Below, piece after piece: positions 1-64,000 of a DNA stretch of 64,000 nt; positions within the stretch are counted from its first letter, which is position 1; each line of letters starts with the position of its first letter. The notes beneath the pieces are model-generated. The model saw only the letters and a list, made by a program, of their open reading frames with translations. It searched no databases and was not told where the DNA came from. The DNA is from Deltaproteobacteria bacterium. GTDB taxonomy: Bacteria; Desulfobacterota; BSN033; UBA1163. Location of the stretch: positions 1 to 64,000 of the forward strand of contig VGRY01000008.1 of NCBI GenBank assembly GCA_016875195.1, read 5' to 3'. Made by a program: the position numbers and the translations under genes.

Positions 1-45
1 CCGCGTTCCCGAAGTGCTAAACTTCGGTGCGCAGAGAGAATATGA
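1..45 (+). CDS. rsmH: RsmH (MraW) 16S rRNA m4C1402 methyltransferase, C-terminal end only
   Basis: The first frame of the window reads PRSRSAKLRCAERI followed by TGA at 43-45. This matches the conserved C-terminal tail of RsmH, which normally ends NPRSRSAKLRVAE or similar. RsmH methylates 16S rRNA C1402 and is the usual gene just before ftsL in dcw clusters, which fits here. Only 14 codons are visible, so this rests on the tail motif and gene order. The stop overlaps the ftsL ATG (ATGA at 42-45), indicating translational coupling. Confidence 0.8.
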   Translation, partial: PRSRSAKLRCAERI

Positions 46-398
46 GGAGAGAGATGTCGAGAGGTTCGAGCAACGGAGAGGATCGAATTCTCTGGACTGA
101 AAAGACGCCGAAGAAAAAAAACTTCGGGATCAACCTCCATCTTTTCCTTTTCTTCAGTCTGTTCTTGTTCCTTTTAATCGGAGGATCTCTCTTTTATGTC
201 TGGTCGAGAATTCAGGTCATCCACCTCGGGTATGAAATTTCCAGCGCCGTTAAAGAGGGGAAGGCACTCACCGAGGCGAATAAGAGAATGCGTTTGGAAG
301 TGGCTACACTCAAATCCTACGCACGAATCGAGAAAATCGCTGTTGAGGAACTGAACATGGTCAAACCCAAACCCCATCAGGTGATCGTCATCCGATGA
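42..398 (+). CDS. ftsL: Cell division protein FtsL-like
   Basis: Short bitopic protein of 118 residues in the ftsL position between rsmH and ftsI. It has a basic N-terminus with KKK, one strong membrane helix (about residues 34-53, rich in F and L) and a periplasmic segment of about 60 residues with a coiled-coil-like pattern ending VKPKPHQVIVIR. FtsL forms the FtsQLB complex that activates FtsWI in septal peptidoglycan synthesis. The ATG at 42 is chosen because it overlaps the rsmH stop; an upstream GTG at 27 and an ATG at 54 are alternatives. Its stop overlaps the ftsI ATG (ATGA at 395-398). FtsL sequences diverge strongly, so the call leans on size, topology and gene order. Confidence 0.85.
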   Translation: MRREMSRGSSNGEDRILWTEKTPKKKNFGINLHLFLFFSLFLFLLIGGSLFYVWSRIQVIHLGYEISSAVKEGKALTEANKRMRLEVATLKSYARIEKIAVEELNMVKPKPHQVIVIR

Positions 399-2368
399 AA
401 AAGAGATCCATCAACTGGTACAAAGTTAGAGTCATCCTCATCTCATTTTTTATCTTCTCCTCGTTTGTACTCATCGTTGGAAGGATGTTCCAGCTCCAGG
501 TGCTCAAAAAAGAACAACTGTATAAGCTGGCAGCGCGGCAACAGATGAGTCAGATTCCACTCGTCCCGAAGCGTGGAACGATCTATGACCGAAACATGAA
601 CGAACTGGCTGTCAGTATTGAGGTCGATTCGATCTATGCGGAATCAAAAAAAGTCGTGGATGTGGAGAGGGCGGTTCTTGAAATTTCTACCGTCTTCCAG
701 AGTGACGCAAAGGAATTAAGAGAAAAATTGAAGAGCCAGAAGTCTTTTGAATGGATCCAGAGAAAGGTTTCTCCGAAGGAGGCCGAAGCTGTGAAAAGCC
801 TCCGTCTCTCCGGTATCCATTTTCTCAGAGAGAATAAGCGGTTTTATCCTCAATCCCATCTGGCTGCCCATGTCATTGGGTTTGTCGGCCTCGATTCGAA
901 GGGGTTGGAGGGGATCGAGTTCCAGTACGATGTTTTGCTCAACGGGAGCCAGAATGTCCTGACGACTGAGAAGGATGCGATGGGCAGGGGAATTATGACG
1001 GCCGGAGGCCCTCGTGAAAAAGATGAGCAATACAGAAATATCATCCTCACCATCGACAAACAGGTCCAGCATGTGGCTGAAACCGAATTGAGCCATGCGG
1101 TTCAAAAAACGGGTGCAAAGGGAGGCATGGTCATTGTCATGGATCCGATGACCGGAAAGATTCTGGCTCTGACCTCCTATCCGTTATTCAACCCGAATCA
1201 GTTTATTCAATACCGTCCCAAATCATGGAGAAACCGGGCGATCTCCGACGTTTTCGAACCGGGTTCCATGTTTAAGGCGTTTCTTGCAGCTGCGGTTTTT
1301 GAAGAGAAGATCGTTCGGCCCAATGATTCGTTCTATTGTGAAAACGGGTCCTATACCGTCTATGACCGGACGATCCGGGACACGTCGAAGCATGGGTACC
1401 TCACCTTCCAGCAAGTCATCAAAGTGTCGAGCAATATCGGGGCTGCGAAGGCGGCAGAGAAGATGGGGAAGGATCGGTTTTACCGGTATCTCTGCAATTT
1501 CGGGTTCGGAGAGAAGACAGGCATTGGTCTTCCCGGCGAGGCAAAGGGGATTTTTCAGCATCCCCGATACTGGGCTCCGGTTACACTAAACACGATTGCC
1601 TTCGGGCAAGGGGTTGCGGTGACGGGGATTCAGATGGCAACGGCGTTTTCAGCGATTGTCAATGGCGGGACTCTGATGAAGCCCCATGTGATAGGGAAGA
1701 TCACGAATGAAAAGGAGGTTGAGATTCAATCTTTTAAACCAGAGCCTGTCCGGAGGGTCATCTCAGAGGAGACAAGTCGAGCAGTGATGGCGTTACTCAG
1801 AGGGACCACCGAGAAGGGAGGGACCGGAGAACAGGCCGTTCCCCAGGGCTATGAAGTGGGTGGAAAGACAGGCACAGCCCAGAAGGCAGACAGTATTCTG
1901 GGAGGGTATTCTGAAGACAAGTTTATGAGCGGTTTTCTGGGGTTTGCTCCTGCGGAAGAACCGAAGATGGTTGTACTGGTTGTGATCGATGAACCCCAGG
2001 GGTCGACTTATGGAGGAGTTGTTGCAGCCCCTGTATTCAGAACGATCGTTGAAAAAGTTCTTCCGTACCTCAGTGTCCTGCCAAAAGGGACGATGATCGT
2101 CAAGAACGAGTCAGACCCCTTTATCAAGCGAGAGGTGGCCTGGACCTCACCTGTGATCGATGGTGTCAAGGTGGGGAAGGGGACAGAGCAGGTTGTGATG
2201 CCGGACCTCGCTGGATTATCGATGCGAAGCGCACTGAGTCGCATTGAGGGAAAGGGGTTGATCATCAAGGTCTCTGGGAACGGGAGGCTTGTAGAGCAGG
2301 TTCCCAGGGCTGGATCAGTGATCGATAAAGGGGAGATCTGTTATTTGAAGTTTGAATCTCCATCGTAA
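395..2368 (+). CDS. ftsI: Septal peptidoglycan transpeptidase FtsI (PBP3) with a C-terminal PASTA domain
   Basis: 657-residue class B penicillin-binding protein. It has a membrane anchor at about residues 13-33, a PBP dimerisation domain starting near RGTIYDRN, and a transpeptidase domain with all three catalytic motifs: SMFK (Ser291, Lys294), SSN, and KTG (491-493). A single PASTA repeat follows, from VVMPDLAGLS to the end. It crosslinks peptidoglycan at the septum with FtsW. The C-terminal PASTA is common in deltaproteobacterial and Gram-positive FtsI but absent from E. coli FtsI. The start overlaps ftsL. A 245-bp repeat-filled gap separates it from murE. Confidence 0.96.
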   Translation: MKKRSINWYKVRVILISFFIFSSFVLIVGRMFQLQVLKKEQLYKLAARQQMSQIPLVPKRGTIYDRNMNELAVSIEVDSIYAESKKVVDVERAVLEISTVFQSDAKELREKLKSQKSFEWIQRKVSPKEAEAVKSLRLSGIHFLRENKRFYPQSHLAAHVIGFVGLDSKGLEGIEFQYDVLLNGSQNVLTTEKDAMGRGIMTAGGPREKDEQYRNIILTIDKQVQHVAETELSHAVQKTGAKGGMVIVMDPMTGKILALTSYPLFNPNQFIQYRPKSWRNRAISDVFEPGSMFKAFLAAAVFEEKIVRPNDSFYCENGSYTVYDRTIRDTSKHGYLTFQQVIKVSSNIGAAKAAEKMGKDRFYRYLCNFGFGEKTGIGLPGEAKGIFQHPRYWAPVTLNTIAFGQGVAVTGIQMATAFSAIVNGGTLMKPHVIGKITNEKEVEIQSFKPEPVRRVISEETSRAVMALLRGTTEKGGTGEQAVPQGYEVGGKTGTAQKADSILGGYSEDKFMSGFLGFAPAEEPKMVVLVVIDEPQGSTYGGVVAAPVFRTIVEKVLPYLSVLPKGTMIVKNESDPFIKREVAWTSPVIDGVKVGKGTEQVVMPDLAGLSMRSALSRIEGKGLIIKVSGNGRLVEQVPRAGSVIDKGEICYLKFESPS

Positions 2369-2430
2369 CCGCCCCTTTTCTCAGAAAGTTAGCTGTGTTC
2401 CATATTTCGGAGGGTTGGCGTCAAAGGGAT

Positions 2431-2611
2431 GGAAATTCGAATATCGAAACACGAAATTCGAAACAAATCCGAATTTCAAATGTTCCAAATTCGAAACAAC
2501 CCCCCTGGAAATAAGTTTTGGTCATTTGAGATTTAAATTTTGGTCATTGTTTCGGATTGATCCGGGACGGATGCTTCGCCCGAAATTCGGATTTCGGATT
2601 TGGTCTATTTT
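2431..2611. repeat. Intergenic hairpin word-repeat block (ftsI-murE)
   Basis: The left half repeats AAATTCGAAAC/AATCCGAATTTC-type words; the right half carries their reverse complements (TTGTTTCGGATT, CGAAATTCGGATTTCGG), so the block can fold on itself. The right end, TGCTTCGCCCGAAATTCGG, recurs nearly unchanged at the right end of the murD-ftsW block near 8233. A 140-codon frame through it (2352-2774) is translated repeat plus out-of-frame murE, not a gene. Confidence 0.8.
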
Positions 2612-2613
2612 AT

Positions 2614-4143
2614 ATGGAATTAATGAAATTGTTAGAAGGGGTGGAGGTCAAAAAGATCGTCGGAGAGACCCGGAAGGAGATTCAGGGGATCGCCTATCAT
2701 TCCCGGCAGGTCAGCAAGGGCTTCCTCTTTGCGGCCATCCGTGGATTGGAGGCGGATGGCCATCGTTTTATTGATGAGGCCATCGAGAGAGGAGCAGAAG
2801 CCATCCTGTTGGAAGAAGGATCTGTGGCGAGTGGGCGAACAGCCATTTTCGTTCCGAACAGCCGCCAGGCTCTGGCGAAGGTTGCCTCAACCTTTTACGG
2901 TGACCCATCTGCCAGAATGCGATTGGTGGGCATCACCGGCACGAATGGAAAGACAACGACGGCCCATCTTATAGAGTCGATCCTCAAAAAAGCAGGATAC
3001 AAAGTGGGCGTGATCGGGACGATCAACTACCGTTACGGTCAGAAGGTCATTCCCGCATTGAATACGACGCCCGAATCTCTCGACCTTCAGAGAATTCTTA
3101 GGGAAATGTCCGGGGAGGGGATCTCCCATGTGATCATGGAGGTCTCCTCCCATGGCCTTGACCTTGATCGTGTCTTCGGATGTCAATTCGACGGAGCTGT
3201 GTTTACCAACTTCACCTCAGACCATTTAGATTACCATCAGACCCTGGAACGATACTTTGAAAGCAAGAGAAAACTCTTCTTTGAATTGTTAGTTGAGAGC
3301 CGGAAGACAGGACGGTTTGCTGTGACCAATGTCGATGATCCGAGAGGGGAGGAGATCGTAAGAGAAGTCAATCTTCCTGTCCTCCGTTATGGCCTGGGAA
3401 GTTCCTGCGACTTTTCGGCGACAGAAGTGACTCTTACGTTTGAAGGCATTTCGTGCGGGATCAAAACTCCGAAAGGCGAATTCACTCTTCGTTCGAAGTT
3501 GATTGGAAGATTCAATCTCTACAATATCCTGGCAGCGGTGGCCACGGGTTTTGGAATGGGACTACCCCTGGAAATTCTGAAAGAGGGTGTGGAAACCGTG
3601 GAGGGTGTTTCAGGTAGGTTTGAGAAGGTGGCCAACCAGAAGTCGATCCATGTCATCGTGGACTACGCCCATACCCACGATGCCCTGGAGCGAGTTCTAT
3701 TGGACCTGAGAGACACGCTGGTCAATGGTTCCAGGACCAGAGGGAAAATCATCACGGTCTTCGGGTGCGGAGGCGACCGCGACCGAACGAAGCGACCCCG
3801 GATGGGAGAGGTAGCGGGGAAGTATAGTGATCTGGTAGTGCTCACATCGGACAATCCAAGGACCGAGGACCCCATTGCGATTATCGAGGAGGTGGAGGAG
3901 GGATTTCAGATCCTTTCTCTCGAAAAGCTGGATCGGAATGGGGTGGAAGCCTGGAGATCGAAGAAAGGATACCTGAAGGTTCCCGACCGGAGAGAAGCCA
4001 TCCGCGTGGCTATCCAATTAGCCCAGCCCGAAGACACTGTTCTGATAGCGGGCAAAGGCCATGAAGATTACCAGATTATCGGAAAGAAGAAGACCCCTTT
4101 TGATGACCGGATCGAGGCAAGAAAGGCGTTGGAGGAAGCGTGA
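2614..4143 (+). CDS. murE: UDP-MurNAc-L-Ala-D-Glu:meso-DAP ligase MurE
   Basis: About 509 residues. It adds the third stem-peptide residue to UDP-MurNAc-L-Ala-D-Glu in the cytoplasm using ATP. The Mur-ligase N-domain is followed by the P-loop GTNGKTT at residues 109-115, the central-domain ATTEM-like region NTTPESLD, and the C-terminal signature DNPRTEDP. DNPR is the family hallmark of enzymes that add meso-diaminopimelate rather than lysine. The start is uncertain: ATG 2614 (MELMKLLEG) or ATG 2623 both fit the family N-terminus, and neither has a clear Shine-Dalgarno because the upstream DNA is the hairpin repeat. An upstream ATG at 2557 lies inside the repeat and is unlikely. The stop overlaps the murF GTG. 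Confidence 0.95.
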   Translation: MELMKLLEGVEVKKIVGETRKEIQGIAYHSRQVSKGFLFAAIRGLEADGHRFIDEAIERGAEAILLEEGSVASGRTAIFVPNSRQALAKVASTFYGDPSARMRLVGITGTNGKTTTAHLIESILKKAGYKVGVIGTINYRYGQKVIPALNTTPESLDLQRILREMSGEGISHVIMEVSSHGLDLDRVFGCQFDGAVFTNFTSDHLDYHQTLERYFESKRKLFFELLVESRKTGRFAVTNVDDPRGEEIVREVNLPVLRYGLGSSCDFSATEVTLTFEGISCGIKTPKGEFTLRSKLIGRFNLYNILAAVATGFGMGLPLEILKEGVETVEGVSGRFEKVANQKSIHVIVDYAHTHDALERVLLDLRDTLVNGSRTRGKIITVFGCGGDRDRTKRPRMGEVAGKYSDLVVLTSDNPRTEDPIAIIEEVEEGFQILSLEKLDRNGVEAWRSKKGYLKVPDRREAIRVAIQLAQPEDTVLIAGKGHEDYQIIGKKKTPFDDRIEARKALEEA

Positions 4144-5576
4144 CCTTTCATATCAGTGAGATTTTGAAGGCGACGGGTGGAAAAATTCTTCAAGGTGGGG
4201 AACAGACCGTTTTCCATGCCATCTCGACCGATTCGAGAACGATGACCGAAGGGGATCTCTTCATCGCATTGAAAGGGGAGAGATTTGATGGTCACCATTA
4301 CGCCATCGAAGCCCTGGAGAAGAGAGCAGGGGGCGTGGTAATCGAAGAAGATAGGGCCAGAGATATCCGATGGAATGGTTACCAAACGAAGCCGGTGATC
4401 GCTGTAAAGGATACGCTTCAAGCCCTCGGAGATATCGCAAGGAATCAGAGGCGGAAATTTGGAGTACCGGTCATTGCCCTGACGGGGAGCAATGGAAAGA
4501 CGACGACAAAGGAGATGATCTCAGCCTGCCTTGAGACTTCTTTCCCTGTTCTCAAAACAAAGGGGAATCTGAATAACCTGATCGGGCTTCCCCTCACGCT
4601 TTTCAACCTGACGGAAAAGGAGAGGGTGGTTGTCCTGGAGATGGGAATGAATGTGCCGGGTGAGATCAGAAGACTGACGGAAATCGCAGAGCCAGACGTG
4701 GGATTGATCACCAATATTCAGAGCGCCCATCTTGAAGGGATGGGTTCTCTGGAGAAGATCAAGGAGGAGAAGGGAGAGCTCTTCCGACGGATGAAACAAA
4801 ATGGATCGATCATCATCAATCAGGACGATCTCAGGGTGGTTGAACTCGGAAGGGAATTCGAGGGGCAGAAAATCACGGTCGGAATCGATCATTACGCTGA
4901 TGTGATGGCGAGGGAGGTGCGCGTTAAAGGGAAAGAGGGAACCTCTTTCATCCTTATTCTGGAAGGGGAAGAGAGAGAGGTTCGACTTCCCTTATTAGGA
5001 AAGCATTTCGTTCACAACGCCCTCTCGGCGATTGCAATTACAAGCCTCTTCGGGGTTGACAAGGAGAAAGCCATAGACGCCCTGGAGCAATTCAAACCCT
5101 TTCCCATGAGGATGGAGGTCCTTTCCCTTGGGAACGGAAGGACTCTGATCAATGACGCCTACAATGCCAATCCGGTTTCAATGGAACTGGCCCTTCAGAC
5201 CCTGTCAGAGGTGAAAGGAGAGGGCAGAGCCTTTGCGGTTTTAGGCGATATGCTTGAGTTGGGTGAATTTACAGTCGATGCCCATCGCCAATTGGGAAAG
5301 AAGATTGCAGAGCTTTCGATCGATTTTCTTCTGGCCATTGGAGAAGAAGCGTCTGTTGTTGTGGAATCGGCCATCCGGGCAGGAGTCGGAAATGAACGGG
5401 CAAGGGTGATGGAAAGTCATTCACACGCTGTTTCCCTGTTGAAGGAAATGACCCGAAGAGGGGATTGGATACTGGTGAAAGGTTCGAGAGGGATGGCAAT
5501 GGAAAGAGTGGTTGAGGGTTTGAAGGAAAGGAGGGAAGAGAGGAATGCTCTATCATCTGCTGTATCCTCTTCATGA
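4140..5576 (+). CDS. murF: UDP-MurNAc-tripeptide:D-Ala-D-Ala ligase MurF
   Basis: 478 residues, near the usual family length. It joins D-Ala-D-Ala to the UDP-MurNAc tripeptide. Seen: an N-terminal Mur domain with [21 protein letters not shown]-loop GSNGKTT (residues 116-122), a central motif MGMNVPGEI, and a C-terminal domain with [11 protein letters not shown], typical of MurF. It starts at GTG 4140, overlapping the murE stop (GTGA). Its 3' end overlaps mraY by 32 nt. The last residues ([15 protein letters not shown]) lie beyond the conserved fold and coincide with the mraY ribosome-binding region and start. Confidence 0.96.
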
Positions 5577-6621
5577 GCTGATCTCCTTTTTTAATGTCTT
5601 CCGTTACATCACGATTCGGACGGTTTACGCCATTCTGACCGCCCTGCTCATCAGCTTTATCATCGGTCCCTGGATCATCCAGAAGTTAAGGGCTTTTCAG
5701 ATCAGGCAGGTGATCAGGGAAGATGTCCCAACAAGGCATCTCTCCAAAAACGGGACGCCCACGATGGGAGGAAGCCTGATCCTGATGGCGCTCCTCATCC
5801 CGACCCTTCTCTGGGCAGACCTGACCAATCCCTATATCTGGATCGTATTGATGACGACTGCCGGATTCGGGGCGCTCGGCTTTTTCGATGATTATAAGAA
5901 AGTCCGGGATAAGAATGGGATGGGCATTAAGGCGAGATATAAATTTCCCATCCAGGTAGCGATGGGTTTGGTGGCAAGCTGGGTTCTATTCAACACCATT
6001 GACCACGATTCAAGGCTCATCGTTCCTTTCTTCAAGAAGGTGATGCCAGACCTCGGAAACTGGTACATCCTCTTCGGCATGTTTGTTATCGTGGGCACGG
6101 CTAATGCCGTCAACCTGACCGATGGCCTGGATGGATTGGCAATCGGGCCGGTATTAATTGCAAGCGGTACATTCATTCTCTTCTGCTATTTAGTAGGCCA
6201 TTACCGGTTTGCCAGCTATCTCCAAATTCCTTTTGTCAAAGGAAGCGGGGAGTTGACGATCTTGTGTGGTGCCCTTCTCGGTTCAGGCCTGGGCTTTCTC
6301 TGGTTCAATACCTATCCTGCCCAGGTGTTTATGGGCGATGTCGGCTCACTGGCGTTAGGGGCTGCTCTGGGGAGCATCGCCGTGGTTACCAAACAGGAGT
6401 TTCTCCTGGTGATCGTGGGCGGGATCTTTGTTGTCGAAACACTCTCGGTGATCATTCAAGTCATTTCCTTTAAGTTACGCAAGAAGAGGGTCTTCCGGAT
6501 GGCTCCCATCCATCACCATTTTGAATTGAAGGGCTGGGCAGAACCAAAGATCATCGTCCGGTTCTGGATCATCGCCATCATCTTAGGATTGATCGCCATC
6601 GGCACACTGAAACTGAGGTAA
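5545..6621 (+). CDS. mraY: Phospho-MurNAc-pentapeptide transferase MraY (lipid I synthase)
   Basis: 358-residue polytopic membrane enzyme that transfers phospho-MurNAc-pentapeptide to undecaprenyl phosphate to form lipid I. About ten membrane helices are apparent. Diagnostic motifs are present: PTMGG near the first loop, GFFDDYKK (the Mg-binding DDxxK), [12 protein letters not shown], and the C-terminal [16 protein letters not shown] 5545 lies inside the murF end, with a strong upstream GGAAAGGAGGGAAGAGAGG. A 91-bp hairpin block follows before murD. Confidence 0.97.
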
Positions 6622-6630
6622 AACGAAATG

Positions 6631-6705
6631 AAGAGTTAAGAGTTGAGAATTAAGAGTTACAAAAAAAATCTTAACTCATAATTCATAACTTATAATTCAT
6701 AACTC
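6631..6705. repeat. Intergenic hairpin word-repeat block (mraY-murD)
   Basis: The left arm repeats AAGAGTT(A/G)AGA words (6631-6660). After an A-run loop, the right arm repeats AACTCATAATTCATAACT (6669-6705), the complement. A long imperfect stem is expected in the transcript. It ends a few bases before the murD ATG, so murD has no visible Shine-Dalgarno. Confidence 0.75.
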
Positions 6706-6712
6706 GTGGTTT

Positions 6713-8146
6713 ATGATTGAACTTCTTAACAAAAAGGTGTTGGTGGTTGGGTTGGCGAGGACAGGCCTTGCGACCGTGAAGTTCCTCAAAGAGAAGGGGG
6801 CACTTGTCAGCACGTCAGAGGTGAGGTCTGAAGGGGAGATGAAAGAGGTTCTCCAGGAATTAAAAGAATGCTGCGTCTCGACAGAATGGGGCGGGCACAA
6901 CGTCCAGACCTTTGTCCAGCAGGATCTCATTATCCTGAGCCCGGGAGTCGATCCGACCGTTGAACCTATTCAGAAGGCGCTAGACGACGGAGTTCTGGTC
7001 ATCAGCGAAATGGAGCTGGCTTACCAGTTCATCCGCGTTCCAATCATAGCGATCACCGGTACGAATGGAAAGACAACCACGACCCTTCTCATCGGAGAGA
7101 TGCTGAAGGAAGAAGGAAAGAAGGCCGGGGTCGGCGGAAATGTGGGAGAGCCATTGATCCTCTTCGCAGATGGGGGAGATCAATGGGAGATATTGGTTGT
7201 GGAGGTATCCAGCTTTCAATTGGAGGGGATCAATGTCTTTCGCCCCAGGTGCTCCGTTCTTCTCAATATCACCGAAGATCATCTCGATCGTTATTCGAAA
7301 TACGAAGATTATATTGAGGCAAAGGTCAGGATTTTTAAAAACCAGGAATCTGAAGACATGGCCATTCTCAATTGGGATGATCCTGTGGTGATGAAATACG
7401 AGGAGAGAGTGAAGGCCAAGAAGTTCTTCTTCAGCCTGAGAGAAAAGGTGGATGAAGGCTGTTTTTTCGATGGGAAAGAGATCATTCTCAGGTTGTTCGA
7501 AATGGAGGAAAACTACTTTTTGAGTCAATCGTCGCTGAAAGGGATTCATAATGTGGAGAATATGATGGCGGCCATTCTTGCGGCAAGGCTCAACGGGTGC
7601 TCGAAGGAGGCCATCGAAAGGACTCTTATCCGGTTCAAGGGATTGGAACATCGTCTCGAATTTGTCCGGGAGATTGGGGGGGTTCCCTATTACAACGATT
7701 CGAAAGGGACGAATGTAGGTTCTGTGGTCAAATCGCTCCAGAGCTTTCAGGAACCCGTCATTCTGATTGCTGGTGGAAAAGATAAGAACACGGACCTCCG
7801 TCCCCTCAAGGAGTTGATACAGACCCGTGTGAAGAGGATGATTCTGATCGGGGAAGCCAAAGAGCGGATGTCAAAGGAGCTGGGGGCTCTCACGGATACG
7901 ATGATAGCAGGAACGCTCGATGAGGCTGTACGTCTGGCTCACCGGACGGCAAAGAGCGGAGAGGTGGTCCTTCTTTCGCCTGCCTGTTCGAGTTTCGATA
8001 TGTTCAAGGATTATAAGGAAAGAGGAAAGGTATTTAAGGAAGCCGTGCTGAAATTAAGTACCAAATCCGAAGCACGAAATCCGAAATTCGAAACAATATC
8101 AAATGATCAAATTTCAAATGTTAACAATGGAAAAAAGGTTTCATAA
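6713..8146 (+). CDS. murD: UDP-MurNAc-L-Ala:D-Glu ligase MurD with a repeat-derived C-terminal tail
   Basis: 477 residues. It adds D-glutamate to UDP-MurNAc-L-Ala. The N-domain starts KKVLVVGLARTGLATV (UDP-binding); the P-loop GTNGKTT is at 116-122; the C-domain includes YNDSKGTNVGSVVKSL and LLSPACSSFDMFKDYKERG, both MurD hallmarks. The family fold ends near VFKEAVLKL (residue 448). The final 29 residues (449-477, DNA 8057-8143) are read from an intergenic AAATCCGAAATTCGAAAC-type repeat and have no counterpart in known MurD. This looks like loss of the original stop and readthrough into the repeat. Confidence 0.95.
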   Translation: MIELLNKKVLVVGLARTGLATVKFLKEKGALVSTSEVRSEGEMKEVLQELKECCVSTEWGGHNVQTFVQQDLIILSPGVDPTVEPIQKALDDGVLVISEMELAYQFIRVPIIAITGTNGKTTTTLLIGEMLKEEGKKAGVGGNVGEPLILFADGGDQWEILVVEVSSFQLEGINVFRPRCSVLLNITEDHLDRYSKYEDYIEAKVRIFKNQESEDMAILNWDDPVVMKYEERVKAKKFFFSLREKVDEGCFFDGKEIILRLFEMEENYFLSQSSLKGIHNVENMMAAILAARLNGCSKEAIERTLIRFKGLEHRLEFVREIGGVPYYNDSKGTNVGSVVKSLQSFQEPVILIAGGKDKNTDLRPLKELIQTRVKRMILIGEAKERMSKELGALTDTMIAGTLDEAVRLAHRTAKSGEVVLLSPACSSFDMFKDYKERGKVFKEAVLKLSTKSEARNPKFETISNDQISNVNNGKKVS

Positions 8147-8270
8147 ATTTGAGTTTTGGAAATTCGAATTTGTCATTCGACAAGCTCAGGGTGGTGAGCA
8201 AAGCCGAACCATTTCGGGTTGGTCCTAAGAGGACGCTTCGCCCGATATTCGGATTTCGAATTTCTTAGGT
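8057..8270. repeat. Hairpin word-repeat block overrunning the murD 3' end
   Basis: The left arm carries AAATCCGAAGCACGAAATCC and CGAAATTCGAAAC words inside the murD reading frame. The right arm has TTTGGAAATTCGAATTTGTC and CGATATTCGGATTTCGAATT. A piece reading CATTCGACAAGCTCAGGGTG (about 8173-8192) also occurs, in complement, in the 49267-49460 element. The right end (ACGCTTCGCCCGATATTCGG) matches the ftsI-murE block. Confidence 0.75.
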
Positions 8271-8277
8271 AGACAAC

Positions 8278-9378
8278 GTGAAAACAAGAGGAAGGTTTGA
8301 TTTCATTTTGTTGATTGTGGCCCTGGGGCTGGTGGGGATCGGGATCGTCATGGTCTATAGTACCAGCGCGATCCTAGCCGGGGACCGGTTTGGCGACCCT
8401 TACTACTTTTTGAAGCGGCAGGCCATCTATGGAGGAGTGGGTTTTCTATTCATGATGGCCATGATGTTCGTCCCTTACGGATTATTGAAACGATTTGCCT
8501 ATCCCCTCTTTATTGTCTCTGTGCTGTTGCTCATTGCCGTTTTGATTCCCGGCATTGGACACCGGGCAGGCGGAGCGATGCGGTGGCTAAAGATCGGCGG
8601 ATTTACCTTTCAGCCCTCGGAGTTTGCCAAGCTGGGCTTGATCATCTTTCTGGCTTATTTCCTGACCAAGAAGGAAGAGAAAATACGGAGCTTCTCCTTC
8701 GGTTTTCTACCGACGGTTCTGCTCTCCGGCCTGGTCATCGCCCTGTTATTGAAAGAGCCCGATTTCGGAGCAGCCCTCTTTCTCACCCTCATGGTCTTTA
8801 TACTCCTCTTCATCAGCGGCGCAAGGGTGATCTATCTTGCAGGGGCCTTTTTGTTGTCCGCTCCGGTGGTTTACCTCCTTCTGATGAATGCGGAGTATCG
8901 TTATAAAAGGCTGATTGGGTTTATCCGTCCATGGGAGGATCCCACAGGGGCCAGCTTTCAGATCATCCAATCTTTCCTTTCCTTCGGTTCAGGCGGCCTC
9001 TTCGGTTTAGGGTTAGGAGAGGGGAGACAAAAGCTCTTCTTCCTTCCGGCCCCACACACGGACTTCATCTTTTCCATCATCGGAGAAGAATTGGGGTTAG
9101 TGGGGGCGTTAGGAGTGGTGGTTCTTTTCTTTATTCTCGCTTTCCGGGGCATCCAGATAGGCATTTCCATTCCGGATAAATTTGGCTCCTATTTGGCGCT
9201 GGGCATCACCTTGATGATTTCTCTTCAGACGGTGATCAACATGGGAGTGGTCCTGGGGCTGCTTCCGACGAAAGGTTTGACGCTTCCCTTCGTCAGTTAT
9301 GGAGGGACATCACTGATTGCCAATTTCATCGGGTTGGGGATTCTTCTTCACCTTTCAACCCATGCGGAACGACGATGA
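8278..9378 (+). CDS. ftsW: Lipid II polymerase FtsW (SEDS family)
   Basis: 366-residue SEDS glycosyltransferase with about ten membrane segments. It polymerises lipid II at the septum in partnership with FtsI. Signatures seen: MVYSTSAI near the N-terminus, GGAMRWLKIGGFTFQPSEFAKLG, LLKEPDFGAALFL (with the catalytic-region Asp), the large loop with GLGEGRQKLFFLPAPHTDFI, and LPFVSYGGTSL near the C-terminus. It starts at GTG 8278, giving the standard N-terminus MKTRGRFD; the upstream repeat leaves only a weak ribosome-binding site. The position between murD and murG makes it FtsW rather than RodA. Confidence 0.95.
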   Translation: MKTRGRFDFILLIVALGLVGIGIVMVYSTSAILAGDRFGDPYYFLKRQAIYGGVGFLFMMAMMFVPYGLLKRFAYPLFIVSVLLLIAVLIPGIGHRAGGAMRWLKIGGFTFQPSEFAKLGLIIFLAYFLTKKEEKIRSFSFGFLPTVLLSGLVIALLLKEPDFGAALFLTLMVFILLFISGARVIYLAGAFLLSAPVVYLLLMNAEYRYKRLIGFIRPWEDPTGASFQIIQSFLSFGSGGLFGLGLGEGRQKLFFLPAPHTDFIFSIIGEELGLVGALGVVVLFFILAFRGIQIGISIPDKFGSYLALGITLMISLQTVINMGVVLGLLPTKGLTLPFVSYGGTSLIANFIGLGILLHLSTHAERR

Positions 9379-10451
9379 GATGTGTCATCGCAGGAGGAGG
9401 CACAGGAGGCCACCTCTTTCCAGGAATGGCGGTTGCTGAGACTTTTATGGAAAGGGAGCCGGGGAACGAAGTTCTCTTCATCGGGACGGAACGAGGGATT
9501 GAAGCAAGAGTACTGGCTGGAGGGAAATTCCCGTTGAAGATGATCCATGCCATGCCCATTAAGGGAAGATCGATCACGGGAAAATTGCGGGCCCTCTGGT
9601 CGCTTCCCAAATCTGTTGGCGAGGCGTTGAACATTCTGAAAGAGTTTCAACCACAGATTGTTTTAGGGGTGGGCGGATATGCTTCCGGGCCAGCAGTTCT
9701 GGCGGCTTCTCTTCTCAGGATAAAGAGGGCTATCCATGAGCAGAACGTGATTTCGGGAATGACCAATCGGATTCTGAAAAGGTTGAGTCAACGGATCTTT
9801 GTCTCTTTTGAGGAGACGAAAAGATACTTTCCCGGAGGAAAAACGGTGGTGACCGGAAACCCGATCAGGAAAGAGATTATTGCGTCCGGTGCATCGCGGG
9901 AAAAAGGAGATCGGTTTACCGTACTCGTCTTCGGGGGCAGCGCAGGCGCACACCGGATCAATATGGCCATGTTGGAGGCTCTCGATTCGCTCAAGGGGTT
10001 GAAACCGTCGTTGAGATTTATCCATCAAACCGGCAAAGAGGATTTCGATCCTGTTTCAAAAGGTTATGAGGAGAAAGGATTCGAAGCGGAGGTCGCCCCT
10101 TTTATTGATGAGATGGCGCGCTCTTACCGGAGGGCTGACCTGGTGGTCTGCCGTTCCGGGGCGAGCACGGTTGCAGAACTGGCTGTCTGCGGAAAAGCAT
10201 CGATTCTCATCCCTTACCCCTATGCAGCTCATCAACATCAGTTGATAAACGCGCAAAAGTTGGTTGATCGAGGTGCGGCAAAGATGATTCGGGATGATGA
10301 GCTGAGAGGCCCATTGCTTTCGGAGACCATTCGTCACTTCTTCGATCATCCAGAGGAAAGGGAGAAAATGGAAGAGGCGATCCGGAAAATAGGGCGTCCC
10401 AAAGCAGCCGAAGAGATTGTCACACACTGCTACCAGTTAGTCAGGGGATGA
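9375..10451 (+). CDS. murG: Lipid II synthase MurG (GlcNAc transferase)
   Basis: 358 residues. It transfers GlcNAc from UDP-GlcNAc to lipid I on the inner membrane face. GT-B fold signatures: N-terminal GGGTGGHLFPG (Gly-rich loop, residues 7-13 plus), VGGYASGP, HEQN, the second Gly-rich loop VFGGSAGAHRIN, and the UDP-binding RSGASTVAEL with PYPYAAHQHQ. ATG 9375 overlaps the ftsW stop (ATGA), indicating coupling. A 165-bp gap with a hairpin repeat separates it from murC. Confidence 0.97.
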   Translation: MRCVIAGGGTGGHLFPGMAVAETFMEREPGNEVLFIGTERGIEARVLAGGKFPLKMIHAMPIKGRSITGKLRALWSLPKSVGEALNILKEFQPQIVLGVGGYASGPAVLAASLLRIKRAIHEQNVISGMTNRILKRLSQRIFVSFEETKRYFPGGKTVVTGNPIRKEIIASGASREKGDRFTVLVFGGSAGAHRINMAMLEALDSLKGLKPSLRFIHQTGKEDFDPVSKGYEEKGFEAEVAPFIDEMARSYRRADLVVCRSGASTVAELAVCGKASILIPYPYAAHQHQLINAQKLVDRGAAKMIRDDELRGPLLSETIRHFFDHPEEREKMEEAIRKIGRPKAAEEIVTHCYQLVRG

Positions 10452-10498
10452 AATGGGAAGGGTGGTTATAGTCAAAAGGCGGCGTTTACATAAAATCA

Positions 10499-10607
10499 CA
10501 AATTCCAAGCACCAATTTCCAAATAAATCCCAATTACCAATTTCTCAAATATTTAGTTATTGGAATTTGATGATTGGAAATTATTTGGGATTTGGAATTT
10601 GGTTATT
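10499..10607. repeat. Intergenic hairpin word-repeat block (murG-murC)
   Basis: The left half repeats AATTCCAAGCACCAATTTCC/CCAATTACCAATTT words. The right half carries the complements (TTATTGGAATTTGATGATTG, GGGATTTGGAATTTGGTTAT). The same word set appears at 24247-24372 and 26910-27060, in a different arrangement. Confidence 0.75.
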
Positions 10608-10616
10608 TAAGGGATT

Positions 10617-11987
10617 ATGTATCGAAAAATAAAGATCAGAAATATTCATTTTGTTGGAATCGGCGGCATCGGGATGAGCGGAATCGCCGAGGTTCTGCTT
10701 AACCTGGGTTACCAGATCAGCGGGTCGGATGTGAAAGAGTCTGAGGTTACCCGGAGGCTGCAGACCCTGGGGTGTGAGATCCATTACGGTCACAAGAGGG
10801 AGAACGTGAAGGAGGCGGATGTCGTGGTTGTCTCCTCAGCCATCCGTCCCAGCAATCCGGAGATTAAAGTGGCCGAGGAGAGACTCATTCCCATCATTCC
10901 AAGGGCGGAGATGCTGGCGGAATTGATGAGGATGAAGGTGGGCATTGCTATTGCGGGGACTCATGGCAAAACAACAACCACTTCCCTCATTGCCACCATC
11001 CTGGGTGCAGCAGGGCTCGATCCGACTGTAGTCATCGGAGGGAGACTGAATAGCATTGGGAGCAATGCGAAATTAGGGCAGGGAGAATTTCTTGTAGCCG
11101 AGGCGGATGAAAGCGATGGCTCCTTTCTGAAATTGATGCCCACCATTGCCGTGGTGACCAATATCGATCCGGAGCACCTCGACTACTATAAGGGAATCGA
11201 TGAGATCAAGGAGGCTTTTCTCAATTTTCTCAACAAGATTCCTTTCTTTGGGTTGGCCGTGCTCTGTCTCGATCATCCGAATGTGCAGAGTCTTCTCCCC
11301 AAACTGAAAAAAAGGTTCACCACTTATGGGTTGACGACCCAGGCCGATTTTCACGCCGAGGAGATTGAATTCGACGGGCCCTCCACCGCCTTTGATGTGC
11401 TTTATCATAAAAAGAAGATAGGAAGATTGAGAATCCGGATGCCCGGCCTTCATAGCGTCTATAATTCACTGGCCGCTGTCGCGACAGCCTTTGAACTCGA
11501 GATTCCCTTTAAAACCGTTCAAGAGGCGCTGAAGGATTTCGGAGGGATTCAGAGGCGATTCCAGATCAAGGGGGAGAAGAAGGGCGTCCTCATTGTGGAT
11601 GACTATGGCCATCACCCCGTGGAAATCATCGCTACCCTGAAGGCGGCAAAGGCAGGGTGGAAGCGAAGGGTGATCGCCGTTTTTCAACCCCATCGCTACA
11701 CACGAACACAAACCCTCTTCCAGGAATTTCTGGCCGCTTTTTACGAGGCGGATATCCTCATTCTCACGGATATCTATGCGGCAGGAGAAGACAGGATCGA
11801 GGGGGTGGAGGCCAAGGCTCTTTTTGAAGGAATCAGGGAATACGGCCATAAGGAGGTGACCTATCTTCCGGATAAGAAGGAGATCGTTGACCATCTCCTC
11901 GGGATCGTTGTTCCGGGAGATATGGTGATCACTCTGGGGGCAGGAGATATCTGGCAGGTGTCAGAGGAGCTGGTGAAACGTTTGTAA
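10617..11987 (+). CDS. murC: UDP-N-acetylmuramate:L-alanine ligase MurC
   Basis: 456 residues. First Mur ligase of the pathway: it adds L-Ala to UDP-MurNAc. The N-terminal Rossmann-like motif is [17 protein letters not shown]. The P-loop is GTHGKTT (residues 114-120), where the His variant distinguishes MurC/Mpl from the other Mur ligases. [19 protein letters not shown] and the C-terminal FQPHRYTRT motif are all typical. The ATG at 10617 follows the repeat closely with only a weak AAGGG ribosome-binding site. Confidence 0.96.
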
Positions 11988-11990
11988 TAA

Positions 11991-12061
11991 GTTCGGAGTG
12001 ATTAGTTCGGAGTTCGGAGAAAAAGGAAAAACTCCGAACTCTGAACTCCGAACTACGAACT
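11991..12061. repeat. Intergenic hairpin word-repeat block (murC-murB)
   Basis: A clean example: GTTCGGAGTGATTAGTTCGG plus AGTTCGGAG on the left, an A-rich loop, then CTCCGAACTCTGAACTCCG and AACTACGAACT on the right. The two sides are near-perfect complements, giving a stem of more than 25 bp just before the murB GAGAGG ribosome-binding site. Confidence 0.8.
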
Positions 12062-12068
12062 GAGAGGT

Positions 12069-12971
12069 ATGGTTAAGGATTACCAGAAAGAGGCAAGGGG
12101 TTTGATCGAGGGGAAGGTGCTCTTCGATGTGCCGATGAGGAAATATACTTCCCTTAAAGTAGGAGGTCCTGCAGAATGCCTCCTCTTTCCGAAGAATATG
12201 AAGGAACTGAGGAAGGTGGTCCTGCATGCACGAAAAAAGAGAATCCCTCTCTTCATTTTGGGAAAAGGGACTAATCTCATCGTGAGAGATGGGGGAATGA
12301 GCGGCTGGGTCGTCAGCCTGACTCAGGGGATGAAGAGTATTCAGATGGATGGAGAATGTGTAGAAGCTGAAGCCGGCTGTTTGCTTCAACAATTGGTTCG
12401 GTTCTCTGTCCAGAAGGGGCTTGCCGGGCTTGAACCCTTTTTCGGCATTCCTGGGACTGTAGGCGGCGGGCTGGCTATGAATGCAGGAGCTTGGGGCGTC
12501 GAAATGAAGGATGTTGTCCATTCCGTCACATTGATGAAAGAGAATGGAGAGGTCCTGGAGAGGTCCCGCTCAAAGCTCCGGTTCTCCTACCGGAGCCTGA
12601 CCTTACCGTCATCCTCGATCATCCTGAAAGGATCCTTTCATCTGAAAAAGGGAAGGAGAGAGGAGAGCCTTGAACGGGTCAAGTCTTTTTCAGAGTTGAG
12701 AAAGAAGACCCAGCCTCTTGACTACCCGAGCGCAGGCTCCATTTTCAAGAATCCAGAAGAAGGACCAGCAGGAAAGTGGATTGATGAGATCGGGCTGAAA
12801 GGATTCAGCATAGGGCAGGCGATGATTTCAGATCGTCATGCCAATTTTATCATCAACCTGGGAAAAGCAAGCGCAGAAGATATCCTCCGCCTCATCGAGT
12901 GGATGGAGAGAAAGGTTTACGAGGAGAAGGGCATCTCCCTGGAAAGGGAAGTGAAGGTGGTGGGCGAGTGA
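12069..12971 (+). CDS. murB: UDP-N-acetylenolpyruvoylglucosamine reductase MurB
   Basis: 300 residues. FAD-dependent reductase that converts UDP-GlcNAc-enolpyruvate to UDP-MurNAc. The FAD-binding PCMH-type domain includes ILGKGTNLIVRD and GIPGTVGGGLAMNAGAWG. The C-domain has DYPSAGSIFKNP with the conserved Ser that donates a proton, and FIINLGKASAEDI near the end. ATG 12069 is preceded by GAGAGGT. Its stop overlaps the ddl GTG (GTGA at 12968-12971). Confidence 0.96.
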   Translation: MVKDYQKEARGLIEGKVLFDVPMRKYTSLKVGGPAECLLFPKNMKELRKVVLHARKKRIPLFILGKGTNLIVRDGGMSGWVVSLTQGMKSIQMDGECVEAEAGCLLQQLVRFSVQKGLAGLEPFFGIPGTVGGGLAMNAGAWGVEMKDVVHSVTLMKENGEVLERSRSKLRFSYRSLTLPSSSIILKGSFHLKKGRREESLERVKSFSELRKKTQPLDYPSAGSIFKNPEEGPAGKWIDEIGLKGFSIGQAMISDRHANFIINLGKASAEDILRLIEWMERKVYEEKGISLEREVKVVGE

Positions 12972-13906
12972 AGGAATCATCATTCAAAAAAAAGAAGGTC
13001 GGTGTGTTGATGGGAGGCCTCTCCAGGGAGAGGGAGATTTCGCTCCGGACAGGAAAGGCGATCCATAAAGCGCTCCTGGAAAAGGGTTATACTGCATGCG
13101 CTATTGATGTGGACCGTAATATTGGGGAGAGTTTGATAAAGAAGAAGATCGAAATCGCTTTTATCGCTCTTCACGGAAGATACGGAGAGGATGGGACGAT
13201 TCAAGGGATGCTGGAGATGATGGGGATTCCCTATACAGGGTCGAACGTCTTAGCGAGCGCGCTGGCTCTTCATAAGGTGATGTCGAAGAAGATTTTCCTA
13301 CACGAAAAGATCGAAACACCGGACTTCGAATATTTTAGGAGGGAAGAGATTGAGAAGGACCCTTCAAGGAAGGTGTCTCTTCCTCTTCCGGTAGTGGTCA
13401 AACCGGCAAGAGAAGGATCGACCATTGGAATCACCATTGTGAAAAAAGAGGAAGAACTTCTGCGGGCACTGAAGGAAGCCGGAAAATACGACGAGGAGAT
13501 TCTGGTCGAAGCCTTCATCAAGGGCAAGGAGATCACTGTGGGCATTCTCAATGACATTGCACTCCCGATCATCGAGATCGCCCCCAAGAGCGGTTTTTAT
13601 GATTACCATTCGAAATATACGAAAGGGGAGACGGAATATATCATTCCAGCCCGTATCCCCAGAGAAAAATATCTCCATGCCCAGGAGATCAGCCTCAGGG
13701 CTTTTAAGGCGCTGGGTTGCTCGGGTTGCGCCCGGGTCGATCTGATGACGGATGAAGAAGGAAATCCCTTTGTGATCGACGTGAATACGATGCCCGGGAT
13801 GACTGAGACGAGCCTCCTGCCAAAGGCGGCGGAGCATGTCGGCATCTCTTTCGGAGAGCTGGCAGAACGCATCCTTTTGGGGGCGGCGTTAAAGACAGAG
13901 AGTTAA
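12968..13906 (+). CDS. ddl: D-alanine-D-alanine ligase Ddl
   Basis: 312 residues from GTG 12968. ATP-grasp ligase that makes the D-Ala-D-Ala dipeptide used by MurF. Seen: KVGVLMGGLSREREISL at the N-terminus, HGRYGEDGTIQGMLE, PYTGSNVLASALALHK, the ATP-grasp region with VVKPAREGSTIGI, and the Mg/ATP motif RVDLMTDEEGNPFVIDVNTM ending PGMTETSLLPKAA. The frame is open 23 codons further upstream into murB, but the GTG overlapping the murB stop gives the standard length and start. Confidence 0.95.
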   Translation: MKESSFKKKKVGVLMGGLSREREISLRTGKAIHKALLEKGYTACAIDVDRNIGESLIKKKIEIAFIALHGRYGEDGTIQGMLEMMGIPYTGSNVLASALALHKVMSKKIFLHEKIETPDFEYFRREEIEKDPSRKVSLPLPVVVKPAREGSTIGITIVKKEEELLRALKEAGKYDEEILVEAFIKGKEITVGILNDIALPIIEIAPKSGFYDYHSKYTKGETEYIIPARIPREKYLHAQEISLRAFKALGCSGCARVDLMTDEEGNPFVIDVNTMPGMTETSLLPKAAEHVGISFGELAERILLGAALKTES

Positions 13907-13914
13907 AGATATAG

Positions 13915-14045
13915 ATATGAAGCACCAAACACCAAGCACCAATAATCCAATAATGACTAGAATACCAAGTGATAACTCCCCCTCTCCCCCTCTTAATCTA
14001 ACCAGGGGGCAGGGGGGAGTTATTGGTGAATGGAGTTTAACACTC
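13915..14045. repeat. Intergenic repeat block with an AACTCCCCCT hairpin (ddl-ftsQ)
   Basis: A run of CACCAA words (CACCAAACACCAAGCACCAA) is followed by a hairpin whose arms are ATAACTCCCCCTCTCCCCC (from about 13972) and AGGGGGCAGGGGGGAGTTAT (to about 14023). The arm sequence also forms the core of the elements at 27709, 35420, 55363 and 60157. Confidence 0.7.
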
Positions 14046-14061
14046 AAAGGTACAGGCCAAT

Positions 14062-14877
14062 ATGAGTGTGGAGAAATTTTTCAGACCTGAGAAGAAGCAA
14101 GAGAAGGGACTCGAAAAGTTTCAGAGGTTGTTGAGGAAATCAATTCGGGTAGCCTTCTATTGTCTCTTTTTCATCCTTTTTTTCTTTGCGGGCTATCAAG
14201 TGTATGTCCGACTTCTCGAGGATTCTTCTTTTCGGACGAGAAAAGTGGAGGTTAAAGGGTGTCTAAAAATTCCGGAAAAGACCATTCTCTCTCTTGCCGC
14301 CATCGAAGGGATGCCCAATCTTTTTACCCTGCCACTAAAGGAAATTGCGCGGCGGGTAGAGGTTCATCCCTGGGTCGATTACGTGAGAGTCAGGAAGATT
14401 TTTCCTGATCGGGTGTTGATTCATGTTGAGGAAAGAAAACCGATGGCCATCCTTCAGTTGGATGAGCCTTTTTACATCGATTCGCAAGGGGTGATCTTTT
14501 CGAGGGTGGGAGACCGGGATGGATATAATTTCCCTTTTATCACCGGTTTGAGCCGGCAGGCGCTTGATAAAGATCCGTCCGGGGCAAACTTGATGATCAT
14601 GAAAGCCCTTGAATTTTTAAAGATCGCCGAACAGGAAAGGATTTCTTATCTGGTGGGGATTTCGGAAGTCCGGATGGAGAAGACATTCGGGATTCAATGT
14701 TTCACACAAACCGAAGGGGTGGAAGTCAGAATAGGATGGGATCACTTTAGAGAAAAGTTGAGGAGATTATCTCTCGTCTGGTCGGATCTTGAGAAGAGAG
14801 GCATTTCGGCAGGAACCATCGACTGCAGCGACCTAAAAAGAATGGTGGTCAAAAAGGTTTCCCGCACATCAAATTAG
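14062..14877 (+). CDS. ftsQ: Cell division protein FtsQ
   Basis: 271 residues in the canonical ftsQ slot between ddl and ftsA. The cytoplasmic N-terminus is basic, with one membrane helix (about residues 35-53, VAFYCLFFILFFFAGYQVYV). A periplasmic POTRA domain begins at SFRTRKVEVKG, where KVEVKG is the family's strand motif, and includes HPWVDYVRVRKIFPDRVLIH. The FtsQ beta-domain follows. FtsQ recruits FtsL/FtsB and so controls septal synthesis. The ribosome-binding site is weak (AAAGG 11 nt upstream). Confidence 0.93.
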   Translation: MSVEKFFRPEKKQEKGLEKFQRLLRKSIRVAFYCLFFILFFFAGYQVYVRLLEDSSFRTRKVEVKGCLKIPEKTILSLAAIEGMPNLFTLPLKEIARRVEVHPWVDYVRVRKIFPDRVLIHVEERKPMAILQLDEPFYIDSQGVIFSRVGDRDGYNFPFITGLSRQALDKDPSGANLMIMKALEFLKIAEQERISYLVGISEVRMEKTFGIQCFTQTEGVEVRIGWDHFREKLRRLSLVWSDLEKRGISAGTIDCSDLKRMVVKKVSRTSN

Positions 14878-14893
14878 GAAAGAGGTGATAACT

Positions 14894-16120
14894 ATGGGCA
14901 AGAAGGATTCACTGGTCGTCGGAGTGGATATTGGAACGACGAAGATATGCACCGTTGTCGGAGAGGTAGCCAGTGGCCAGGTCAATATCATTGGTCTCGG
15001 AACCTTTCCATCGAAAGGGTTGCGGAAGGGTGTGGTCGTCAACATCGAAAGCACGGTCCAGTCCATTAAGAAAGCCGTCGAAGAGGCAGAGTTGATGGCC
15101 GATTGCCATATCACTTCAGTTTATGCGGGTATTGCAGGAGGGCATATCAAGGGAATCAATAGCCATGGGGTGATCGCCATCAAGAATAAGGAGATCACTC
15201 AGAGCGATGTGAAACGGGTCATCGATGCGGCAAGCGCGGTGGCCATCCCGATGGATCGTGAGATCATTCACGTCATTCCTCAGGAATATATCGTGGACGA
15301 TCAGGATGGGATCAAAGATCCGGTTGGGATGTCGGGTGTGAGATTGGAGGGAAGAGTCCATATCGTCACCGGCGCTATCACCTCTGCCCAGAACATCATC
15401 AAGTGCGCCAACCGCGCCGGCCTTAATGTGGATGACATCGTCCTGGAACAATTGGGTTCAAGCGATGCCGTACTGACCCAGGAGGAGAAAGAACTGGGTG
15501 CGGCGATCGTCGATATCGGAGGTGGGACAACGGATCTGGTCATTTTTTCGAACGGCGCGATTAAACATACCTCTGTCTTTTCCCTGGCAGGAAGCCATAT
15601 CACCAATGATATCTCCGTGGGGCTTCGGACGCCCGTGGAGGAGGCCGAAAAGATCAAGATTCGTTATGGATGTGCGCTCACCTCTCTGGTGCGGAAGGAC
15701 GAGACAATCGAGGTCCCCAGTGTAGGAGGGAGAAAGCCCCGCGTCCTTTCAAGGCAGACCCTCACAGAGATCATTGAACCGAGGGTGGAGGAGATCCTCT
15801 CGCTGGTCCGCGATGAATTGGTGAAGGTCGGATATGGAAACCTTCTTGCCTCGGGAGTCATCCTCACCGGGGGAAGCGCTATCCTGGAGGGAGTTCCTGA
15901 ACTGGCAGAACAGATTTTTAATCTCCCAGTCCGAAGAGGAACACCTTTGGGGATCGGCGGCCTGGTCGATCTGGTCAACAGTCCAATCTATGCCACTGGA
16001 GTAGGCCTCGTTCTTTATGGAAGCCGCAATATGGGAAAGAGCCGATTTCAGGTGGGCGAGGGGAATGTTTTCAGCAAAGTTACCCAGCGGATGAAGGAGT
16101 GGATCGGAGAATTCTTTTAA
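14894..16120 (+). CDS. ftsA: Cell division actin homologue FtsA
   Basis: 408 residues. Actin-fold ATPase that tethers FtsZ to the membrane. The phosphate-1 loop is VGVDIGTTKICTVVGE near the N-terminus. The SHS2 (1C) domain follows, then the phosphate-2 motif IVDIGGGTTDL and the adenosine motif LTGGSAILEGVPEL. The C-terminus, MKEWIGEFF, is the amphipathic membrane-targeting helix. ATG 14894 is preferred to GTG 14885 because AGAGGTGATAACT is a perfect ribosome-binding site for the ATG; using GTG would put the start inside that site. Confidence 0.96.
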   Translation: MGKKDSLVVGVDIGTTKICTVVGEVASGQVNIIGLGTFPSKGLRKGVVVNIESTVQSIKKAVEEAELMADCHITSVYAGIAGGHIKGINSHGVIAIKNKEITQSDVKRVIDAASAVAIPMDREIIHVIPQEYIVDDQDGIKDPVGMSGVRLEGRVHIVTGAITSAQNIIKCANRAGLNVDDIVLEQLGSSDAVLTQEEKELGAAIVDIGGGTTDLVIFSNGAIKHTSVFSLAGSHITNDISVGLRTPVEEAEKIKIRYGCALTSLVRKDETIEVPSVGGRKPRVLSRQTLTEIIEPRVEEILSLVRDELVKVGYGNLLASGVILTGGSAILEGVPELAEQIFNLPVRRGTPLGIGGLVDLVNSPIYATGVGLVLYGSRNMGKSRFQVGEGNVFSKVTQRMKEWIGEFF

Positions 16121-16270
16121 ACAATAAATTCGAAATTCGAATATCGAATTTCGAAACAAATTCAAATTTCAAATTTCCCAAAAATGTTAATTACCATTTG
16201 CATTTTGTGTTTCGAACATTGGTAATTGTTTCGTATTTCGGATTTCGATATTCGAATTTAATTTTTTAAA
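16121..16270. repeat. Intergenic hairpin word-repeat block (ftsA-ftsZ)
   Basis: The left arm is AAATTCGAAATTCGAATATC and AATTTCGAAACAAATTC. The right arm is AATTGTTTCGTATTTCGG and TTTCGATATTCGAATTTAAT. The words are the same as at ftsI-murE, with a different order and spacing. The block stops just before the strong ftsZ ribosome-binding site, AAAAAGGAGGGAGAT. Confidence 0.8.
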
Positions 16271-16282
16271 AAGGAGGGAGAT

Positions 16283-17500
16283 ATGATCGAATTTGATGAG
16301 AACAGAAACATGGCCGCCAAGGTTAAGATCATCGGAGTGGGTGGGGGAGGGAACAATGCTCTGAATACCATGATTTCGAGTCACCTCGCCGGTGTGGAAT
16401 TTATCGCCGCCAACACTGATGCTCAGGCGTTGACGGCAAACCTGGCTCCGATGAAGTTTCAGTTAGGCGCCAGCCTGACCAAAGGCCTGGGAGCCGGAGC
16501 AAACCCAGAAGTTGGGAGAAAGGCCGCTCTGGAAGATGTGGAGATGATCCGCGAAATTCTGAAGGGGGCGGATATGGTCTTCATCACTGCCGGTCTGGGC
16601 GGCGGAACTGGGACAGGAGGCGCTCCGGTGATTGCAGAGGTAGCCCGTGAGATGGGTGCGCTCACCGTGGCCATTGTTACCAAACCTTTCCACTTTGAGG
16701 GAAAGAAGAGAATGCAACAGGCTGAGGAAGGATTGGCCAACCTGAAAATGACAGCTGATGCCCTGATCACCATTCCGAATCAAAGGCTCCTGAGCGTCAG
16801 CGGCAAGAATATGACTCTGATAGAGAGTTTTAAGAAGGCGGATGAAATTCTCTTCCATGCGGCCAAAGGGATTTCGGATATTATTGTCGGCCACGGGATC
16901 ATCAATCTCGATTTTGCTGATGTACGGTCCGTGATGTCTGAAACCGGAATGGCGATGATGGGAACGGGAATTGCCTCCGGAGAGAGTCGAGCCATGGAAG
17001 CCGCACAGAAAGCCATCTCCAGCCCGCTGCTGGAAGATATCTCGATCGAAGGGGCAAGAGGGCTTCTCATCAATATCACCGGCGGAGAGAATTTGACCCT
17101 CAGCGAGATCAATGAGGCAACAAGTTTGGTCCAGAAAGAAGCGCATGAGGATGCGAATATCATCTGGGGGATGGTGATTGACCCGTCCATGAGGGAGGAT
17201 ATTCGGATTACTGTGATCGCCACTGGCTTTGGAAAGGTGGAAGCTAAGAAAGTGGATAAGCCGGTCATCCCGGCAATGAAACGGTTTTCTCCGGTTCCCG
17301 GATTCAAGGACCGCAACAAAGAGATTCCCCCATTCTCCATCAGCATGAAAGAGGGAAACAGGGAGACTCCTGCTTTTATGAGAAAGGTGAAAGTCAACGA
17401 ACGATTTGATGAGTTGAAACTGGATACCCCATCTGATTTCACGATTGAGGATGAGGACCGTTTTGACATTCCTACTTTTTTAAGGAAACAGGCGGACTGA
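16283..17500 (+). CDS. ftsZ: Cell division tubulin homologue FtsZ
   Basis: 405 residues. GTPase that polymerises into the Z ring. The tubulin signature GGGTGTG is at residues 106-112, with N-terminal VGGGGNNALNTM, the T7-loop NLDFADV and the switch region NTDAQAL. A variable linker (about 325-385) leads to the conserved C-terminal peptide DIPTFLRKQAD, which binds FtsA. The ribosome-binding site AGGAGGGAG is the best in the cluster, consistent with the high expression FtsZ needs. Confidence 0.98.
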   Translation: MIEFDENRNMAAKVKIIGVGGGGNNALNTMISSHLAGVEFIAANTDAQALTANLAPMKFQLGASLTKGLGAGANPEVGRKAALEDVEMIREILKGADMVFITAGLGGGTGTGGAPVIAEVAREMGALTVAIVTKPFHFEGKKRMQQAEEGLANLKMTADALITIPNQRLLSVSGKNMTLIESFKKADEILFHAAKGISDIIVGHGIINLDFADVRSVMSETGMAMMGTGIASGESRAMEAAQKAISSPLLEDISIEGARGLLINITGGENLTLSEINEATSLVQKEAHEDANIIWGMVIDPSMREDIRITVIATGFGKVEAKKVDKPVIPAMKRFSPVPGFKDRNKEIPPFSISMKEGNRETPAFMRKVKVNERFDELKLDTPSDFTIEDEDRFDIPTFLRKQAD

Positions 17501-17503
17501 TAT

Positions 17504-17618
17504 GGTGACTGGTGAATCGTGAATCGTGAATAAAGACCAAAAGCCCATGATTGGTTAAGTTTTTTGCTTTGTGGTAAAATGTTTTTAACGAATCACAGAC
17601 ACGGATCACGAATCACCC
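17504..17618. repeat. Intergenic word-repeat block after ftsZ
   Basis: GGTGAATCGTGAATCGTGAA on the left and AATCACAGACACGGATCACG plus AATCACC on the right are complementary words separated by about 60 bp. It could serve as a transcript-end structure after ftsZ, but no poly-T tract follows, so a terminator call is not supported. Confidence 0.6.
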
Positions 17619-17621
17619 TTT

Positions 17622-19316
17622 ATGATTTCTCGGAAACTGATTCAGAAGGCGAAAGCCATTCTTGAAAAAGAGAGGGGCGCTGTCCAGAAGCCCTGGGGAG
17701 GAAGAATTTCGATATGTCTCCTCTATCCGAATTCCTACCATGTAGGGATGTCGAATCTTGGGTTTCAGACCGTCTATCAGAGGTTCAATTCAGAAGACGA
17801 TGTTCTCTGCGAAAGGGCGTTCCTTCCCGATCCAGAAGACCTTCAGGACCATTGGAAGACGAAAACCCCGCTTTTCTCACTCGAATCCCAGAGGCCCCTT
17901 TCCGACTTCGATCTGTTAGCCTTCTCCGTCTCCTTTGAGAACGACTTCCTCAACATCCTCACTCTTCTTGATTTAGCCCGCATCCCCCTGGAACGACATC
18001 TCAGGCGAGGGAAAGGTCCGCTGATTATAGCAGGGGGCGTGGCTGTCTTCCTCAATCCAGAGCCTCTCAGCGACTTTTTCGATCTCTTCATTCTCGGAGA
18101 GGCAGAGGAAACAATGGGGGAGTTTCTTGAGACCTACCGGCACTCAGGAAGGGAGAAAGAAGGATTCTTGAGGCGGGTGGCAGGAATAGAGGGGATCTAT
18201 GTCCCGGGATTTTATCATGTCACCTATGCAGAAGATGGGAAGATAGAGACGATTAAACCTGAAGCAGGACTGAGCCCCAACGTTAGACGGAGATGGATAG
18301 CAAAACTCGATCGGTTCCCTACCCAGTCGAGCCTTTTCACGAAAAACACAGAGTTGAAAGAGATGTCCCTAATTGAAGTGAACAGGGGGTGTCCGAGAGG
18401 ATGCCGGTTCTGTGCTGCCTGTTTTGTCTACTATCCTTATCGAAACCGAAGTCTCCCCTTGCTTGAATCAATCTCACTAAAGGGTCTCGCAGAAGAAGAG
18501 CGGATCGGTCTTGCCGGTACAGCCATTTCCGACTATCCCCATCTTCTTCCGCTGTGCGAGGATATCCTATCCCACAAAGGAAGGGTCTCGCTGGCTTCCC
18601 TGAGGGTGGATGCGATTACACCCTCCCTCATCGATTGCCTGAAAAGAGGCGGGGTTCAAACAGCAGCAATCGCTCCAGAAGCAGGTTCGGAGAGACTGCG
18701 TAAAATCATTAAAAAAGGTTATGGAGATGATCAGATTTTAAGGGCGGTTCAGATACTGGTTGAAAATGGTCTTTCGCAGATCAAGAGCTATTATCTCATC
18801 GGACTTCCTTCCGAGACCGATGAGGAGGTGAGAGCCATTCTCTCTCTTTCGAAAAGAATTGAGCATCAGATTATCTCCGGGCATGCGGGCGAGAAGAAAA
18901 GATGGAAACTGATTCTGAGTGTCAATCCGTTTGTGCCCAAACCCGCCACTCCATTCCAATGGGTTCCATTTGAAGAAGTGGGAGCGTTGAAAAGAAAACT
19001 CAAGATCCTTAAAAATGGAGTAAGGGGAGAAAAGAAGATCGAAATGATTCATGACCTGCCCAAATGGGCTTATATTCAGGCCCTGCTTTCGAGAGGAGAC
19101 CGGAGGGTAGGGAAGGTGTTGATGGCGGCTCACCGGAATCAGGGCAACTGGGAGCAGGCCCTTCGGGAAACGAGCCTCAACCCTGATTTTTTTGTCCATC
19201 GGAAAAGGGATCTGGATGAACTCTTTCCCTGGGACTTCATCGACCATGGCATTCCGAAAGAGAAGTTGAAAGAAGAGTACGTGGAGGCGATGAAAGAAGC
19301 AGGAGTGGCTGTATAA
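17622..19316 (+). CDS. B12-binding-like radical SAM protein of unknown substrate
   Basis: 564 residues. The N-terminal region (about 20-200) resembles the degenerate cobalamin-binding domain of B12-radical SAM proteins (ISICLLYPNSYHVGMSNLGF). The radical SAM core has the CX3CX2C cluster motif at Cys257, Cys261 and Cys264 (NRGCPRGCRFC), then ALRVDAITPSLI and a PEAGSERLRKII segment. Similar proteins sit near cell-division or ribosome-related genes in other deltaproteobacteria and are annotated only as radical SAM. It resembles the N-terminal half of the TIGR03960-type fusion proteins; the second half is absent here. The substrate is unknown. ATG 17622 follows a repeat block with no clear ribosome-binding site. 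Confidence 0.85.
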   Translation: MISRKLIQKAKAILEKERGAVQKPWGGRISICLLYPNSYHVGMSNLGFQTVYQRFNSEDDVLCERAFLPDPEDLQDHWKTKTPLFSLESQRPLSDFDLLAFSVSFENDFLNILTLLDLARIPLERHLRRGKGPLIIAGGVAVFLNPEPLSDFFDLFILGEAEETMGEFLETYRHSGREKEGFLRRVAGIEGIYVPGFYHVTYAEDGKIETIKPEAGLSPNVRRRWIAKLDRFPTQSSLFTKNTELKEMSLIEVNRGCPRGCRFCAACFVYYPYRNRSLPLLESISLKGLAEEERIGLAGTAISDYPHLLPLCEDILSHKGRVSLASLRVDAITPSLIDCLKRGGVQTAAIAPEAGSERLRKIIKKGYGDDQILRAVQILVENGLSQIKSYYLIGLPSETDEEVRAILSLSKRIEHQIISGHAGEKKRWKLILSVNPFVPKPATPFQWVPFEEVGALKRKLKILKNGVRGEKKIEMIHDLPKWAYIQALLSRGDRRVGKVLMAAHRNQGNWEQALRETSLNPDFFVHRKRDLDELFPWDFIDHGIPKEKLKEEYVEAMKEAGVAV

Positions 19317-19318
19317 AA

Positions 19319-19392
19319 GTCGGGTAGTCCTGTAGTCTCATAGTCGAATAGTTAATTGACTATAAGACTAAAAGAATAGAAGACTATGCGAC
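19319..19392. repeat. Intergenic TAGTC/GACTA word-repeat block
   Basis: TAGTCCTGTAGTCTCATAGTC on the left pairs with GACTATAAGACTAAAAGA and GAAGACTATGCGACT on the right. The same words recur after sdhA at 59330-59420. Confidence 0.65.
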
Positions 19393-19424
19393 TGGAAATG
19401 GATACGAAGGAGGAAGAGACTGGA

Positions 19425-20132
19425 ATGAATACAGAGAAAGTTATTTTCCAGAGCGAAGGCTGTAAGATAGCAGGCATCCTTCATCTTCCGGATCGAGAGC
19501 TTCCTCCCTGTGTGATTGCCTCGCATGGGTTGCTTTCGAGTAAAGATAGTGAAAAATATATTGGACTCGGGAATCGAATGGCAGCAGAGGGGATAGCCAT
19601 GCTGAGGTTTGATTTCAGAGGCATCGGAGAGAGCGAGGGAAGCGAAGAGGACAATACGATCAGTAAAAAACTTGAAGATCTGAATTCAGCCCTTGATTTT
19701 ATGCGTTCTCGCCCGGATATAGGGAAACGAATCGGATTAGTCGGGTCAAGCCTCGGGGGATTCCTTTCCTTAATTAAAGCATCGAAGGACAAGGGAATAA
19801 ATGCTGTGGTGGTCTGGGCGACGCCTCTTCATCTGGATGATCTTGGATCAAAAGAACAGGGGGAAGATTATCCATTGCCTCCGGAAGCTTTCTTCAAAGA
19901 CCTTCCAAAACATCGCCTAGTGACCGTTTTACACGGGGTCTCGACCTGCCTGGTGATTCACGGAGAGAAAGATGAACTTGTGGAGGTCGAACAGGCTATG
20001 GGAATCTTTTATCAGTTGAGTTCCCCCAAAGAGATCCATCTCATCGGAGGTGCTGACCACCGTTTGACGGATTCGAGCCACCGGCAGCGTGCCATCGATC
20101 TAACCTTGGAATGGTTTAAGAGGTATCTATAA
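19425..20132 (+). CDS. Alpha/beta hydrolase (serine esterase-like)
   Basis: 235 residues from ATG 19425, which has GGAGG 11 nt upstream. An ATG at 19386 in the repeat adds 13 residues and is less likely. The alpha/beta-hydrolase fold is evident: oxyanion segment ASHGLLSSKDS, nucleophile elbow GSSLGG, acidic residue in HGEKDELV, and catalytic His in GGADHRLTD. Proteins of this type (YitV/FrsA-like) are small soluble esterases of varied specificity. No signal peptide is seen, so it is probably cytoplasmic. The substrate cannot be read from the sequence. Confidence 0.85.
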   Translation: MNTEKVIFQSEGCKIAGILHLPDRELPPCVIASHGLLSSKDSEKYIGLGNRMAAEGIAMLRFDFRGIGESEGSEEDNTISKKLEDLNSALDFMRSRPDIGKRIGLVGSSLGGFLSLIKASKDKGINAVVVWATPLHLDDLGSKEQGEDYPLPPEAFFKDLPKHRLVTVLHGVSTCLVIHGEKDELVEVEQAMGIFYQLSSPKEIHLIGGADHRLTDSSHRQRAIDLTLEWFKRYL

Positions 20133-20229
20133 GTCGTTCAAAGAAATAGAGACAAGATATATTCCACGCTTCAATTTCCCTCAACTGCCCCAGTTGCCTT
20201 AAGAGAGATGTGCAGGTTACCATTATTTT

Positions 20230-21249
20230 ATGGACACATTGACTCACATTGTTACTGGCGGCGTTATAGCCCGGGCCATTGATGATGAGAAATTAGGAAA
20301 ATGGGGGACAGTGGCAGGACTGGCCATGGGGGCCTTTCCAGACGTTGATTTTGTCCTCGGCCTTTTCAACCACCAATTCTACTTACAGTATCACCGGGAT
20401 TTCACTCATTCCGTACTTTTGATCCCTTTCTATGGACTTTTATTCAGCTGGCTTTTTATTAAATTATCAAAACGTCCCCATTTCTGGAGTTTTTACAAAA
20501 TCTGCCTCTCCGTTCTGCTAAGCCATGTCCTTCTCGACCTGCTCACCTCTTACGGGACAATGATCTTCTCTCCTTTTTTCGACGATCGATTTGCATGGGA
20601 TCTCGTCTTTATCATCGACTTAATCTTTTCCGGAATTGTCATGCTTCCATTCCTGGCGAGCTTTTTTTTAAAGAAAAGAGCGAAATGGGTCTGCCGGGGG
20701 TCGCTCATCGGGCTGGCCGCCTATATCCTTTTCTGTTGGTTTCAACATGGGCAGGCCCTTGAAGAGGTCAAGGATTTTTCGAAAGGATTGAAAGGAAAGA
20801 TCATTCAGACGGCGGCCCTGCCTCAACCCGTTTCCCCATTCCGCTGGGCCGTTTATGTAGAGACCGAAGACAAAGTCTTTCAGGGATTTGTGGATCTGTT
20901 AAAGAAGGAACTTCCCAGAGCTGGGGGTCCTGAGAATTCGTTTTTCGCCAAATTGAACAGCCTCTATGATCCACCCGGTAGGATTTCTTTTCAACCCCTC
21001 CAAAAATTACCTGACTCTCCCTGGGTGAAGAAGGCTCTCACTACAGAGGGCATCACGTTCTACTACTGGTTTGCGAGATTTCCCGTTGTGAAGTCTATCC
21101 ATTCAAAAGATGGAAGACACAGGGTGGAATTTATGGATGTTCGTTTTTTACTTCCTGGAATTCGCCTTCCTTTTGTCTACTTCGTGGAGTTTGATGACTC
21201 AGGGCAGATCCACTCAGAGGGGTTTGTAGAGGATCGAAGAAGACGATAA
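20230..21249 (+). CDS. YdjM/DUF457-family membrane-bound metal-dependent hydrolase
   Basis: 339 residues. The N-terminus MDTLTHIVTGGVIARA and the motif YHRDFTHSVL are hallmarks of the YdjM family of predicted membrane-bound metal hydrolases, whose conserved His and Asp residues (also in GAFPDVDFVLG) would bind metal. Four or five membrane helices span about residues 60-175. A soluble C-terminal domain of about 160 residues follows. The family function is not established beyond homology to YdjM. It ends convergently with the zinc-ribbon gene; the 219 bp between them hold no recognisable gene. Confidence 0.85.
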   Translation: MDTLTHIVTGGVIARAIDDEKLGKWGTVAGLAMGAFPDVDFVLGLFNHQFYLQYHRDFTHSVLLIPFYGLLFSWLFIKLSKRPHFWSFYKICLSVLLSHVLLDLLTSYGTMIFSPFFDDRFAWDLVFIIDLIFSGIVMLPFLASFFLKKRAKWVCRGSLIGLAAYILFCWFQHGQALEEVKDFSKGLKGKIIQTAALPQPVSPFRWAVYVETEDKVFQGFVDLLKKELPRAGGPENSFFAKLNSLYDPPGRISFQPLQKLPDSPWVKKALTTEGITFYYWFARFPVVKSIHSKDGRHRVEFMDVRFLLPGIRLPFVYFVEFDDSGQIHSEGFVEDRRRR

Positions 21250-21468
21250 ACTCTACCCAGATGTTGCACCATTTCTGCTCAAACGGGTAAGGGCGATCCG
21301 TCCGGAAAGGCTAAGAGGTGAACCTTTTTCCGTATCAGCACAACCGTTTCGTTTCCCTACCGGAATTCACTTTGAGTGAAGTCCCCCGTTTTCCATAAAA
21401 TTATAAAGAACCGCCATTCGAAGCCTTGCAGGGCGGATTGCCCTTGCCCGTTTTTGCAATTGGCGGGT

Positions 21469-22611
21469 CTATTTAATCTCCCCTATCTTCCAGTCCCCAT
21501 CCTCTTTTTTAAAAACCACATCGAGAGTGGTCTTACTCTCCTGGGGTTGACCGCCGCTTTTTGGAGAAAATCTGACCAGCCACTCAATCTGCGCTCTGAC
21601 AGTATTTCCAGCTACCGCAGGGCTTCTAAGATCAAAGGTGAGATCGAGAAAATTAAAATTTCCCCAGGATTCAAGCGTTGCTCTCTTTTTCCCCTCCCGA
21701 TCCTTAAAATCCCTTGAATAGGATGAGATGAAAAGATTAATGTCCTTTGCCAGATTTGCCTTCCGGATGTTTTCGAGAAGGTCTCTTATTTTATCAATCT
21801 CTTCCGCCTCTGTTACAGAACCACTTGAGGGAGGAATCGCCAAAGAGGTGCCCACCGGAGAGGAGACCTTATCCTTTGAGGGAGGATGGGCAAGGGAGTC
21901 AGGTTTGTTTATCCCGATGTGAGAATAGGTGGACCATAGAAAATACCCTATTGCAATACAGATGATGGTGATACCGCCCCAGTTTAGAGCCATCCTCGGA
22001 TAATCTTTTTTTATCTTTCGAACAAGCCTTCCCTTCTTGATCTGTTCCTGAACAGACAATTTTGAAGGTTGTGGTTCGGATGTTTCGTCCTCGAAAAGTT
22101 CTGTTTCGAATTCCGGCGAAGGGGATGACATGGTTTTGGGCGCTTTTGCCACAGCAGGACGGGTTTTTTTCGCCTTTTCTTCATTCGGAGGTGAACCTGG
22201 GGGAACCAGTCCAGTTCCACACCGGATGCAAACCTTGCCTCCCAGGTGCTCTTTCTTACAAGCCGGGCAGACGAGATGCTCTGGTGACGATTCCAACCAT
22301 TCCTGGGTAGTTAAAACCTGAGAGGAGTCTTTGTTGACCTCGGGTTCTTGAATGGTTTCGTTCTCTTCTTTAGGTTGTAAAGTAGATAAGGGGACAACTC
22401 CAGCGCCGCAGCGGATGCAGGACTTTGTTTTTTCGTAGATAATTTTGCAATCAGGGCAGATATACTTTTCTTTTGGTTTTTCTTCTGCGGAATTTTCTGT
22501 ATTGCCAAAATCCGCCGGAGCCACTTCTTTCATAATCATAAAACTCCCACACTGAGGACAAAACCTCTTATCTCCATCATATTCGGTCCGACATTTCTTG
22601 CAAAATAGCAT
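21469..22611 (-). CDS. Membrane protein with three zinc ribbons and a C-terminal NTF2-like domain
   Basis: 380 residues. Three treble-clef-like zinc ribbons are seen: CKKC/CPQC at the N-terminus, CPDC/CIRC at about 51-70, and CPAC/CIRC at about 114-134. A Pro/Glu-rich linker leads to one membrane helix (WGGITIICIAIGYFLW). The periplasmic C-terminal domain of about 120 residues (KIRDLLENIRKANLAKDINLFISSYSRDF to the end) has the pattern of SnoaL/NTF2-like folds (DUF4440-like). The cytoplasmic ribbons may sense or bind a partner. It starts 16 bp after the SH3 lipoprotein gene, so the two are probably co-transcribed. The function is unknown. Confidence 0.7.
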   Translation of the reverse strand: MLFCKKCRTEYDGDKRFCPQCGSFMIMKEVAPADFGNTENSAEEKPKEKYICPDCKIIYEKTKSCIRCGAGVVPLSTLQPKEENETIQEPEVNKDSSQVLTTQEWLESSPEHLVCPACKKEHLGGKVCIRCGTGLVPPGSPPNEEKAKKTRPAVAKAPKTMSSPSPEFETELFEDETSEPQPSKLSVQEQIKKGRLVRKIKKDYPRMALNWGGITIICIAIGYFLWSTYSHIGINKPDSLAHPPSKDKVSSPVGTSLAIPPSSGSVTEAEEIDKIRDLLENIRKANLAKDINLFISSYSRDFKDREGKKRATLESWGNFNFLDLTFDLRSPAVAGNTVRAQIEWLVRFSPKSGGQPQESKTTLDVVFKKEDGDWKIGEIK

Positions 22612-22627
22612 CTTAATTTCCCGGTCA

Positions 22628-23134
22628 CTACATCGGTTTGGGTTTTGAGGTCATCGCGGGAGAAGGTTTGGGAGCCTCTGAAGTGGCGGCTTTAATTACC
22701 CATGCCTCACTTCCGTCCTGGAGCCGAACCCGTAACCAGCTTCCTTTTTCTTCAAAAACGGAAAGAGGGGTTCCCTTTTTAACGTTTCCGATCACTTTAT
22801 AATTGGTTCCTGGTCCCCCCCGAAGATTAACGGAATCCCAAGCAATTTTAGTTGTCCGGATGGGAGAGGTGAGAGATGGCGAGGGTTGGGTTGATGGAGT
22901 CACTTTAGGAGATTCAGCAAGAGTTGGCTGAGCAGGGGGTGGAGAAGGTTTTGCAGGGATATCCGGGGCGGCTTGAGGAAGTGGCGTTTCTTCTTTTTTA
23001 GGTTGTTCAACTTTTTCTTCAATGGGAGGCGGGAGTTTCTCCTCAGATTTTTGCTCGGTTTTAGTCCCAGCACACCCAAAGAAAAATAAGAGGGTGACGA
23101 TAATCATAATGAAAGGCTTTTGAATAAATACCAT
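22628..23134 (-). CDS. Lipoprotein with a bacterial SH3 domain
   Basis: 168 residues from ATG 23134, which follows a strong GAGGGGGGAGAAAAAT. The frame extends to a TTG at 23155, but that codon lies upstream of the ribosome-binding site. The lipobox is FFFGCAG, so it should be lipidated by Lgt (encoded at 42602). A Pro/Lys-rich linker precedes one SH3b domain (SVNLRGGPGTNYKVIGNV ... WLRVRLQDGSEAWV). SH3b domains bind peptidoglycan or proteins. It is immediately upstream of the zinc-ribbon/NTF2 protein on the same strand, and the two may act together at the envelope. Confidence 0.85.
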   Translation of the reverse strand: MVFIQKPFIMIIVTLLFFFGCAGTKTEQKSEEKLPPPIEEKVEQPKKEETPLPQAAPDIPAKPSPPPAQPTLAESPKVTPSTQPSPSLTSPIRTTKIAWDSVNLRGGPGTNYKVIGNVKKGTPLSVFEEKGSWLRVRLQDGSEAWVIKAATSEAPKPSPAMTSKPKPM

Positions 23135-23445
23135 ATTTTTCTCCCCCCTCTTCAATTTAAAGACAAAAAAATCAATTTTTTAACAGCAAAAACAATACCA
23201 ATTTTAGAGATTACTAACTACTTGAATATTAAGTGATATTTTATCGAAGGTTCTTAATCTGAAAAAAAAGTTCAATATTTGTCTTTTTTTGTGGCCAAAA
23301 ACTAACCAAAGATGTTTGAGGTTTCAAAGGTTTGTAGCTCTGAATCATACTCTGAACTTGTTTGAAAGGCTGATTCAGAATTAAAGACTACGATATTGAT
23401 TGCTATCTTTCAGGGGAATTTTGGGTGGAATTGATGGTCCTGGAT
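23135..23445. other. AT-rich intergenic region between the sirtuin and SH3 lipoprotein genes
   Basis: 311 bp, strongly AT-rich, with no open frame of note. It should contain the promoter of the lipoprotein/zinc-ribbon pair on the minus strand, but no clear -35/-10 pair stands out among the many A/T runs. Confidence 0.5.
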
Positions 23446-24228
23446 TTATCGTCCGGCAATCCCTAAACCTTCTCTAACCAAGTCAAGGATGGCGGCCATG
23501 GTCAATCCAGCCTGACCATGGATGACCATATCAGCGAGATCATCGTAGGGAGTCGGATCGCGGTTGATGATCACCAGTTTCGCACCGTTTCTTTTTGCCA
23601 CCAGAGGCATGGATGCGGCCGGTTGAACGACGAGTGAAGATCCAATGACGATAAAAAGATCACAACTGGAGGAACGATGGTAGGCCTCTTCTGTTTCTCT
23701 TTCGGGCATGGATTGGCCAAAGGAGATGGTGGCCGGCTTAAGTGGACCGCCGCAATCGTCACAGTAAGGGACCTTTATGCCGGAACGAATCCGCTTCTGA
23801 ATCTGATCGCGGTCGTATCTTTTTTTGCAATTCAGACAGGTGACATGCATGGCTGTCCCATGAAGTTCGATAATTTTCTCTTCTGAATTGCCGGCCTTAT
23901 GATGGAGGCCATCAATATTCTGCGTGATGACACAATCGAGCTTCCCAAGCTTCTCCAGTTCGGCAATGGCGAGGTGAGCCGGATTGGGTTGAGCCTTCTT
24001 CATGGGCTCGTACATTTCAGTAGCCATCTGCCAATATTTCTCCCTGGAGGCTTCGCTTGAAATAAATTTTTGATAATAAAAATCCTCAGGATCGTATTTA
24101 TCCCAAACCCCGCCAGGGCTTCGAAAGTCAGGAATTCCGGACTCCGTGCTAAGACCGGCCCCTCCGAAAACCACCACCCGCTTAGCCTGGGTGATCCATC
24201 TGGCCACTTGTTCAATCTGTTTCATCAT
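23446..24228 (-). CDS. NAD-dependent protein deacylase (Sir2 family)
   Basis: 260 residues from ATG 24228; the frame extends 7 codons further. Motifs in order: GAGLSTESGIPDFRSPGG (NAD binding), TQNIDGLHHKAG (catalytic His and ribose contacts), structural zinc site C-x2-C (CLNCKKRYDRD) paired with CDDCGGPL, and IVIGSSLVVQPAA. It removes acyl groups from lysines using NAD. The zinc site and length fit bacterial CobB/archaeal-type sirtuins. Acyl preference cannot be decided; the Tyr/Arg pair of desuccinylases was not seen. It stands alone on the minus strand, with a hairpin repeat between it and the next gene. Confidence 0.93.
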   Translation of the reverse strand: MMKQIEQVARWITQAKRVVVFGGAGLSTESGIPDFRSPGGVWDKYDPEDFYYQKFISSEASREKYWQMATEMYEPMKKAQPNPAHLAIAELEKLGKLDCVITQNIDGLHHKAGNSEEKIIELHGTAMHVTCLNCKKRYDRDQIQKRIRSGIKVPYCDDCGGPLKPATISFGQSMPERETEEAYHRSSSCDLFIVIGSSLVVQPAASMPLVAKRNGAKLVIINRDPTPYDDLADMVIHGQAGLTMAAILDLVREGLGIAGR

Positions 24229-24246
24229 TGGGCATACCCCTGGGGA

Positions 24247-24372
24247 CATCTATTGAATTACCAAATTCCAAGCACCAATCACCAAATAATAACCAAATTT
24301 CCAATAACCAAATATTTTGGTCATTGATTATTGGAATTTATTTGGGATTTGGAATTTGGTGATTGGAATTTA
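24247..24372. repeat. Intergenic hairpin word-repeat block between divergent genes
   Basis: Left: ACCAAATTCCAAGCACCAAT, CACCAAATAATAACCAAATT. Right: TGATTATTGGAATTTATTTG and GGAATTTGGTGATTGGAATT. The halves are complementary around TATTTTGGTCATTG. It lies between the 5' ends of the sirtuin and radical SAM genes, so here it is not a transcript end. Confidence 0.75.
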
Positions 24373-24437
24373 AAATGTCTATATCACACCTCTTCCCTAA
24401 CTTGCAAGCCAAAGAGGGCATATGATAAACTTTTGGT

Positions 24438-25466
24438 ATGCGGTGTAATTTGATCAAACAGGGTTATGCTCAAGGGAGTTGTTTTACTGAGGTGGAGGGT
24501 GGAAAATCCCTCGCCTGTGAGGTTACCTTAAAATTTTCTGATAGGGGATTGCTCCGTCTCATCTCATCCGCCCATCTTTCCCGCCCCGAAAATTATCTCT
24601 CTATCTACCAGTCGGGTTGCAATTTTTCCTGCCGGAAATGCCATTCCTGGGCGTTCACCAAGAAAGCAACAGGGGAATGGTGGTCGCCCGCGGATGTGCT
24701 GAAGGCCTGTAAAGAGTATGAGAAAGGGGTAACGATTCGAGAACCGAGGGAAAGAGCTACAGCGTTTCATGCCCTTGAATCCTGTCGCTGTTGCGGCGCC
24801 TGTGTCATGTCTGGAAAAAGATCATCCATTTGTCCCAAGGTGATTCAGAAAAAGGATATTGTATTAAGCTCTCAGGGGTGGGGGCCTGCAAGGGATATTG
24901 TTGCCTTTACAGGAGGAGACCTCACCTGCTGCCCGGAATTTTATGTCGAATGTGCACGCCTGATCAAATCGGAGACCCGTCTCTGGGTGTTGATCGAGAC
25001 CAATGGCTATGGGCTTACCCCTGAGAATCTCGATGTCCTAAAAGAAGCAGGAGTGGACTCCATCTGGCTCGACATTAAAGCCTACGATGGAACTGACCAC
25101 AAATGGTTGACGGGCTGTTTCAACCGCCATATCCTGAAACTCCCGGAAGAGATTATTAAAAGAGATTTTGTTCTCGAAGTTCTGTCCCTCTATATCCCTA
25201 ATCTGGTGGAGACAGCACAGCTAAAGAAGATCGCCAAGCTGCTCTTTGATATCGACCCCGAGATCCCGTTTACAATCCTGGCTTTCTTTCCGGAGCATCA
25301 GATGAAGCGATACAGAAGTCCCAAGGTCTCAGAGATGGTGGCCGCCTATAATGAGGTCAAATCCGTAGGCCTCATCAATGTGAGACTGGGAAATACCGGG
25401 ATTTTTGCCTCCTCAGAGGAGGACTATCAACTTCTCAGGGAGAAGGTGGGGGCGGGGAACTATTAG
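24438..25466 (+). CDS. PflA-like radical SAM protein with an extra Cys cluster
   Basis: 342 residues. The radical SAM motif is CX3CX2C at Cys61, Cys65 and Cys68 (SGCNFSCRKCHSW). A second Cys group follows (Cys116, Cys118, Cys119, Cys122, Cys132 in CRCCGAC and SSICPK), which could hold one auxiliary Fe-S cluster. The core continues with AFTGGDLTCCPEF, VLIETNGYGL and SIWLDIKAYD, matching the activase-like radical SAM group related to AmmeMemoRadiSam/PflA proteins. No glycyl-radical enzyme is visible nearby, so calling it an activase is not justified. No ribosome-binding site is obvious at ATG 24438. Confidence 0.82.
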   Translation: MRCNLIKQGYAQGSCFTEVEGGKSLACEVTLKFSDRGLLRLISSAHLSRPENYLSIYQSGCNFSCRKCHSWAFTKKATGEWWSPADVLKACKEYEKGVTIREPRERATAFHALESCRCCGACVMSGKRSSICPKVIQKKDIVLSSQGWGPARDIVAFTGGDLTCCPEFYVECARLIKSETRLWVLIETNGYGLTPENLDVLKEAGVDSIWLDIKAYDGTDHKWLTGCFNRHILKLPEEIIKRDFVLEVLSLYIPNLVETAQLKKIAKLLFDIDPEIPFTILAFFPEHQMKRYRSPKVSEMVAAYNEVKSVGLINVRLGNTGIFASSEEDYQLLREKVGAGNY

Positions 25467-25468
25467 AC

Positions 25469-25521
25469 AATAAAGTGTTCAGTAATCAGTGGTCAGTGAT
25501 CAATGACCAATAACCAGGATA
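25469..25521. repeat. CAGTAATCAGTGGTCAGTGA-type word repeat
   Basis: A short quasi-tandem of TCAGT/CAGTGATCA words just after the radical SAM stop. It is of the same class as the other intergenic word blocks, but the complementary half is short (TGATCAATGACCAATAACCA). Confidence 0.5.
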
Positions 25522-25590
25522 AGCCCACTTTTATTTTATTGATTCCTTTTCCGCATTGTGGTAATGGAAAGGCAGAGATAAGGAGAGCGT

Positions 25591-26904
25591 ATGGAGAAAA
25601 AGGTCCTCATCGTAGATGATGAGGAGAGAGTGGTTCAGTCGGTGAAGGGTGTCCTCGAAGACGAAGGTTTTCGTGTGGTCGCCGCTAAAAGCGGAGAGGA
25701 AGCGATTGAAGCCTTTCAGCGAGAAAATCCTGATGTCACCCTTCTTGATATCTGGATGCCGGGGATGGATGGCATCGAAGTCTTAAAACGGTTTAAAGGG
25801 ATGGTTCCCGATTGCCAGGTGATTATGGTTTCAGGCCATGCAACGATTTCAACGGCTATGGCTGCGGTTAAACTGGGAGCCTTCGACTTCATTGAAAAAC
25901 CCATTTCCCTGGATGGTCTCCTCATGACAATTCGTCGTGCCCTTGATCGCCAGATGGAGTTATCAGGGGAAGAGCAACCGCGGGAGATCGTTCCTGGTAA
26001 AGCAGATAGTTCCTCCTCAATTACCTCTTCTGTATCCGAGGCGGTTCCTCCTCTTAAGTCTCAGAAGAAAAAATCAACCTCTCTCGCTCTTCAGCGGACC
26101 ATCAAAAAAAGCGTTGTCCTTTACGGAACGGGGCTTCATTCCGGGATGAAGACGGGGCTTCTGTTTCAGCCCCTGCCACCTCACAGCGGGATCCTTTTTG
26201 GAAACGTATCATACGAAGAAGTGGTTCCTGCCCATCTCGACTATGTTCAGACAACAGAATTTGCTACCTCTTTGAAAAGAGGAGTGGCTATTGCTAAAAC
26301 GATAGAACATCTGATGGCAGTGCTCCATGCCTATCGCATTACTAACTTGATGGTGAAGATGATCGAGGAAATTCCGATCATGGATGGGTCTGCCCTGGAG
26401 TTCTGTAAGATCATCGAGGAAGCCGGAGTCGAGGAACAGGAGGAAAGAGCGAACGAAATCGTGATCGATCGGAAGATCGAACTCACCCAGAAGAACAAAT
26501 CGCTTGTCATTGAACCGGCAGAGACCTTTTCCATCCAATATTTTATGGATTATCCACCTCCCATCGGACAGCAAACGCTCGAATTTGTATTGGAGAGTGA
26601 GGAGAAGTTCAAGGAACACATCGCGCCTGCAAGGACCTTCGGGTTTCTAAAGGATATCGAGATGCTTGAGCGGATGGGAATGGGCAGTGGAGGGCGCCTC
26701 CATAACTTCATTCTGGTGGACGATGAAAAGGTGGTCAACACGGAGTTAAGGTTTTCAGATGAGTTTGTCCGGCATAAGATTCTCGATCTGATCGGTGATT
26801 TTTATCTGCTCAATCGGCCGGTCCGTGGCAAAGTGACAGCCCACCTGACCGGACATACGGACAACATTGCCATGATGAGAAAGATACAGGAAGGGGTTAG
26901 ATAG
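25591..26904 (+). CDS. lpxC: Response-regulator receiver domain fused to LpxC deacetylase
   Basis: 437 residues. Residues 1-120 are a complete CheY-like receiver: acidic pair Asp9-Asp10, phospho-acceptor Asp53 (LLDIWMPGMDG), a conserved Ser/Thr region VSGHAT and Lys in FIEKPIS. A Ser/Lys-rich linker (about 125-165) joins to a full LpxC (UDP-3-O-acyl-GlcNAc deacetylase, the committed step of lipid A synthesis). LpxC motifs: GTGLHSG, TIEHLMAVL (zinc His and catalytic Glu), FSDEFVRHKILDLIGD (zinc His and Asp) and GHTDNIA (general-acid His). All catalytic residues are present, so both halves look functional. AAGGAGAGCGT precedes ATG 25591. The frame is continuous with no stop at the junction, so phosphorylation might control lipid A synthesis (inference). 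Confidence 0.93.
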   Translation: MEKKVLIVDDEERVVQSVKGVLEDEGFRVVAAKSGEEAIEAFQRENPDVTLLDIWMPGMDGIEVLKRFKGMVPDCQVIMVSGHATISTAMAAVKLGAFDFIEKPISLDGLLMTIRRALDRQMELSGEEQPREIVPGKADSSSSITSSVSEAVPPLKSQKKKSTSLALQRTIKKSVVLYGTGLHSGMKTGLLFQPLPPHSGILFGNVSYEEVVPAHLDYVQTTEFATSLKRGVAIAKTIEHLMAVLHAYRITNLMVKMIEEIPIMDGSALEFCKIIEEAGVEEQEERANEIVIDRKIELTQKNKSLVIEPAETFSIQYFMDYPPPIGQQTLEFVLESEEKFKEHIAPARTFGFLKDIEMLERMGMGSGGRLHNFILVDDEKVVNTELRFSDEFVRHKILDLIGDFYLLNRPVRGKVTAHLTGHTDNIAMMRKIQEGVR

Positions 26905-27065
26905 CAGGCCCAATAGACCAATAATCAAATTTCAATAACCAAATAAATTCCAATAACCAAACAGCAAAATGACCAAACAGGAATAGGTTTGGTAAATTGA
27001 GTATTGGTTATTATTTGGTGTTTGCCTGCCTGCCGGTAGGCAGGGAATTTGGTGTTTGGTTATTC
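26905..27065. repeat. Intergenic hairpin word-repeat block with a GCCTGCCGGTAGGC palindrome
   Basis: CAATAACCAAATAAATTCC words on the left and TTGGTTATTATTTGGTGTTT on the right. A 17-bp palindrome-like segment (CCTGCCTGCCGGTAGGCAGG, about 27025-27044) interrupts the right half; a related CCTGCCTACCAGTAGGCAGG occurs near 55557. Confidence 0.65.
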
Positions 27066-27090
27066 ATCTTTTTTTGAGGGAGGAAGAAAG

Positions 27091-27489
27091 ATGGCACAAA
27101 AAGAAGAAAGACCCCCTGTGAAAGAATTTTTAGATATGCTGGCGGATATATTGGCCGAAAAATATTTTGAACGCGTGGATGACCGGATCAAGAAAATCCC
27201 GGAACTCAGGAGATTGATTACCGCCAAAGAAGCGGGCCAGTACCTGAGCCTTTCCACGGATACGATCTATCGAATGGCTTCCATGAAAAAACTTCCCTAC
27301 CTCAAGATCGGAGACCGGGTCCTCTTCGATATCAAGACCCTCGACCACTGGATTGAAAGGCACCTGATTAAAGAGAAAGAGTGGAAGAGGGAAGAGCTGA
27401 AGGCTGAGTTCGAATCAGAGAAGCCAAATGCCAAAACCCCAAAAGATTCGGATCTCCTAACCCTCCTCAAGAAAAAAAGCAAAGATTAG
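27091..27489 (+). CDS. Small helix-turn-helix (excisionase/MerR-type) DNA-binding protein
   Basis: 132 residues from ATG 27091, which has GAGGGAGGAAG just upstream; the longer frame to 27049 reads through repeat and is rejected. The central segment LITAKEAGQYLSLSTDTIYRM to RVLFDIKTLDHWIE is the classic HTH_17/excisionase winged helix. The flanks are charged, with a Lys-rich end. Such proteins are transcription factors or recombination directionality factors. No integrase is nearby, so a regulator of the adjacent REC-LpxC gene or of itself is as likely. Confidence 0.75.
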   Translation: MAQKEERPPVKEFLDMLADILAEKYFERVDDRIKKIPELRRLITAKEAGQYLSLSTDTIYRMASMKKLPYLKIGDRVLFDIKTLDHWIERHLIKEKEWKREELKAEFESEKPNAKTPKDSDLLTLLKKKSKD

Positions 27490-28088
27490 GATTCTCTTGA
27501 TCGCTGTTCTCGCAATCGAATATCACTGCCTGTTGCTGCATAAAGACTCCCACTTCGATCTGATCGCACGACACTCTTCATTGAAGTGCTATACCTAACC
27601 TTCCCTTTTGCTGGACAGTTGATAGTATTAGTCAGTTCAAGTTGACTTAAAACCCCCAACTCCATTTTAAGACAACATTGCTTGACTTACAGAGGGGATT
27701 ATAAATTGAGTTCTTCCGGCTTTCGTATCGGTGCTTTCCCCCCCTCTTAAGTTTAAGAGGGGGGGGAGGGGGAGTTATAAGGGGAAGTTACCTACTTAAT
27801 TCCCGAATGAACCATAAGGAATATATCGAGATCATAGCAAGGGGGCTAATGAACGAATCATAAATTCTTTGATTTGGGTAAGGAAGAGACTTCCATTAAA
27901 AAAAGATAGAATATGTTACGTATAGCACAAGGCCGCAAAATAATCTAACATTTAACTTTGATGATTACGGGGGGAAAGGAAGTATAACACCATGCGTAAT
28001 CGACGGGAATTAAGCGCAATTGTAATTCCCATCCCTTTAACGCAAATGTTTGCCTACAGGGTCAACGATTCAGTGCAAGAGCCTCTCT
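27490..28088. other. Non-coding region between the HTH and M23 genes
   Basis: About 600 bp with no convincing gene on either strand. It contains one MITE-like copy (27709-27812). The small frame at 27992-28210 on + is antisense to the M23 gene and has no features of a protein. The remainder shows no tRNA, promoter pair or palindrome that I can support. Confidence 0.5.
27709..27812 (+). mobile_element. MITE-like element, copy A (degenerate)
   Basis: The ends are GTTCTTCCGGC and TTCCCGAATGAAC, imperfect versions of the terminal inverted repeat GTTCATCCGG seen intact at 60157 and near 35549. The inside reads GGCTTTCGTATCGGTGCTTT, a CCCCCTCTTAAGTTTAAGAG palindrome, then GAGGGGGAGTTATAAGGGGA. The order matches copies at 35420 and (inverted) 60157. 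No coding capacity. Confidence 0.7.
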
Positions 28089-28826
28089 CTATTGTTTTCT
28101 TTTGCTTTCCTCAATTAACGCCTTTCCATAATCCCCACAGGCAATTGGAATGGTTAGAAACGGCGGTAACGATTTTCTCAAACCAGCGTGTGCAAGAATC
28201 TTTTTCATAATATCGGCCCTTTCTGGGCTACCTCTTGGATATTTATCCATTTCAGCCCAAAGAGCACCATCTTCTTGCTGCCATTTATCTCTTTCCTCTT
28301 TATTCATTCCTGTGGGGTCTTCGACTGAATAGTTCATCTTCGGATCAAAACATTGTGGCTGTCCACCTAACCAGACCTTTTTGGGGTCAATTGTATTAAC
28401 CATTCTCCTGCAATCAGGAGTACCAAATTTGCAGACTCCAAAATGTAGATGCTGATGGTCTTTACGGTTATAATTGTTAGAGGCCCCAGAGAGACCGATT
28501 AACTGCCCCCTATTCAGCAATTGTCCATTCTTAACAGCCACCTTACTAAGATGAGCATAAATTGTGTAAAAATGGGTTTCGTGTGTGACTACCACTTGCA
28601 TACCATTTTCAATTCCATCGTCAGCGACTGCAATATGAACAACTCTTCCATCGGCGGCAGCGATGATGGGTGTACCTGTATTTATATCGTAATCAATTCC
28701 AGGATGGATACCGTCACCGTAGGGAGCAGGACCGCCATATGGTTTACCTACCGTAAAAGGACCGTGCTTTACACATGAGGATGCCAAAAAAACTGTGAGA
28801 ATCAGGCAAAAGAATAGTTTTTTCAT
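28089..28826 (-). CDS. M23 (LytM-type) metallopeptidase lipoprotein
   Basis: 245 residues from ATG 28826, chosen for the perfect AAGGAGGAGAAA site and the signal it gives; the frame is open a further 109 codons but that stretch overlaps another gene-like frame. Lipoprotein signal MKKLFFCLILTVFLASSC. The M23 fold has zinc ligands in GIHPGIDYD and HLHFG, with IAAADGRVVHIA, as in peptidoglycan endopeptidases. Both the first (HxxxD) and last (HxH) ligand motifs are intact. The C-terminal 80 residues are a charged, helical extension of unknown role. It lies downstream of the Cys-rich mini-gene and hicBA on the same strand. Confidence 0.87.
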   Translation of the reverse strand: MKKLFFCLILTVFLASSCVKHGPFTVGKPYGGPAPYGDGIHPGIDYDINTGTPIIAAADGRVVHIAVADDGIENGMQVVVTHETHFYTIYAHLSKVAVKNGQLLNRGQLIGLSGASNNYNRKDHQHLHFGVCKFGTPDCRRMVNTIDPKKVWLGGQPQCFDPKMNYSVEDPTGMNKEERDKWQQEDGALWAEMDKYPRGSPERADIMKKILAHAGLRKSLPPFLTIPIACGDYGKALIEESKRKQ

Positions 28827-28872
28827 TTTCTCCTCCTTTTCTTCATTTTTTATTTTGTTGAACGTTATGGTA

Positions 28873-29178
28873 TTAATTGCACCTGAAATATGTGTTGCAA
28901 TTAGCCCCAGCATCATAGCTATTTTTGTAACATCGACATGTGCAAATATTGGAGTAAAAATACCCCCAGGGACAGCAGAAGGCTTGACCACATCTATAGT
29001 GCTCGCAATAAACACCACCAGGGCATGGATTATTCTGTGTGACAAGTACTGGGCTGACCGCATTGGCATCGTTACAATCAACCGGTAGTGCGAAATCTGG
29101 CTCTTGTCTTGTTTCCGTAGAAAACGATAAAAGCCGGCAGGAGGGTCAGGCAACGGTAATTCGGTATTTATTGACCAT
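28873..29178 (-). pseudogene. Cys-rich small secreted-type protein, interrupted frame
   Basis: On the minus strand a frame from ATG 29178 reads MVNKYRITVA, hits TGA at 29148-29146, then stays open to TAA at 28873. The open part contains 11 cysteines in its last 62 residues (for example CPGGVYCEHYRCGQAFCCPW and CTCRCY). One frame over, the DNA just after the TGA encodes a hydrophobic run (CLTLLPAFIVFY) like a signal-peptide core. A one-base change before and another after that run would give a single secreted Cys-rich protein. This is either a decaying gene or a sequence error. The Cys spacing is reminiscent of granulin/EGF-like modules, but I cannot assign a family. It ends 46 bp upstream of the M23 lipoprotein start. 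Confidence 0.55.
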
Positions 29179-29233
29179 CAGTGAAAGTATAAAACAGTAG
29201 TCAAGAGAGGAACTCTTAATCAAGGGTAGGGAA

Positions 29234-29467
29234 TTACAGTAATTTCTTTAATTCCTCAATCGAGATGTCCACATCTCTCAGAATCTTTCTTAAGAGACCC
29301 TTACTAATATCTTTTCCCTTATGAACGGGGATCGTTGTAATTCTTCCATCCAAATGTTTGTAACGAAAATGGCTGCCCTTTGACTTTCTTGTGCAGGAAA
29401 AACCAAGTTTCTCTAAGGCCCGTATTAATTCCAGAGCCTTCAGTACCGGTAGTTTGGTATCATTCAT
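29234..29467 (-). CDS. hicA: HicA family mRNA-interferase toxin
   Basis: 77 residues, the normal HicA size. It has the dsRBD-like HicA/YcfA pattern: ALELIRALEKLGFSCTRKSKGSHFRY, with the catalytic His in GSHF, then TTIPVHKGKDISKGLLRKIL. HicA cleaves mRNA until bound by HicB. The start overlaps the hicB stop by 4 nt, and antitoxin-first order (hicB then hicA) is one of the two known arrangements. Confidence 0.93.
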   Translation of the reverse strand: MNDTKLPVLKALELIRALEKLGFSCTRKSKGSHFRYKHLDGRITTIPVHKGKDISKGLLRKILRDVDISIEELKKLL

Positions 29468-29697
29468 AGAGTCACTTCAACCCATTTCATCCCTATCACT
29501 TCAGGATGTTTAAGGTCAACTTTCTTCTTTTCCTCCCTCAGTTCTTCCAGACACATTTGAATGACATCCTTGATATTTCTCATCGCCTCTTCATAGGTAT
29601 CGCCCTGTGTATAACACCCTTCTAATGCTGGGCAATTTGCAATAAAGGCTCCATCTTCGTCCTGTTCAATAACCACTTGTAGAAGATATTTCTTCAT
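29464..29697 (-). CDS. hicB: HicB family antitoxin
   Basis: 77 residues. The HicB partial RNase-H fold is seen: LLQVVIEQDEDGAFIANCPALEGCYTQGDTYEEAMRNIKDVI. No C-terminal DNA-binding domain is present, since the protein stops just after the fold; autoregulation would then need another route. AGAGGTCCGAAAT precedes the ATG. It begins 32 bp after the 3' CCA of tRNA-Leu on the same strand with no promoter that I can see between, so the tRNA and toxin-antitoxin pair may share a transcript. Confidence 0.92.
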   Translation of the reverse strand: MKKYLLQVVIEQDEDGAFIANCPALEGCYTQGDTYEEAMRNIKDVIQMCLEELREEKKKVDLKHPEVIGMKWVEVTL

Positions 29698-29729
29698 ATT
29701 TCGGACCTCTTTATGAATTAATAAAAAAT

Positions 29730-29818
29730 TGGTGCCGGAGGTCGGAATCGAACCGACACGGGGTTTGAGCCCCGCGGGATTTTGAGTCCCGTGCGTCTAC
29801 CAGTTTCACCACTCCGGC
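29730..29818 (-). tRNA. tRNA-Leu (anticodon CAA)
   Basis: On the minus strand: acceptor GCCGGAG pairs with CTCCGGC and is followed by encoded ACCA. The D-arm is GTGAAACTGGTAGAC. The anticodon arm is CGGGA-CTCAAAA-TCCCG, with CAA at positions 34-36. A long variable arm (GGGGCTC/ACCCC) is typical of class II leucine tRNA. The T-arm is GTCGG-TTCGATT-CCGAC. It decodes UUG. Confidence 0.96.
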
Positions 29819-29827
29819 ACAGACATC

Positions 29828-29856
29828 AATATAAAAAAATTTACCTTTGGTGTCAA
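29828..29856 (-). promoter_or_regulatory. Sigma-70 promoter of tRNA-Leu
   Basis: On the minus strand TTGACA (29856-29851) and TATATT (29833-29828) are separated by exactly 17 bp, ending about 10 bp before the tRNA 5' end. This is a near-consensus housekeeping promoter and the best one in the window. Confidence 0.85.
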
Positions 29857-29984
29857 ATAAAATGGAGAGTTTTTCTGACATCATTATTATATTCCTACCC
29901 TGAAGTACTTCCAATTCACTACTACATACACCTCGATCCTCAAGACTTGAGGAACTTCCGTAAACGGGATTAGGTAAAACTAAT

Positions 29985-30156
29985 GGGTGTCTCTAAAATG
30001 TCATTCCAGTCCCGATCTTCATCGGGAGAATCCAGTCCCGCTTTTGACGGGACGAAATAACTCGGTTTCGAGTCGCAACGACTGGACTCCCACCGGAGTT
30101 TATCCCGTTCTTGATACGTGGCGGAAGTGACGAATTCGGAATTTTTAGAGGTTCCC
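29985..30156 (+). mobile_element. MITE-like element with GGGAACCTCTAAAAATTC ends, copy 1
   Basis: The left end is GGGTGTCTCTAAAATGTCATTC and the right end GAATTTTTAGAGGTTCCC, an imperfect terminal inverted repeat. Internal segments GTCCCGATCTTCATCGGGAG and CTCGGTTTCGAGTCGCAACG occur in the copy at 40597-40736, in inverted order. No coding capacity. Confidence 0.75.
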
Positions 30157-30452
30157 TAAATAATTTGATTCATAATAACGATGCCGAAGCCAGGTAGTTT
30201 ATTTTTTTTACAGCTGGCAAGCCGGAAGTGTTGAAAATTTTAATAGTCTGGTGTTTATTTATTAAACAATAAAAAATGTAAATTATTTAAGCGGTTAAGA
30301 GAAAATAGAAAAACTGCCGTAGAATTATTCAACATATCCCCACTAACCCCCCGTGTAGAGAAACTTTATATTTCAATTTTTTAAACCATCGAACAAATTG
30401 TAATCATTATATATTAATTGAAAAAATAATATTTTTGTGAAAACGTTAAACT

Positions 30453-30469
30453 TTGGCCCGTTTCTTGGA
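30453..30469 (+). promoter_or_regulatory. Sigma-54 (-24/-12) promoter of the GcvH-like/HybA/NrfD operon
   Basis: TTGGCCCGTTTCTTGGA matches the RpoN consensus TTGGCACG-N4-TTGCA, with the GG and GG(C) elements exactly 12 bp apart. It sits 47 bp before the first gene of the operon that ends with a sigma-54 activator gene. The upstream 200 bp are very AT-rich, as expected for activator and bending sites, though no clear activator dyad was found. Confidence 0.75.
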
Positions 30470-30515
30470 ATAGTGAGGACGAGATCAAAAAAGAAAAAGA
30501 AAGGGGGAATTGAGT

Positions 30516-31286
30516 ATGGTACTTATCCTGGTTTTTCTAACATTCGTTTTCGCGATCGTAGCAGGAAGCTTCGTACGCCGCTGGGTTGAGAAAAGAGAAC
30601 TTTCAGTGGCCGAGATGGAGCGGTCGAATTTTTTAGCCAGGTTATCTGAGGATGCCAGGGCAAAGGTAGTGACTCCCATTCGCTGGGTGGAGAGAGGGGA
30701 GATGGCGCTTTCTCCGGTGGGCGCAGTCCCTGGAAGTCCACTCCAGTTTCCAAAAGATGTCTATTATCACAAAGGACATGCTTGGGCAAAGATTGAAGGA
30801 GATCAAAGGATAAAGTCTGTGATGGTGGGTCTTGATGATTTCACCCAGGAGGTCATGGGAGATATTGAGGCCATCGAGGTGCCACCCATTGGTATGGAAC
30901 TGAAACAAGGGGAGGTCGGCTGGAAAGTCCGTCATGGTAAACGGAAATTGAGCCAGATCGTTCCATTGGGTGGAACGGTTGTGGACTTAAATGAGAAGCT
31001 CCTTAAAGATCCGTCTCTGGCGAACCGCTCTCCTTATGATCAAGGATGGATTCTAAAGATTAAACCAAACAATCTCGGCGGGGAAATGCCCGCATTGATG
31101 GACTCTTTCCAGTTTCGAGTGGCCTTCGATCAAGTCAAGGCCAAACTGAGATCCGCGATCAGTCATCAAACGCTCGGAATGGTCTATGGCGATGGGGAAG
31201 AAGTGGTCCGCGGAATCGCTGACAAATTAGATGAGAAGTTGTGGAGGATATTGGTTAGCCAATTATTCCATTCTACTCCAAATTGA
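30516..31286 (+). CDS. Membrane-anchored GcvH-fold (lipoyl-carrier-like) protein 1
   Basis: 256 residues from ATG 30516, with AAGGGGG 8 nt upstream. An N-terminal membrane helix (VLILVFLTFVFAIVAGSFV) is followed by a linker, then a glycine-cleavage H-protein-like domain (about 70-190): YYHKGHAWAKIEGDQRIKSVMVGLDDFTQEVMGDI, then PLGGTVVDLNEKLLKDPSLANRSPYDQGWILKI. GcvH carries lipoate on a Lys eight residues before the conserved Pro; here that position is Lys142 (HGKRKL). It could be lipoylated, but the surrounding acidic residues are missing. No other glycine-cleavage gene is present, and the operon context points to electron transfer. The lipoyl role is an inference. Confidence 0.8.
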   Translation: MVLILVFLTFVFAIVAGSFVRRWVEKRELSVAEMERSNFLARLSEDARAKVVTPIRWVERGEMALSPVGAVPGSPLQFPKDVYYHKGHAWAKIEGDQRIKSVMVGLDDFTQEVMGDIEAIEVPPIGMELKQGEVGWKVRHGKRKLSQIVPLGGTVVDLNEKLLKDPSLANRSPYDQGWILKIKPNNLGGEMPALMDSFQFRVAFDQVKAKLRSAISHQTLGMVYGDGEEVVRGIADKLDEKLWRILVSQLFHSTPN

Positions 31287-31314
31287 CGACAAAAACATGA
31301 AAGGAGGGGATCTT

Positions 31315-31401
31315 ATGGTAACCACCTTAGCTCTGATGACATTGATCACCTGCTTGGTAATCAGCACCCTTATCAAACAAAGCAAACGCATTGCCCACTG
31401 A
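31315..31401 (+). CDS. 28-residue single-span membrane peptide
   Basis: ATG at 31315 follows a perfect AAAGGAGGGGATCTT. The peptide begins MVTTLALMTLITCLVISTLI, one membrane helix, and ends in a basic tail (KQSKRIAH) before TGA at 31399. It lies alone in the gap between the GcvH-like and HybA-like genes, with its own ribosome-binding site. Small subunits like this are common in membrane redox complexes. I do not recognise the family. Confidence 0.7.
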   Translation: MVTTLALMTLITCLVISTLIKQSKRIAH

Positions 31402-31422
31402 AAAAAAATGAGGAGGAGCCCC

Positions 31423-32322
31423 ATGGGAATTAACAGGAGAAAATTTCTTAAAGTACTTGGTGGAGGGATTGTGGGCGGGGGAATCGCAGGCGCTGCAATG
31501 GGAAATATTGTTGCCCCCAAAAAGTTTAAAGCAGACGCGTCTGTTCCCCCCAAAGAATTTGTCGGGATACTGGTTGATACAACCCGATGTGTCGGCTGCC
31601 GTGCTTGCGAAGAAGCATGTGCGCAAGCCAATCACATGCCTGTCCCGGATATCGGCGACAGCTCGGTATTTGAGAAGAAGCGCAATACAAGCGTCACCCA
31701 ATTGACGGTGGTCAGCCGCTATCAAACAGAAAAAGGGGAGGTCTTCGTCAAGCAGCAGTGCATGCACTGCAATCAGCCTGGATGTGTGGCGGCCTGCCTG
31801 GTGAAGGCGATGGAAAAGAGAAAGGAAGGGCCTGTCACCTGGGAGAGAAATTGCATGGGTTGCCGATACTGCATGCCCTCCTGCCCATTTGAAATGCCAA
31901 AGTTTGAATATGAAAGTTCTAACCCCAGAATTCAGAAGTGCAGCCTGTGCTGGGATCGACTGGAGAAGGGAGAGATTCCGGCCTGCGTCGAAGCCTGCCC
32001 GGAAGAGGCGCTCAGCTTTGGCCCAAGGAGAAAGATGATCGAGGAAGCCAATAGTCGGATTTACAAAAACCCCGGAGAGTATCTCACCCACATCTATGGA
32101 GAGCATGAAGTGGGGGGAACGGGGTATCTTTATATTTCGAAGGTTCCTTTCGAACAGCTTGGTTTCAGAACAGACCTGGGGAACATCGCCTATCCTGAGT
32201 ACAGCAAAGGTTTTCTCTACTCCGTGCCCATTGTTCTTCTGCTCTGGCCTGCTTTCTTAATCGGATTGAACGCGCTCACCAAAAGAGAAGAGGAGAAGAA
32301 GAGGAAAGGAGGAGAAAGATGA
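31423..32322 (+). CDS. Tat-exported HybA-like 4Fe-4S electron-transfer subunit
   Basis: 299 residues from ATG 31423, with GAGGAGGAGCCCC just upstream. Twin-arginine signal INRRKFLKVLGGG. Four Cys groups follow the HybA/DmsB/DsrO pattern: CVGCRACEEAC, CMHCNQPGCVAAC, CMGCRYCMPSCPF and CSLCWDRL with CVEACP, enough for four 4Fe-4S clusters. A C-terminal membrane helix (LYSVPIVLLLWPAFLIGL) anchors it, as in HybA. It should sit on the periplasmic face and pass electrons to or from the NrfD-type subunit encoded next, with which it overlaps (ATGA). No catalytic molybdopterin or hydrogenase subunit is nearby. Confidence 0.93.
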   Translation: MGINRRKFLKVLGGGIVGGGIAGAAMGNIVAPKKFKADASVPPKEFVGILVDTTRCVGCRACEEACAQANHMPVPDIGDSSVFEKKRNTSVTQLTVVSRYQTEKGEVFVKQQCMHCNQPGCVAACLVKAMEKRKEGPVTWERNCMGCRYCMPSCPFEMPKFEYESSNPRIQKCSLCWDRLEKGEIPACVEACPEEALSFGPRRKMIEEANSRIYKNPGEYLTHIYGEHEVGGTGYLYISKVPFEQLGFRTDLGNIAYPEYSKGFLYSVPIVLLLWPAFLIGLNALTKREEEKKRKGGER

Positions 32323-33614
32323 TGAATGAGACAGCCACAGCAGGAGAAATAAAGAGCGTTAAAGATTTTGTGGGTTTTATCCGCAAAGAGCTGAAGCCGA
32401 AGGGGAAGCTCTTGACCCCTTTTAATGTTATCACTCTTCCCATCATCCTTCTCGGTGGTGTGCTCATTGTCTATCGTTTAGTTAAAGGGCTGGGCGCCGT
32501 GACCAACTTATCCCAGGAGTTTCCCTGGGGGATATGGATCGGGTTTGACGTGATGGTAGGAGTCGCCTTTGCCGGCGGCGCCTACATCCTTACCTTTGTC
32601 GTCTATATCCTTCGCACGGAAAAGTATCATCCGGTGGTCCGGGCAACGGTCCTCAACGGGTTCCTTGCCTATGTCTTTTATGCCGGCGCCATTTTGCTGG
32701 ACCTCGGCCGGTGGTGGAACATCGTCAACCCCATCCTTGGAAATAAGTTCGGAGTCAATTCAGTGCTCTTCCTTGTTTCCTGGCACTTTCTGCTCTATAT
32801 GATTTCCCTGTTTATTGAATTCTCCCCGGCTATCGCTGAATGGCTGGGATTCAAGAGAGTCAGGAAGATCCTTGGGTCATTGACCGTCGGTGCGGTCATC
32901 TTCGGCATCGCCCTTTCCACCCTTCATCAATCGGGTCTGGGGGCGCTCTTTTTGATGGCCAAGGATAAGATCCATCCCCTGTGGTACACCGAGTTTATCC
33001 CGGTACTCTTCTTCACATCGAGTATCTTCGCGGGATTGTCCATGGTTATTTTTGAAGGGACCATCAGCCACAAGGTCTTCAGTCATCAGATCGATGAGAA
33101 ACATCACCAATCTTTTAATGAGATCGTCCTTGGTCTGGGCAAGGCCTGCGCAGGAGCCCTGTTTGTCTATTTCTTCATGAAGGTCCTGATCCTCATCCAT
33201 GGGAAACAATGGGGGCTTCTGGCTTCTCCCATGGGATATTGGTACTTGGTCGAAATTTTTGGCCTGGTCCTACTCCCATGTTACATGTTCTTAAGGGGAG
33301 TCCGGTACAAGAATTTTACAGTCATCCGGGTAGCGGCGATCCTGTCGGTGCTTGGAATTATCATCAACCGGCTCAATATCTCTGTCATCGCCTATAAATG
33401 GTACGTGCCATGGAGCCAGAGATACTTTCCTTCCTGGATGGAAATTGTGATCACCATGGCCATCATCCTGACCGAAGTGTGGGTGTTCAGGTGGATCGTG
33501 AACCGGATGCCGGTGATCCAAGAGTCACCAGAATGGGCAAGAGAAGGACATCATCGTGAAGAGAGTTTAACCCTCAGAAAGGAGGTTCCACAATGGAAGG
33601 CTTCAGCTATGTAG
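32319..33614 (+). CDS. NrfD/HybB-type membrane quinone-interacting subunit
   Basis: 431 residues, about ten membrane helices. HybB-like features: the N-terminal LLTPFNVITLPIILLGGVLIVYRL, FPWGIWIGFDVMVGVAFAGG, and conserved YVFYAGAILLDLGRWWNI. NrfD/HybB proteins hold no cofactor but bind menaquinone and couple to the ferredoxin subunit. The ATG overlaps the preceding stop, and the 3' end overlaps the next GcvH-like gene by 22 nt, so the three are translationally coupled. The direction (quinol oxidation or quinone reduction) cannot be told. Confidence 0.93.
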   Translation: MMNETATAGEIKSVKDFVGFIRKELKPKGKLLTPFNVITLPIILLGGVLIVYRLVKGLGAVTNLSQEFPWGIWIGFDVMVGVAFAGGAYILTFVVYILRTEKYHPVVRATVLNGFLAYVFYAGAILLDLGRWWNIVNPILGNKFGVNSVLFLVSWHFLLYMISLFIEFSPAIAEWLGFKRVRKILGSLTVGAVIFGIALSTLHQSGLGALFLMAKDKIHPLWYTEFIPVLFFTSSIFAGLSMVIFEGTISHKVFSHQIDEKHHQSFNEIVLGLGKACAGALFVYFFMKVLILIHGKQWGLLASPMGYWYLVEIFGLVLLPCYMFLRGVRYKNFTVIRVAAILSVLGIIINRLNISVIAYKWYVPWSQRYFPSWMEIVITMAIILTEVWVFRWIVNRMPVIQESPEWAREGHHREESLTLRKEVPQWKASAM

Positions 33615-34291
33615 ACATTTTTGCTACCAAACACATCGAGTATCTGCTGGTCATCGGGTTTCTGCTGCTCTTCATCCCCTTCTGGAGATTATTGAACAGG
33701 CCTGCCAAAGCCATCTTTGAGGTGGCCGAGCGGATTGTTCCCACCCTCAGCGAATGGTTTCGGCTCCCGGAGGGACGGTATTATCATCTGGGGCACAGTT
33801 GGGCCACCCCCGAAGCGAATCAACAAACGGTGAAGATTGGCATTGACGATTTTGCCCAAAAGCTCGTGGGAGGCATTAACGGGATTCAGGTCCCTGCGGT
33901 TGGTTCGACCCTCCGTCAGGGTGATCGGGGATGGACCTTAAAGGTCGATTCGAAGACAATCGATATGCTTTCCCCGGTCGGTGGAAGAGTGGTCGCGATC
34001 AATGAAAAGGTGATCCAGTCCCCGGGTGCGATTAATAAGGACCCCTACAACAACTGGTTGATGGAAGTGGAGGCGCCCAAGTTTTCCGTGGATAAAAGAC
34101 AGTTACTTTCAGGAGGCGTGGCCAAGAAATGGATGGAAGAGGTGCGAGAGAGCCTCTTGTCCAGGATGAATTACAATCTGGGCTTGGTGTATCAAGACGG
34201 CGGTTTGCTCGTCGACGGTATGGCCAGAAGCCTCGATCGAGAAAAATGGGATGAAATTGCGAAAGACTATTTTCTGATCACCGAAGGTTGA
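33593..34291 (+). CDS. Membrane-anchored GcvH-fold protein 2
   Basis: 232 residues. One N-terminal membrane helix (IEYLLVIGFLLLFIPFWRLL), then an H-protein-like domain: YYHLGHSWATPEANQQTVKIGIDDFAQKLVGGI and SPVGGRVVAINEKVIQSP. Its best lipoyl-lysine candidate (DSKTIDMLSP) is seven rather than eight residues before the Pro, so lipoylation is doubtful. It resembles protein 1 in layout and sits on the other side of the HybA/NrfD pair, with the start inside nrfD and AAAGGAGG upstream. Probably a structural or carrier subunit of the same complex. Confidence 0.78.
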   Translation: MEGFSYVDIFATKHIEYLLVIGFLLLFIPFWRLLNRPAKAIFEVAERIVPTLSEWFRLPEGRYYHLGHSWATPEANQQTVKIGIDDFAQKLVGGINGIQVPAVGSTLRQGDRGWTLKVDSKTIDMLSPVGGRVVAINEKVIQSPGAINKDPYNNWLMEVEAPKFSVDKRQLLSGGVAKKWMEEVRESLLSRMNYNLGLVYQDGGLLVDGMARSLDREKWDEIAKDYFLITEG

Positions 34292-34415
34292 AAACAGGAG
34301 GAAGGGCCGAGAAGGGTTTTAACGGTTGTCTTCCAGAGAAGAAAGAGCATGAGGTTTTGATGTGAGGCGTTGTTGAGATAGGATCATCACCAAGATGTGT
34401 TGAGAGGGTAAGAAA

Positions 34416-35288
34416 ATGGACGGGAAAATAGACAACTCTCCGAAGAAAGATGGATACCCACTCATCCCTGATCAATCGATCAAATGTGTCTGGATGACCG
34501 CCGGCCTCATCTCTTATAAACTCTGTAAATATGATTTGCAGTGCGAGAAGTGTCCTCTGGATTGGGAACTGCGAAATCTCTCCTCGGCTCCCTCCTTTGA
34601 TTCGACCGCCCCTCCGGAGATAAAACATCTGAAAACCGGAGAAAAACTCACGCCCCCTCCACCGGAAAGGGATGCTGAAGAGGAGGAGGGGGCAAGGGAG
34701 GACCTCCGCCGCTTAAAGATTAAAGAAGATTTGTTTTACCATTACAGACATACATGGATCAAAGTGGAAAAGGGTGATGAGGTCCGGATTGGCATTGATC
34801 GTTTCCTGGGGGGACTCATCGGAAAAGCGACGGCCGTCATTCTCCCTCTTTCGGGAGGGCGGAGCAACCAGGGAGAAAGCCTCTGTTCCATCATCCAGGA
34901 GGAGGGCATGCTGCATATTGTTTCCCCCATCAGCGGATTGATTCTGTCGGTCAACCAGAGATTGAAAGATCGACCCTCATTGCTCAACCGGGATTCCGAG
35001 GGAGATGGGTTTTTGATGACCCTGACCCCTAAACATCTTCAACGAGACCAACAGAATTTCTTCTCTGGAGAGGGGGCACTTTCGTGGTGCCGGAAAGAAT
35101 GGGAACGCTTTAAAACGGAGGTCATTTCTGAACTGCCAATCAGGCAGAAATGGCTTGGCATGACCATGCAGGATGGGGAGGTTACCCTCAGAGACATAAA
35201 ACAACTCATTGGCCCACAACGATATATCCGGTTGGTGAATAACTTTCTGCGAAGAGGAGAGAAGTTCTCTCCTGACACAAAGGCATAG
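34416..35288 (+). CDS. Soluble GcvH-fold protein 3 with an N-terminal four-Cys motif
   Basis: 290 residues, no membrane helix. The N-terminal 50 residues hold C24-x12-C37-x5-C43-x2-C46 in KCVWMTAGLISYKLC and QCEKCPLD, a motif I associate with short Cys-rich domains on some deltaproteobacterial signalling and H-protein-like proteins. A Glu-rich linker follows, then the H-protein-like domain (FYHYRHTWIKVEKGDEVRIGIDRFLGGLIG). The lipoyl position is Glu (IQEEGMLHIVSPISG), so it cannot be lipoylated. It is 124 bp after protein 2 and in the same orientation, upstream of the kinase. A redox or metal sensing role is possible but unproven. Confidence 0.72.
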   Translation: MDGKIDNSPKKDGYPLIPDQSIKCVWMTAGLISYKLCKYDLQCEKCPLDWELRNLSSAPSFDSTAPPEIKHLKTGEKLTPPPPERDAEEEEGAREDLRRLKIKEDLFYHYRHTWIKVEKGDEVRIGIDRFLGGLIGKATAVILPLSGGRSNQGESLCSIIQEEGMLHIVSPISGLILSVNQRLKDRPSLLNRDSEGDGFLMTLTPKHLQRDQQNFFSGEGALSWCRKEWERFKTEVISELPIRQKWLGMTMQDGEVTLRDIKQLIGPQRYIRLVNNFLRRGEKFSPDTKA

Positions 35289-35605
35289 AGGTTATTTTCA
35301 CCCCATCCCCAATCCGGGAAGTCACACGTTTAACCGGTCTTCACTTCCCCCTCCTTCATGATCCTCCATTTCAATTTTTACGTTGATGCTGATTAAAGAT
35401 TATGGTAAAAGAGAACAAGATTCATCCGGCTTTCGTATGGGTGCTTCCCACCCCCTACGTTTAAGTCCCGATGAAGATCGGGACTCGAAACCAAGAGGGG
35501 ATGAGGGGGAGTTATAAGGGGAGGTTACCCGCTCAATTCCCGGATGAACCGAAAACAGAATGATTTATTGATCCAAGGGATACAATTTCATTTCAGGGCA
35601 AGGAA
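35289..35605. other. Gap between GcvH-like 3 and the histidine kinase
   Basis: 317 bp with no gene. Nearly half is the MITE-like copy at 35420-35549. No -24/-12 or -35/-10 pair stands out, and the kinase could be expressed from readthrough. Confidence 0.5.
35420..35549 (+). mobile_element. MITE-like element, copy B, with a nested hairpin
   Basis: Ends ATTCATCCGGC and CCGGATGAAC form the terminal inverted repeat. The inside matches copy A (CTTTCGTATGGGTGCTTCCC ... GAGGGGGAGTTATAAGGGGA, GGTTACCCGCTCAATTCCCG). The central palindrome is interrupted by GTCCCGATGAAGATCGGGAC, a hairpin found also in the 29985 and 40597 elements, suggesting one repeat inserted in another. Confidence 0.75.
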
Positions 35606-37291
35606 ATGGCAGCAGTGCAAGACTGGGTAAAAAGGCTATTCTTTAAAAAAATTCTGCTGGTGATGGCGGGGCTGAGCTTCAGGAGCTTGAGCTTTAAGCT
35701 CTACTTTCTGCTGGCCATTCTGCTCATCATCTCCTTTGCAGGCATCATGTATTTTAATATCACCTCCTACATTACCCATATTAATGAAAGCGTCATGCAC
35801 AGCGCGATTCAGGCCAGCGACCTGATCAAAGGCTCTGCCCGATACAGCATGTTGAAGAACGATAGGGAACATCTTCAGAATATCATGTCCACTATTGCCA
35901 AGGAAGAGGGTGTGGAGGGAGTTCGAATTTATAATAAGCCGGGGCAAATTTCATTTTCGGACAACTTAACCGAAGTTGGCACCACGGTGGACATCGATGC
36001 AGAACAATGTTCGGTCTGTCATAAGAATGTTCCTCCCCTGGAACATCTGACCACCCAGAATCGAATCCGAATTTTTACCTCTCCCCAAGGACATCGGGTG
36101 CTGGGTCTCATTAATCCGATTGCGAATGAACCTGAATGTTTCAACGCTCCCTGTCATGGCCATTCTCCCAAAGATAAACTTCTCGGGCTGTTGGATGTGA
36201 AGCTATCGTTAAAGGCTGTGGATGAAGAGACTCAGAGGACCAAGGAGCAGATGATTCTCTATTCAAGCATCATGATTGTGATCACCGCCTTGTTATTCGG
36301 GGGCTTCATTATCAAGCTGATTCATACCCCCGTCCGAAAGCTGACCAAAGGAACCAGGGAAGTGGCCAACTTGAACCTGGACTATTCCATCGATTTTAGG
36401 TCGAATGATGAGATGGGAGAATTGGCTCGATCGTTTAACCAGATGACCAGACAACTGAAGGCGGCCAATGAGGCCAACCAGGAATGGTCCGCCATCCTGG
36501 AAAGAAAGGTCCAGGAGAAAAGCGAAGAGCTGAAGAAGGCTCAAGCCCATCTCATCCTGGTGGAAAAGATCGCCTCCCTTGGCAAGCTTTCTGCGATCGT
36601 CGCTCATGAGATCAACAACCCCTTATCAGGAATCCTCACTTATGCGAGCCTCTGTTTGAAGATCATCCAGAACCCCTCCTCTTTTTCTTCGGGAGACTCT
36701 GTCAAATATCTGACCGTGATCAAGGATGAAGCCAAACGGTGCGGCGAAATCGTCAAGAACCTGCTGGTGTTTGCCAAAAAGGATTTTGGCAAATGGACGG
36801 AAGAGAGGCTCCATCATATTATTAATAATAGCATCCGGTTGGTTAAACATAATATGGATCTAAAGGAGGTGTCGCTGGCTCTGGATTTGGCCGAAGGAGA
36901 TGATCTCCTCTTTTGTGACTCCAGCGGCATTCAGCAAATCTTCGTTGCTTTGTTTATCAATGCCATCGAAGCGATGTCCAAGGGGGGGAAATTAACGCTC
37001 AAGACGAGATTTTTAGAGAAACGGCACATCCAAATCGTCATTTCAGATACGGGCTTTGGAATCCCCGAGGAGATCCTGCCCAAGATTTTTGAACCCTTCT
37101 TCACGACCAAAGAATCCACTGGATTAGGGTTGGCGGTCGTCTACAGAATTATTCAGCAACATGAGGGTAAAATCGAAGTGAATTCCAAACCGAATGAGGG
37201 AACAACCTTTACCATTTACTTGCCCAGGGAGCCTTATAAAGTTCAGGAGAGATTGGACAACCATTCGAACAACCTTGGGTCCCAGAGTTGA
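35606..37291 (+). CDS. Membrane sensor histidine kinase with periplasmic c-haem motifs
   Basis: 561 residues. A membrane helix (about 31-51), periplasmic sensor domain (about 52-215), second helix (about 217-237), HAMP (THKxPVRKL-type LIHTPVRKLTKGTREVANLNLD), coiled coil, then HisKA with H-box IVAHEINNPLSGI and HATPase_c (SDTGFGIPEEILPKIFEPFF, TGLGLAVV). The sensor contains CSVCH (Cys135, Cys138, His139), a CXXCH haem c site, and CFNAPCH (Cys178, Cys183, His184), a CX4CH variant. Both are on the side where cytochrome c maturation occurs, so it probably senses redox state or a small ligand. It is followed by its cognate sigma-54 regulator. Confidence 0.92.
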   Translation: MAAVQDWVKRLFFKKILLVMAGLSFRSLSFKLYFLLAILLIISFAGIMYFNITSYITHINESVMHSAIQASDLIKGSARYSMLKNDREHLQNIMSTIAKEEGVEGVRIYNKPGQISFSDNLTEVGTTVDIDAEQCSVCHKNVPPLEHLTTQNRIRIFTSPQGHRVLGLINPIANEPECFNAPCHGHSPKDKLLGLLDVKLSLKAVDEETQRTKEQMILYSSIMIVITALLFGGFIIKLIHTPVRKLTKGTREVANLNLDYSIDFRSNDEMGELARSFNQMTRQLKAANEANQEWSAILERKVQEKSEELKKAQAHLILVEKIASLGKLSAIVAHEINNPLSGILTYASLCLKIIQNPSSFSSGDSVKYLTVIKDEAKRCGEIVKNLLVFAKKDFGKWTEERLHHIINNSIRLVKHNMDLKEVSLALDLAEGDDLLFCDSSGIQQIFVALFINAIEAMSKGGKLTLKTRFLEKRHIQIVISDTGFGIPEEILPKIFEPFFTTKESTGLGLAVVYRIIQQHEGKIEVNSKPNEGTTFTIYLPREPYKVQERLDNHSNNLGSQS

Positions 37292-37302
37292 GGAGGGGGG
37301 AG

Positions 37303-38649
37303 ATGGATCAACAGAGATTCAGCATTTTAATCGTCGATGACGAGTTTTCAGTGAGGGATTCCTTATATAACTGGTTTAAAGTTGAGGGATATCGGGTCGA
37401 TACTGCAGAAAATGCCTCGGAGGCTTTGAGAAAACTGCAGGAAGGCCCCTGGGACATCGCCTTGCTTGATATTAAGATGCCCGGCATGGACGGAATCGAG
37501 CTTCAGAAACACATTAAGAGGATCGATAAGACGATCGTCGTGATCATCATTACCGCCTACGCTACTGTGGATACAGCCGTGGAGGCGATGAAGGACGGAG
37601 CTTTCGATTATATCTCCAAGCCCATCGATCCGGACAAACTATCGGTTTTAATCCGCAATGCGATCAACCACCGGAGGCTGGTGGCTGAAAATATCCAGCT
37701 GAAGCAGAAGGTGGAGGAGCTATCCCTGCAGGATGAAATTATTGGGGCAAGCCCACAGATTAAAAAGATACTGGAGATGATCGAAGTGGTTTCCCAGACC
37801 GATGCAACGGTCCTGATCCGTGGAGAAAGCGGAACCGGGAAAGAGCTGGTTGCCCAGGCCATCCACGGAAAGAGCAACCGGAGATATTTCCCGATTATTT
37901 CGATCAACTGCGGATCCCTGGCCGAGGGCCTTCTCGAGAGTGAACTCTTTGGCCATGAGAAGGGCGCATTTACCGGAGCCCAGTACAAAAGAAAAGGGAA
38001 GCTGGAGATGGCCAATGGGGGCACCATCTTTTTTGACGAAATTGGAAATATCTCGCCAAAAATGCAGATGGATCTCCTTCGTGTCCTTGAAACCAAACAG
38101 TTCACTCCCCTGGGAAGCAATAAAGTCATCAACGTGGATTTCCGGGTTATTACCGCAACGAATACCGACCTTGAAAAAGAGGTGGCGGAGAAGAATTTTC
38201 GAGAGGATTTCTATTACCGTCTCAATGTCTTTTCCATTCACATTCCACCTCTTCGAGAAAGAACCGAGGACATTCCCCTCCTCGCCCAGTATTTTCTCGA
38301 GAAATATGCCAAATCGATGAATAAAAAAGTGACGGAGATCTCTCCGGAAGGGATGAAGATATTGACTCAGTATGACTGGCCGGGCAATATTCGCGAGCTG
38401 AGAAATACCATCGAGAGAGCCCTCGTGGTGGTGGGAAAGAAAAATAGGATTGAACCGGAGGATTTAAACCTGCATTCCCCTGCCAAACAAAATTTAACGA
38501 ACGCAGAGAGCCTGGAGGATTTAGAGAAAGTTCATATCCAGCGAGTCTTAGAGAAAACCAGTGGAAACATTTCGAAGTCTGCGGAGATACTCAAGATTGA
38601 CAGGGTTACCCTTTACAACAAGATCAAAAAATATAATTTACCCCGTTAG
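37303..38649 (+). CDS. Sigma-54-dependent response regulator (NtrC family)
   Basis: 448 residues from ATG 37303, with GAGGAGGGGGGAG upstream. Receiver domain with ILIVDDEF, phospho-acceptor Asp in ALLDIKMPGMDG and KPIDPDK. AAA+ domain with Walker A GESGTGKE, the sigma-54 contact loop GAFTGA, Walker B GTIFFDEIG and an R-finger region. A Fis-type HTH closes the protein (SKSAEILKIDRVTLYNKIKKY). It should be phosphorylated by the preceding kinase and activate RpoN promoters such as the one at 30453. The start lies just past the kinase stop. Confidence 0.95.
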   Translation: MDQQRFSILIVDDEFSVRDSLYNWFKVEGYRVDTAENASEALRKLQEGPWDIALLDIKMPGMDGIELQKHIKRIDKTIVVIIITAYATVDTAVEAMKDGAFDYISKPIDPDKLSVLIRNAINHRRLVAENIQLKQKVEELSLQDEIIGASPQIKKILEMIEVVSQTDATVLIRGESGTGKELVAQAIHGKSNRRYFPIISINCGSLAEGLLESELFGHEKGAFTGAQYKRKGKLEMANGGTIFFDEIGNISPKMQMDLLRVLETKQFTPLGSNKVINVDFRVITATNTDLEKEVAEKNFREDFYYRLNVFSIHIPPLRERTEDIPLLAQYFLEKYAKSMNKKVTEISPEGMKILTQYDWPGNIRELRNTIERALVVVGKKNRIEPEDLNLHSPAKQNLTNAESLEDLEKVHIQRVLEKTSGNISKSAEILKIDRVTLYNKIKKYNLPR

Positions 38650-38760
38650 AAAATTTTACTGTGTGCTCCATGTGAAGCTAAAGTTCCATCGGGAGGTGAG
38701 ACGTCCTGTTGTGGAGGAGCAGAATTTCTAACGGGGTGAACAGAGGTCGTCCGTCCATCC

Positions 38761-39309
38761 ATGTCCTATATTGACATCGTCCCCATTGGCAAGATCGAGG
38801 AAGCGTACCTTTCCTCCCTCAAGCAAAACCTTTATCAGACGTTCAAAGTCCAGACCCGGGTTCGAAAGCACCCCGTTGATTTTTCTACGGTCTATGATTC
38901 TGTTCGAAACCAGTACAACTCCAGCGGTTTTCTGGTCCAGTTGATCCATGATCTTCCATCCGAAACAATGAAAGTCCTGGGGGTGACCGAGATGGACCTG
39001 TTCATCCCCATCTTCACCTTTCTGTTTGGTGAAGCCCAGCTGAATGGACCCGGGGCGATCGTCTCTGCCCATCGCCTTCATAATCCATTTTACGGCATTC
39101 CTGAGAATAGATCCCTGTTTGAAAATCGTCTCCTGAAAGAGAGCATCCATGAATTAGGTCACACCTTTGGTCTCATTCACTGTTTCAATTTAAGATGTGT
39201 GATGAATACTTCCACCTACGTCGAAGAGATTGACCAGAAATCTGCCAATTTCTGCAAGGCCTGCGAACAGGAAATCCTTCGTTGGCGAAATGAACATCTC
39301 GTAGATTGA
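38761..39309 (+). CDS. amzA: Archaemetzincin family zinc metallopeptidase
   Basis: 182 residues, the normal size. The extended zinc motif is HELGHTFGLIHC (His130, His134, His140), followed by Cys and Met-turn (LRCVMNTS) and a CX2C pair (FCKAC) for the second, structural zinc. This matches HExxHxxGxxHCx4CxM-x17-CxxC, the archaemetzincin signature. Archaemetzincins are found in archaea, some bacteria and animals; their bacterial substrate is unknown. It lies 111 bp after the sigma-54 regulator, in the same orientation. No signal peptide. Confidence 0.93.
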   Translation: MSYIDIVPIGKIEEAYLSSLKQNLYQTFKVQTRVRKHPVDFSTVYDSVRNQYNSSGFLVQLIHDLPSETMKVLGVTEMDLFIPIFTFLFGEAQLNGPGAIVSAHRLHNPFYGIPENRSLFENRLLKESIHELGHTFGLIHCFNLRCVMNTSTYVEEIDQKSANFCKACEQEILRWRNEHLVD

Positions 39310-39390
39310 AGCAGTCAAATTCCCTAAGTGAAAGATGTTCTTACCTGATCCTCTTGCAACTTTTAGGATAAAGCATTAGACTGGTTCTAT

Positions 39391-40140
39391 ATGAAGACGA
39401 GGAGATTTTTCAACCCCGTTTTTCTCTTCTTTTTTGTCATTCTTCTCTTTCCCCAAATCTGTTTTGCCTTGACAGATGAAGAAATCCAAAAATTTCAGTC
39501 TCCCCTGAAGGATCGAACCGTAGGGGAGAGGATTGTGTTCTGGGCGGAGAAATTTATTGGAACGCCGTACGATCAAGATCCCATGGGTGAATATGTCACA
39601 AAGGCAGCGATCGTGGCAGATGAGAGAATGGATTGCATGTATCTCACTTTCCGGGTAGTAGAGCTTGCCCTGAGCCGCAACCCTGAAGAAGCGATTCAGG
39701 TTGCCCTTGAGAGACGATTTCATTCAAAAGGGCTTCTGAAGGACGGGAAGGTCCTCAATTATGAGAACCGATTTGAATACGGGGAGGATATGGTTACAAG
39801 CGGAAAGTGGGGAAGGGAGATCACCTCACAGGTTGGAAAGACAAAACGCATCAAGGGTTCGAGGGGCAAACCCTTCGTGGATATTCTTCCTTCTAATCAA
39901 ATCCGTAACAGAATAGAGAGAGTGAAGAACGGGGATATCCTCTTCTTCATAAAGGAGATTGAAAAAAGGAAGCTGGGTGAGATCGTTGGACATATTGGGA
40001 TTATCAAAATTGAGCAAGAAGCCTATCTCATCCATGCCAGCGGAACAAAAGAGAAAGGCGGAGAGGTGAAGAAGGTTCCGTTAAAAGAGTATCTTTTAAA
40101 GATGCCGTTTGTCGGCATCATGATTACAAGGTTCGATTGA
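39391..40140 (+). CDS. Secreted DUF1460/NlpC-P60-like cysteine hydrolase
   Basis: 249 residues. The Sec signal MKTRRFFNPVFLFFFVILL ends near CFA-LTDEE. The mature part has WAEKFIGTPYDQDPMGEY, a catalytic Cys in MDCMYLTFRVVELAL (equivalent to the FDCVTF region of DUF1460/NlpC-P60-like enzymes) and His in GEIVGHIGII. DUF1460 proteins characterised elsewhere are cell-wall amidases or endopeptidases, so it probably trims peptidoglycan. The fold is recognised by pattern only. Confidence 0.7.
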   Translation: MKTRRFFNPVFLFFFVILLFPQICFALTDEEIQKFQSPLKDRTVGERIVFWAEKFIGTPYDQDPMGEYVTKAAIVADERMDCMYLTFRVVELALSRNPEEAIQVALERRFHSKGLLKDGKVLNYENRFEYGEDMVTSGKWGREITSQVGKTKRIKGSRGKPFVDILPSNQIRNRIERVKNGDILFFIKEIEKRKLGEIVGHIGIIKIEQEAYLIHASGTKEKGGEVKKVPLKEYLLKMPFVGIMITRFD

Positions 40141-40284
40141 CAGGGTTTTCCCCAAAAATGTGAGATCGTTTTTTTGATGAAAATAGGTTAGAGTAAAAAA
40201 GCTGATGAGAAGGGATTTTGAGACTAATTTAGAAATCTCATCTGGGGTTTGTCCCCCAATTTGCTATGGGAGGGAAATCTCTTT

Positions 40285-40596
40285 ATGATCCGCGTATTCA
40301 ATAAGCATTACCGTAAGGCCGTTGACCTGGTGGAGAATGCCACGGGTAGTGAGAAGCTGGAGATTGCAGAAAAGGTCATGGAATGGTTCCGGGAACTCCC
40401 CGAGGAATACCTGGTTTCTCTGGCGCTCTTCTTTAATGAGGTGATCGATGATCTGGGGGATGAGAGCCTCGAAAAGATCGATCTGAAGACCAAACGTAAG
40501 AAGAAAGAGGAAGAAGAAGAGGAAGAAGACGACGATTACGAAGAAGACGAAGAAGATTATGATGACAACGATGAAGATGAAGAGGAGGATTATTAA
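40285..40596 (+). CDS. Small protein with a polyacidic C-terminus
   Basis: 103 residues from ATG 40285. Residues 1-65 look like a compact helical domain (MIRVFNKHYRKAVDLVENAT, VMEWFRELPEEYLVSLALFF). The last 35 are almost all Glu, Asp and Lys, then Glu/Asp/Tyr only. Such tails often bind metal ions or basic proteins, but the function is unknown. The upstream TTG at 40249 is less likely as a start. The stop is directly followed by the MITE-like copy that fills the gap to the AAA ATPase gene. Confidence 0.65.
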   Translation: MIRVFNKHYRKAVDLVENATGSEKLEIAEKVMEWFRELPEEYLVSLALFFNEVIDDLGDESLEKIDLKTKRKKKEEEEEEEDDDYEEDEEDYDDNDEDEEEDY

Positions 40597-40736
40597 GGGA
40601 ACCTCTAATAATTCAAAATTCGTCACTCCGGTGAAAACTCGGTTTCGAGTCGCAACGACCGGAGTCCAGTCATATCAAGAGGTTCTGGATTCTCCCGATA
40701 AAGATCGGGACCGGAATGACATTTTTAGAGGTAGCC
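40597..40736 (-). mobile_element. MITE-like element with GGGAACCTCTAAAAATTC ends, copy 2
   Basis: Ends GGGAACCTCTAATAATTC and GACATTTTTAGAGGTAGCC form the terminal inverted repeat. The interior (ACTCGGTTTCGAGTCGCAAC, GATTCTCCCGATAAAGATCG) is the reverse complement of the 29985 copy. It fills the whole 140 bp between two convergent stop codons and could act as a bidirectional transcript-end hairpin. Confidence 0.75.
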
Positions 40737-42245
40737 TTAATTCTTAGAGGCCATAATAGCGCGGTTATAAGCCCAGCGTTCCATCCTTCCGATTTCCTCT
40801 TTCATGGTCGTTGAAAGAGGAACCGTATTTCCTGCGGCAATAATGATATCATGTTCTGTGAGGGGCCGGCCCTCGGTGAAGGCATCGATCTTGGCCCCAT
40901 AGACCACCTGTTCAATCTCGGCCCCGTTAAATCCTTCTGTCACCTTGACCAACATACTAAAATTGATCTTTGAAAGGTCTGCGCCATTCCTCTGCAGATG
41001 AATGGAGAGGATGGACTTCCGCTCCTGGGCGTTGGGAAGGGTGACGAAAAAAATCTGATCGAAGCGGCCTTTTCTCAGAACCTCAGGAGGAAGAAGTTCG
41101 ATCACATTGGCAGTGGCGGCAATGAAGACGAAGTTCTTCTTTTCCTGCATCCATGTGAGGAAAGAGGCAAAGACCCTCGATTGTGTACCGCCCCCCGCTT
41201 TTTGGCTTTGAACACTGATGCCTGCCTCAATCTCATCGATCCAGAGCACAGAAGGAGCCACGGTCTCAGCGGTTTGAAGAGCGATCTGGAGAGCTTTCTC
41301 AGGTTCTCCGACTGTCCCATCGTAGAGACGCGCCATATCGAGGTGTAGTAAAGGTATACCCCAGAAAGAAGCAAAGACCTTGGCACAGAGGCTCTTGCCA
41401 CATCCCGAAACGCCTGTGATCAGTACTCCTTTGGGGAGTTGAATGCCGAAGGTTTTTCCCTCTTTGCTAAGGACATTACCTCTTTTCTTCAGCCAATCTT
41501 TGAGGTTCTCAAGACCACCCACTTCGTCGAGCGTGGGCCGGTTGGTCACCAGATTCAGTACACCTGACTTTCTGATCAGTTGACCCTTTTCTTCGATGAC
41601 TCCGTCGATGACAGAGGCATCGAATGTTGTCCTTCCGATCAGGGCGGACCGGAAAGCACGGGCTGCCTGGTCAAGGGAGAGACCGAGGGCCGCCTTCACC
41701 ATTTTCTCTTTCGAGTCGGATGTCAGAGATTCTGTCAGTTTGGCTGCATTCGGGATTCCAGTAATGACACTGTTTAAGATGCGCTCGATCTCAGAAGTGT
41801 CGGGCATGGGAAGTTCGTATACGACCATATCCCGGCGGAGCTCCTCTGGTACCACCAGAGCAGGTGCAATGATAAAAAGGGTGGAGTAGCGGTTCCTGAG
41901 GACACGGTGGACATCCTTCATTTTCCTCGTGAGCAGGGGATCGTTGTTCATCAGAGAGTGGATTCCCTCGAAAAGAAAAAAGGCCTGATCGGTTCGCTGG
42001 ATCACCCGATCCAGGGCATCGAGAGGGGCCTTGGAATTCTCTATGGTTTCCTCCTCCCCGGCCAGCCCCTGGAAGGGATTCCAGATGAAGAGTTTGGGCC
42101 TCTGTTGAAAGGTGGTGCAAAGCTCTTTGAGAAGGGCTTCCAGACGATCCTCTTCATCCGAGAGGATATAGACGATAGAAGCCTTGGAGAGGACCAGTTT
42201 CTTCAGGTCCTGAAGGATCTGCTGTTTTTTAGACGGTTCATCCAT
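40737..42245 (-). CDS. Ycf46-like AAA ATPase
   Basis: 502 residues. The N-terminal half (1-240) is a degenerate P-loop-like region (SKASIVYILSDEEDRLEALL, FFLFEGIHSLM). The C-terminal half is a canonical AAA domain with Walker A GVSGCGKS, Walker B VLWIDEIE, sensor-1 ATAN and a second-region-of-homology RKGRFDQIF. The layout matches Ycf46, an AAA protein of cyanobacteria and plastids that is also scattered in deltaproteobacteria. Reports connect it with CO2 use in cyanobacteria; its role here is unknown. Soluble. It is transcribed away from lgt. Confidence 0.87.
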   Translation of the reverse strand: MDEPSKKQQILQDLKKLVLSKASIVYILSDEEDRLEALLKELCTTFQQRPKLFIWNPFQGLAGEEETIENSKAPLDALDRVIQRTDQAFFLFEGIHSLMNNDPLLTRKMKDVHRVLRNRYSTLFIIAPALVVPEELRRDMVVYELPMPDTSEIERILNSVITGIPNAAKLTESLTSDSKEKMVKAALGLSLDQAARAFRSALIGRTTFDASVIDGVIEEKGQLIRKSGVLNLVTNRPTLDEVGGLENLKDWLKKRGNVLSKEGKTFGIQLPKGVLITGVSGCGKSLCAKVFASFWGIPLLHLDMARLYDGTVGEPEKALQIALQTAETVAPSVLWIDEIEAGISVQSQKAGGGTQSRVFASFLTWMQEKKNFVFIAATANVIELLPPEVLRKGRFDQIFFVTLPNAQERKSILSIHLQRNGADLSKINFSMLVKVTEGFNGAEIEQVVYGAKIDAFTEGRPLTEHDIIIAAGNTVPLSTTMKEEIGRMERWAYNRAIMASKN

Positions 42246-42601
42246 AGTTCGAATTCCTCAGAAAATAAAGGTCTTGTTTAACGGTAACGATGCCCGTATC
42301 GTCTTTAAAAAGCTACGTCTATCGTGTTAAATTCTTTTATACATAACCGTTACCGAATGACGAAACGGGCTTCGTAACCATAACCTTAGCCGAAACCCCT
42401 CAAATATTTTATTATTCATGAGTGCCCACTGAATGAAATAAATTATATAGAAGCCAGCGCTAAAGGTCAACCTATTTCTAAAGAGATTTCTGGAAAACCC
42501 CAAAAATCTCTAATTAGAGAGCGAAACATTTTTTAGAGCTCTCCTAAAAATGGATTGAATCTTTATCTGTTATTGAATAGAATGAGTGCAGGTGAGATGA
42601 T
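42246..42601. other. Divergent intergenic region with an inverted repeat
   Basis: 356 bp between the divergent AAA ATPase and lgt genes, so it should hold both promoters. An imperfect inverted repeat is seen: GGTAACGATGCCCGT at 42283-42297 and ACGGGCTTCGTAACC at 42365-42379 (13 of 15 pair). I see no other copy, so it may be an operator or the remnant of another small repeat. No gene. Confidence 0.5.
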
Positions 42602-43369
42602 ATGACAGTGGACTTCAATCCGATCATGATCGATCTGGGGCTGATCAAGGTCAGCTGGTACGGCATGATGTATGTTTTAGGGTTTATCGGTTCCTACCTC
42701 CTGGTCCGTTACCAGATGAAGAAGAAAGATTTTGGAATCACAAGAATCGAGGTTGAAAACCTCTACTTCTATCTCATCATCGGCCTGATGGTGGGCGCGC
42801 GTCTGGGATACGTCCTCTTTTACGATCTCAAAATGTATCTCGCCGATCCCCTTCAGATCTTTGCTGTCTGGCGCGGAGGGATGTCGTTTCACGGGGGATT
42901 GATCGGTGTGCTCGTTGTTGGGGTTTTGTTTTCGTGGAAGAATAGAAGATCTTTCTGGAAAGTGGCAGACCTGATCATTGTCACTGCCCCTATCGGTCTG
43001 GGCCTTGGAAGAATCGGAAATTTTATCAATGGAGAGCTCTATGGTCGGGCAACCGATCTTCCTTGGGCAATGATTTTTCCAAGAGGAGGCAACGTACCCA
43101 GGCACCCCTCTCAACTCTATGAGTGCGCTTTGGAAGGAGGAGTTCTTTTTGCCATCCTCTGGCTTCTCAAGGATAGAAAACTTCCCACAGGAGGCCTTCT
43201 TGCTCTGTTTATTTTCTTCTATGGGTGTTTCAGATTCTTTGTAGAATTCTTCAGAGAACCAGACGCTCACATCGGGTTCATCATAGGTCCCTTCACCCTC
43301 GGCCAGGTCTTCTCCTTCATCATGATGGCGGGAGGGGTAATTCTCTACTCGTTTTTAAAAAAGAGATAG
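42602..43369 (+). CDS. lgt: Prolipoprotein diacylglyceryl transferase Lgt
   Basis: 255 residues, seven membrane helices. It transfers diacylglycerol to the lipobox Cys of prolipoproteins, such as the SH3 and M23 lipoproteins in this window. Signatures: SWYGMMYVLGF, WRGGMSFHGGLIG, the Lgt motif GLGRIGNFINGELYGR (Arg and Asn essential) and PRHPSQLYE. A C-terminal FREPDAHIGF completes the family pattern. AGGTGAGATGAT precedes the start. Confidence 0.96.
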   Translation: MTVDFNPIMIDLGLIKVSWYGMMYVLGFIGSYLLVRYQMKKKDFGITRIEVENLYFYLIIGLMVGARLGYVLFYDLKMYLADPLQIFAVWRGGMSFHGGLIGVLVVGVLFSWKNRRSFWKVADLIIVTAPIGLGLGRIGNFINGELYGRATDLPWAMIFPRGGNVPRHPSQLYECALEGGVLFAILWLLKDRKLPTGGLLALFIFFYGCFRFFVEFFREPDAHIGFIIGPFTLGQVFSFIMMAGGVILYSFLKKR

Positions 43370-43455
43370 CACTTTAGCGCTTCAAAATGGTACGGGACGG
43401 CCAGCGCTCTCTTTCTGACTATTCTTCTCGATACTCTAATGCAATAGGAGAAACA

Positions 43456-44405
43456 ATGAACAGGCTTTCAACCCTCTTCTGTTTGATTGTAGGGTTAACG
43501 ATAGCCTTCTTTTTTAATCACTCAGCCGAAGCAACTGCCATCCGGATCGGTGTGCTTCCTGTTGTGGAATCGCTTCCATTTCTGGTGGCTCAGGAGAGGG
43601 GACTCTTTCATTCATCGGAATTGAAGGTAGAGATCATCTCCTTTGCGAGCGCATTAGAGCGCGATGCGCCATCCAATCCGGATCCGTTCATGGGGCCATC
43701 CATGATATCCTCGGTCTCAGTCTATTAAAAAGCAAAGCCATACCCTTCAGCATTGTGACGAATATAACGCTCCCTACATCCAAGAAAGACCTCTTCATGC
43801 TTCTGTCCTCGCCCGGATCATCACTAAAAGGAGTTGAAGACCTGCGCGGCCAGGAGATTGCCCTTTCTTCCCATACGATCGCTGAATATGTGACCGATTC
43901 CCTGCTCAGCCTCAAAAGGGTGAAGATCGAAGAGGTAACGAAGATGGAGGTGAAGAAGATTCCTCTCAGGGTCCAAATGTTGATGGAGGGGAAGGTGAAG
44001 GCCGCCACACTTCCGGAACCTCTTGCTTCTCTGGCTGTTTTTCAAGGGGCAAAGAAGTTAGGAGGAGACTATGGTTTGAAAGGGACACAGGTTGTGTTCG
44101 TCTTTCAGGAATTGTTCATGCGCAGGGAGAGTGAGGCAATGATCCGATTGGGTAAAGCCTATGCACAGGCTGTGCGAATGATCAATCAAGATCCACTGCA
44201 ATGGCGAGAACTGCTTGTTGAAAAGGGAAGACTTCCTTCTCCCATCAAGGATGTCTATACGATGAACCCCTTTTCGGATATCCAGATCCCGAGGCCAGAG
44301 GAAACTCAGGCAGTGAAGATCTGGATGGATGGCAAAGGATTTGAGACTTCAAAGATCACTCATTCCTCTCTGGTGAATGACATTTGGGTAAAAGGCGTCA
44401 GATGA
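43456..44405 (+). pseudogene. ABC transporter substrate-binding protein (NMT1/SsuA-like), frameshifted
   Basis: ATG 43456 (AGGAG upstream) begins a Sec signal, then IRIGVLPVVESLPFLVAQERGLF, typical of nitrate/sulfonate/taurine or thiamine-precursor binding proteins. The frame ends early at 43728. At GCGCC (43666-43670) a one-base loss shifts the frame: read in the next frame, ALERD continues as AIQSGSVHGAIHDIL and stays open to 44405, with the rest of the fold (VEDLRGQEIALSSHTIAEY, KAATLPEPLAS). With one base restored the protein would be about 316 residues. The ATPase and permease genes behind it are intact and coupled, so a sequencing error is as likely as true inactivation. Confidence 0.85.
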
Positions 44406-45145
44406 TAGAAGTCAAAGATTTATCAGCGGCCTATCATGAAAACAGATCGAAGAAGATTGTCTTCGAAGGGGTCTCTTTCGAGGTTTCTTCGAGCGTTCCG
44501 TTGAGCGTGATCGGGCCCTCGGGTTGCGGGAAGACGACGCTTCTCTATCTTCTCTCAGGACTGAAGAAACCTGAGAAAGGTGAGATTCTCTTCAGGGGAG
44601 AGCAGCTCAATGGGCATCGAAGGGAGATCGCCCTGGTCCTTCAACATTATAGACTCCTTCCGTGGAAGACCGTTTTTCAGAATGCCTCTCTTGGATTAAG
44701 GATCAGAGGGTTTTCAAAGAAAGAGATGAAAGAGACTGTCTTTCCGGTCCTGAAGGAGTTGACGATTGACCATCTTCTGGACCGTTTCCCCAACCAGTTG
44801 AGCGGCGGAGAGAAGCAGCGGGTCGCCATTGCCAGGGCGCTGGCGCTCAAGCCCTCACTCCTTCTATTAGATGAACCCTTCTCTTCGCTTGATGCTCTCA
44901 CCCGGGAACATTTACAAAACCTGATCCTTTCGATCTGCCGCCAGAGAGAACTCGGTCTGGTCCATGTCACCCACAGCATCGAAGAGGCCGCTTTTTTAGG
45001 GGAGAAGGCGCTGGTGATGAATGAGGGGGGGTATAACCTTCTCTCCATTGACGGAACTGGAATGGCTGAGAGAGGTCCTGAATACAGACAAAACGACCTT
45101 TTTCATCAATACTGCAACCTGCTGAGAGGCTATTTGAAGAGGTAA
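44402..45145 (+). CDS. ABC transporter ATPase, SsuB/TauB type
   Basis: 247 residues from ATG 44402, which overlaps the binding-protein stop (ATGATAG). Walker A GPSGCGKT, Q-loop LVLQHYRLLPWKT, signature LSGGEKQR, Walker B LLLLDEPFSSLDA and H-loop HVTHSIEEA. LLPWKT-type Q-loop sequences are frequent in nitrate/sulfonate/taurine ATPases. It powers uptake with the adjoining permease. Substrate not determined. Confidence 0.93.
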   Translation: MIEVKDLSAAYHENRSKKIVFEGVSFEVSSSVPLSVIGPSGCGKTTLLYLLSGLKKPEKGEILFRGEQLNGHRREIALVLQHYRLLPWKTVFQNASLGLRIRGFSKKEMKETVFPVLKELTIDHLLDRFPNQLSGGEKQRVAIARALALKPSLLLLDEPFSSLDALTREHLQNLILSICRQRELGLVHVTHSIEEAAFLGEKALVMNEGGYNLLSIDGTGMAERGPEYRQNDLFHQYCNLLRGYLKR

Positions 45146-45148
45146 TCG

Positions 45149-45886
45149 ATGTTTAAGAGTAGAACTTTTATGGCGGTGGCTGTGGTCTTTGGGGTCTGGT
45201 ATGTGATGGCCTTCTTATTTAAGACTCCCATCCTTCCTTACCCCCATGCTGTCTTCTCATCCTTGCTACCTGCCATGAATAAGGGGTTAGGAACGCACTT
45301 TGGTGTGAGTGGTTACAGGATTCTTCTGAGTCTCTTCTGGGCGCTGATAACAGCTGTGCCTCTCGGACTCTATGTAGGAAGAAAAAAGAGGATCGATGAG
45401 CTTGTCTCGCCCATGATCTACCTCCTCTATCCGATCCCCAAGATTGTTTTTCTCCCCCTCATTCTTCTCCTTTTCGGATTAGGGGATCTTTCCAAGATCT
45501 TCATCATCTTCATCATCGTCTTTTTCCAGATCCTGGTGACGACCCGGGATGCTGTAAAAGGAATTGATGAAGAACAGATTCTCTCCGTACTCTCCTTAGG
45601 TGCCAGTCCACAACAGATCTTTCTTCATACAATCTTCCCCGCATGTCTTACAAAGATCCTCACCTCCCTCAGGGTTAGCATTGGCACTGCCATTGCCGTC
45701 CTCTTCTTTGTTGAGTCTTTTGCCACGGAGAACGGTCTGGGTTTTTTCATCCTGGATGCCTGGAGCATACTGGATTATCTTTCCATGTACACCGGCATCA
45801 TGGGAATGGGTATCCTGGGCGTGATCCTTTATGAAGTCGTGGACCGGATTGAGAAGAGTTATTGTCGCTGGATGTTCACCGCGTAA
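45149..45886 (+). CDS. ABC transporter permease, SsuC/TauC type
   Basis: 245 residues, about six membrane helices. The EAA loop is seen as LSLGASPQQIFLHTIFPACLTKI (the EAA-G region that docks on the ATPase). PIPKIVFLPLILLLFGLGDLSKI is characteristic of SsuC/TauC permeases. It starts 3 bp after the ATPase stop. It completes a three-gene importer whose binding protein is frameshifted. Confidence 0.92.
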   Translation: MFKSRTFMAVAVVFGVWYVMAFLFKTPILPYPHAVFSSLLPAMNKGLGTHFGVSGYRILLSLFWALITAVPLGLYVGRKKRIDELVSPMIYLLYPIPKIVFLPLILLLFGLGDLSKIFIIFIIVFFQILVTTRDAVKGIDEEQILSVLSLGASPQQIFLHTIFPACLTKILTSLRVSIGTAIAVLFFVESFATENGLGFFILDAWSILDYLSMYTGIMGMGILGVILYEVVDRIEKSYCRWMFTA

Positions 45887-45918
45887 AATAAAAAAAGGCG
45901 GTCCTGTTGGACTCGCCC
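45887..45918 (-). terminator. Rho-independent terminator of the kinase-like/BON gene
   Basis: On the minus strand GGCGAGTCC-AACA-GGACCGCC forms a stem with one bulge, followed directly by TTTTTTTATTTT. It lies 27 bp past the stop of the minus-strand gene at 45945, in the right orientation for it. Confidence 0.8.
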
Positions 45919-45944
45919 CATGTTGTACTTTCTCTCCCCAATCA

Positions 45945-46766
45945 TTAAGCGCCCGACATCGGAGATCTCATCACCACCAGATCATTGGACACTTTCTTAA
46001 TATCCTTCACTTTTCTTGCCAGGATTTCAACCTTTTCCTTCTCTTCCTCGGAATTGACAAAACCAAAAAACCTCACCGTTTCGCCATCTTCGGTTGTGAA
46101 AAAGAGGTATGAACTCATCAGGTCTGTCTCCAGAAGGCGAGACTCAATCTGACGCTGGATAGAAAGTTTCTTAAGGTTAGCGACGGAGTCGATGCCGCAG
46201 GACTTTATCTCTTCCGATCGGGCACCATCAACAATCATTTTGGATGCCGAATCGACGCTCAACTTATCGGTATTGAAGATGAGGTCATAGAGATTGGGGT
46301 TTAACCAGTCTTCGTCGAAGGCAAATCGGATAAATCCCCTCTTATCGTGGTCAGATTGGTGGATCATCTTTTCAACTACCTCTCTGCCGGCCTCTCTTTC
46401 CTCCATCACCCTTTTGACCCTCTTCTCTGCGGAGCCTGTTACCAAAACATGAAAGGCACAATCAAAAGATTGGAGCAGGAGTTGACTCCCACGGCCAAAG
46501 AAGACGGCATTCCCCTTTTTCGCCACCTCATAGATGACGGATTGGAGACGATCAAGGTAGATCTTTGGTTTTTCGCTGAAGAATCTTTCCAAGAGGGCTG
46601 GACTCTTTTCGTCCAATTTCTTGATATCCAAGAGAAAACCCATTTCCTCCGCAGCTTTGAAAAGTTCTTCTTCTCCATAGAAGGTATAGTTCAACCTCTC
46701 TGCCACTTCCCTGGCAATCTTTTCACCATTCGTCCCAAACATTTCCGAAATGGTAATAAAAAACAT
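45945..46766 (-). CDS. Cytidylate-kinase-like protein fused to a BON domain
   Basis: 273 residues from ATG 46766, with AAGGTGATCATT upstream. Residues 1-190 follow the cytidylate kinase-like family: ITISEMFGTNGEKIAREVAERL (a P-loop analogue without the usual GK[ST]), FFGRGSQLLL, and MEEREAGREVVEKMIHQSD. The C-terminal 75 residues (SIQRQIESRLLETDLMSSYL ... VKDIKKVSNDLVV) match a BON domain, which is usually found on envelope proteins. The altered P-loop is normal for this family, whose substrate is not known. The protein has no signal peptide. A terminator follows. Confidence 0.75.
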   Translation of the reverse strand: MFFITISEMFGTNGEKIAREVAERLNYTFYGEEELFKAAEEMGFLLDIKKLDEKSPALLERFFSEKPKIYLDRLQSVIYEVAKKGNAVFFGRGSQLLLQSFDCAFHVLVTGSAEKRVKRVMEEREAGREVVEKMIHQSDHDKRGFIRFAFDEDWLNPNLYDLIFNTDKLSVDSASKMIVDGARSEEIKSCGIDSVANLKKLSIQRQIESRLLETDLMSSYLFFTTEDGETVRFFGFVNSEEEKEKVEILARKVKDIKKVSNDLVVMRSPMSGA

Positions 46767-46848
46767 AATGATCACCTTCCTTTCTCACCCTATCTCTCAA
46801 TTTAAAGGTGATCATCGCCATTGGAATTGTCAAGGGTCTGCTTTCAAC

Positions 46849-48270
46849 CTATGCTTTCTTCATTTCTTTTGTCGGGGTGAGCATCGAGCGGGGATTGAGG
46901 ATACGATTTAACTCGGTTTTTGAAAGGATTTTTTCTTCTTCCATCACCTGCCGGATCGTCTTATTCTGCTGGTATGCTTTCTTGGCCATGCGGGCCGCCT
47001 CGTCATAACCGATTTTGGGGGCGAGTGCTGTGACCAGGGCCAGGCTTTTTTCAATCATCTCTTCACATCGCTTCTGGTCTGCCTTCAGTCCTTTAACGCA
47101 TCTTCTATTGAAATTATCAACCCCATTGGCAAGGAGCCGGATTGACTCCAGAAGATTATGGGCGATCAGGGGCATCATCGTATTGAGTTCAAAATATCCA
47201 TGGATACCGCCCAGGGTAATCGCAGAATCGTTTCCAATCACCTGAGCGCAGACCTGAATCATGGATTCGGGAATGACTGGGTTCACTTTTCCAGGCATCA
47301 TCGAGGAGCCGGGTTGAGTCTCGGGAAGATGAATCTCTCCGATCCCGCAACGGGGGCCTGAACCCAGCCACCGTATGTCATTGGCGATTTTCATAAGGCT
47401 GACGGCTACAGTTTTCAGAGCCCCGCTCATCTCCACCGAAGCATCACGGGCACCCTGCGCCTCAAAATGGTAAGACGCTTCACGGAACTGGCCTCCAACC
47501 ATTTTGTTGATGATGGAGATGACTTTTTTTGCGAATCGTGGGTGGGTGTTGGCTCCTGTCCCGACAGCGGTTCCACCCAGAGGAAGTTCGTAAAGAGATC
47601 CCATGGCATTTAAAATTCTGAAGATGCCGAGCCCCACCTGCTGCGCATATCCCTCAAATTCCTGACCCAGTCGAATAGGAAGGGCGTCCTGGAGATGGGT
47701 TCTGCCAATTTTGAGAACAGGATGAAACTCCTTTGACTTGTCATGGAGTGTCTGATGGAGATCCCTTAATGCGGGCAGGAGCTTTTCCATGAGAAGGCTG
47801 AATGCGGCGATGTGAATAGCTGTGGGAAAAACGTCATTGCTCGATTGACAGAGGTTGACATGGTCGTTGGGATGAACCGGCTTGTAGATTCCTTTTTTGC
47901 CACCCAAGATTTCATTGGCCCGGTTGGCGATCACCTCGTTGGTGTTCATGTGGGTAGACGTGCCAGAGCCGGTTTGAAAGATGTCCAGAACAAATTGATC
48001 GTCCCATCTTCCCTGCATGACCTCATGAGAGGCCTTTTCAATGGCTCGAGCCATTCTCTTACTTAGGAGACCCAGTTCAGAGTTCGTCCTGGCGGAGGCA
48101 TACTTGATGAGACCCAGAGCATAGATCAATTCCCTTCCGAACCGGTATCCGCTAATGGGAAAATTTTCAACGGCCCTCTGTGTATTAGCGCCATAGTAAG
48201 CTTCCCTTGGAACCTTCACCGGCCCCATTGAATCTTTTTCAATCCTGTATCCTTGATTTGATTTGGTCAT
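46849..48270 (-). CDS. fumC: Class II fumarase FumC
   Basis: 473 residues. It interconverts fumarate and malate. Fumarase/aspartase superfamily signature GSSMMPGKVNPVIPE. The Gly in MPGKVNP and the FELN motif (GGIHGYFELNTMMPLI) agree with fumarase; aspartase has MPAKVNP. The N-terminal FQTGSGTSTHMNTNEVIANRA and HPNDHVNLCQSSNDVFPTA are conserved in both. NPVIPE is aspartase-like, so the distinction is not absolute. TGGAGGCTTATT precedes the ATG. Aconitase and SDH genes lie about 8-12 kb away. Confidence 0.9.
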   Translation of the reverse strand: MTKSNQGYRIEKDSMGPVKVPREAYYGANTQRAVENFPISGYRFGRELIYALGLIKYASARTNSELGLLSKRMARAIEKASHEVMQGRWDDQFVLDIFQTGSGTSTHMNTNEVIANRANEILGGKKGIYKPVHPNDHVNLCQSSNDVFPTAIHIAAFSLLMEKLLPALRDLHQTLHDKSKEFHPVLKIGRTHLQDALPIRLGQEFEGYAQQVGLGIFRILNAMGSLYELPLGGTAVGTGANTHPRFAKKVISIINKMVGGQFREASYHFEAQGARDASVEMSGALKTVAVSLMKIANDIRWLGSGPRCGIGEIHLPETQPGSSMMPGKVNPVIPESMIQVCAQVIGNDSAITLGGIHGYFELNTMMPLIAHNLLESIRLLANGVDNFNRRCVKGLKADQKRCEEMIEKSLALVTALAPKIGYDEAARMAKKAYQQNKTIRQVMEEEKILSKTELNRILNPRSMLTPTKEMKKA

Positions 48271-48443
48271 AATAAGCCTCCACTACCCTACTATCAGGGG
48301 TATTGATTTTCCCCCTTGAAAATAGGGTACCACACTTTGACCCATTTCCAAAACTTTTTTAGAACATTGGGATAAGGAGACTGGGTGTTGGTAGGATATA
48401 AATTGAAAGGAAACAGGCAGTTTCCCCTGTTTCCAGAGATTTT

Positions 48444-48935
48444 TTACCTTTCTCCAACCTTTTTGCAAATTTCGTCTAAAAAAGTTTCTGATATCCAAAA
48501 TCCGGCATTTTGGAGTTTTTTGAGAGTCTCTCCAACTGACTGAATCAATCCTCTCTTTTTAGAAAGGACGATTATTCCAATAGTCCCGATACAGTGGCTT
48601 CGAAGGGACAAAGCGCAGCGCCGTGCTTCCCGATCATCTAATACCGCCCAATATCCAGGATTTCTTAATGCAAATGAAATAACAGCGCTTTCTCCTTTAC
48701 CTAAGTCCCATGCCGCCACACGGGGATCAACATCTGTATCGCTCACTCCCCGTATCCAAGGAAGTGAAATGAGTTTCTGGGCGGCAAAGTCCAATTCTCC
48801 TTTGGCGGTGATTTCCCTGCTCACAGGCTCCGGAACAACAATATCGTTAAACAACGAAGGGAATAGATCATCAAATCCGCTCTTAAACAGACAGATGAGT
48901 GGAGAGGCGTTAACCACGACATGATTAATCAGCAT
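48444..48935 (-). CDS. DUF3368/PIN-type toxin
   Basis: 163 residues. It begins VVVNASPLICLFKSG, the conserved start of PIN-like DUF3368 proteins (Asp replaced by Asn in VVNASPL, a common variant), with GKGESAVISFA and WAVLDDREARR supplying further acidic residues. PIN proteins are ribonuclease toxins. The start overlaps the UPF0175 stop by 11 nt, the standard arrangement for this toxin-antitoxin type. Confidence 0.87.
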   Translation of the reverse strand: MLINHVVVNASPLICLFKSGFDDLFPSLFNDIVVPEPVSREITAKGELDFAAQKLISLPWIRGVSDTDVDPRVAAWDLGKGESAVISFALRNPGYWAVLDDREARRCALSLRSHCIGTIGIIVLSKKRGLIQSVGETLKKLQNAGFWISETFLDEICKKVGER

Positions 48936-49182
48936 GACGAAGGTCTTCCATTATTTCATCAGCAGTAGATTGGAAGGGTGATACACCAAAACGGGCTAAC
49001 GAGAGGATAAAGTCAGCCCGCGCTTGACCGGCGATCTCGGCAGCTTTTTCTTGCGAGACGACCCCCATTTCATACCACTTTACGGCTGCAGCCAGTCGCA
49101 TCTCTGCTGCGAATTCGGAAGGGCTCTTTCGAATTGCTGAAAATACCGTCTCTGGCAGGTCTATTGTGATGGCAACTGACAT
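48925..49182 (-). CDS. UPF0175-family antitoxin
   Basis: 85 residues. UPF0175 pattern: FAAEMRLAAAVKWYEMGVVSQEKAAEIAGQARADFI, with an HTH-like middle. UPF0175 proteins are the usual upstream partner of DUF3368 toxins. A strong AGGAGGGTATAT precedes ATG 49182, and a palindromic operator overlaps its -10 region. Confidence 0.87.
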   Translation of the reverse strand: MSVAITIDLPETVFSAIRKSPSEFAAEMRLAAAVKWYEMGVVSQEKAAEIAGQARADFILSLARFGVSPFQSTADEIMEDLRHAD

Positions 49183-49211
49183 ATACCCTCCTACCCTGAT
49201 GACAGGATCAT

Positions 49212-49227
49212 GTTATACCATTATAAC
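49212..49227 (-). promoter_or_regulatory. Palindromic operator over the -10 box of the UPF0175/PIN pair
   Basis: GTTATACCATTATAAC is a perfect 6+4+6 palindrome. Read on the minus strand it includes TATAAT, the -10 box, about 40 bp before the antitoxin start. This is the expected layout for toxin-antitoxin autorepression. No good -35 is seen. Confidence 0.65.
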
Positions 49228-49266
49228 AAAAATAGCCTTTAAAATCCTACCCTTTTCTTTCAGGCC

Positions 49267-49460
49267 AGTGTAGTGTCTCACAAATGGTTGGAGTTAACCC
49301 AATCCGTTCATGGTTCGACAGGCTCACCACGAACGGATTATAGGATCCAGTAATGTCAACTACTTAGCCGTTCGCCCTGAGCTTGTCGAAGGGGGAGCGA
49401 CGAAATTTCTTTGGAATACCTATCTCAGAATACGTCCATTTGTTTAAGAGACACTACACT
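49267..49460. mobile_element. MITE-like element with AGTGTAGTGTCTC ends
   Basis: AGTGTAGTGTCTC at the left and GAGACACTACACT at the right are a perfect 13-bp terminal inverted repeat, extended imperfectly to CAAATGG/CCATTTG. Inside, ATCCGTTCATGGTTCGACAG and CGTTCGCCCTGAGCTTGTCG form a second complementary pair; part of this is shared with the block after murD. No target-site duplication is apparent. It fills most of the gap between the UPF0175 and SagB-like genes. Confidence 0.75.
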
Positions 49461-49561
49461 AGTACTTACACAATTCCCTATGCAGGTATACTAAAGCAAA
49501 ACCATCAACCAATCAAGCGGTTATCTCCGTTAGTTTGACTTCGAGAACTCTTCTATCCATT

Positions 49562-50317
49562 TCAGACTTTGCCCACGGGGGCCATATAGATTACAAACTC
49601 TTCTTCCCCGTCGAGATGGAGCAACTGATCCATGGCCTCCTGGTCATAGGCACCAATGGCACAGGTCCCTGCACCAATGGCTTCACAGGCAAGGTAGAGG
49701 TTCTGACAGACATGGCCCGCATCCATGGCGATGACCCTGTGAGCCGCCAGCCCGTAACGCCACTCCATACGGTAAGGGATGGCGGTCCAGATGAATGTCA
49801 GTGAACTATTTCCTGCGTAGGGCTGGCCAAATGTTGCAGAGACGATCTTCCCCGCGAGGTTTTTCTCAGAAAACTCAAAGAGAAGCTGATGTGACAGCGG
49901 AAGATAACGGTATATCCCTGCATCAAGCCCTTCTAAACGGAACACTGCCAGATAGGTTTCAAGGGCATGACGACACCCCGCAGATGGTACAGTGCGATAG
50001 GCATGTCCCCATTCAACCTCTCCCCGGACTCCCTGGGTTGTCCAGAGGAGAAAAGAGACCTCTTCTAAAGTAAGTGGCTCCCTTTTATACATTCGACGGC
50101 TCTGCCGGTTTCTGATGGCTTTGGTAAGGTCTATGTTAGGAATGTGTTTCCATTCGGCTGGCTTTACCAGATCAATTCGTAATGCATCGGCTGGGTAGGG
50201 TTTTTCGATAGGAGGAGGGTCCATTCCTCTGTTCTGGTCGGTCAGAGAAAAGTCCACTCGCTTTCGGATGCTATCTTTTAAGAAAAACCTGTACGGTCGT
50301 AATAAGTTTTTTTCCAT
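49562..50317 (-). CDS. SagB/ThcOx-type FMN nitroreductase
   Basis: 251 residues. SagB-like nitroreductase motifs: IRNRQSRRMYKREPLTLEEVSFLLWTTQGV, RTVPSAGCRHALETYL, AMDAGHVCQNLYLACEAIG and the C-terminal VIYMAPVGKV. In peptide-toxin clusters SagB oxidises azolines to azoles, but no precursor peptide or SagC/SagD cyclodehydratase is visible here. Standalone homologues in anaerobes have unknown substrates. The ribosome-binding site is weak. Confidence 0.88.
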   Translation of the reverse strand: MEKNLLRPYRFFLKDSIRKRVDFSLTDQNRGMDPPPIEKPYPADALRIDLVKPAEWKHIPNIDLTKAIRNRQSRRMYKREPLTLEEVSFLLWTTQGVRGEVEWGHAYRTVPSAGCRHALETYLAVFRLEGLDAGIYRYLPLSHQLLFEFSEKNLAGKIVSATFGQPYAGNSSLTFIWTAIPYRMEWRYGLAAHRVIAMDAGHVCQNLYLACEAIGAGTCAIGAYDQEAMDQLLHLDGEEEFVIYMAPVGKV

Positions 50318-50407
50318 CTCTTAGTAACAGTCTATCAGAAATATAGTGGAAGTTCAAATTTTGCAGGACTTTGAAAACCAAACTTTTTACATTACTTTGA
50401 CTCATAG

Positions 50408-51358
50408 ATGGCCATATGCGACAATGTCTCTGTGTTAGGGACACTGCTCGGAATCAGTTCTGCCTTTTTCTTTGCGGTCAACTCGATCATTACCCGGCGC
50501 GGAGTTCTCCGGGTGAGTTCCAATTACATCGCTGTCGGCTCTATTTTTACAGGAACATTTTTCTTCCTTCTGCTTCTTGCGTTGACAGGAAATCTCTTCA
50601 GCTTTGCCCAAATCCCCTGGAAAGCCCTTCTCTTTTGGATCCTTTCTGGCATTATTCACTTTGCCCTGGGAAGAACCTGGGCCTACCGATCGATTCAGTT
50701 CATCGGCTCAAACCGGTCCAATGTGGTGACGAGTCTTAATCCCATGGTGACCATTGTTCTGGCGCTTCTGATTCTCCACGAAGAGGTCAATGAACTGATG
50801 AGCTTGGGGATTCTGTTTTCGCTGGCTGGCCCCCTGGTCATGCTTCTGAAGGAGAAAACGCTGACCGGGCCAAATTCGCTCTCCGGAGGAATCCAGGGAA
50901 AGGATGTGAATCGTTTTACCGTTTATAAGGGTTTTTTCTACGGAGCCGGGGCAGCTGTTTTCTGGGGAAGCAGTGCGATCTTCATTAAACTGGCCATGAA
51001 AGAAGGGGGAGGTTCTCCAATAGCTGGAAGTTTTCTCGCCTATTTGGCTGCCTCCGTGGTAGTGGCCCCTTCTATCATCATGAATCCTAAAAACCGGAGA
51101 GAGTTTTTCTCTGAAAAAACCGATTCGATGATGTTGGCCATTACCTGCGGCTTGACCTCGGGGTTGGCCCAGTTACTGCGATATGTCGCCCTGGGATATA
51201 CATCGGCGATTATCGTCAGTCTCCTGAACCGAACTGTTCCTATCTGGGTGCTCATTTTAAGTTTCATGTTTATGCGGCGATATGAAAGCTTCAGCCGCTG
51301 GGTTCTCATCGGCAATGGTTTATTGGTTATTGGAACGCTCTTGGTTGTGATCTCGTAA
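50408..51358 (+). CDS. EamA-family (DMT) membrane transporter
   Basis: 316 residues, ten membrane helices in two EamA repeats (about 12-145 and 175-314). Conserved ends: LVLALLILHEEVNELMSLGILF after the first repeat and NRTVPIWVLILSFMFMRRYE in the second. EamA proteins move metabolites such as amino acids; the substrate is not readable. Divergent from the SagB-like gene, 90 bp apart. Confidence 0.88.
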   Translation: MAICDNVSVLGTLLGISSAFFFAVNSIITRRGVLRVSSNYIAVGSIFTGTFFFLLLLALTGNLFSFAQIPWKALLFWILSGIIHFALGRTWAYRSIQFIGSNRSNVVTSLNPMVTIVLALLILHEEVNELMSLGILFSLAGPLVMLLKEKTLTGPNSLSGGIQGKDVNRFTVYKGFFYGAGAAVFWGSSAIFIKLAMKEGGGSPIAGSFLAYLAASVVVAPSIIMNPKNRREFFSEKTDSMMLAITCGLTSGLAQLLRYVALGYTSAIIVSLLNRTVPIWVLILSFMFMRRYESFSRWVLIGNGLLVIGTLLVVIS

Positions 51359-51378
51359 CCCCAAACTAAAAAGCCAAT

Positions 51379-51708
51379 ATGGATTATCAACGAAGTCAAC
51401 TCAGGATTGTCATATTATTGATGTTAGCCGTGCTCGGGGTCATTTACAGCATTTTGATCTCTTCCCAGCGCACGCTCACCGGTATATACGATTTAGATGG
51501 CATCATCGGTGTGGTGTTCGGGCTGTTCATCTGTTCCCGCCCAGCTGCCAATCTGGTGGATCTACTTTTTTACAGGCAGTCCGTTCAAAATCAGTTCCCG
51601 TCGAGTCGAGCGATTGTTTTATGGGTGACGTTAAATACGCTGATCCTGCTCATCGGTGGCATCGCCATTTTCTTTGGGACCACGCGATTTATCGGCAAAG
51701 CAAGTTGA
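51379..51708 (+). CDS. Small three-span membrane protein, function unknown
   Basis: 109 residues. Hydrophobic segments at about 10-28 (VILLMLAVLGVIYSILI), 38-60 and 80-102 (VLWVTLNTLILLIGGIAIFF). I do not recognise the family. It starts 20 bp after the EamA stop and may be co-transcribed. Confidence 0.6.
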   Translation: MDYQRSQLRIVILLMLAVLGVIYSILISSQRTLTGIYDLDGIIGVVFGLFICSRPAANLVDLLFYRQSVQNQFPSSRAIVLWVTLNTLILLIGGIAIFFGTTRFIGKAS

Positions 51709-51806
51709 GGATAGAAACATTAATTATTTTTGTTTCCGTACTCCGCAATTCTGACGAGAATAAACCAGGTTTTTTGAAAAATACCGCATCATTTCTTAAA
51801 AAACTA

Positions 51807-51834
51807 TTGACAGTTATGTAAATACCCATATATC
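51807..51834 (+). promoter_or_regulatory. Possible sigma-70 promoter of the hypothetical secreted protein
   Basis: TTGACA at 51807-51812, 16-bp spacer, TATATC at 51829-51834, about 107 bp before ATG 51942 on +. The -35 is consensus and the -10 is four of six. Confidence 0.5.
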
Positions 51835-51941
51835 GTTAGGCCTGTTCCAAATGAATATTATTTGGCCATCTACGTTAAGGGAAATGACTTGCCCCTGATT
51901 TCATCAGGTGATCCTGAAGTCGAACGTTATAGAAGAGAGAG

Positions 51942-52704
51942 ATGATCAAAGGGAAATCTATCAAGATATGGCATATGAGATCATGGGAATATTTCCTTAG
52001 CTTCCTTCTGTTTTTTTCTCTATCCGGTACAATCGCCTCATCTCAAGAACAGATCATCGTGTCATCGAAAGTAGGTGAGTGTAACCTCACTCTTGAATCA
52101 AACCAAAAATGGCATACGTTGAGGTTACGTGCACATCATCCGAAATATAAGGGATGTCACATTGATCAAGACTCCATGTTATCCGTTCTGAGTGCTGCAT
52201 TTCTAAAGACCGAACCGCCTAAACTCGAAGGTAGTTATTCTTCACTGTCTATTGGCAGACTGATCGACTACCCGTGGTTGTGTCAATACCTGGCAACAAC
52301 CGCTTACCGTGATCCTGGTTGGGATTCAAAGAGGGGTAAACCTATCACCAAAGACATCAATCAATATGTCTCTCAACTATTATTTAACAAGGAATTGTTG
52401 ACACCCTTCAGAACGGTTTTTGAAAAGAGTGGATACAGGATCAGTGGGGTGACAGTGGAAAAAGTCCTCGTCGGAGGGTTTCGAGAAGTACCTCTCTACC
52501 AGGGGGAAGGACACTCCGGCCAGGTGCCTTATGATGCGCAGGTATGGTTCAGGCTCGAAAAGAAATGAAATTGGAAGCGTCAATTATTACGAGATCGTCA
52601 CAGGACCGGGTGGGGCTGCTATCATTACCTGGGCTTATAAAAGAAATGATGAATATCTTGCCCTTGTGGACCTCGCGCGTCGGATTGAATCGGCCTTTGA
52701 GTGA
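51942..52704 (+). pseudogene. Hypothetical secreted protein, probably frameshifted near its C-terminus
   Basis: From ATG 51942 (GAGAGAG upstream) the frame runs 208 residues to 52568. There is a signal peptide at about 12-33 (YFLSFLLFFSLSGTIASS), then a mature domain with VSSKVGECNLTLESNQKWHT. It ends DAQVWFRLEKK at GAAAAG (52557-52562). In the next frame the text continues KRNEIGSVNYYEIVTGPGG, AAIITWAYKRNDEYLALVDL to TGA at 52704, like an ordinary C-terminus. One base added in the A-run gives a continuous protein of about 253 residues. Alternatively the tail is a separate 56-residue ORF from ATG 52534. The family is unknown. Confidence 0.6.
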
Positions 52705-52752
52705 GTCCGGCGGTTTCAAGAGACGATTGGGCAGATCTTGTGGACAAAGGAT

Positions 52753-53064
52753 ATGTTCAAGTGTTCCCAATGTGGAGAAGATTTAGGCCAAGAAGGGAAG
52801 GGGGGACGAGTGGCCTCCATTTCTGGCAGTATCATGGGAGACGAATACATTGAGTCGTACTATTTCTGCGATCGTTGCCAAGTCTACACAGTAGAGGTCT
52901 ATCATGACAGGTTCCTGGGAGAAGAGGATGTTTCAATACAGGGTCCGGTGCTAAAGCCAGAAGGAGATGCAAAGGTTGAATTGATTAGACAATGCTCGGA
53001 GCCCTGGAATAAAAAATGCCGCTGTGAGGCACACCGGACCTATTTCCAGGGATGGTTGGATTGA
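52753..53064 (+). CDS. Small zinc-ribbon protein, function unknown
   Basis: 103 residues from ATG 52753, with AAAGGAT upstream; the TTG at 52738 is less likely. CSQCGED at the start and CDRCQVYTVE at about 44 form a zinc-ribbon pair; CRCEAHRTYF near the end adds two more Cys and a His. Probably binds zinc and perhaps nucleic acid or protein. It lies 48 bp after the frameshifted gene and may belong to the same unit. Confidence 0.6.
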   Translation: MFKCSQCGEDLGQEGKGGRVASISGSIMGDEYIESYYFCDRCQVYTVEVYHDRFLGEEDVSIQGPVLKPEGDAKVELIRQCSEPWNKKCRCEAHRTYFQGWLD

Positions 53065-53265
53065 TGGTGATGGCTATGTACTGCACTTCTAAATCAAACC
53101 TGATCTTTCTGTTTTTGAAAACATCCCGAATGGAGGTTTGATTGACAAAGTAAAGAACCATCCTTTATCATTTTTTATATCTTTCCGGCATGGTATATTG
53201 TGTTAGGAACGGGCACGGGCATCAATATTAGGAGACTATCATCTATATAGACAAGGAGGAGTCTG

Positions 53266-55137
53266 ATGAAAGGTGGCTATGCAGGCAAATTACTGTTTGT
53301 GGATTTGACCAAAGGGACTCTTGAGGAAAAATCACTCTCTGAGAAACTCGCCAGAAATTTTATCGGCGGGTACGGCATTGGCGCCCGACTACTCTATGAT
53401 CGGATGAAACCCGGCGTTGATCCTCTTGGCCCTGACAACATTTTAGGTTTTATTTCCGGACCGCTGAACGGAACAGGGGCCTTCTTTGGGGGACGATATA
53501 CGGTGGTCTGCAAGTCACCCGTGACAGGTGGCTGGAATGATGCAAACTCCGGTGGTTTCTTTGGCCCCGAGCTGAAACGAGCGGGCTTTGATGGCATCTT
53601 CGTATCCGGAGCCTCGGATAAGCCAGTCTATCTCTTTGTTAAAAACGGGAAGGCTGAAATAAGAGATGCGAGTGCTCTCTGGGGAAAAGATACTGTGGAG
53701 ACGCAAGAGGCCTTGATTCAAGAGACGGGTGAAGATAAGCTCCGGGCTGCAGTCATTGGCCAAGGTGGTGAGCAGCTGTCGCTTTTAGCAGGCATCATCA
53801 ACGACAAGCACCGAGCGGCAGGCCGAGGCGGATGCGGTGCGGTGATGGGTTCGAAAAGGCTCAAGGCCATCGCTGTGAGAGGAACGAAGAAAATTCCTGT
53901 GGCGAATCCTGAAAAGATCAAAGCGGTGAATTCGGAGATCGCCGAGTTAATGAAAAACGGCCCGACCGTCGAATTGGTGAAGCTCTTCAGTAATTTTGGC
54001 ACAGGCGGGACGACCGCAGGCGCGGGCATGAGCGGAGATGCTCCGATGAAAAACTGGGGAGGTGTGGGCGTGGTTGATATGGGAGAGGAATCGATCACAA
54101 AGCTTGGAACGTTTTCTTTCGACGCCAAATACAACACAAAGAAATATGCCTGTGCCAACTGCCCGCTCGGCTGCGGAGCGCATTATCGAGTGGATGACGG
54201 AAAGTGGCCCGTGGGAGAAACGGACCGGCCGGAATATGAGACGCTGGCAGCCTTCGGAACGATGACTCTGAACGATGATGTGGAATCGATCATCAAATGC
54301 AATCATATCTGTAACCGGTACGGCCTGGATACGATATCGGTCGGCGCTTCTATTGCGTGGGCAATCGAATGCTATGAGAACGGGATATTGACAAAAGCCG
54401 ACACCGATGGAATTGAGCTGACCTGGGGAAATGGGGAAGCCATTGTTGCCATTACCGAAGCGATTGCGGAGCAAAAAGGTTTTGGAAAACTCTTAGCCCA
54501 GGGGTCAGCAAAGGCAGCTGAGAAACTGGGAAAGGGGGCCCAATACCTCCAAACCGTGCGGGGGATTGAGGTTCCCATGCATGACCCCCGGTTTTCGCCA
54601 ATGCTTGCCAGGACCTATCAGTATGATCCTACACCCGCCCGTCACGTAAAAGGGGGATTGGGGATAGCGGATTTCCAATCTCCAAACGAAGTGAAATATA
54701 AGTACGGGGGAAGAGGGCAGGTCGACATGGCGGCCACCTGTCATACCGAGATACTCAATACCTCCGGTTTCTGTATGTTTGGAGGGTTCTCCATGCCGCC
54801 CGATGCAGTGATGAGGTTGATTGAAGGAGCAACGGGATGGGATTTTAAGCAGGAGGATGTATTGAAGACAGGAAAGCGGATCATGAATATGAGGTATGCC
54901 TTCAACCTGCGGGAGGGCCAAAGGCTTACGGACGATGCCAACCAGCTTCCCAAGAGGTGTATCGGAGAGCCTCCGCAAAAAGAGGGCCCTGTAAAAGGGA
55001 TCGCCGTCGATATCAAGAAGTTGGGCGAAGATTTCTGTCAAAATATGGATTGGGATGAAGAGACGAAGATTCCAACCCGGCAATCGCTTGAAGAGCTGGG
55101 GGGGTTGGAAGACGTGATTCAAGACCTTCATCTTTAG
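53266..55137 (+). CDS. Aldehyde:ferredoxin oxidoreductase (tungstopterin AOR family)
   Basis: 623 residues, the normal AOR length. It oxidises aldehydes to acids or reduces acids, coupled to ferredoxin, using a tungsten bis-pyranopterin and one 4Fe-4S cluster. The cluster ligands are Cys296, Cys299, Cys303 (CANCPLGC) and Cys503 (TSGFCMFGG). N-terminal motif YAGKLLFVDLTKGTLEEKSL, FGGRYTVVCKSPVTGGWNDANSGG and AAGRGGCGAVMGSKRLKAI are typical of the family. AAGGAGGAGTCTG precedes the start. There is no aorA-type ferredoxin gene next door. The substrate class cannot be decided, since several AOR paralogues share these motifs. Confidence 0.95.
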   Translation: MKGGYAGKLLFVDLTKGTLEEKSLSEKLARNFIGGYGIGARLLYDRMKPGVDPLGPDNILGFISGPLNGTGAFFGGRYTVVCKSPVTGGWNDANSGGFFGPELKRAGFDGIFVSGASDKPVYLFVKNGKAEIRDASALWGKDTVETQEALIQETGEDKLRAAVIGQGGEQLSLLAGIINDKHRAAGRGGCGAVMGSKRLKAIAVRGTKKIPVANPEKIKAVNSEIAELMKNGPTVELVKLFSNFGTGGTTAGAGMSGDAPMKNWGGVGVVDMGEESITKLGTFSFDAKYNTKKYACANCPLGCGAHYRVDDGKWPVGETDRPEYETLAAFGTMTLNDDVESIIKCNHICNRYGLDTISVGASIAWAIECYENGILTKADTDGIELTWGNGEAIVAITEAIAEQKGFGKLLAQGSAKAAEKLGKGAQYLQTVRGIEVPMHDPRFSPMLARTYQYDPTPARHVKGGLGIADFQSPNEVKYKYGGRGQVDMAATCHTEILNTSGFCMFGGFSMPPDAVMRLIEGATGWDFKQEDVLKTGKRIMNMRYAFNLREGQRLTDDANQLPKRCIGEPPQKEGPVKGIAVDIKKLGEDFCQNMDWDEETKIPTRQSLEELGGLEDVIQDLHL

Positions 55138-55639
55138 CTTTGAGAAAATCCGAAATCTTTGATTACACCGATTCATTTAATACCAATGCATAAATCAGAT
55201 GCTGAAACGAGTTCATGACAAGAAAAAGTATGTCATTCCGAACCATGTCCTGAACTTGATTCAGGATCTGTCTTGTTTCGGAATCTCGAATTTAGAAATG
55301 TCAAATAATTATTAAGAGTCTCAAAATAGCCTATACATGGGAAACCAAAGGCTCAAAGACTCATAACCCCACCTACCCTCCCCTTATTTTAAGGGGAGGA
55401 ATATACCCCCTCTTAAATTAAGAGGGGAGAGGGGGAGTTATTTAATTGATCGAACCTTTAGGCTCATGCCAAAGAATGTCTATTCTATTATGAGACTGTT
55501 AATAATTGCGTTTTAGTTGTTTGGGAATATCATTATAAAATCCCTCCCGGTCTCCCCTGCCTACCAGTAGGCAGGCTTTGCCAAAGGGAGGGGAAAAAAC
55601 TAAATCGATAGAATAAGACGGATATGTGAAAGGGAATCC
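55138..55639. other. Repeat-rich intergenic region before aconitase
   Basis: 502 bp without a gene. It holds a CTGAACTTGATTCAGGATCT repeat word (about 55250), then two adjacent palindromes at about 55375-55443 (TCCCCTTATTTTAAGGGGA and CCCCTCTTAAATTAAGAGGG, followed by GAGGGGGAGTTATT), the core of the TTCATCCGG elements without their ends. A CCTGCCTACCAGTAGGCAGG palindrome lies near 55557. The aconitase promoter was not located. Confidence 0.55.
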
Positions 55640-57568
55640 ATGGGGCAGAATATTGTTCAGAAGATTTTTGAATCTCATCTGGTTAGCGGCACCCTTGAGG
55701 CTAACAGAGACATTGCCATCGCCATTGACCAGACGCTCACGCAGGATGCCACCGGCACGATGGCCTATCTTCAATTCGAGGCCATGGGGATTCCGCGGGT
55801 GAAGACCAAACTTTCCGTTAGCTACGTGGACCACAATATGCTCCAGACGGGGTTTGAGAATGCGGACGATCACCAGTTTCTTCAGACCTTTGCGGCAAAG
55901 TATGGGATCCTCTTTTCCAAACCCGGCAACGGCATCTGCCATCAGGTCCATCTGGAGCGGTTTGCGAAACCCGGAGTGACGCTTTTGGGCTCTGACAGCC
56001 ATACGCCCAACGCAGGAGCGATGGGGATGATCGCTATCGGCGCTGGAGGGCTCGATGTGGCCATTGCCATGGGAGGAGGGGCTTACTACTTCAAGATGCC
56101 AGAGGTGGTCCTGGTGAAGCTGAAAGGAAGGCTTGGCCCATGGGTTTCCTCAAAGGAAATCGTCCTTGAGCTTCTCAGGCGTTTGACGGTCAAAGGAGGC
56201 GTGGGGACGATATTTGAATTCGGAGGGCCTGGTGTGAAGACGCTCTCCATTCCGGAAAGGGCGACGATCGCCAATCTGGGTGCGGAGCTGGGGGCGACCA
56301 CCACCATTTTCCCAAGCGATGAGCAGACCCTCGAATTTTTAAAGGCTCAGGGAAGGAAAAAAGAGTGGCTTCTTTTCGAAGCCGATCCAGACGCCTGCTA
56401 TGATGAACATATAGAGATCGATCTCCGCACATTGGAACCCATGGTCGCTCAACCTTCAAGTCCAGACAGAGTGGTTCCAGTCAGAGAAGTGGCAGGGAGA
56501 GAGGTGCAGCAGGTCTGCATCGGGAGTTGCAACAACTCCTCCTATGTGGATCTGATGAGTGTCGCAAAGATCCTTAAAGGCAAGAAGATCCACCCGAAAG
56601 TCAGCCTTACGATTACCCCCGGGTCGAAACAGGTTTTTGAGATGATCGCACGGAATGGAGCGATGGCTGATTTGATCCAATCAGGTGCTCGAATCCTTGA
56701 GTCCGCCTGCGGCCCATGTATTGGAATGGGCCAGGCTCCTCCCTCTGATGCGATCTCCATCCGTACGATGAACCGAAATTTTCCAGGGCGAAGCGGCACA
56801 CCCGATGATCAGGTTTTTTTGGCAAGTCCTTATGTGGCTGCAGCCTGCGCTTTGAAAGGAGTGATCACTGATCCGAGAAACTTGAGGCAACAATCTCCCC
56901 GGATTCCAATGCCCCAGAAATTCCTGATCGATGACAGCATGATTCTTTCCCCTTCGCGGACTCCTGAGAAGGTGACAATAGATCGGGGACCGAATATCAA
57001 ACCTTTACCCACGCGGGGTCCCCTGGAGGATGCGATCGAGGGAAAGGTTCTTTTAAAGACAGGGGACAATATCACCACAGATCACATCCTACCAGCAGGG
57101 GCAAAGATTCTCCCTTTACGATCCAATATTCCGGCGATCTCAGAGTATTTGTTCGAGAGAGTAGATCCAACATTTTTCAAAAGGGCAAAAGAGTGCGGAG
57201 GTGGTTTTGTCATCGGAGGTGAAAATTACGGGCAGGGATCGAGCCGGGAACATGCGGCCCTGGCTCCGATGTTTATTGGCATCCGGACTGTTATTGTGAA
57301 GTCGTATGCACGTATTCACCGGTCCAACCTGATCAACTTCGGGATCCTTCCCCTGATATTTAAAGATGAGAAGGGACTTGAGAGGATTGACCAAGGAGAT
57401 CAGCTCAGAATCGAGAATGTAAGAGATCGCCTCAAAGTGAATGGATCATTGACGGTTCAGAATGTGACAAAGGGGAGAGAGTTCGAAGTTTTGCATGGGT
57501 TGAATCAGAGGGAGATCGATATCCTCCTTGCCGGAGGGTTGCTGAATTATACTCGTAGCAATGTCTAA
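55640..57568 (+). CDS. Aconitate hydratase
   Basis: 642 residues, the short deltaproteobacterial/mitochondrial-like form. It isomerises citrate and isocitrate with a 4Fe-4S cluster held by Cys297 (IGSCNNSS), Cys357 and Cys360 (CGPCIGMG). Further motifs are GSDSHTPNAGAMGMIAIGAGG, ITTDHILPAGAKILPLRSN and, in the swivel domain, GENYGQGSSREHAALAPMF. Homologous isopropylmalate or homoaconitate dehydratases share the cluster motif, but the length and swivel sequence fit aconitase. It is 33 bp upstream of sdhA, so an Acn-SdhA-SdhB unit is likely. Confidence 0.93.
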   Translation: MGQNIVQKIFESHLVSGTLEANRDIAIAIDQTLTQDATGTMAYLQFEAMGIPRVKTKLSVSYVDHNMLQTGFENADDHQFLQTFAAKYGILFSKPGNGICHQVHLERFAKPGVTLLGSDSHTPNAGAMGMIAIGAGGLDVAIAMGGGAYYFKMPEVVLVKLKGRLGPWVSSKEIVLELLRRLTVKGGVGTIFEFGGPGVKTLSIPERATIANLGAELGATTTIFPSDEQTLEFLKAQGRKKEWLLFEADPDACYDEHIEIDLRTLEPMVAQPSSPDRVVPVREVAGREVQQVCIGSCNNSSYVDLMSVAKILKGKKIHPKVSLTITPGSKQVFEMIARNGAMADLIQSGARILESACGPCIGMGQAPPSDAISIRTMNRNFPGRSGTPDDQVFLASPYVAAACALKGVITDPRNLRQQSPRIPMPQKFLIDDSMILSPSRTPEKVTIDRGPNIKPLPTRGPLEDAIEGKVLLKTGDNITTDHILPAGAKILPLRSNIPAISEYLFERVDPTFFKRAKECGGGFVIGGENYGQGSSREHAALAPMFIGIRTVIVKSYARIHRSNLINFGILPLIFKDEKGLERIDQGDQLRIENVRDRLKVNGSLTVQNVTKGREFEVLHGLNQREIDILLAGGLLNYTRSNV

Positions 57569-57601
57569 GGTTTGAAGTGACTAAAGTGCTTAAAGTTCAC
57601 C

Positions 57602-59326
57602 ATGAACTTCACTCATGACATTGTCATTGTTGGAGCAGGCCTGGCAGGACTCCGTGCGGCTGTGGAGTGTGTAGGCCATGCTGACGTGGCAGTGGTCAGC
57701 AAAGTCTTTCCGACACGGTCCCATTCGGGTGCGGCCCAGGGCGGGATTACCGCCGCTCTTGGCAACGAAGAGGAAGACCATTGGGAATGGCACCTCTTCG
57801 ATACAATCAAGGGAAGCGATTACCTCGGTGATCAAGATGCGATCGAGGTCATGGTCAGAGACGCCCCCCGTGTCATTTACGAACTGGAACATATGGGTGT
57901 TCCCTTCAGCCGTACCCCAGAGGGAAAGATCGCACAGAGAAATTTCGGAGGCCATACCCGCGATTTTGGAAAGAAGTCAGTCAAGAGAGCATGCTATGCA
58001 GCGGACCGCACTGGAAGAGTTGTCCTCGATACCCTCTATGACCAATGCCTTCGTCACCATGTAAAATTCTATTCTGAAAATTATCTCCTTTCACTTATTT
58101 TTGACGGTAAGAGATGTAGTGGAGTGGTGACCTACGATCTTGCCACAGGTGAACTCCACCTTCTTCAGGCAAAGGCTATTCTCCTGGCGACCGGCGGATG
58201 CGGAAAGATCTATAAGACAACATCCAATGGTTTTGCTTCGACCGGGGATGGCATCAACCTTGCTCATCAGGCAGGCATCCCTCTTGAGGATATGGAATTC
58301 GTTCAATTCCATCCTACCGGGCTCTACCCCCTTGGCATTTTGGTGAGCGAAGCGGCAAGAGGCGAAGGCGGATGGTTAAGGAACCGGCTGGGTCACCGGT
58401 TTATGGAGCATTATGCTCCCACCGTGAAAGATTTAGCTGCAAGGGATGTCGTTTCAAGGGCAATCCTGACTGAAGTTCGGGAAGGTAGAGGGATCGGGGG
58501 AAAGGATTATGTTCATCTCGATCTCACCCATTTAGGAGAAGAGAAGATTGAAAAGCGGCTCTGGGAGATCGCCTCCTTTGCGAGAATCTATCTTGGCATT
58601 GATCCTGTCTATGATCCCATTCCTGTGCAACCCACCTGCCACTACATCATGGGAGGCATCCCTACGGATGTCGATGGCAGGGTTTTGAGAGATGAGAAAG
58701 GATCGGTTGCCTCCGGGTTGTATGCGGCAGGGGAGTGCGCCTGCATTTCGGTTCACGGCGCGAACCGGCTGGGGTGCAATTCCCTTCTCGATCTTCTCGT
58801 TTTCGGGAGAAGAAGCGGATTGGCGATAAAGAGAGATTTGACTCAGTATGAACACCGCCCGATCTCTGCTGAACCAATGAACTGGATGGATTCGAGAATA
58901 AGCGATTTATTAATTCATCAAGGTAAAGATAAAGCCGGGTTTCTTCGTAAGCAGATGCAGTCGGTGATGATGGAATACGGGTCGGTTTTCAGGAATGACG
59001 AAGGCCTAAAAAAGGGGATCGAGGAGATAAGAACCCTGAAAGATCGGTATAAAGATATTGGTGTTATTAATAAGAAGAGGTCCTTCAATTATGAATTAAT
59101 GGAAGCAATTGAATTGGGCCACCAACTCGAACTCTCGGAGGTGATTCTCCTGAGCGCTCTGCATAGGCGTGAGAGCAGAGGAGCCCACTACCGTGAAGAT
59201 TTTCCTGTGCGGACGGACCGGTACTTTTTAAAACATACTCTTGTTTTTGAGACCCCAAAGGGCCCAGAGGTGAGGTATAAGCCTGTAAAGATTACGAAGT
59301 TCCAACCCGAAGCAAGGGTGTATTAG
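57602..59326 (+). CDS. sdhA: Succinate dehydrogenase/fumarate reductase flavoprotein subunit
   Basis: 574 residues. FAD-binding [14 protein letters not shown] at the N-terminus. [15 protein letters not shown] carries the His that binds FAD covalently in SDH/FRD. Other motifs: [13 protein letters not shown], active-site [16 protein letters not shown], and [23 protein letters not shown]. It oxidises succinate or reduces fumarate. Sequence alone does not separate SDH from FRD; its place after aconitase favours the oxidative direction. It is separated from sdhB by a 124-bp word-repeat block. Confidence 0.93.
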
Positions 59327-59329
59327 TCT

Positions 59330-59420
59330 GTTAGTCGGATAGTCGGTTAGTCTAATAGTCTAAAAGTACAAGACGATGAGACGATACGACTATAAGACTA
59401 TGAGACAATAGGATTGCAGC
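59330..59420. repeat. TAGTC/GACTA word-repeat block between sdhA and sdhB
   Basis: TAGTCGGATAGTCGGTTAGTC and TAATAGTCTAAAAG on the left; GACGATGAGACGATACGACT and ATAAGACTATGAGAC on the right. Same words as at 19319. Placed inside an operon, it may adjust mRNA stability between the two subunits. Confidence 0.65.
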
Positions 59421-59450
59421 ACTTCAGCACATTAAAATGAAAGATGGATT

Positions 59451-60173
59451 ATGTTGGTGAGGTTAAAGATCTTCCGTTTTGATCCAGAGAAGGATAAAGA
59501 GCCCTACTATCAGATCTTCGAGGTAGAGGCTGATCCTATGGACCGACTTCTCGATTGCCTCAATCGGATCCGCTGGGAACAGGATCCGACCCTATCCTTC
59601 CGGATGTCTTGCGGCCACGGGGTTTGCGGATCGGACGGGATGAGGATCAATGGCATCTGCGGACTGGCCTGCCAGAAGTTGGTTCGGAACTTTAAGGAAG
59701 AAGTTTTGATTGAACCCCTTCCTGTCTTTAGAGTGGTAAAGGATTTGGTGGTGGACCTCGGCCCTTTTTTTGAGAAGTATCACTCCATCAAACCCTACTT
59801 GATCACTCAAACACCGCCATCCGACACAGAGCGAAAACAGTCCCCCGAGGAATATGAGCGGTTCGAAGAGGCGATTCGCTGCATTCTCTGCGCCTGCTGC
59901 ACCGCCTCCTGCCCGGTGAATCAGAATAAAGAGACAGAGAATTATGTCGGACCTGCTGCCCTGGTGCGGGCCTTCCGTTATCTTTTCGATTCAAGAGACG
60001 AGGCTATAGAAGAAAGAATTGCTTTGTTGGATCACAAAGAAGGGGCATGGGGTTGCCAGACCCAGTGGAAATGCACGGAGGTCTGTCCCAAAGAGATCCC
60101 CGTCACCAAACAGATCGGCCAGATCAAGAAAAGGATTTACGAGACTAAAAATAGGGGTTCATCCGGGAATTGA
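59451..60173 (+). CDS. sdhB: Succinate dehydrogenase/fumarate reductase iron-sulfur subunit
   Basis: 240 residues. The 2Fe-2S ligands are Cys54, Cys59, Asp62, Cys74 (SCGHGVCGSDGM ... GLACQ); Asp as third ligand also occurs in E. coli SdhB. The 4Fe-4S motif is CILCACCTASCP; the 3Fe-4S motif is CQTQWKCTEVCPKEIPV. It passes electrons from SdhA to the membrane anchor. No SdhC/SdhD-like gene follows: the next DNA is a repeat, then an opposite-strand gene. The last residues (GSSGN) and the stop are encoded by the end of the MITE-like element at 60157. Confidence 0.93.
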   Translation: MLVRLKIFRFDPEKDKEPYYQIFEVEADPMDRLLDCLNRIRWEQDPTLSFRMSCGHGVCGSDGMRINGICGLACQKLVRNFKEEVLIEPLPVFRVVKDLVVDLGPFFEKYHSIKPYLITQTPPSDTERKQSPEEYERFEEAIRCILCACCTASCPVNQNKETENYVGPAALVRAFRYLFDSRDEAIEERIALLDHKEGAWGCQTQWKCTEVCPKEIPVTKQIGQIKKRIYETKNRGSSGN

Positions 60174-60316
60174 GTGGGTAACCTCCCCTTAGTTTAAGGG
60201 GAGGTGGGGAGGGGTTACTTTTCGTCCCAGTTCAGATAGGACGCTTTCCCTAACTCCCCCTGTCCCCCTCTTAAACTTAAGAGGGGGAAAAGCACCCATA
60301 TAAAAGCCGGATGAAT
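60157..60316 (-). mobile_element. MITE-like element, copy C (inverted)
   Basis: Ends GTTCATCCGG and CCGGATGAAT form a clean terminal inverted repeat. The interior, in reverse, matches copies A and B: GGGAATTGAGTGGGTAACCT, CCCCTTAGTTTAAGGGGAGG, CCCCCTCTTAAACTTAAGAG and AAAGCACCCATATAAAAGCC. It supplies the stop codon of sdhB and ends just before the DUF6982-like gene's 3' end. Confidence 0.78.
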
Positions 60317-60342
60317 CAAAATAGTTAAAAAGAAACTTTCTT

Positions 60343-60795
60343 TTATTTCTTTCTTCCGGGGATGGGAATTTCAATATAGTCTGCTGCCTTTGGGAGCAAT
60401 TGGCGGATCCTTTTTAAAGCAGAACATACGACAAAGACTCTTAAATTATTTGACTTTGGATCTGCTGGGGAGAGAAAGAAACCCTGTCGTTTAAGATCAA
60501 AACTCGTACACGATCCTACCAATACTTCACCATCCGTAAATGTCACTTCTAATAACAACCCATAAGGTTTCTCGTCTTCTAAATGTCCCTTTCGTTCAAC
60601 ATAGTGCGGAGTTCCTCTGAAATCGCGAACCACGAAGACAGCCTTCAACTCATCAATAATAACCACAATCGGTTTGTCATGGGGCTTATCCGTGGGAGTT
60701 ACGTGAAATCGATCCTTATTCGGGAAGAAATCAATCGTTGACCCCTTTAACATTTTGCCGTTAATATATCGAACCACCACCTTAATCCGTTCCAT
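60343..60795 (-). CDS. DUF6982-like soluble protein
   Basis: 150 residues. Two similar halves are apparent: VVVRYINGKMLKGSTIDFFP and LLEVTFTDGEVLVGSCTSFD, each a strand-turn-strand unit, so an internal duplication is likely. The layout resembles DUF6982/PilZ-like small barrels seen in deltaproteobacteria, but the PilZ c-di-GMP motif (RxxxR, D/NxSxxG) is absent. The role is unknown. It is convergent with sdhB and divergent from the GH57 gene, 144 bp away. Confidence 0.6.
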   Translation of the reverse strand: MERIKVVVRYINGKMLKGSTIDFFPNKDRFHVTPTDKPHDKPIVVIIDELKAVFVVRDFRGTPHYVERKGHLEDEKPYGLLLEVTFTDGEVLVGSCTSFDLKRQGFFLSPADPKSNNLRVFVVCSALKRIRQLLPKAADYIEIPIPGRKK

Positions 60796-60939
60796 CGGTT
60801 GTTTTCCTCCACTTCAGCAATTTAAAGGATATTGAACGGCCTTGTCAATCTTTAATTGACGATACAAAAATTGTTTTGAAATTAAGAATGCGATGTAAGA
60901 TAATGGATGTAAGTTTGACTCATACCCAGGGCTCTAAAC

Positions 60940-63459
60940 ATGAAAGACGCATTTGTCGCCATCCATGGACATTTTTATCAGCCGCCGAGAGAGAATCCGT
61001 GGCTGGAATCCATTGAGCGCGAAGAGAGCGCTCATCCTTTCCATGACTGGAATGAACGGATTGCCTTCGAATGTTACCGGCCCAACGCCTATGCCCGAAT
61101 CGTCGATGATCAGGGAAAGATTCTCGATATCCTCAACAATTACTCCTTCCTCAGCTTCAATTTCGGTCCCACACTTCTCTCCTGGATCGAAAGGCAAAAA
61201 CCTCTCATCTACCAGAGGATCCTGGAGGCAGACCGGGAAAGCCACAGACGCTTGGGCCATGGGAATGCGATTGCCCAGGTCTATGACCATCTGATCATGC
61301 CCCTGGCTAACGAGAGGGATCAGGAAACAGAGGTCCGTTGGGGAATAGCCGATTTTGAAAGACGCTTCCATCGCAAACCTGAGGCCATGTGGTTACCTGA
61401 GACAGCGGTTAATTATTCTACGCTGAAGACATTAATCCAATGTGGTATGCGCTATCTCATCCTGAGCCCTTTCCAGGCATTGAGGGTGAGACCTTTAGGA
61501 AGTAGGAAGTGGACGGATGTCACTCAGGGGAAAGTTGATACAACTCAGCCCTATCGTTGTTTTCTCAGAGATCGATCCGGAAAGAGGATGGAGGACCAGT
61601 CTATAGACATTTTCTTCTATGATGGGGTGATTTCGAAGGAGATCGCTTTCGGAGAACTTCTGAAAGATGGAGATCGGTTCTGTCAACGGTTCGCCCAGGT
61701 CTTTGGTCGAGGAAAGAAAAGGCCCCAGCTCATCCATGTCTCAACGGATGGCGAGACCTACGGGCATCATAAAAAATTTGGCGAGATGGCTCTCGCCTAT
61801 GCCTTAAGTAAAGGGCTCTCCGGACAGGGGTTTGAGGTACTCAATTATGGAGCCTTCCTGAAGAGGTTTCCTCCGGTGGATGAGGTGGAGATCGATGAAG
61901 GGCCCAGGGGAGAAGGAAGCGCATGGAGCTGCAGCCATGGCGTTGGAAGATGGAAAGAGGATTGTGGTTGCAGCACCGGCAGCCAGGCCGGATGGAATCA
62001 GAAATGGAGAACGCCATTAAGAGAAGCGCTCAATCTTCTGAAAGATGATCTCGACGTTCTGTTCGAAAAAGAAGGGGAGAAGGTCTTTCATGATCCCTGG
62101 GAGGCGAGAAATGGTTATATCGAAGTAATCACGGATCGGTCTTCCCCAAGCATTTCCAAATTTTTTGAGCATTATGGCTGTCAGGGCCTCAATGAAACAG
62201 GAAGGATCAAGGGGCTCAAATTGTTAGAGATGGAGAGGCATGGTCTCAGGATGTTTACAAGTTGCGGATGGTTTTTTGCTGACCTGGCAGGCCTGGAGAC
62301 GATCCTCATTCTCGAACATGCGGCAAGGGCGATCCAGTATGCAGAGGAATGTTCAAATCAGGAGATTGAAAAGAGATTTCTCAAAGTTCTGGCTGAGGGG
62401 CGAAGCAACCGTCCACAAATGGGAGACGGGCTCCAGATTTATGAGCGGCTTCTGAAGCACAAACAGATCAGCCTTGAGCAGGTGGTCAACCACTATGCCC
62501 TCTCTTCTCTCTTGGACGGTGAGCCAAAGAAGAAGAGAATCTTCTCCTTACAATTAGAGACCATCGACCAGGAGCGTATGGAGAGGGAGGGCCGACACCT
62601 CTTTCTGGGGAAAGTGAAGGTGGTTTCTGATATCATTCCAGAGCCAAAGGAGTTTCTTTTTGGACTGATTTTTTCTGAAAAGAAACTTTTCCAGAGTTGG
62701 GTTTCTGAAGACAAGGGAACGCTTGATTTCAATACGTTAAAACAGAGAGGGGTAGAGGAATTCGAACAAGGAGAAGAGAGGTTAAAAGAAACCCTGACTT
62801 CACTACTCGGAGATCGGATATTTACGATTCGGGATGTTATAAAAGAAGAGAGGGAGGAAATTTTTCAAAAGTTGATTTTAAATGAGATCGGGGAGCCTGC
62901 ATGGATTTATGCGGAAATTTATGAAAGAACAAAGTCCACTATGGAAATTCTGGCAGGAGAGGGAGTGGAGATTCCCCGTGAGATCCGGATGGCTGCGGAG
63001 ATAGCGCTCAGCCATCGGTTGTTTCAGAAAGTCGAGGGGCTGAGGAGAGATTGCAAATCGGCTATTGCAAGAGGAGCGATTGATCAAATCATTGAAGAGT
63101 CAAAAAGATACGGGTGTCAATTGAGAAAAGAGGAATCCATTTCGGTTCTGAGCCAGTTATTAAGAGAGAAGATGGAATTCCTGCGGGGGAAACAATATGC
63201 TGACCTTTCAGTCCGGGAAGAATTGGTTCTGGAAATCATTACCCTTCTCGATTCGGCCAAGAAGTGGGGTTTTTCCCTTGATCTATGGGAAGCCCAGGAT
63301 TTAATGGATGGTATATTGGATGGATGTTTGAAGTCGCTTGAGGAATCGTGGTGGGGGGAAGGGGTTCAGAAACCCTTCCCTTCAAACCTGATCACCCTCG
63401 CCGATAAACTGCATTTTAATATCGAAAAAATTTCAACAGCCACTGGATTAAAAAAATAA
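60940..63459 (+). CDS. Glycoside hydrolase family 57 protein with a DUF3536 region
   Basis: 839 residues. The N-terminal GH57 (beta/alpha)7 barrel starts HGHFYQPPRENPW. The likely nucleophile is Glu154 in AMWLPETAV and the acid/base Asp270 in STDGETYGHH. From about residue 320 it follows DUF3536, with SSPSISKFFEHYG and SCGWFFADLAGLETILILEHAA. GH57 members act on alpha-glucans (amylase, branching enzyme, 4-alpha-glucanotransferase); the DUF3536 type is uncharacterised. No signal peptide, so probably cytoplasmic glycogen or maltodextrin metabolism. No other glycogen gene is in the window. Confidence 0.92.
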   Translation: MKDAFVAIHGHFYQPPRENPWLESIEREESAHPFHDWNERIAFECYRPNAYARIVDDQGKILDILNNYSFLSFNFGPTLLSWIERQKPLIYQRILEADRESHRRLGHGNAIAQVYDHLIMPLANERDQETEVRWGIADFERRFHRKPEAMWLPETAVNYSTLKTLIQCGMRYLILSPFQALRVRPLGSRKWTDVTQGKVDTTQPYRCFLRDRSGKRMEDQSIDIFFYDGVISKEIAFGELLKDGDRFCQRFAQVFGRGKKRPQLIHVSTDGETYGHHKKFGEMALAYALSKGLSGQGFEVLNYGAFLKRFPPVDEVEIDEGPRGEGSAWSCSHGVGRWKEDCGCSTGSQAGWNQKWRTPLREALNLLKDDLDVLFEKEGEKVFHDPWEARNGYIEVITDRSSPSISKFFEHYGCQGLNETGRIKGLKLLEMERHGLRMFTSCGWFFADLAGLETILILEHAARAIQYAEECSNQEIEKRFLKVLAEGRSNRPQMGDGLQIYERLLKHKQISLEQVVNHYALSSLLDGEPKKKRIFSLQLETIDQERMEREGRHLFLGKVKVVSDIIPEPKEFLFGLIFSEKKLFQSWVSEDKGTLDFNTLKQRGVEEFEQGEERLKETLTSLLGDRIFTIRDVIKEEREEIFQKLILNEIGEPAWIYAEIYERTKSTMEILAGEGVEIPREIRMAAEIALSHRLFQKVEGLRRDCKSAIARGAIDQIIEESKRYGCQLRKEESISVLSQLLREKMEFLRGKQYADLSVREELVLEIITLLDSAKKWGFSLDLWEAQDLMDGILDGCLKSLEESWWGEGVQKPFPSNLITLADKLHFNIEKISTATGLKK

Positions 63460-63508
63460 ATCTCTCCCTCTCTCTTTCTCTCCCCATCTCCTCAGTTTCT
63501 TGCCCCCA

Positions 63509-64000
63509 TCACTTTTCAGCGGGAAAGGTCATCTGGCCTCCATAATAGCCCAGGAGGAGAACAATGGGGGCAAAGAGGATCATTAACATCAGGGAAAGAT
63601 AGTAGGATATTTGTATCTCACCGATCCAAAACAGAATGAAGGTGACTTCAAGGGCCAGGAGGAGGATCGAAAGCTGAATCTTTCTCTTTATGAAGCGTGT
63701 TAATTTTGATCTGTAATTGATCCACCAGGTCAGGAATCCTGTCGCAATGGCAAAAGGAGTTGAGATAAGTCCGAGGGCGAGAAGATGTGTGCTGGTTGTA
63801 CCCAGAGAAGGGTGCATCCATATGAAGGATAGAAGATAAAAGAGGGATGATGCCATTAAAAAAGCAATAGGAAAGTGAACGAGCATGGGATGGGGGTGGC
63901 GCCTCGCCATAGGAAATGTTTGAAGAAGCCCCTGAAGAAATTTCGGGAGGTGTTTTAATTCTTCAGGAGGCCCTTTTTTCAGAATTCCGATTTGCGGATA
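63509..64000 (-). CDS. DUF2231-type membrane protein, 5' end beyond the window
   Basis: The fold starts RRHPHPMLVHFPIAF, the DUF2231 hallmark, with four membrane helices (about 20 residues each) to the end. ATG 63910 would give 133 residues but has no ribosome-binding site. The frame stays open to the window edge and encodes ILKKGPPEELKHLPKFLQGL just upstream, which reads like real protein. The gene therefore probably starts beyond 64000 and has an N-terminal soluble domain. DUF2231 proteins are poorly characterised; some bind haem. Confidence 0.75.
   Translation of the reverse strand, partial: YPQIGILKKGPPEELKHLPKFLQGLLQTFPMARRHPHPMLVHFPIAFLMASSLFYLLSFIWMHPSLGTTSTHLLALGLISTPFAIATGFLTWWINYRSKLTRFIKRKIQLSILLLALEVTFILFWIGEIQISYYLSLMLMILFAPIVLLLGYYGGQMTFPAEK

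Follow-up and report, generated by a model that had tools for sequence, protein, structure and literature searches.

A gene module joining a haem-motif sensor kinase, a membrane electron-transfer unit and GcvH-like proteins in a Deltaproteobacteria bacterium

The DNA analysed here, called the window, is a stretch of 64,000 nt from a Deltaproteobacteria bacterium (contig VGRY01000008.1, assembly GCA_016875195.1, positions 1-64,000, forward strand). At 30229-39309 it holds a unit with, in order, three palindromes, a -24/-12 site, the GcvH-like gene H1, a gene for a 28-aa peptide, an Fe-S protein gene, an NrfD gene, the GcvH-like genes H2 and H3, and genes for a sensor kinase, a response regulator and an archaemetzincin (M54). 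The genes from H1 to the regulator are all co-directional and lie where an earlier note had placed them (30453-38649); its gene order and motifs are likewise borne out by the open reading frames and profile matches of the window. The unit is larger than that note had it, and the palindromes, the small peptide and the archaemetzincin gene had been overlooked.

The three proteins of the GcvH fold are clear matches to PF01597 (79, 69 and 56 bits against a cut-off of 22.2), and hydropathy agrees with the description of two as membrane-anchored and one as soluble. H1 (30510..31286, plus strand, likely ATG 30516, PF01597 2.8e-22) and H2 (33593..34291, plus strand, 3.3e-19, with relatives in 32 loci) each have one N-terminal membrane helix, and H3 (34416..35288, plus strand, 3.8e-15) has none. 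The charge pattern of H1 puts its GcvH domain in the cytoplasm, and such a C-in pattern is seen in 50 of the 60 H proteins that pass the hydropathy threshold. H3 begins with a Cys4 motif, C-x12-C-x5-C-x2-C, whose C24, C37, C43 and C46 are invariant in 37 sequences, mostly picked for the motif; motifs of this type occur in 50/77 soluble but 0/66 membrane H proteins. In the structure model of H3 the GcvH domain has a pLDDT mostly above 90 and the Cys region one of about 60-70.

The H3 profile finds solved GcvH proteins at 1e-26, but the three proteins score only 79.6, 58.3 and 60.3 bits against the TIGR00527 equivalog cut-off of 115.85, and they differ from GcvH in having an extra membrane helix or a Cys4 region and C-terminal extension. 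They also differ in the lipoyl lysine, which is not conserved among the H proteins of the module. With the lipoyl column anchored on a single canonical GcvH, a lysine is found exactly there in 9/143 proteins, window H1 included, and no more than one residue away in 57/143, window H2 being within that distance; the E-x-x-K context is present in 2/143. The suggestion that these subunits are carriers is thus unlikely to hold, since neither the lysine nor its acidic context is conserved, although single members may carry a lipoyl or other modification.

Between H1 and the Fe-S gene lies a small gene with a ribosome-binding site for a 28-aa single-helix membrane peptide (31315..31401, plus strand), with counterparts of 28-49 aa in the same place in the related loci L009-L012. 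The Tat-exported Fe-S protein (31408..32322, plus strand, likely ATG 31423; NF045715, PRK10882) is HmcB/HybA-like, and the four 4Fe-4S cysteine sets can be read directly from it. Its partner is an NrfD-type membrane subunit with a quinone site, HmcC/HybB-like (32319..33614, plus strand; NF045714, PF03916 4.7e-10), so that the proposed pair is confirmed. The Hmc complex has the same combination, and HmcB and HmcC are the top-scoring curated NCBIfam families for the two genes, but the scores stay below the cut-offs (336 bits against 420 for NF045715, 430 against 550 for NF045714). HmcA and HmcF are further parts of the Hmc complex. An HmcA-like cytochrome gene with at least two CxxCH motifs was not found in the window, where CxxCH occurs in the kinase and a radical-SAM reading frame alone, once in each, and no HmcF-like gene is among the reading frames of the run; GcvH-like proteins, a haem kinase, a sigma-54 regulator and M54 are there instead. 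Hydrogenase-2 resembles the pair in its Fe-S protein with a C-terminal anchor and an NrfD-type partner, but HybA (PRK10882) reaches 234 bits against a cut-off of 263 and HybB 260 against 450, and hydrogenase subunits are not among the reading frames of the run. The earlier note saw no catalytic oxidoreductase subunit, and such a subunit is absent from the whole window too. The same redox core is found in quinol:acceptor complexes of Melioribacter and MBNT15, which unlike the window have a multihaem cytochrome beside Fe-S and NrfD proteins; the section of that paper on these complexes is silent on GcvH-like, receiver-GcvH, kinase or M54 genes (PMC9386147).

The sensor histidine kinase (35606..37291, plus strand) has HAMP, HisKA and HATPase domains and two periplasmic haem-c motifs, CxxCH (CSVCH) and CxxxxCH (CFNAPCH), as had been described. 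It is a predicted haem-c sensor kinase of a family in which these motifs are conserved: CxxCH together with C-x4/5-CH is found in 25/25 kinases, sequences that were picked for one CxxCH. Over 46 residues the sensor profile aligns with PDB chain 3b42 (E 2.8e-4), whose deposited name is putative methyl-accepting chemotaxis protein and which is presumably a Geobacter haem-c sensor domain, and there is a weak Pfam match to PF21563, Mcp40H-20_sensor (17.6 bits, below the cut-off of 27). Unlike 3b42, the window kinase has a second haem motif and a kinase output. The coupling of a redox sensor to a redox unit gains support from other loci, where Fe-S/NrfD genes accompany 18/25 haem-type kinases but 0/23 non-haem kinases. 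In L123/L146, inside a clade with both, haem motif and Fe-S/NrfD are missing together, and L117 is an exception to the rule. On the tree the haem motif changes 4 times and Fe-S/NrfD 3 times, the latter rising to 4 when L094 is scored as having no Fe-S/NrfD.

The response regulator (37288..38649, plus strand, likely ATG 37303) is the sigma-54 activator that had been proposed, with all three marks of the NtrC type: a receiver (PF00072), an AAA+ domain with GAFTGA (PF00158, 3.5e-69) and a Fis HTH (PF02954). An exact GAFTGA is present in 44/60 related regulators and absent from 16/60, and 58/60 have a recognition-helix pattern in common. Directly after it follows a gene (38761..39309, plus strand) whose product is an archaemetzincin of peptidase family M54, a predicted protease by its sequence, which matches NF033823 at 168 bits (cut-off 145), PF07998 and the solved archaemetzincins. 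Its zinc site HExxHxxGxxHC is intact, within HExxHxxGxxHC-x4-CxM. The site is found in 66/81 M54 proteins and in 38/47 of those in module loci; the listed misses, except L138, lack the Gly but retain HExxH and HC. The published X17 spacing before the last CxxC is exactly 17 in 0/81 M54 proteins, the window protein having 16 residues. Of the 32 loci that H2 retrieved, several of them truncated at contig ends, 21 have an M54 gene, and one M54 clade is linked to the module by gene order.

Ahead of H1 lies a sigma-54 promoter-like site (TGGCCCGTTTCTTGGA, 30454..30469, plus strand), which a hand-set sigma-54 matrix ranks fourth among the 127,970 positions of the two strands. Compared with the consensus TGGCAC-N5-TTGCW, with GG/GC at -24/-12, the -24 element is good and the spacing right, and the -12 element has GG where GC is expected. 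L009 also has GG there and L010-L012 have GA, while TGGCYCG-N4-TTG, and with it the spacing, is kept in L009-L012. RpoN is encoded in the genome. Just upstream are the three best sites of the whole window for a TGTTGAA-N3-TTCAACA operator matrix derived from other loci, with this window and L008-L014 left out: TGTTGAAAATTTTAATA (30229..30245, 12.8 bits, third best), TGTTTATTTATTAAACA (30252..30268, 18.6 bits, the best) and CGTAGAATTATTCAACA (30318..30334, 17.5 bits, second best), all palindromic and without strand. The matrix also finds sites in L009-L014, and the third site is kept in L009, L011 and L012. A TGTT-N9-AACA dyad is seen in 11/37 chosen sigma-54 upstream regions where 0.4 would be expected. 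The promoter of the earlier note is a candidate, well spaced but imperfect at -12, and the conserved site and operators make it very likely that the adjacent regulator controls the operon, a prediction that is well supported.

Counted at 12 bits or more, sigma-54 sites precede 17/37 H-first and 3/13 FeS-first units, the other 20 of the 37 H-first units having none, and are found at 0/42 kinase-first, 0/9 M54-first, 0/3 regulator-first and 0/1 NrfD-first units. Before duplicates were removed the sites lay ahead of 41/130 H genes against 12/728 control reading frames. It follows from the kinase-first units that the activated part in general is the GcvH-like/Fe-S/NrfD part, so that the term self-regulated calls for qualification. 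In the window neither a sigma-70 promoter nor a terminator was found between H3 and the co-directional kinase, and kinase and regulator may therefore share the operon transcript here.

The module is not confined to this genome. Among 32 related loci of several phyla, found with H2, 20 combine GcvH-like with Fe-S/NrfD genes, as the earlier note would have it, and the gene order recurs across phyla. Many Desulfobacterota loci have an H gene with M54, regulator and kinase and no visible Fe-S/NrfD (L028-L030, L033, L035 and the 23 loci with non-haem kinases). In putative Chlorobiota/Bacteroidetes loci, 14/14 of those fetched, Fe-S, NrfD and a haem kinase are accompanied by two receiver-GcvH proteins, and 13/14 have, between the NrfD and kinase genes, one for a 13-haem cytochrome, a multihaem partner as in the quinol:acceptor complexes named above. 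An NtrC-type regulator adjoins some of these fusions (L195, L039), so the fusion is no strict replacement of the regulator.

Taken together, this looks like an undescribed mode of respiration control. We think it rather probable that a haem-sensing two-component system governs how much is made of a quinone-linked redox complex in the membrane and of GcvH-fold regulatory subunits. The periplasmic haem-c domain would read a periplasmic redox state that is probably set by electron flow through Fe-S/NrfD, which by homology would be a quinol/quinone oxidoreductase module with haem proteins of the periplasm as its electron partners. The kinase would phosphorylate the regulator beside it, as adjacency and domains suggest, which would bind the tandem operators, activate the promoter and raise H1, the small peptide, Fe-S, NrfD, H2 and H3. 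The domains of H1 and H2 at the cytoplasmic face, with H3 soluble, would be interaction or regulatory domains on the complex, as the lack of a conserved lipoyl lysine suggests. The fusion to receiver domains also speaks for a role in regulation; the GcvH-like domain appears to be an output of the two-component system acting on the complex, which the fusions would wire directly to the kinase. M54 may belong to the transcriptional arm, as a protease resetting the regulator or an H protein, or as a co-regulator like CarG of Myxococcus xanthus, an archaemetzincin-like part of a transcriptional regulator (PMC3427221). The window protein likewise sits with a regulator, but CarG has Gln for the catalytic Glu (PMC3427221) and the window HExxH is intact.

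The anchors and the position of an H gene directly after NrfD in 16/20 loci with both Fe-S and NrfD would also suit passive structural or assembly subunits of an Hmc/Hyb-like complex, with purely transcriptional regulation and the fusions as a side branch. We find this somewhat doubtful, as H genes in loci without visible Fe-S/NrfD indicate that the protein does not need the complex, and the fusions place the domain at the kinase output. It is unlikely, too, that Fe-S/NrfD and the H proteins are themselves the sensor, a non-respiratory meter of the quinone pool that feeds the haem kinase and has no metabolic flux of its own; the tie between kinase and Fe-S/NrfD and the absence of a catalytic subunit and cytochrome from the window would fit, but the 13-haem cytochrome of the fusion loci is what an electron-flux complex would be expected to have. 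Quite improbable is a lipoyl or other prosthetic group on a shifted lysine that would carry electrons or acyl groups to and fro between NrfD and an enzyme of the cytosol. The lysines at or beside the lipoyl column speak for it, but even H1 orthologues do not keep theirs (E in L012, G in L011), and E-x-x-K is as rare as stated. Each part alone comes from a common family, but a chance neighbourhood of separately evolved genes is hardly credible when the order is kept across phyla and promoter and operator are conserved, and the held-out operator matrix already contradicts it.

Beyond the reading we prefer, that of a controlled redox complex with regulatory GcvH-fold subunits, we tentatively put forward a bolder possibility. 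The lipoate-free GcvH fold may be a new two-component output domain that under phosphorylation control binds the cytoplasmic face of NrfD-type quinone complexes and gates electron flow by the periplasmic haem redox state, as receiver fusions in putative Chlorobiota/Bacteroidetes or as sigma-54-induced stand-alone proteins in Desulfobacterota, with a dedicated archaemetzincin resetting the transcriptional arm by regulated proteolysis.

Very little is known of the biological importance of archaemetzincins (PMC3427221). Gene order now connects one clade of them with a defined regulator and kinase, and the bolder possibility, if true, would give bacterial archaemetzincins a physiological role. Annotation that relies on homology alone may give GcvH-like proteins of the module type the name glycine cleavage H and so mislead metabolic reconstructions. 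Syntrophic and metal-reducing bacteria are among the lineages with the module. The conserved operator and promoter can be put to the test straight away, and comparing sigma-54 control with receiver fusion suggests itself as a direct route to the effect of the GcvH-like domain on the quinone complex.

The run of genes that the earlier note placed at 30453-38649 is present in full, and its members were confirmed with Pfam. It opens with H1 (30510-31286, GCV_H), a GcvH-like protein with one N-terminal membrane helix, and continues with the Tat Fe-S protein (31408-32322, 4Fe-4S domains), NrfD (32319-33614, NrfD domain), the second anchored GcvH-like protein H2 (33593-34291, GCV_H), the soluble H3 (34416-35288, GCV_H), the kinase (35606-37291, HAMP/HisKA/HATPase) and the regulator (37288-38649, Response_reg/Sigma54_activat/HTH_8). 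Overlooked were an archaemetzincin, peptidase M54 (38761-39309, 168 bits against an NCBIfam cut-off of 145), a single-helix peptide of 28 amino acids (31315-31401) with counterparts of 28-49 amino acids in the relatives L009-L012, and three operator-like palindromes 5' of the promoter. No sigma-70 promoter or terminator was found between H3 and the kinase at 35200-35700, and a scan of 27000-40000 for structured RNA gave only a tRNA gene, at 29733-29818 on the minus strand, 5' of the module. Further upstream, at 25591-26904 (+), a receiver domain (PF00072, 1.2e-31) and the lipid A deacetylase LpxC (PF03331, 2.8e-85) are joined in a single protein, which may put lipid A synthesis under phosphorelay control early in the pathway. 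The genome itself is a draft of 4.08 Mb, 87% complete with 5% contamination.

The composition and order of the module recur elsewhere. Searching with H2 retrieved 32 loci, according to record titles from Deltaproteobacteria and relatives, Bacteroidetes, Gemmatimonadetes, Krumholzibacteriia, Spirochaetes and Chlorobiota, and the most similar named ones belong to uncultured proteobacteria, Deltaproteobacteria and Syntrophaceae. The earlier note had proposed to look for the gene order in other genomes, and GcvH-like genes are indeed accompanied by both Fe-S and NrfD genes in 20 of the 32 loci and by M54 in 21, many of the loci being cut. L009-L012 have exactly the order of the window, H1, Fe-S, NrfD, H2, H3, kinase, regulator and M54; in L013 and L014 an Fe-S-NrfD-H-H run is convergent with M54, regulator and kinase, and in L028-L030, L033 and L035 a single GcvH-like gene adjoins M54, regulator and kinase, with no Fe-S/NrfD seen.

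The proposed -24/-12 promoter before the first gene is a candidate: a sigma-54 matrix set by hand from the consensus gives 30454 a score of 12.2 bits, fourth of 127,970 positions, and TGGCYCG-N4-TTG is kept in L009-L012, the -12 element being weak in each. RpoN is encoded in the genome. Over all fetched loci, duplicates included, sites of at least 12 bits precede 41 of 130 GcvH-like genes against 12 of 728 control ORFs (mechanical ORFs above 220 amino acids, not annotated genes), and the same scan gave 0/70 for kinases, 0/71 for regulators, 2/127 for M54, 3/40 for Fe-S and 1/40 for NrfD. With duplicates removed, which kept 66 of 76 module loci, and the first genes of units scored, such sites lie before 17 of 37 GcvH-like genes, the window among the 17, and three of 13 Fe-S genes, and before none of the kinase (0/42), M54 (0/9), regulator (0/3) or NrfD (0/1) genes.

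Upstream of sigma-54-like sites a TGTT-N9-AACA dyad is found in 11 of 37 loci, where 20 mononucleotide shuffles give an expectation of 0.4, these upstreams having been selected for sigma-54-like sites and including close relatives (the window, L009, L011 and L012; also L093, L094 and L097). A 17-bp operator matrix was made with the window and L008-L014 held out, from 25 of the 27 TGT-N11-ACA sites found upstream in other loci; because the training sites were picked by that pattern, the six outermost bases of the matrix are invariant by construction. Its top three scores in the 64-kb window are at 30252 (18.6 bits), 30318 (17.5) and 30229 (12.8), followed by 10.5; among 3000 Markov sequences from the local AT-rich region the best score was matched by one and the third by none. 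In a separate operator scan control upstreams reached 10 bits or more in 42 of 721 cases, but they come from the same loci and are an unclean background. The best sites also lie 5' of H1 in L009 (three), L010 (four, with a fifth of 13.1 bits within the kinase gene), L011 (four) and L012 (two, its only strong ones), and in L013 and L014 clusters are found 0.6-0.9 kb ahead of the Fe-S gene. Of 60 related regulators, 58 have the recognition helix [IVL][DNS]R-x-TL[YH]-x-[KM], which none of the six other NtrC-type proteins of the loci has; 44 of the 60, the window's included, have the exact GAFTGA. A conserved target thus adjoins a conserved regulator, which would be expected to bind it. A genome-wide regulon was rejected: TGTTGAANNNTTCAACA with up to two mismatches matches 23 genomic places, and the reversed control 17, site 30252 being too divergent to be counted in this pattern search. 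The adjacent regulator looks local and not genome-wide, because two such places less than 100 bp apart were found in the window only.

The GcvH-like proteins match solved GcvH proteins yet score below the GcvH equivalog cut-offs, and the lipoyl site is not conserved among them. The lysine is at its column in nine of 143 proteins, within one residue of it in 57 and in an E-x-x-K context in two; it is present in H1 of the window and absent from the H1 orthologues of L011 and L012. The idea that these proteins are carriers does not agree with so rare a lysine, and a general role as lipoyl carrier was dropped after alignment to one canonical GcvH from the same genome. A hydropathy threshold, which also admits an occasional soluble protein (the H3-type protein of L013), selected 60 distinct proteins; judged by charge, the GcvH domain is cytoplasmic in 50 of them, with five opposite and five undecided. 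The Cys4 motif of H3 (C-x12-C-x5-C-x2-C) or a close variant is found in 50 of 77 soluble and none of 66 membrane-anchored proteins, leaving 27 soluble ones without it; the sequences used for the invariance of the cysteines were largely chosen for the motif. Confidence in the H3 model is high for the GcvH domain but not for the Cys region. In some H3-type proteins (L033, L035, L028 and similar) a second Cys4 repeat precedes the GcvH domain.

In the kinase, a CxxCH and a second C-x4/5-CH motif are both invariant in 25 sequences, picked for one CxxCH. The structure model has a mean pLDDT of 84, and over 46 residues the sensor profile aligns with chain 3b42 (E 2.8e-4), a Geobacter haem-c sensor whose deposited title is putative methyl-accepting chemotaxis protein. 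For this comparison 48 loci were used, each with a regulator adjacent to the kinase and with every kinase counted once; in the locus, Fe-S and NrfD accompany 18 of 25 haem-type kinases and none of 23 non-haem ones (Fisher 7e-8, kinship ignored); the kinase taken for L032 is probably not the module's, and the seven exceptions include L019, L052, L116 and L119, all cut close to the kinase. A tree of 47 regulators shows four changes in haem and three in Fe-S/NrfD (four with L094 as absent), with L019, L094 and L116 set as unknown, L119 as present since a cut NrfD is visible, and L032 and L052 omitted. L123 and L146 have neither within a clade having both, and L117, a haem kinase without Fe-S/NrfD, breaks the association. 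So a common core of regulator, M54 and GcvH-like protein is plugged into different sensors, the haem type serving in loci that have the redox unit. The signal would be sensed by the haem and the kinase would transfer phosphate to the regulator.

Two-component control of respiration is already known, and the redox core is of a known, HmcBC/HybAB-like kind. Membership in Hmc or Hyb was rejected, as scores are below the cut-offs and their other subunits are absent. The core also resembles the Fe-S/NrfD/multihaem complexes proposed as quinol:acceptor reductases (PMC9386147, which cites the Melioribacter work). There are nine PF03916 matches in the genome, one of them, much stronger, in a further NrfD gene just beyond the window, about 31 kb downstream (G000:C8:64901-65851, minus strand). 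Contigs C13 and C41 each carry a pair of NrfD matches together with paired-CXXCH cytochrome matches; these possibly ACIII-like clusters could provide the missing electron partner.

M54 is present in 93 of 247 genomes of the phylum, at 119 places. The analysis covered 80 of these places, taken from the top scores down without the weakest ones, those of the window itself and some of its near relatives; 47 of the 80 have at least one module partner and 33 have none, several of the latter being short contigs. A regulator lies within 3 kb at 37, a GcvH-like gene within 6 kb at 40, and Fe-S with NrfD at 17. The module-linked members form one clade of the M54 tree (support 0.956) with two unlinked inside, L133 and L136, and the other clade is unlinked bar L127 (regulator and kinase near) and L078 (kinase only). 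HExxHxxGxxHC is found in the window's M54 and in 66 of 81 M54 proteins (38 of 47 within module loci), and those missing it, bar L138, keep HExxH and HC and not the Gly. None of the 81 has exactly the X17 published as the spacing ahead of the final CxxC; in the window it is 16 residues. Precedents exist for both a protease and a part of a transcriptional regulator, AMZ-tk being an active zinc protease (PMC4681839) and CarG an inactive archaemetzincin-like regulator component (PMC3427221). M54 may act on a substrate here.

In the open-access literature we found no paper joining NrfD with GcvH, with or without a histidine kinase, none on a response regulator with a GcvH output domain and none on NrfD together with multihaem proteins and a sensor histidine kinase. 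PMC9386147 mentions NrfD, glycine cleavage and sulfate, but in unrelated passages, and the other paper found with all three is an E. coli proteome study in piglets; among the archaemetzincin titles retrieved none was on this gene context. We found no paper there describing redox core, GcvH-like proteins, kinase, regulator and M54 together.

L017, L037 and L039 encode proteins joining GCV_H to a receiver domain. Such fusions occur in at least 14 of 148 genomes of the phylum of L039, 12 with two matches, a lower bound because 17 candidates per genome were scored. Thirteen of these genomes and a second copy from the genome of L017 gave 14 loci (L186-L199), all with two receiver-GcvH proteins, Fe-S, NrfD and a haem kinase, and with a strongly hydrophobic N-terminal stretch in the long fusion. 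The order is Fe-S, NrfD, 13-haem cytochrome, kinase, short fusion and long fusion in 13 of the 14, L198 being a variant, and in 13 the cytochrome gene lies between NrfD and the haem kinase. An NtrC-type gene is near in L195 and L039, and further H or Fe-S/NrfD genes in L192 and L199. Sigma-54 control of these operons was rejected (16 upstreams, best 5.9 bits); operator-like scores there reach 12.3 (L199) and 8.5 (L196). No M54 was detected in the 14 loci, and for that reason M54 is associated with the sigma-54 regulator and not with the GcvH-like protein. Taken with the sigma-54 loci, the fusions suggest that a similar sensor/redox pair acts on the GcvH-like domain through either a sigma-54 regulator or a built-in receiver, and mainly because the domain is reached by either route we read it as a regulatory output, which would act on the redox complex.
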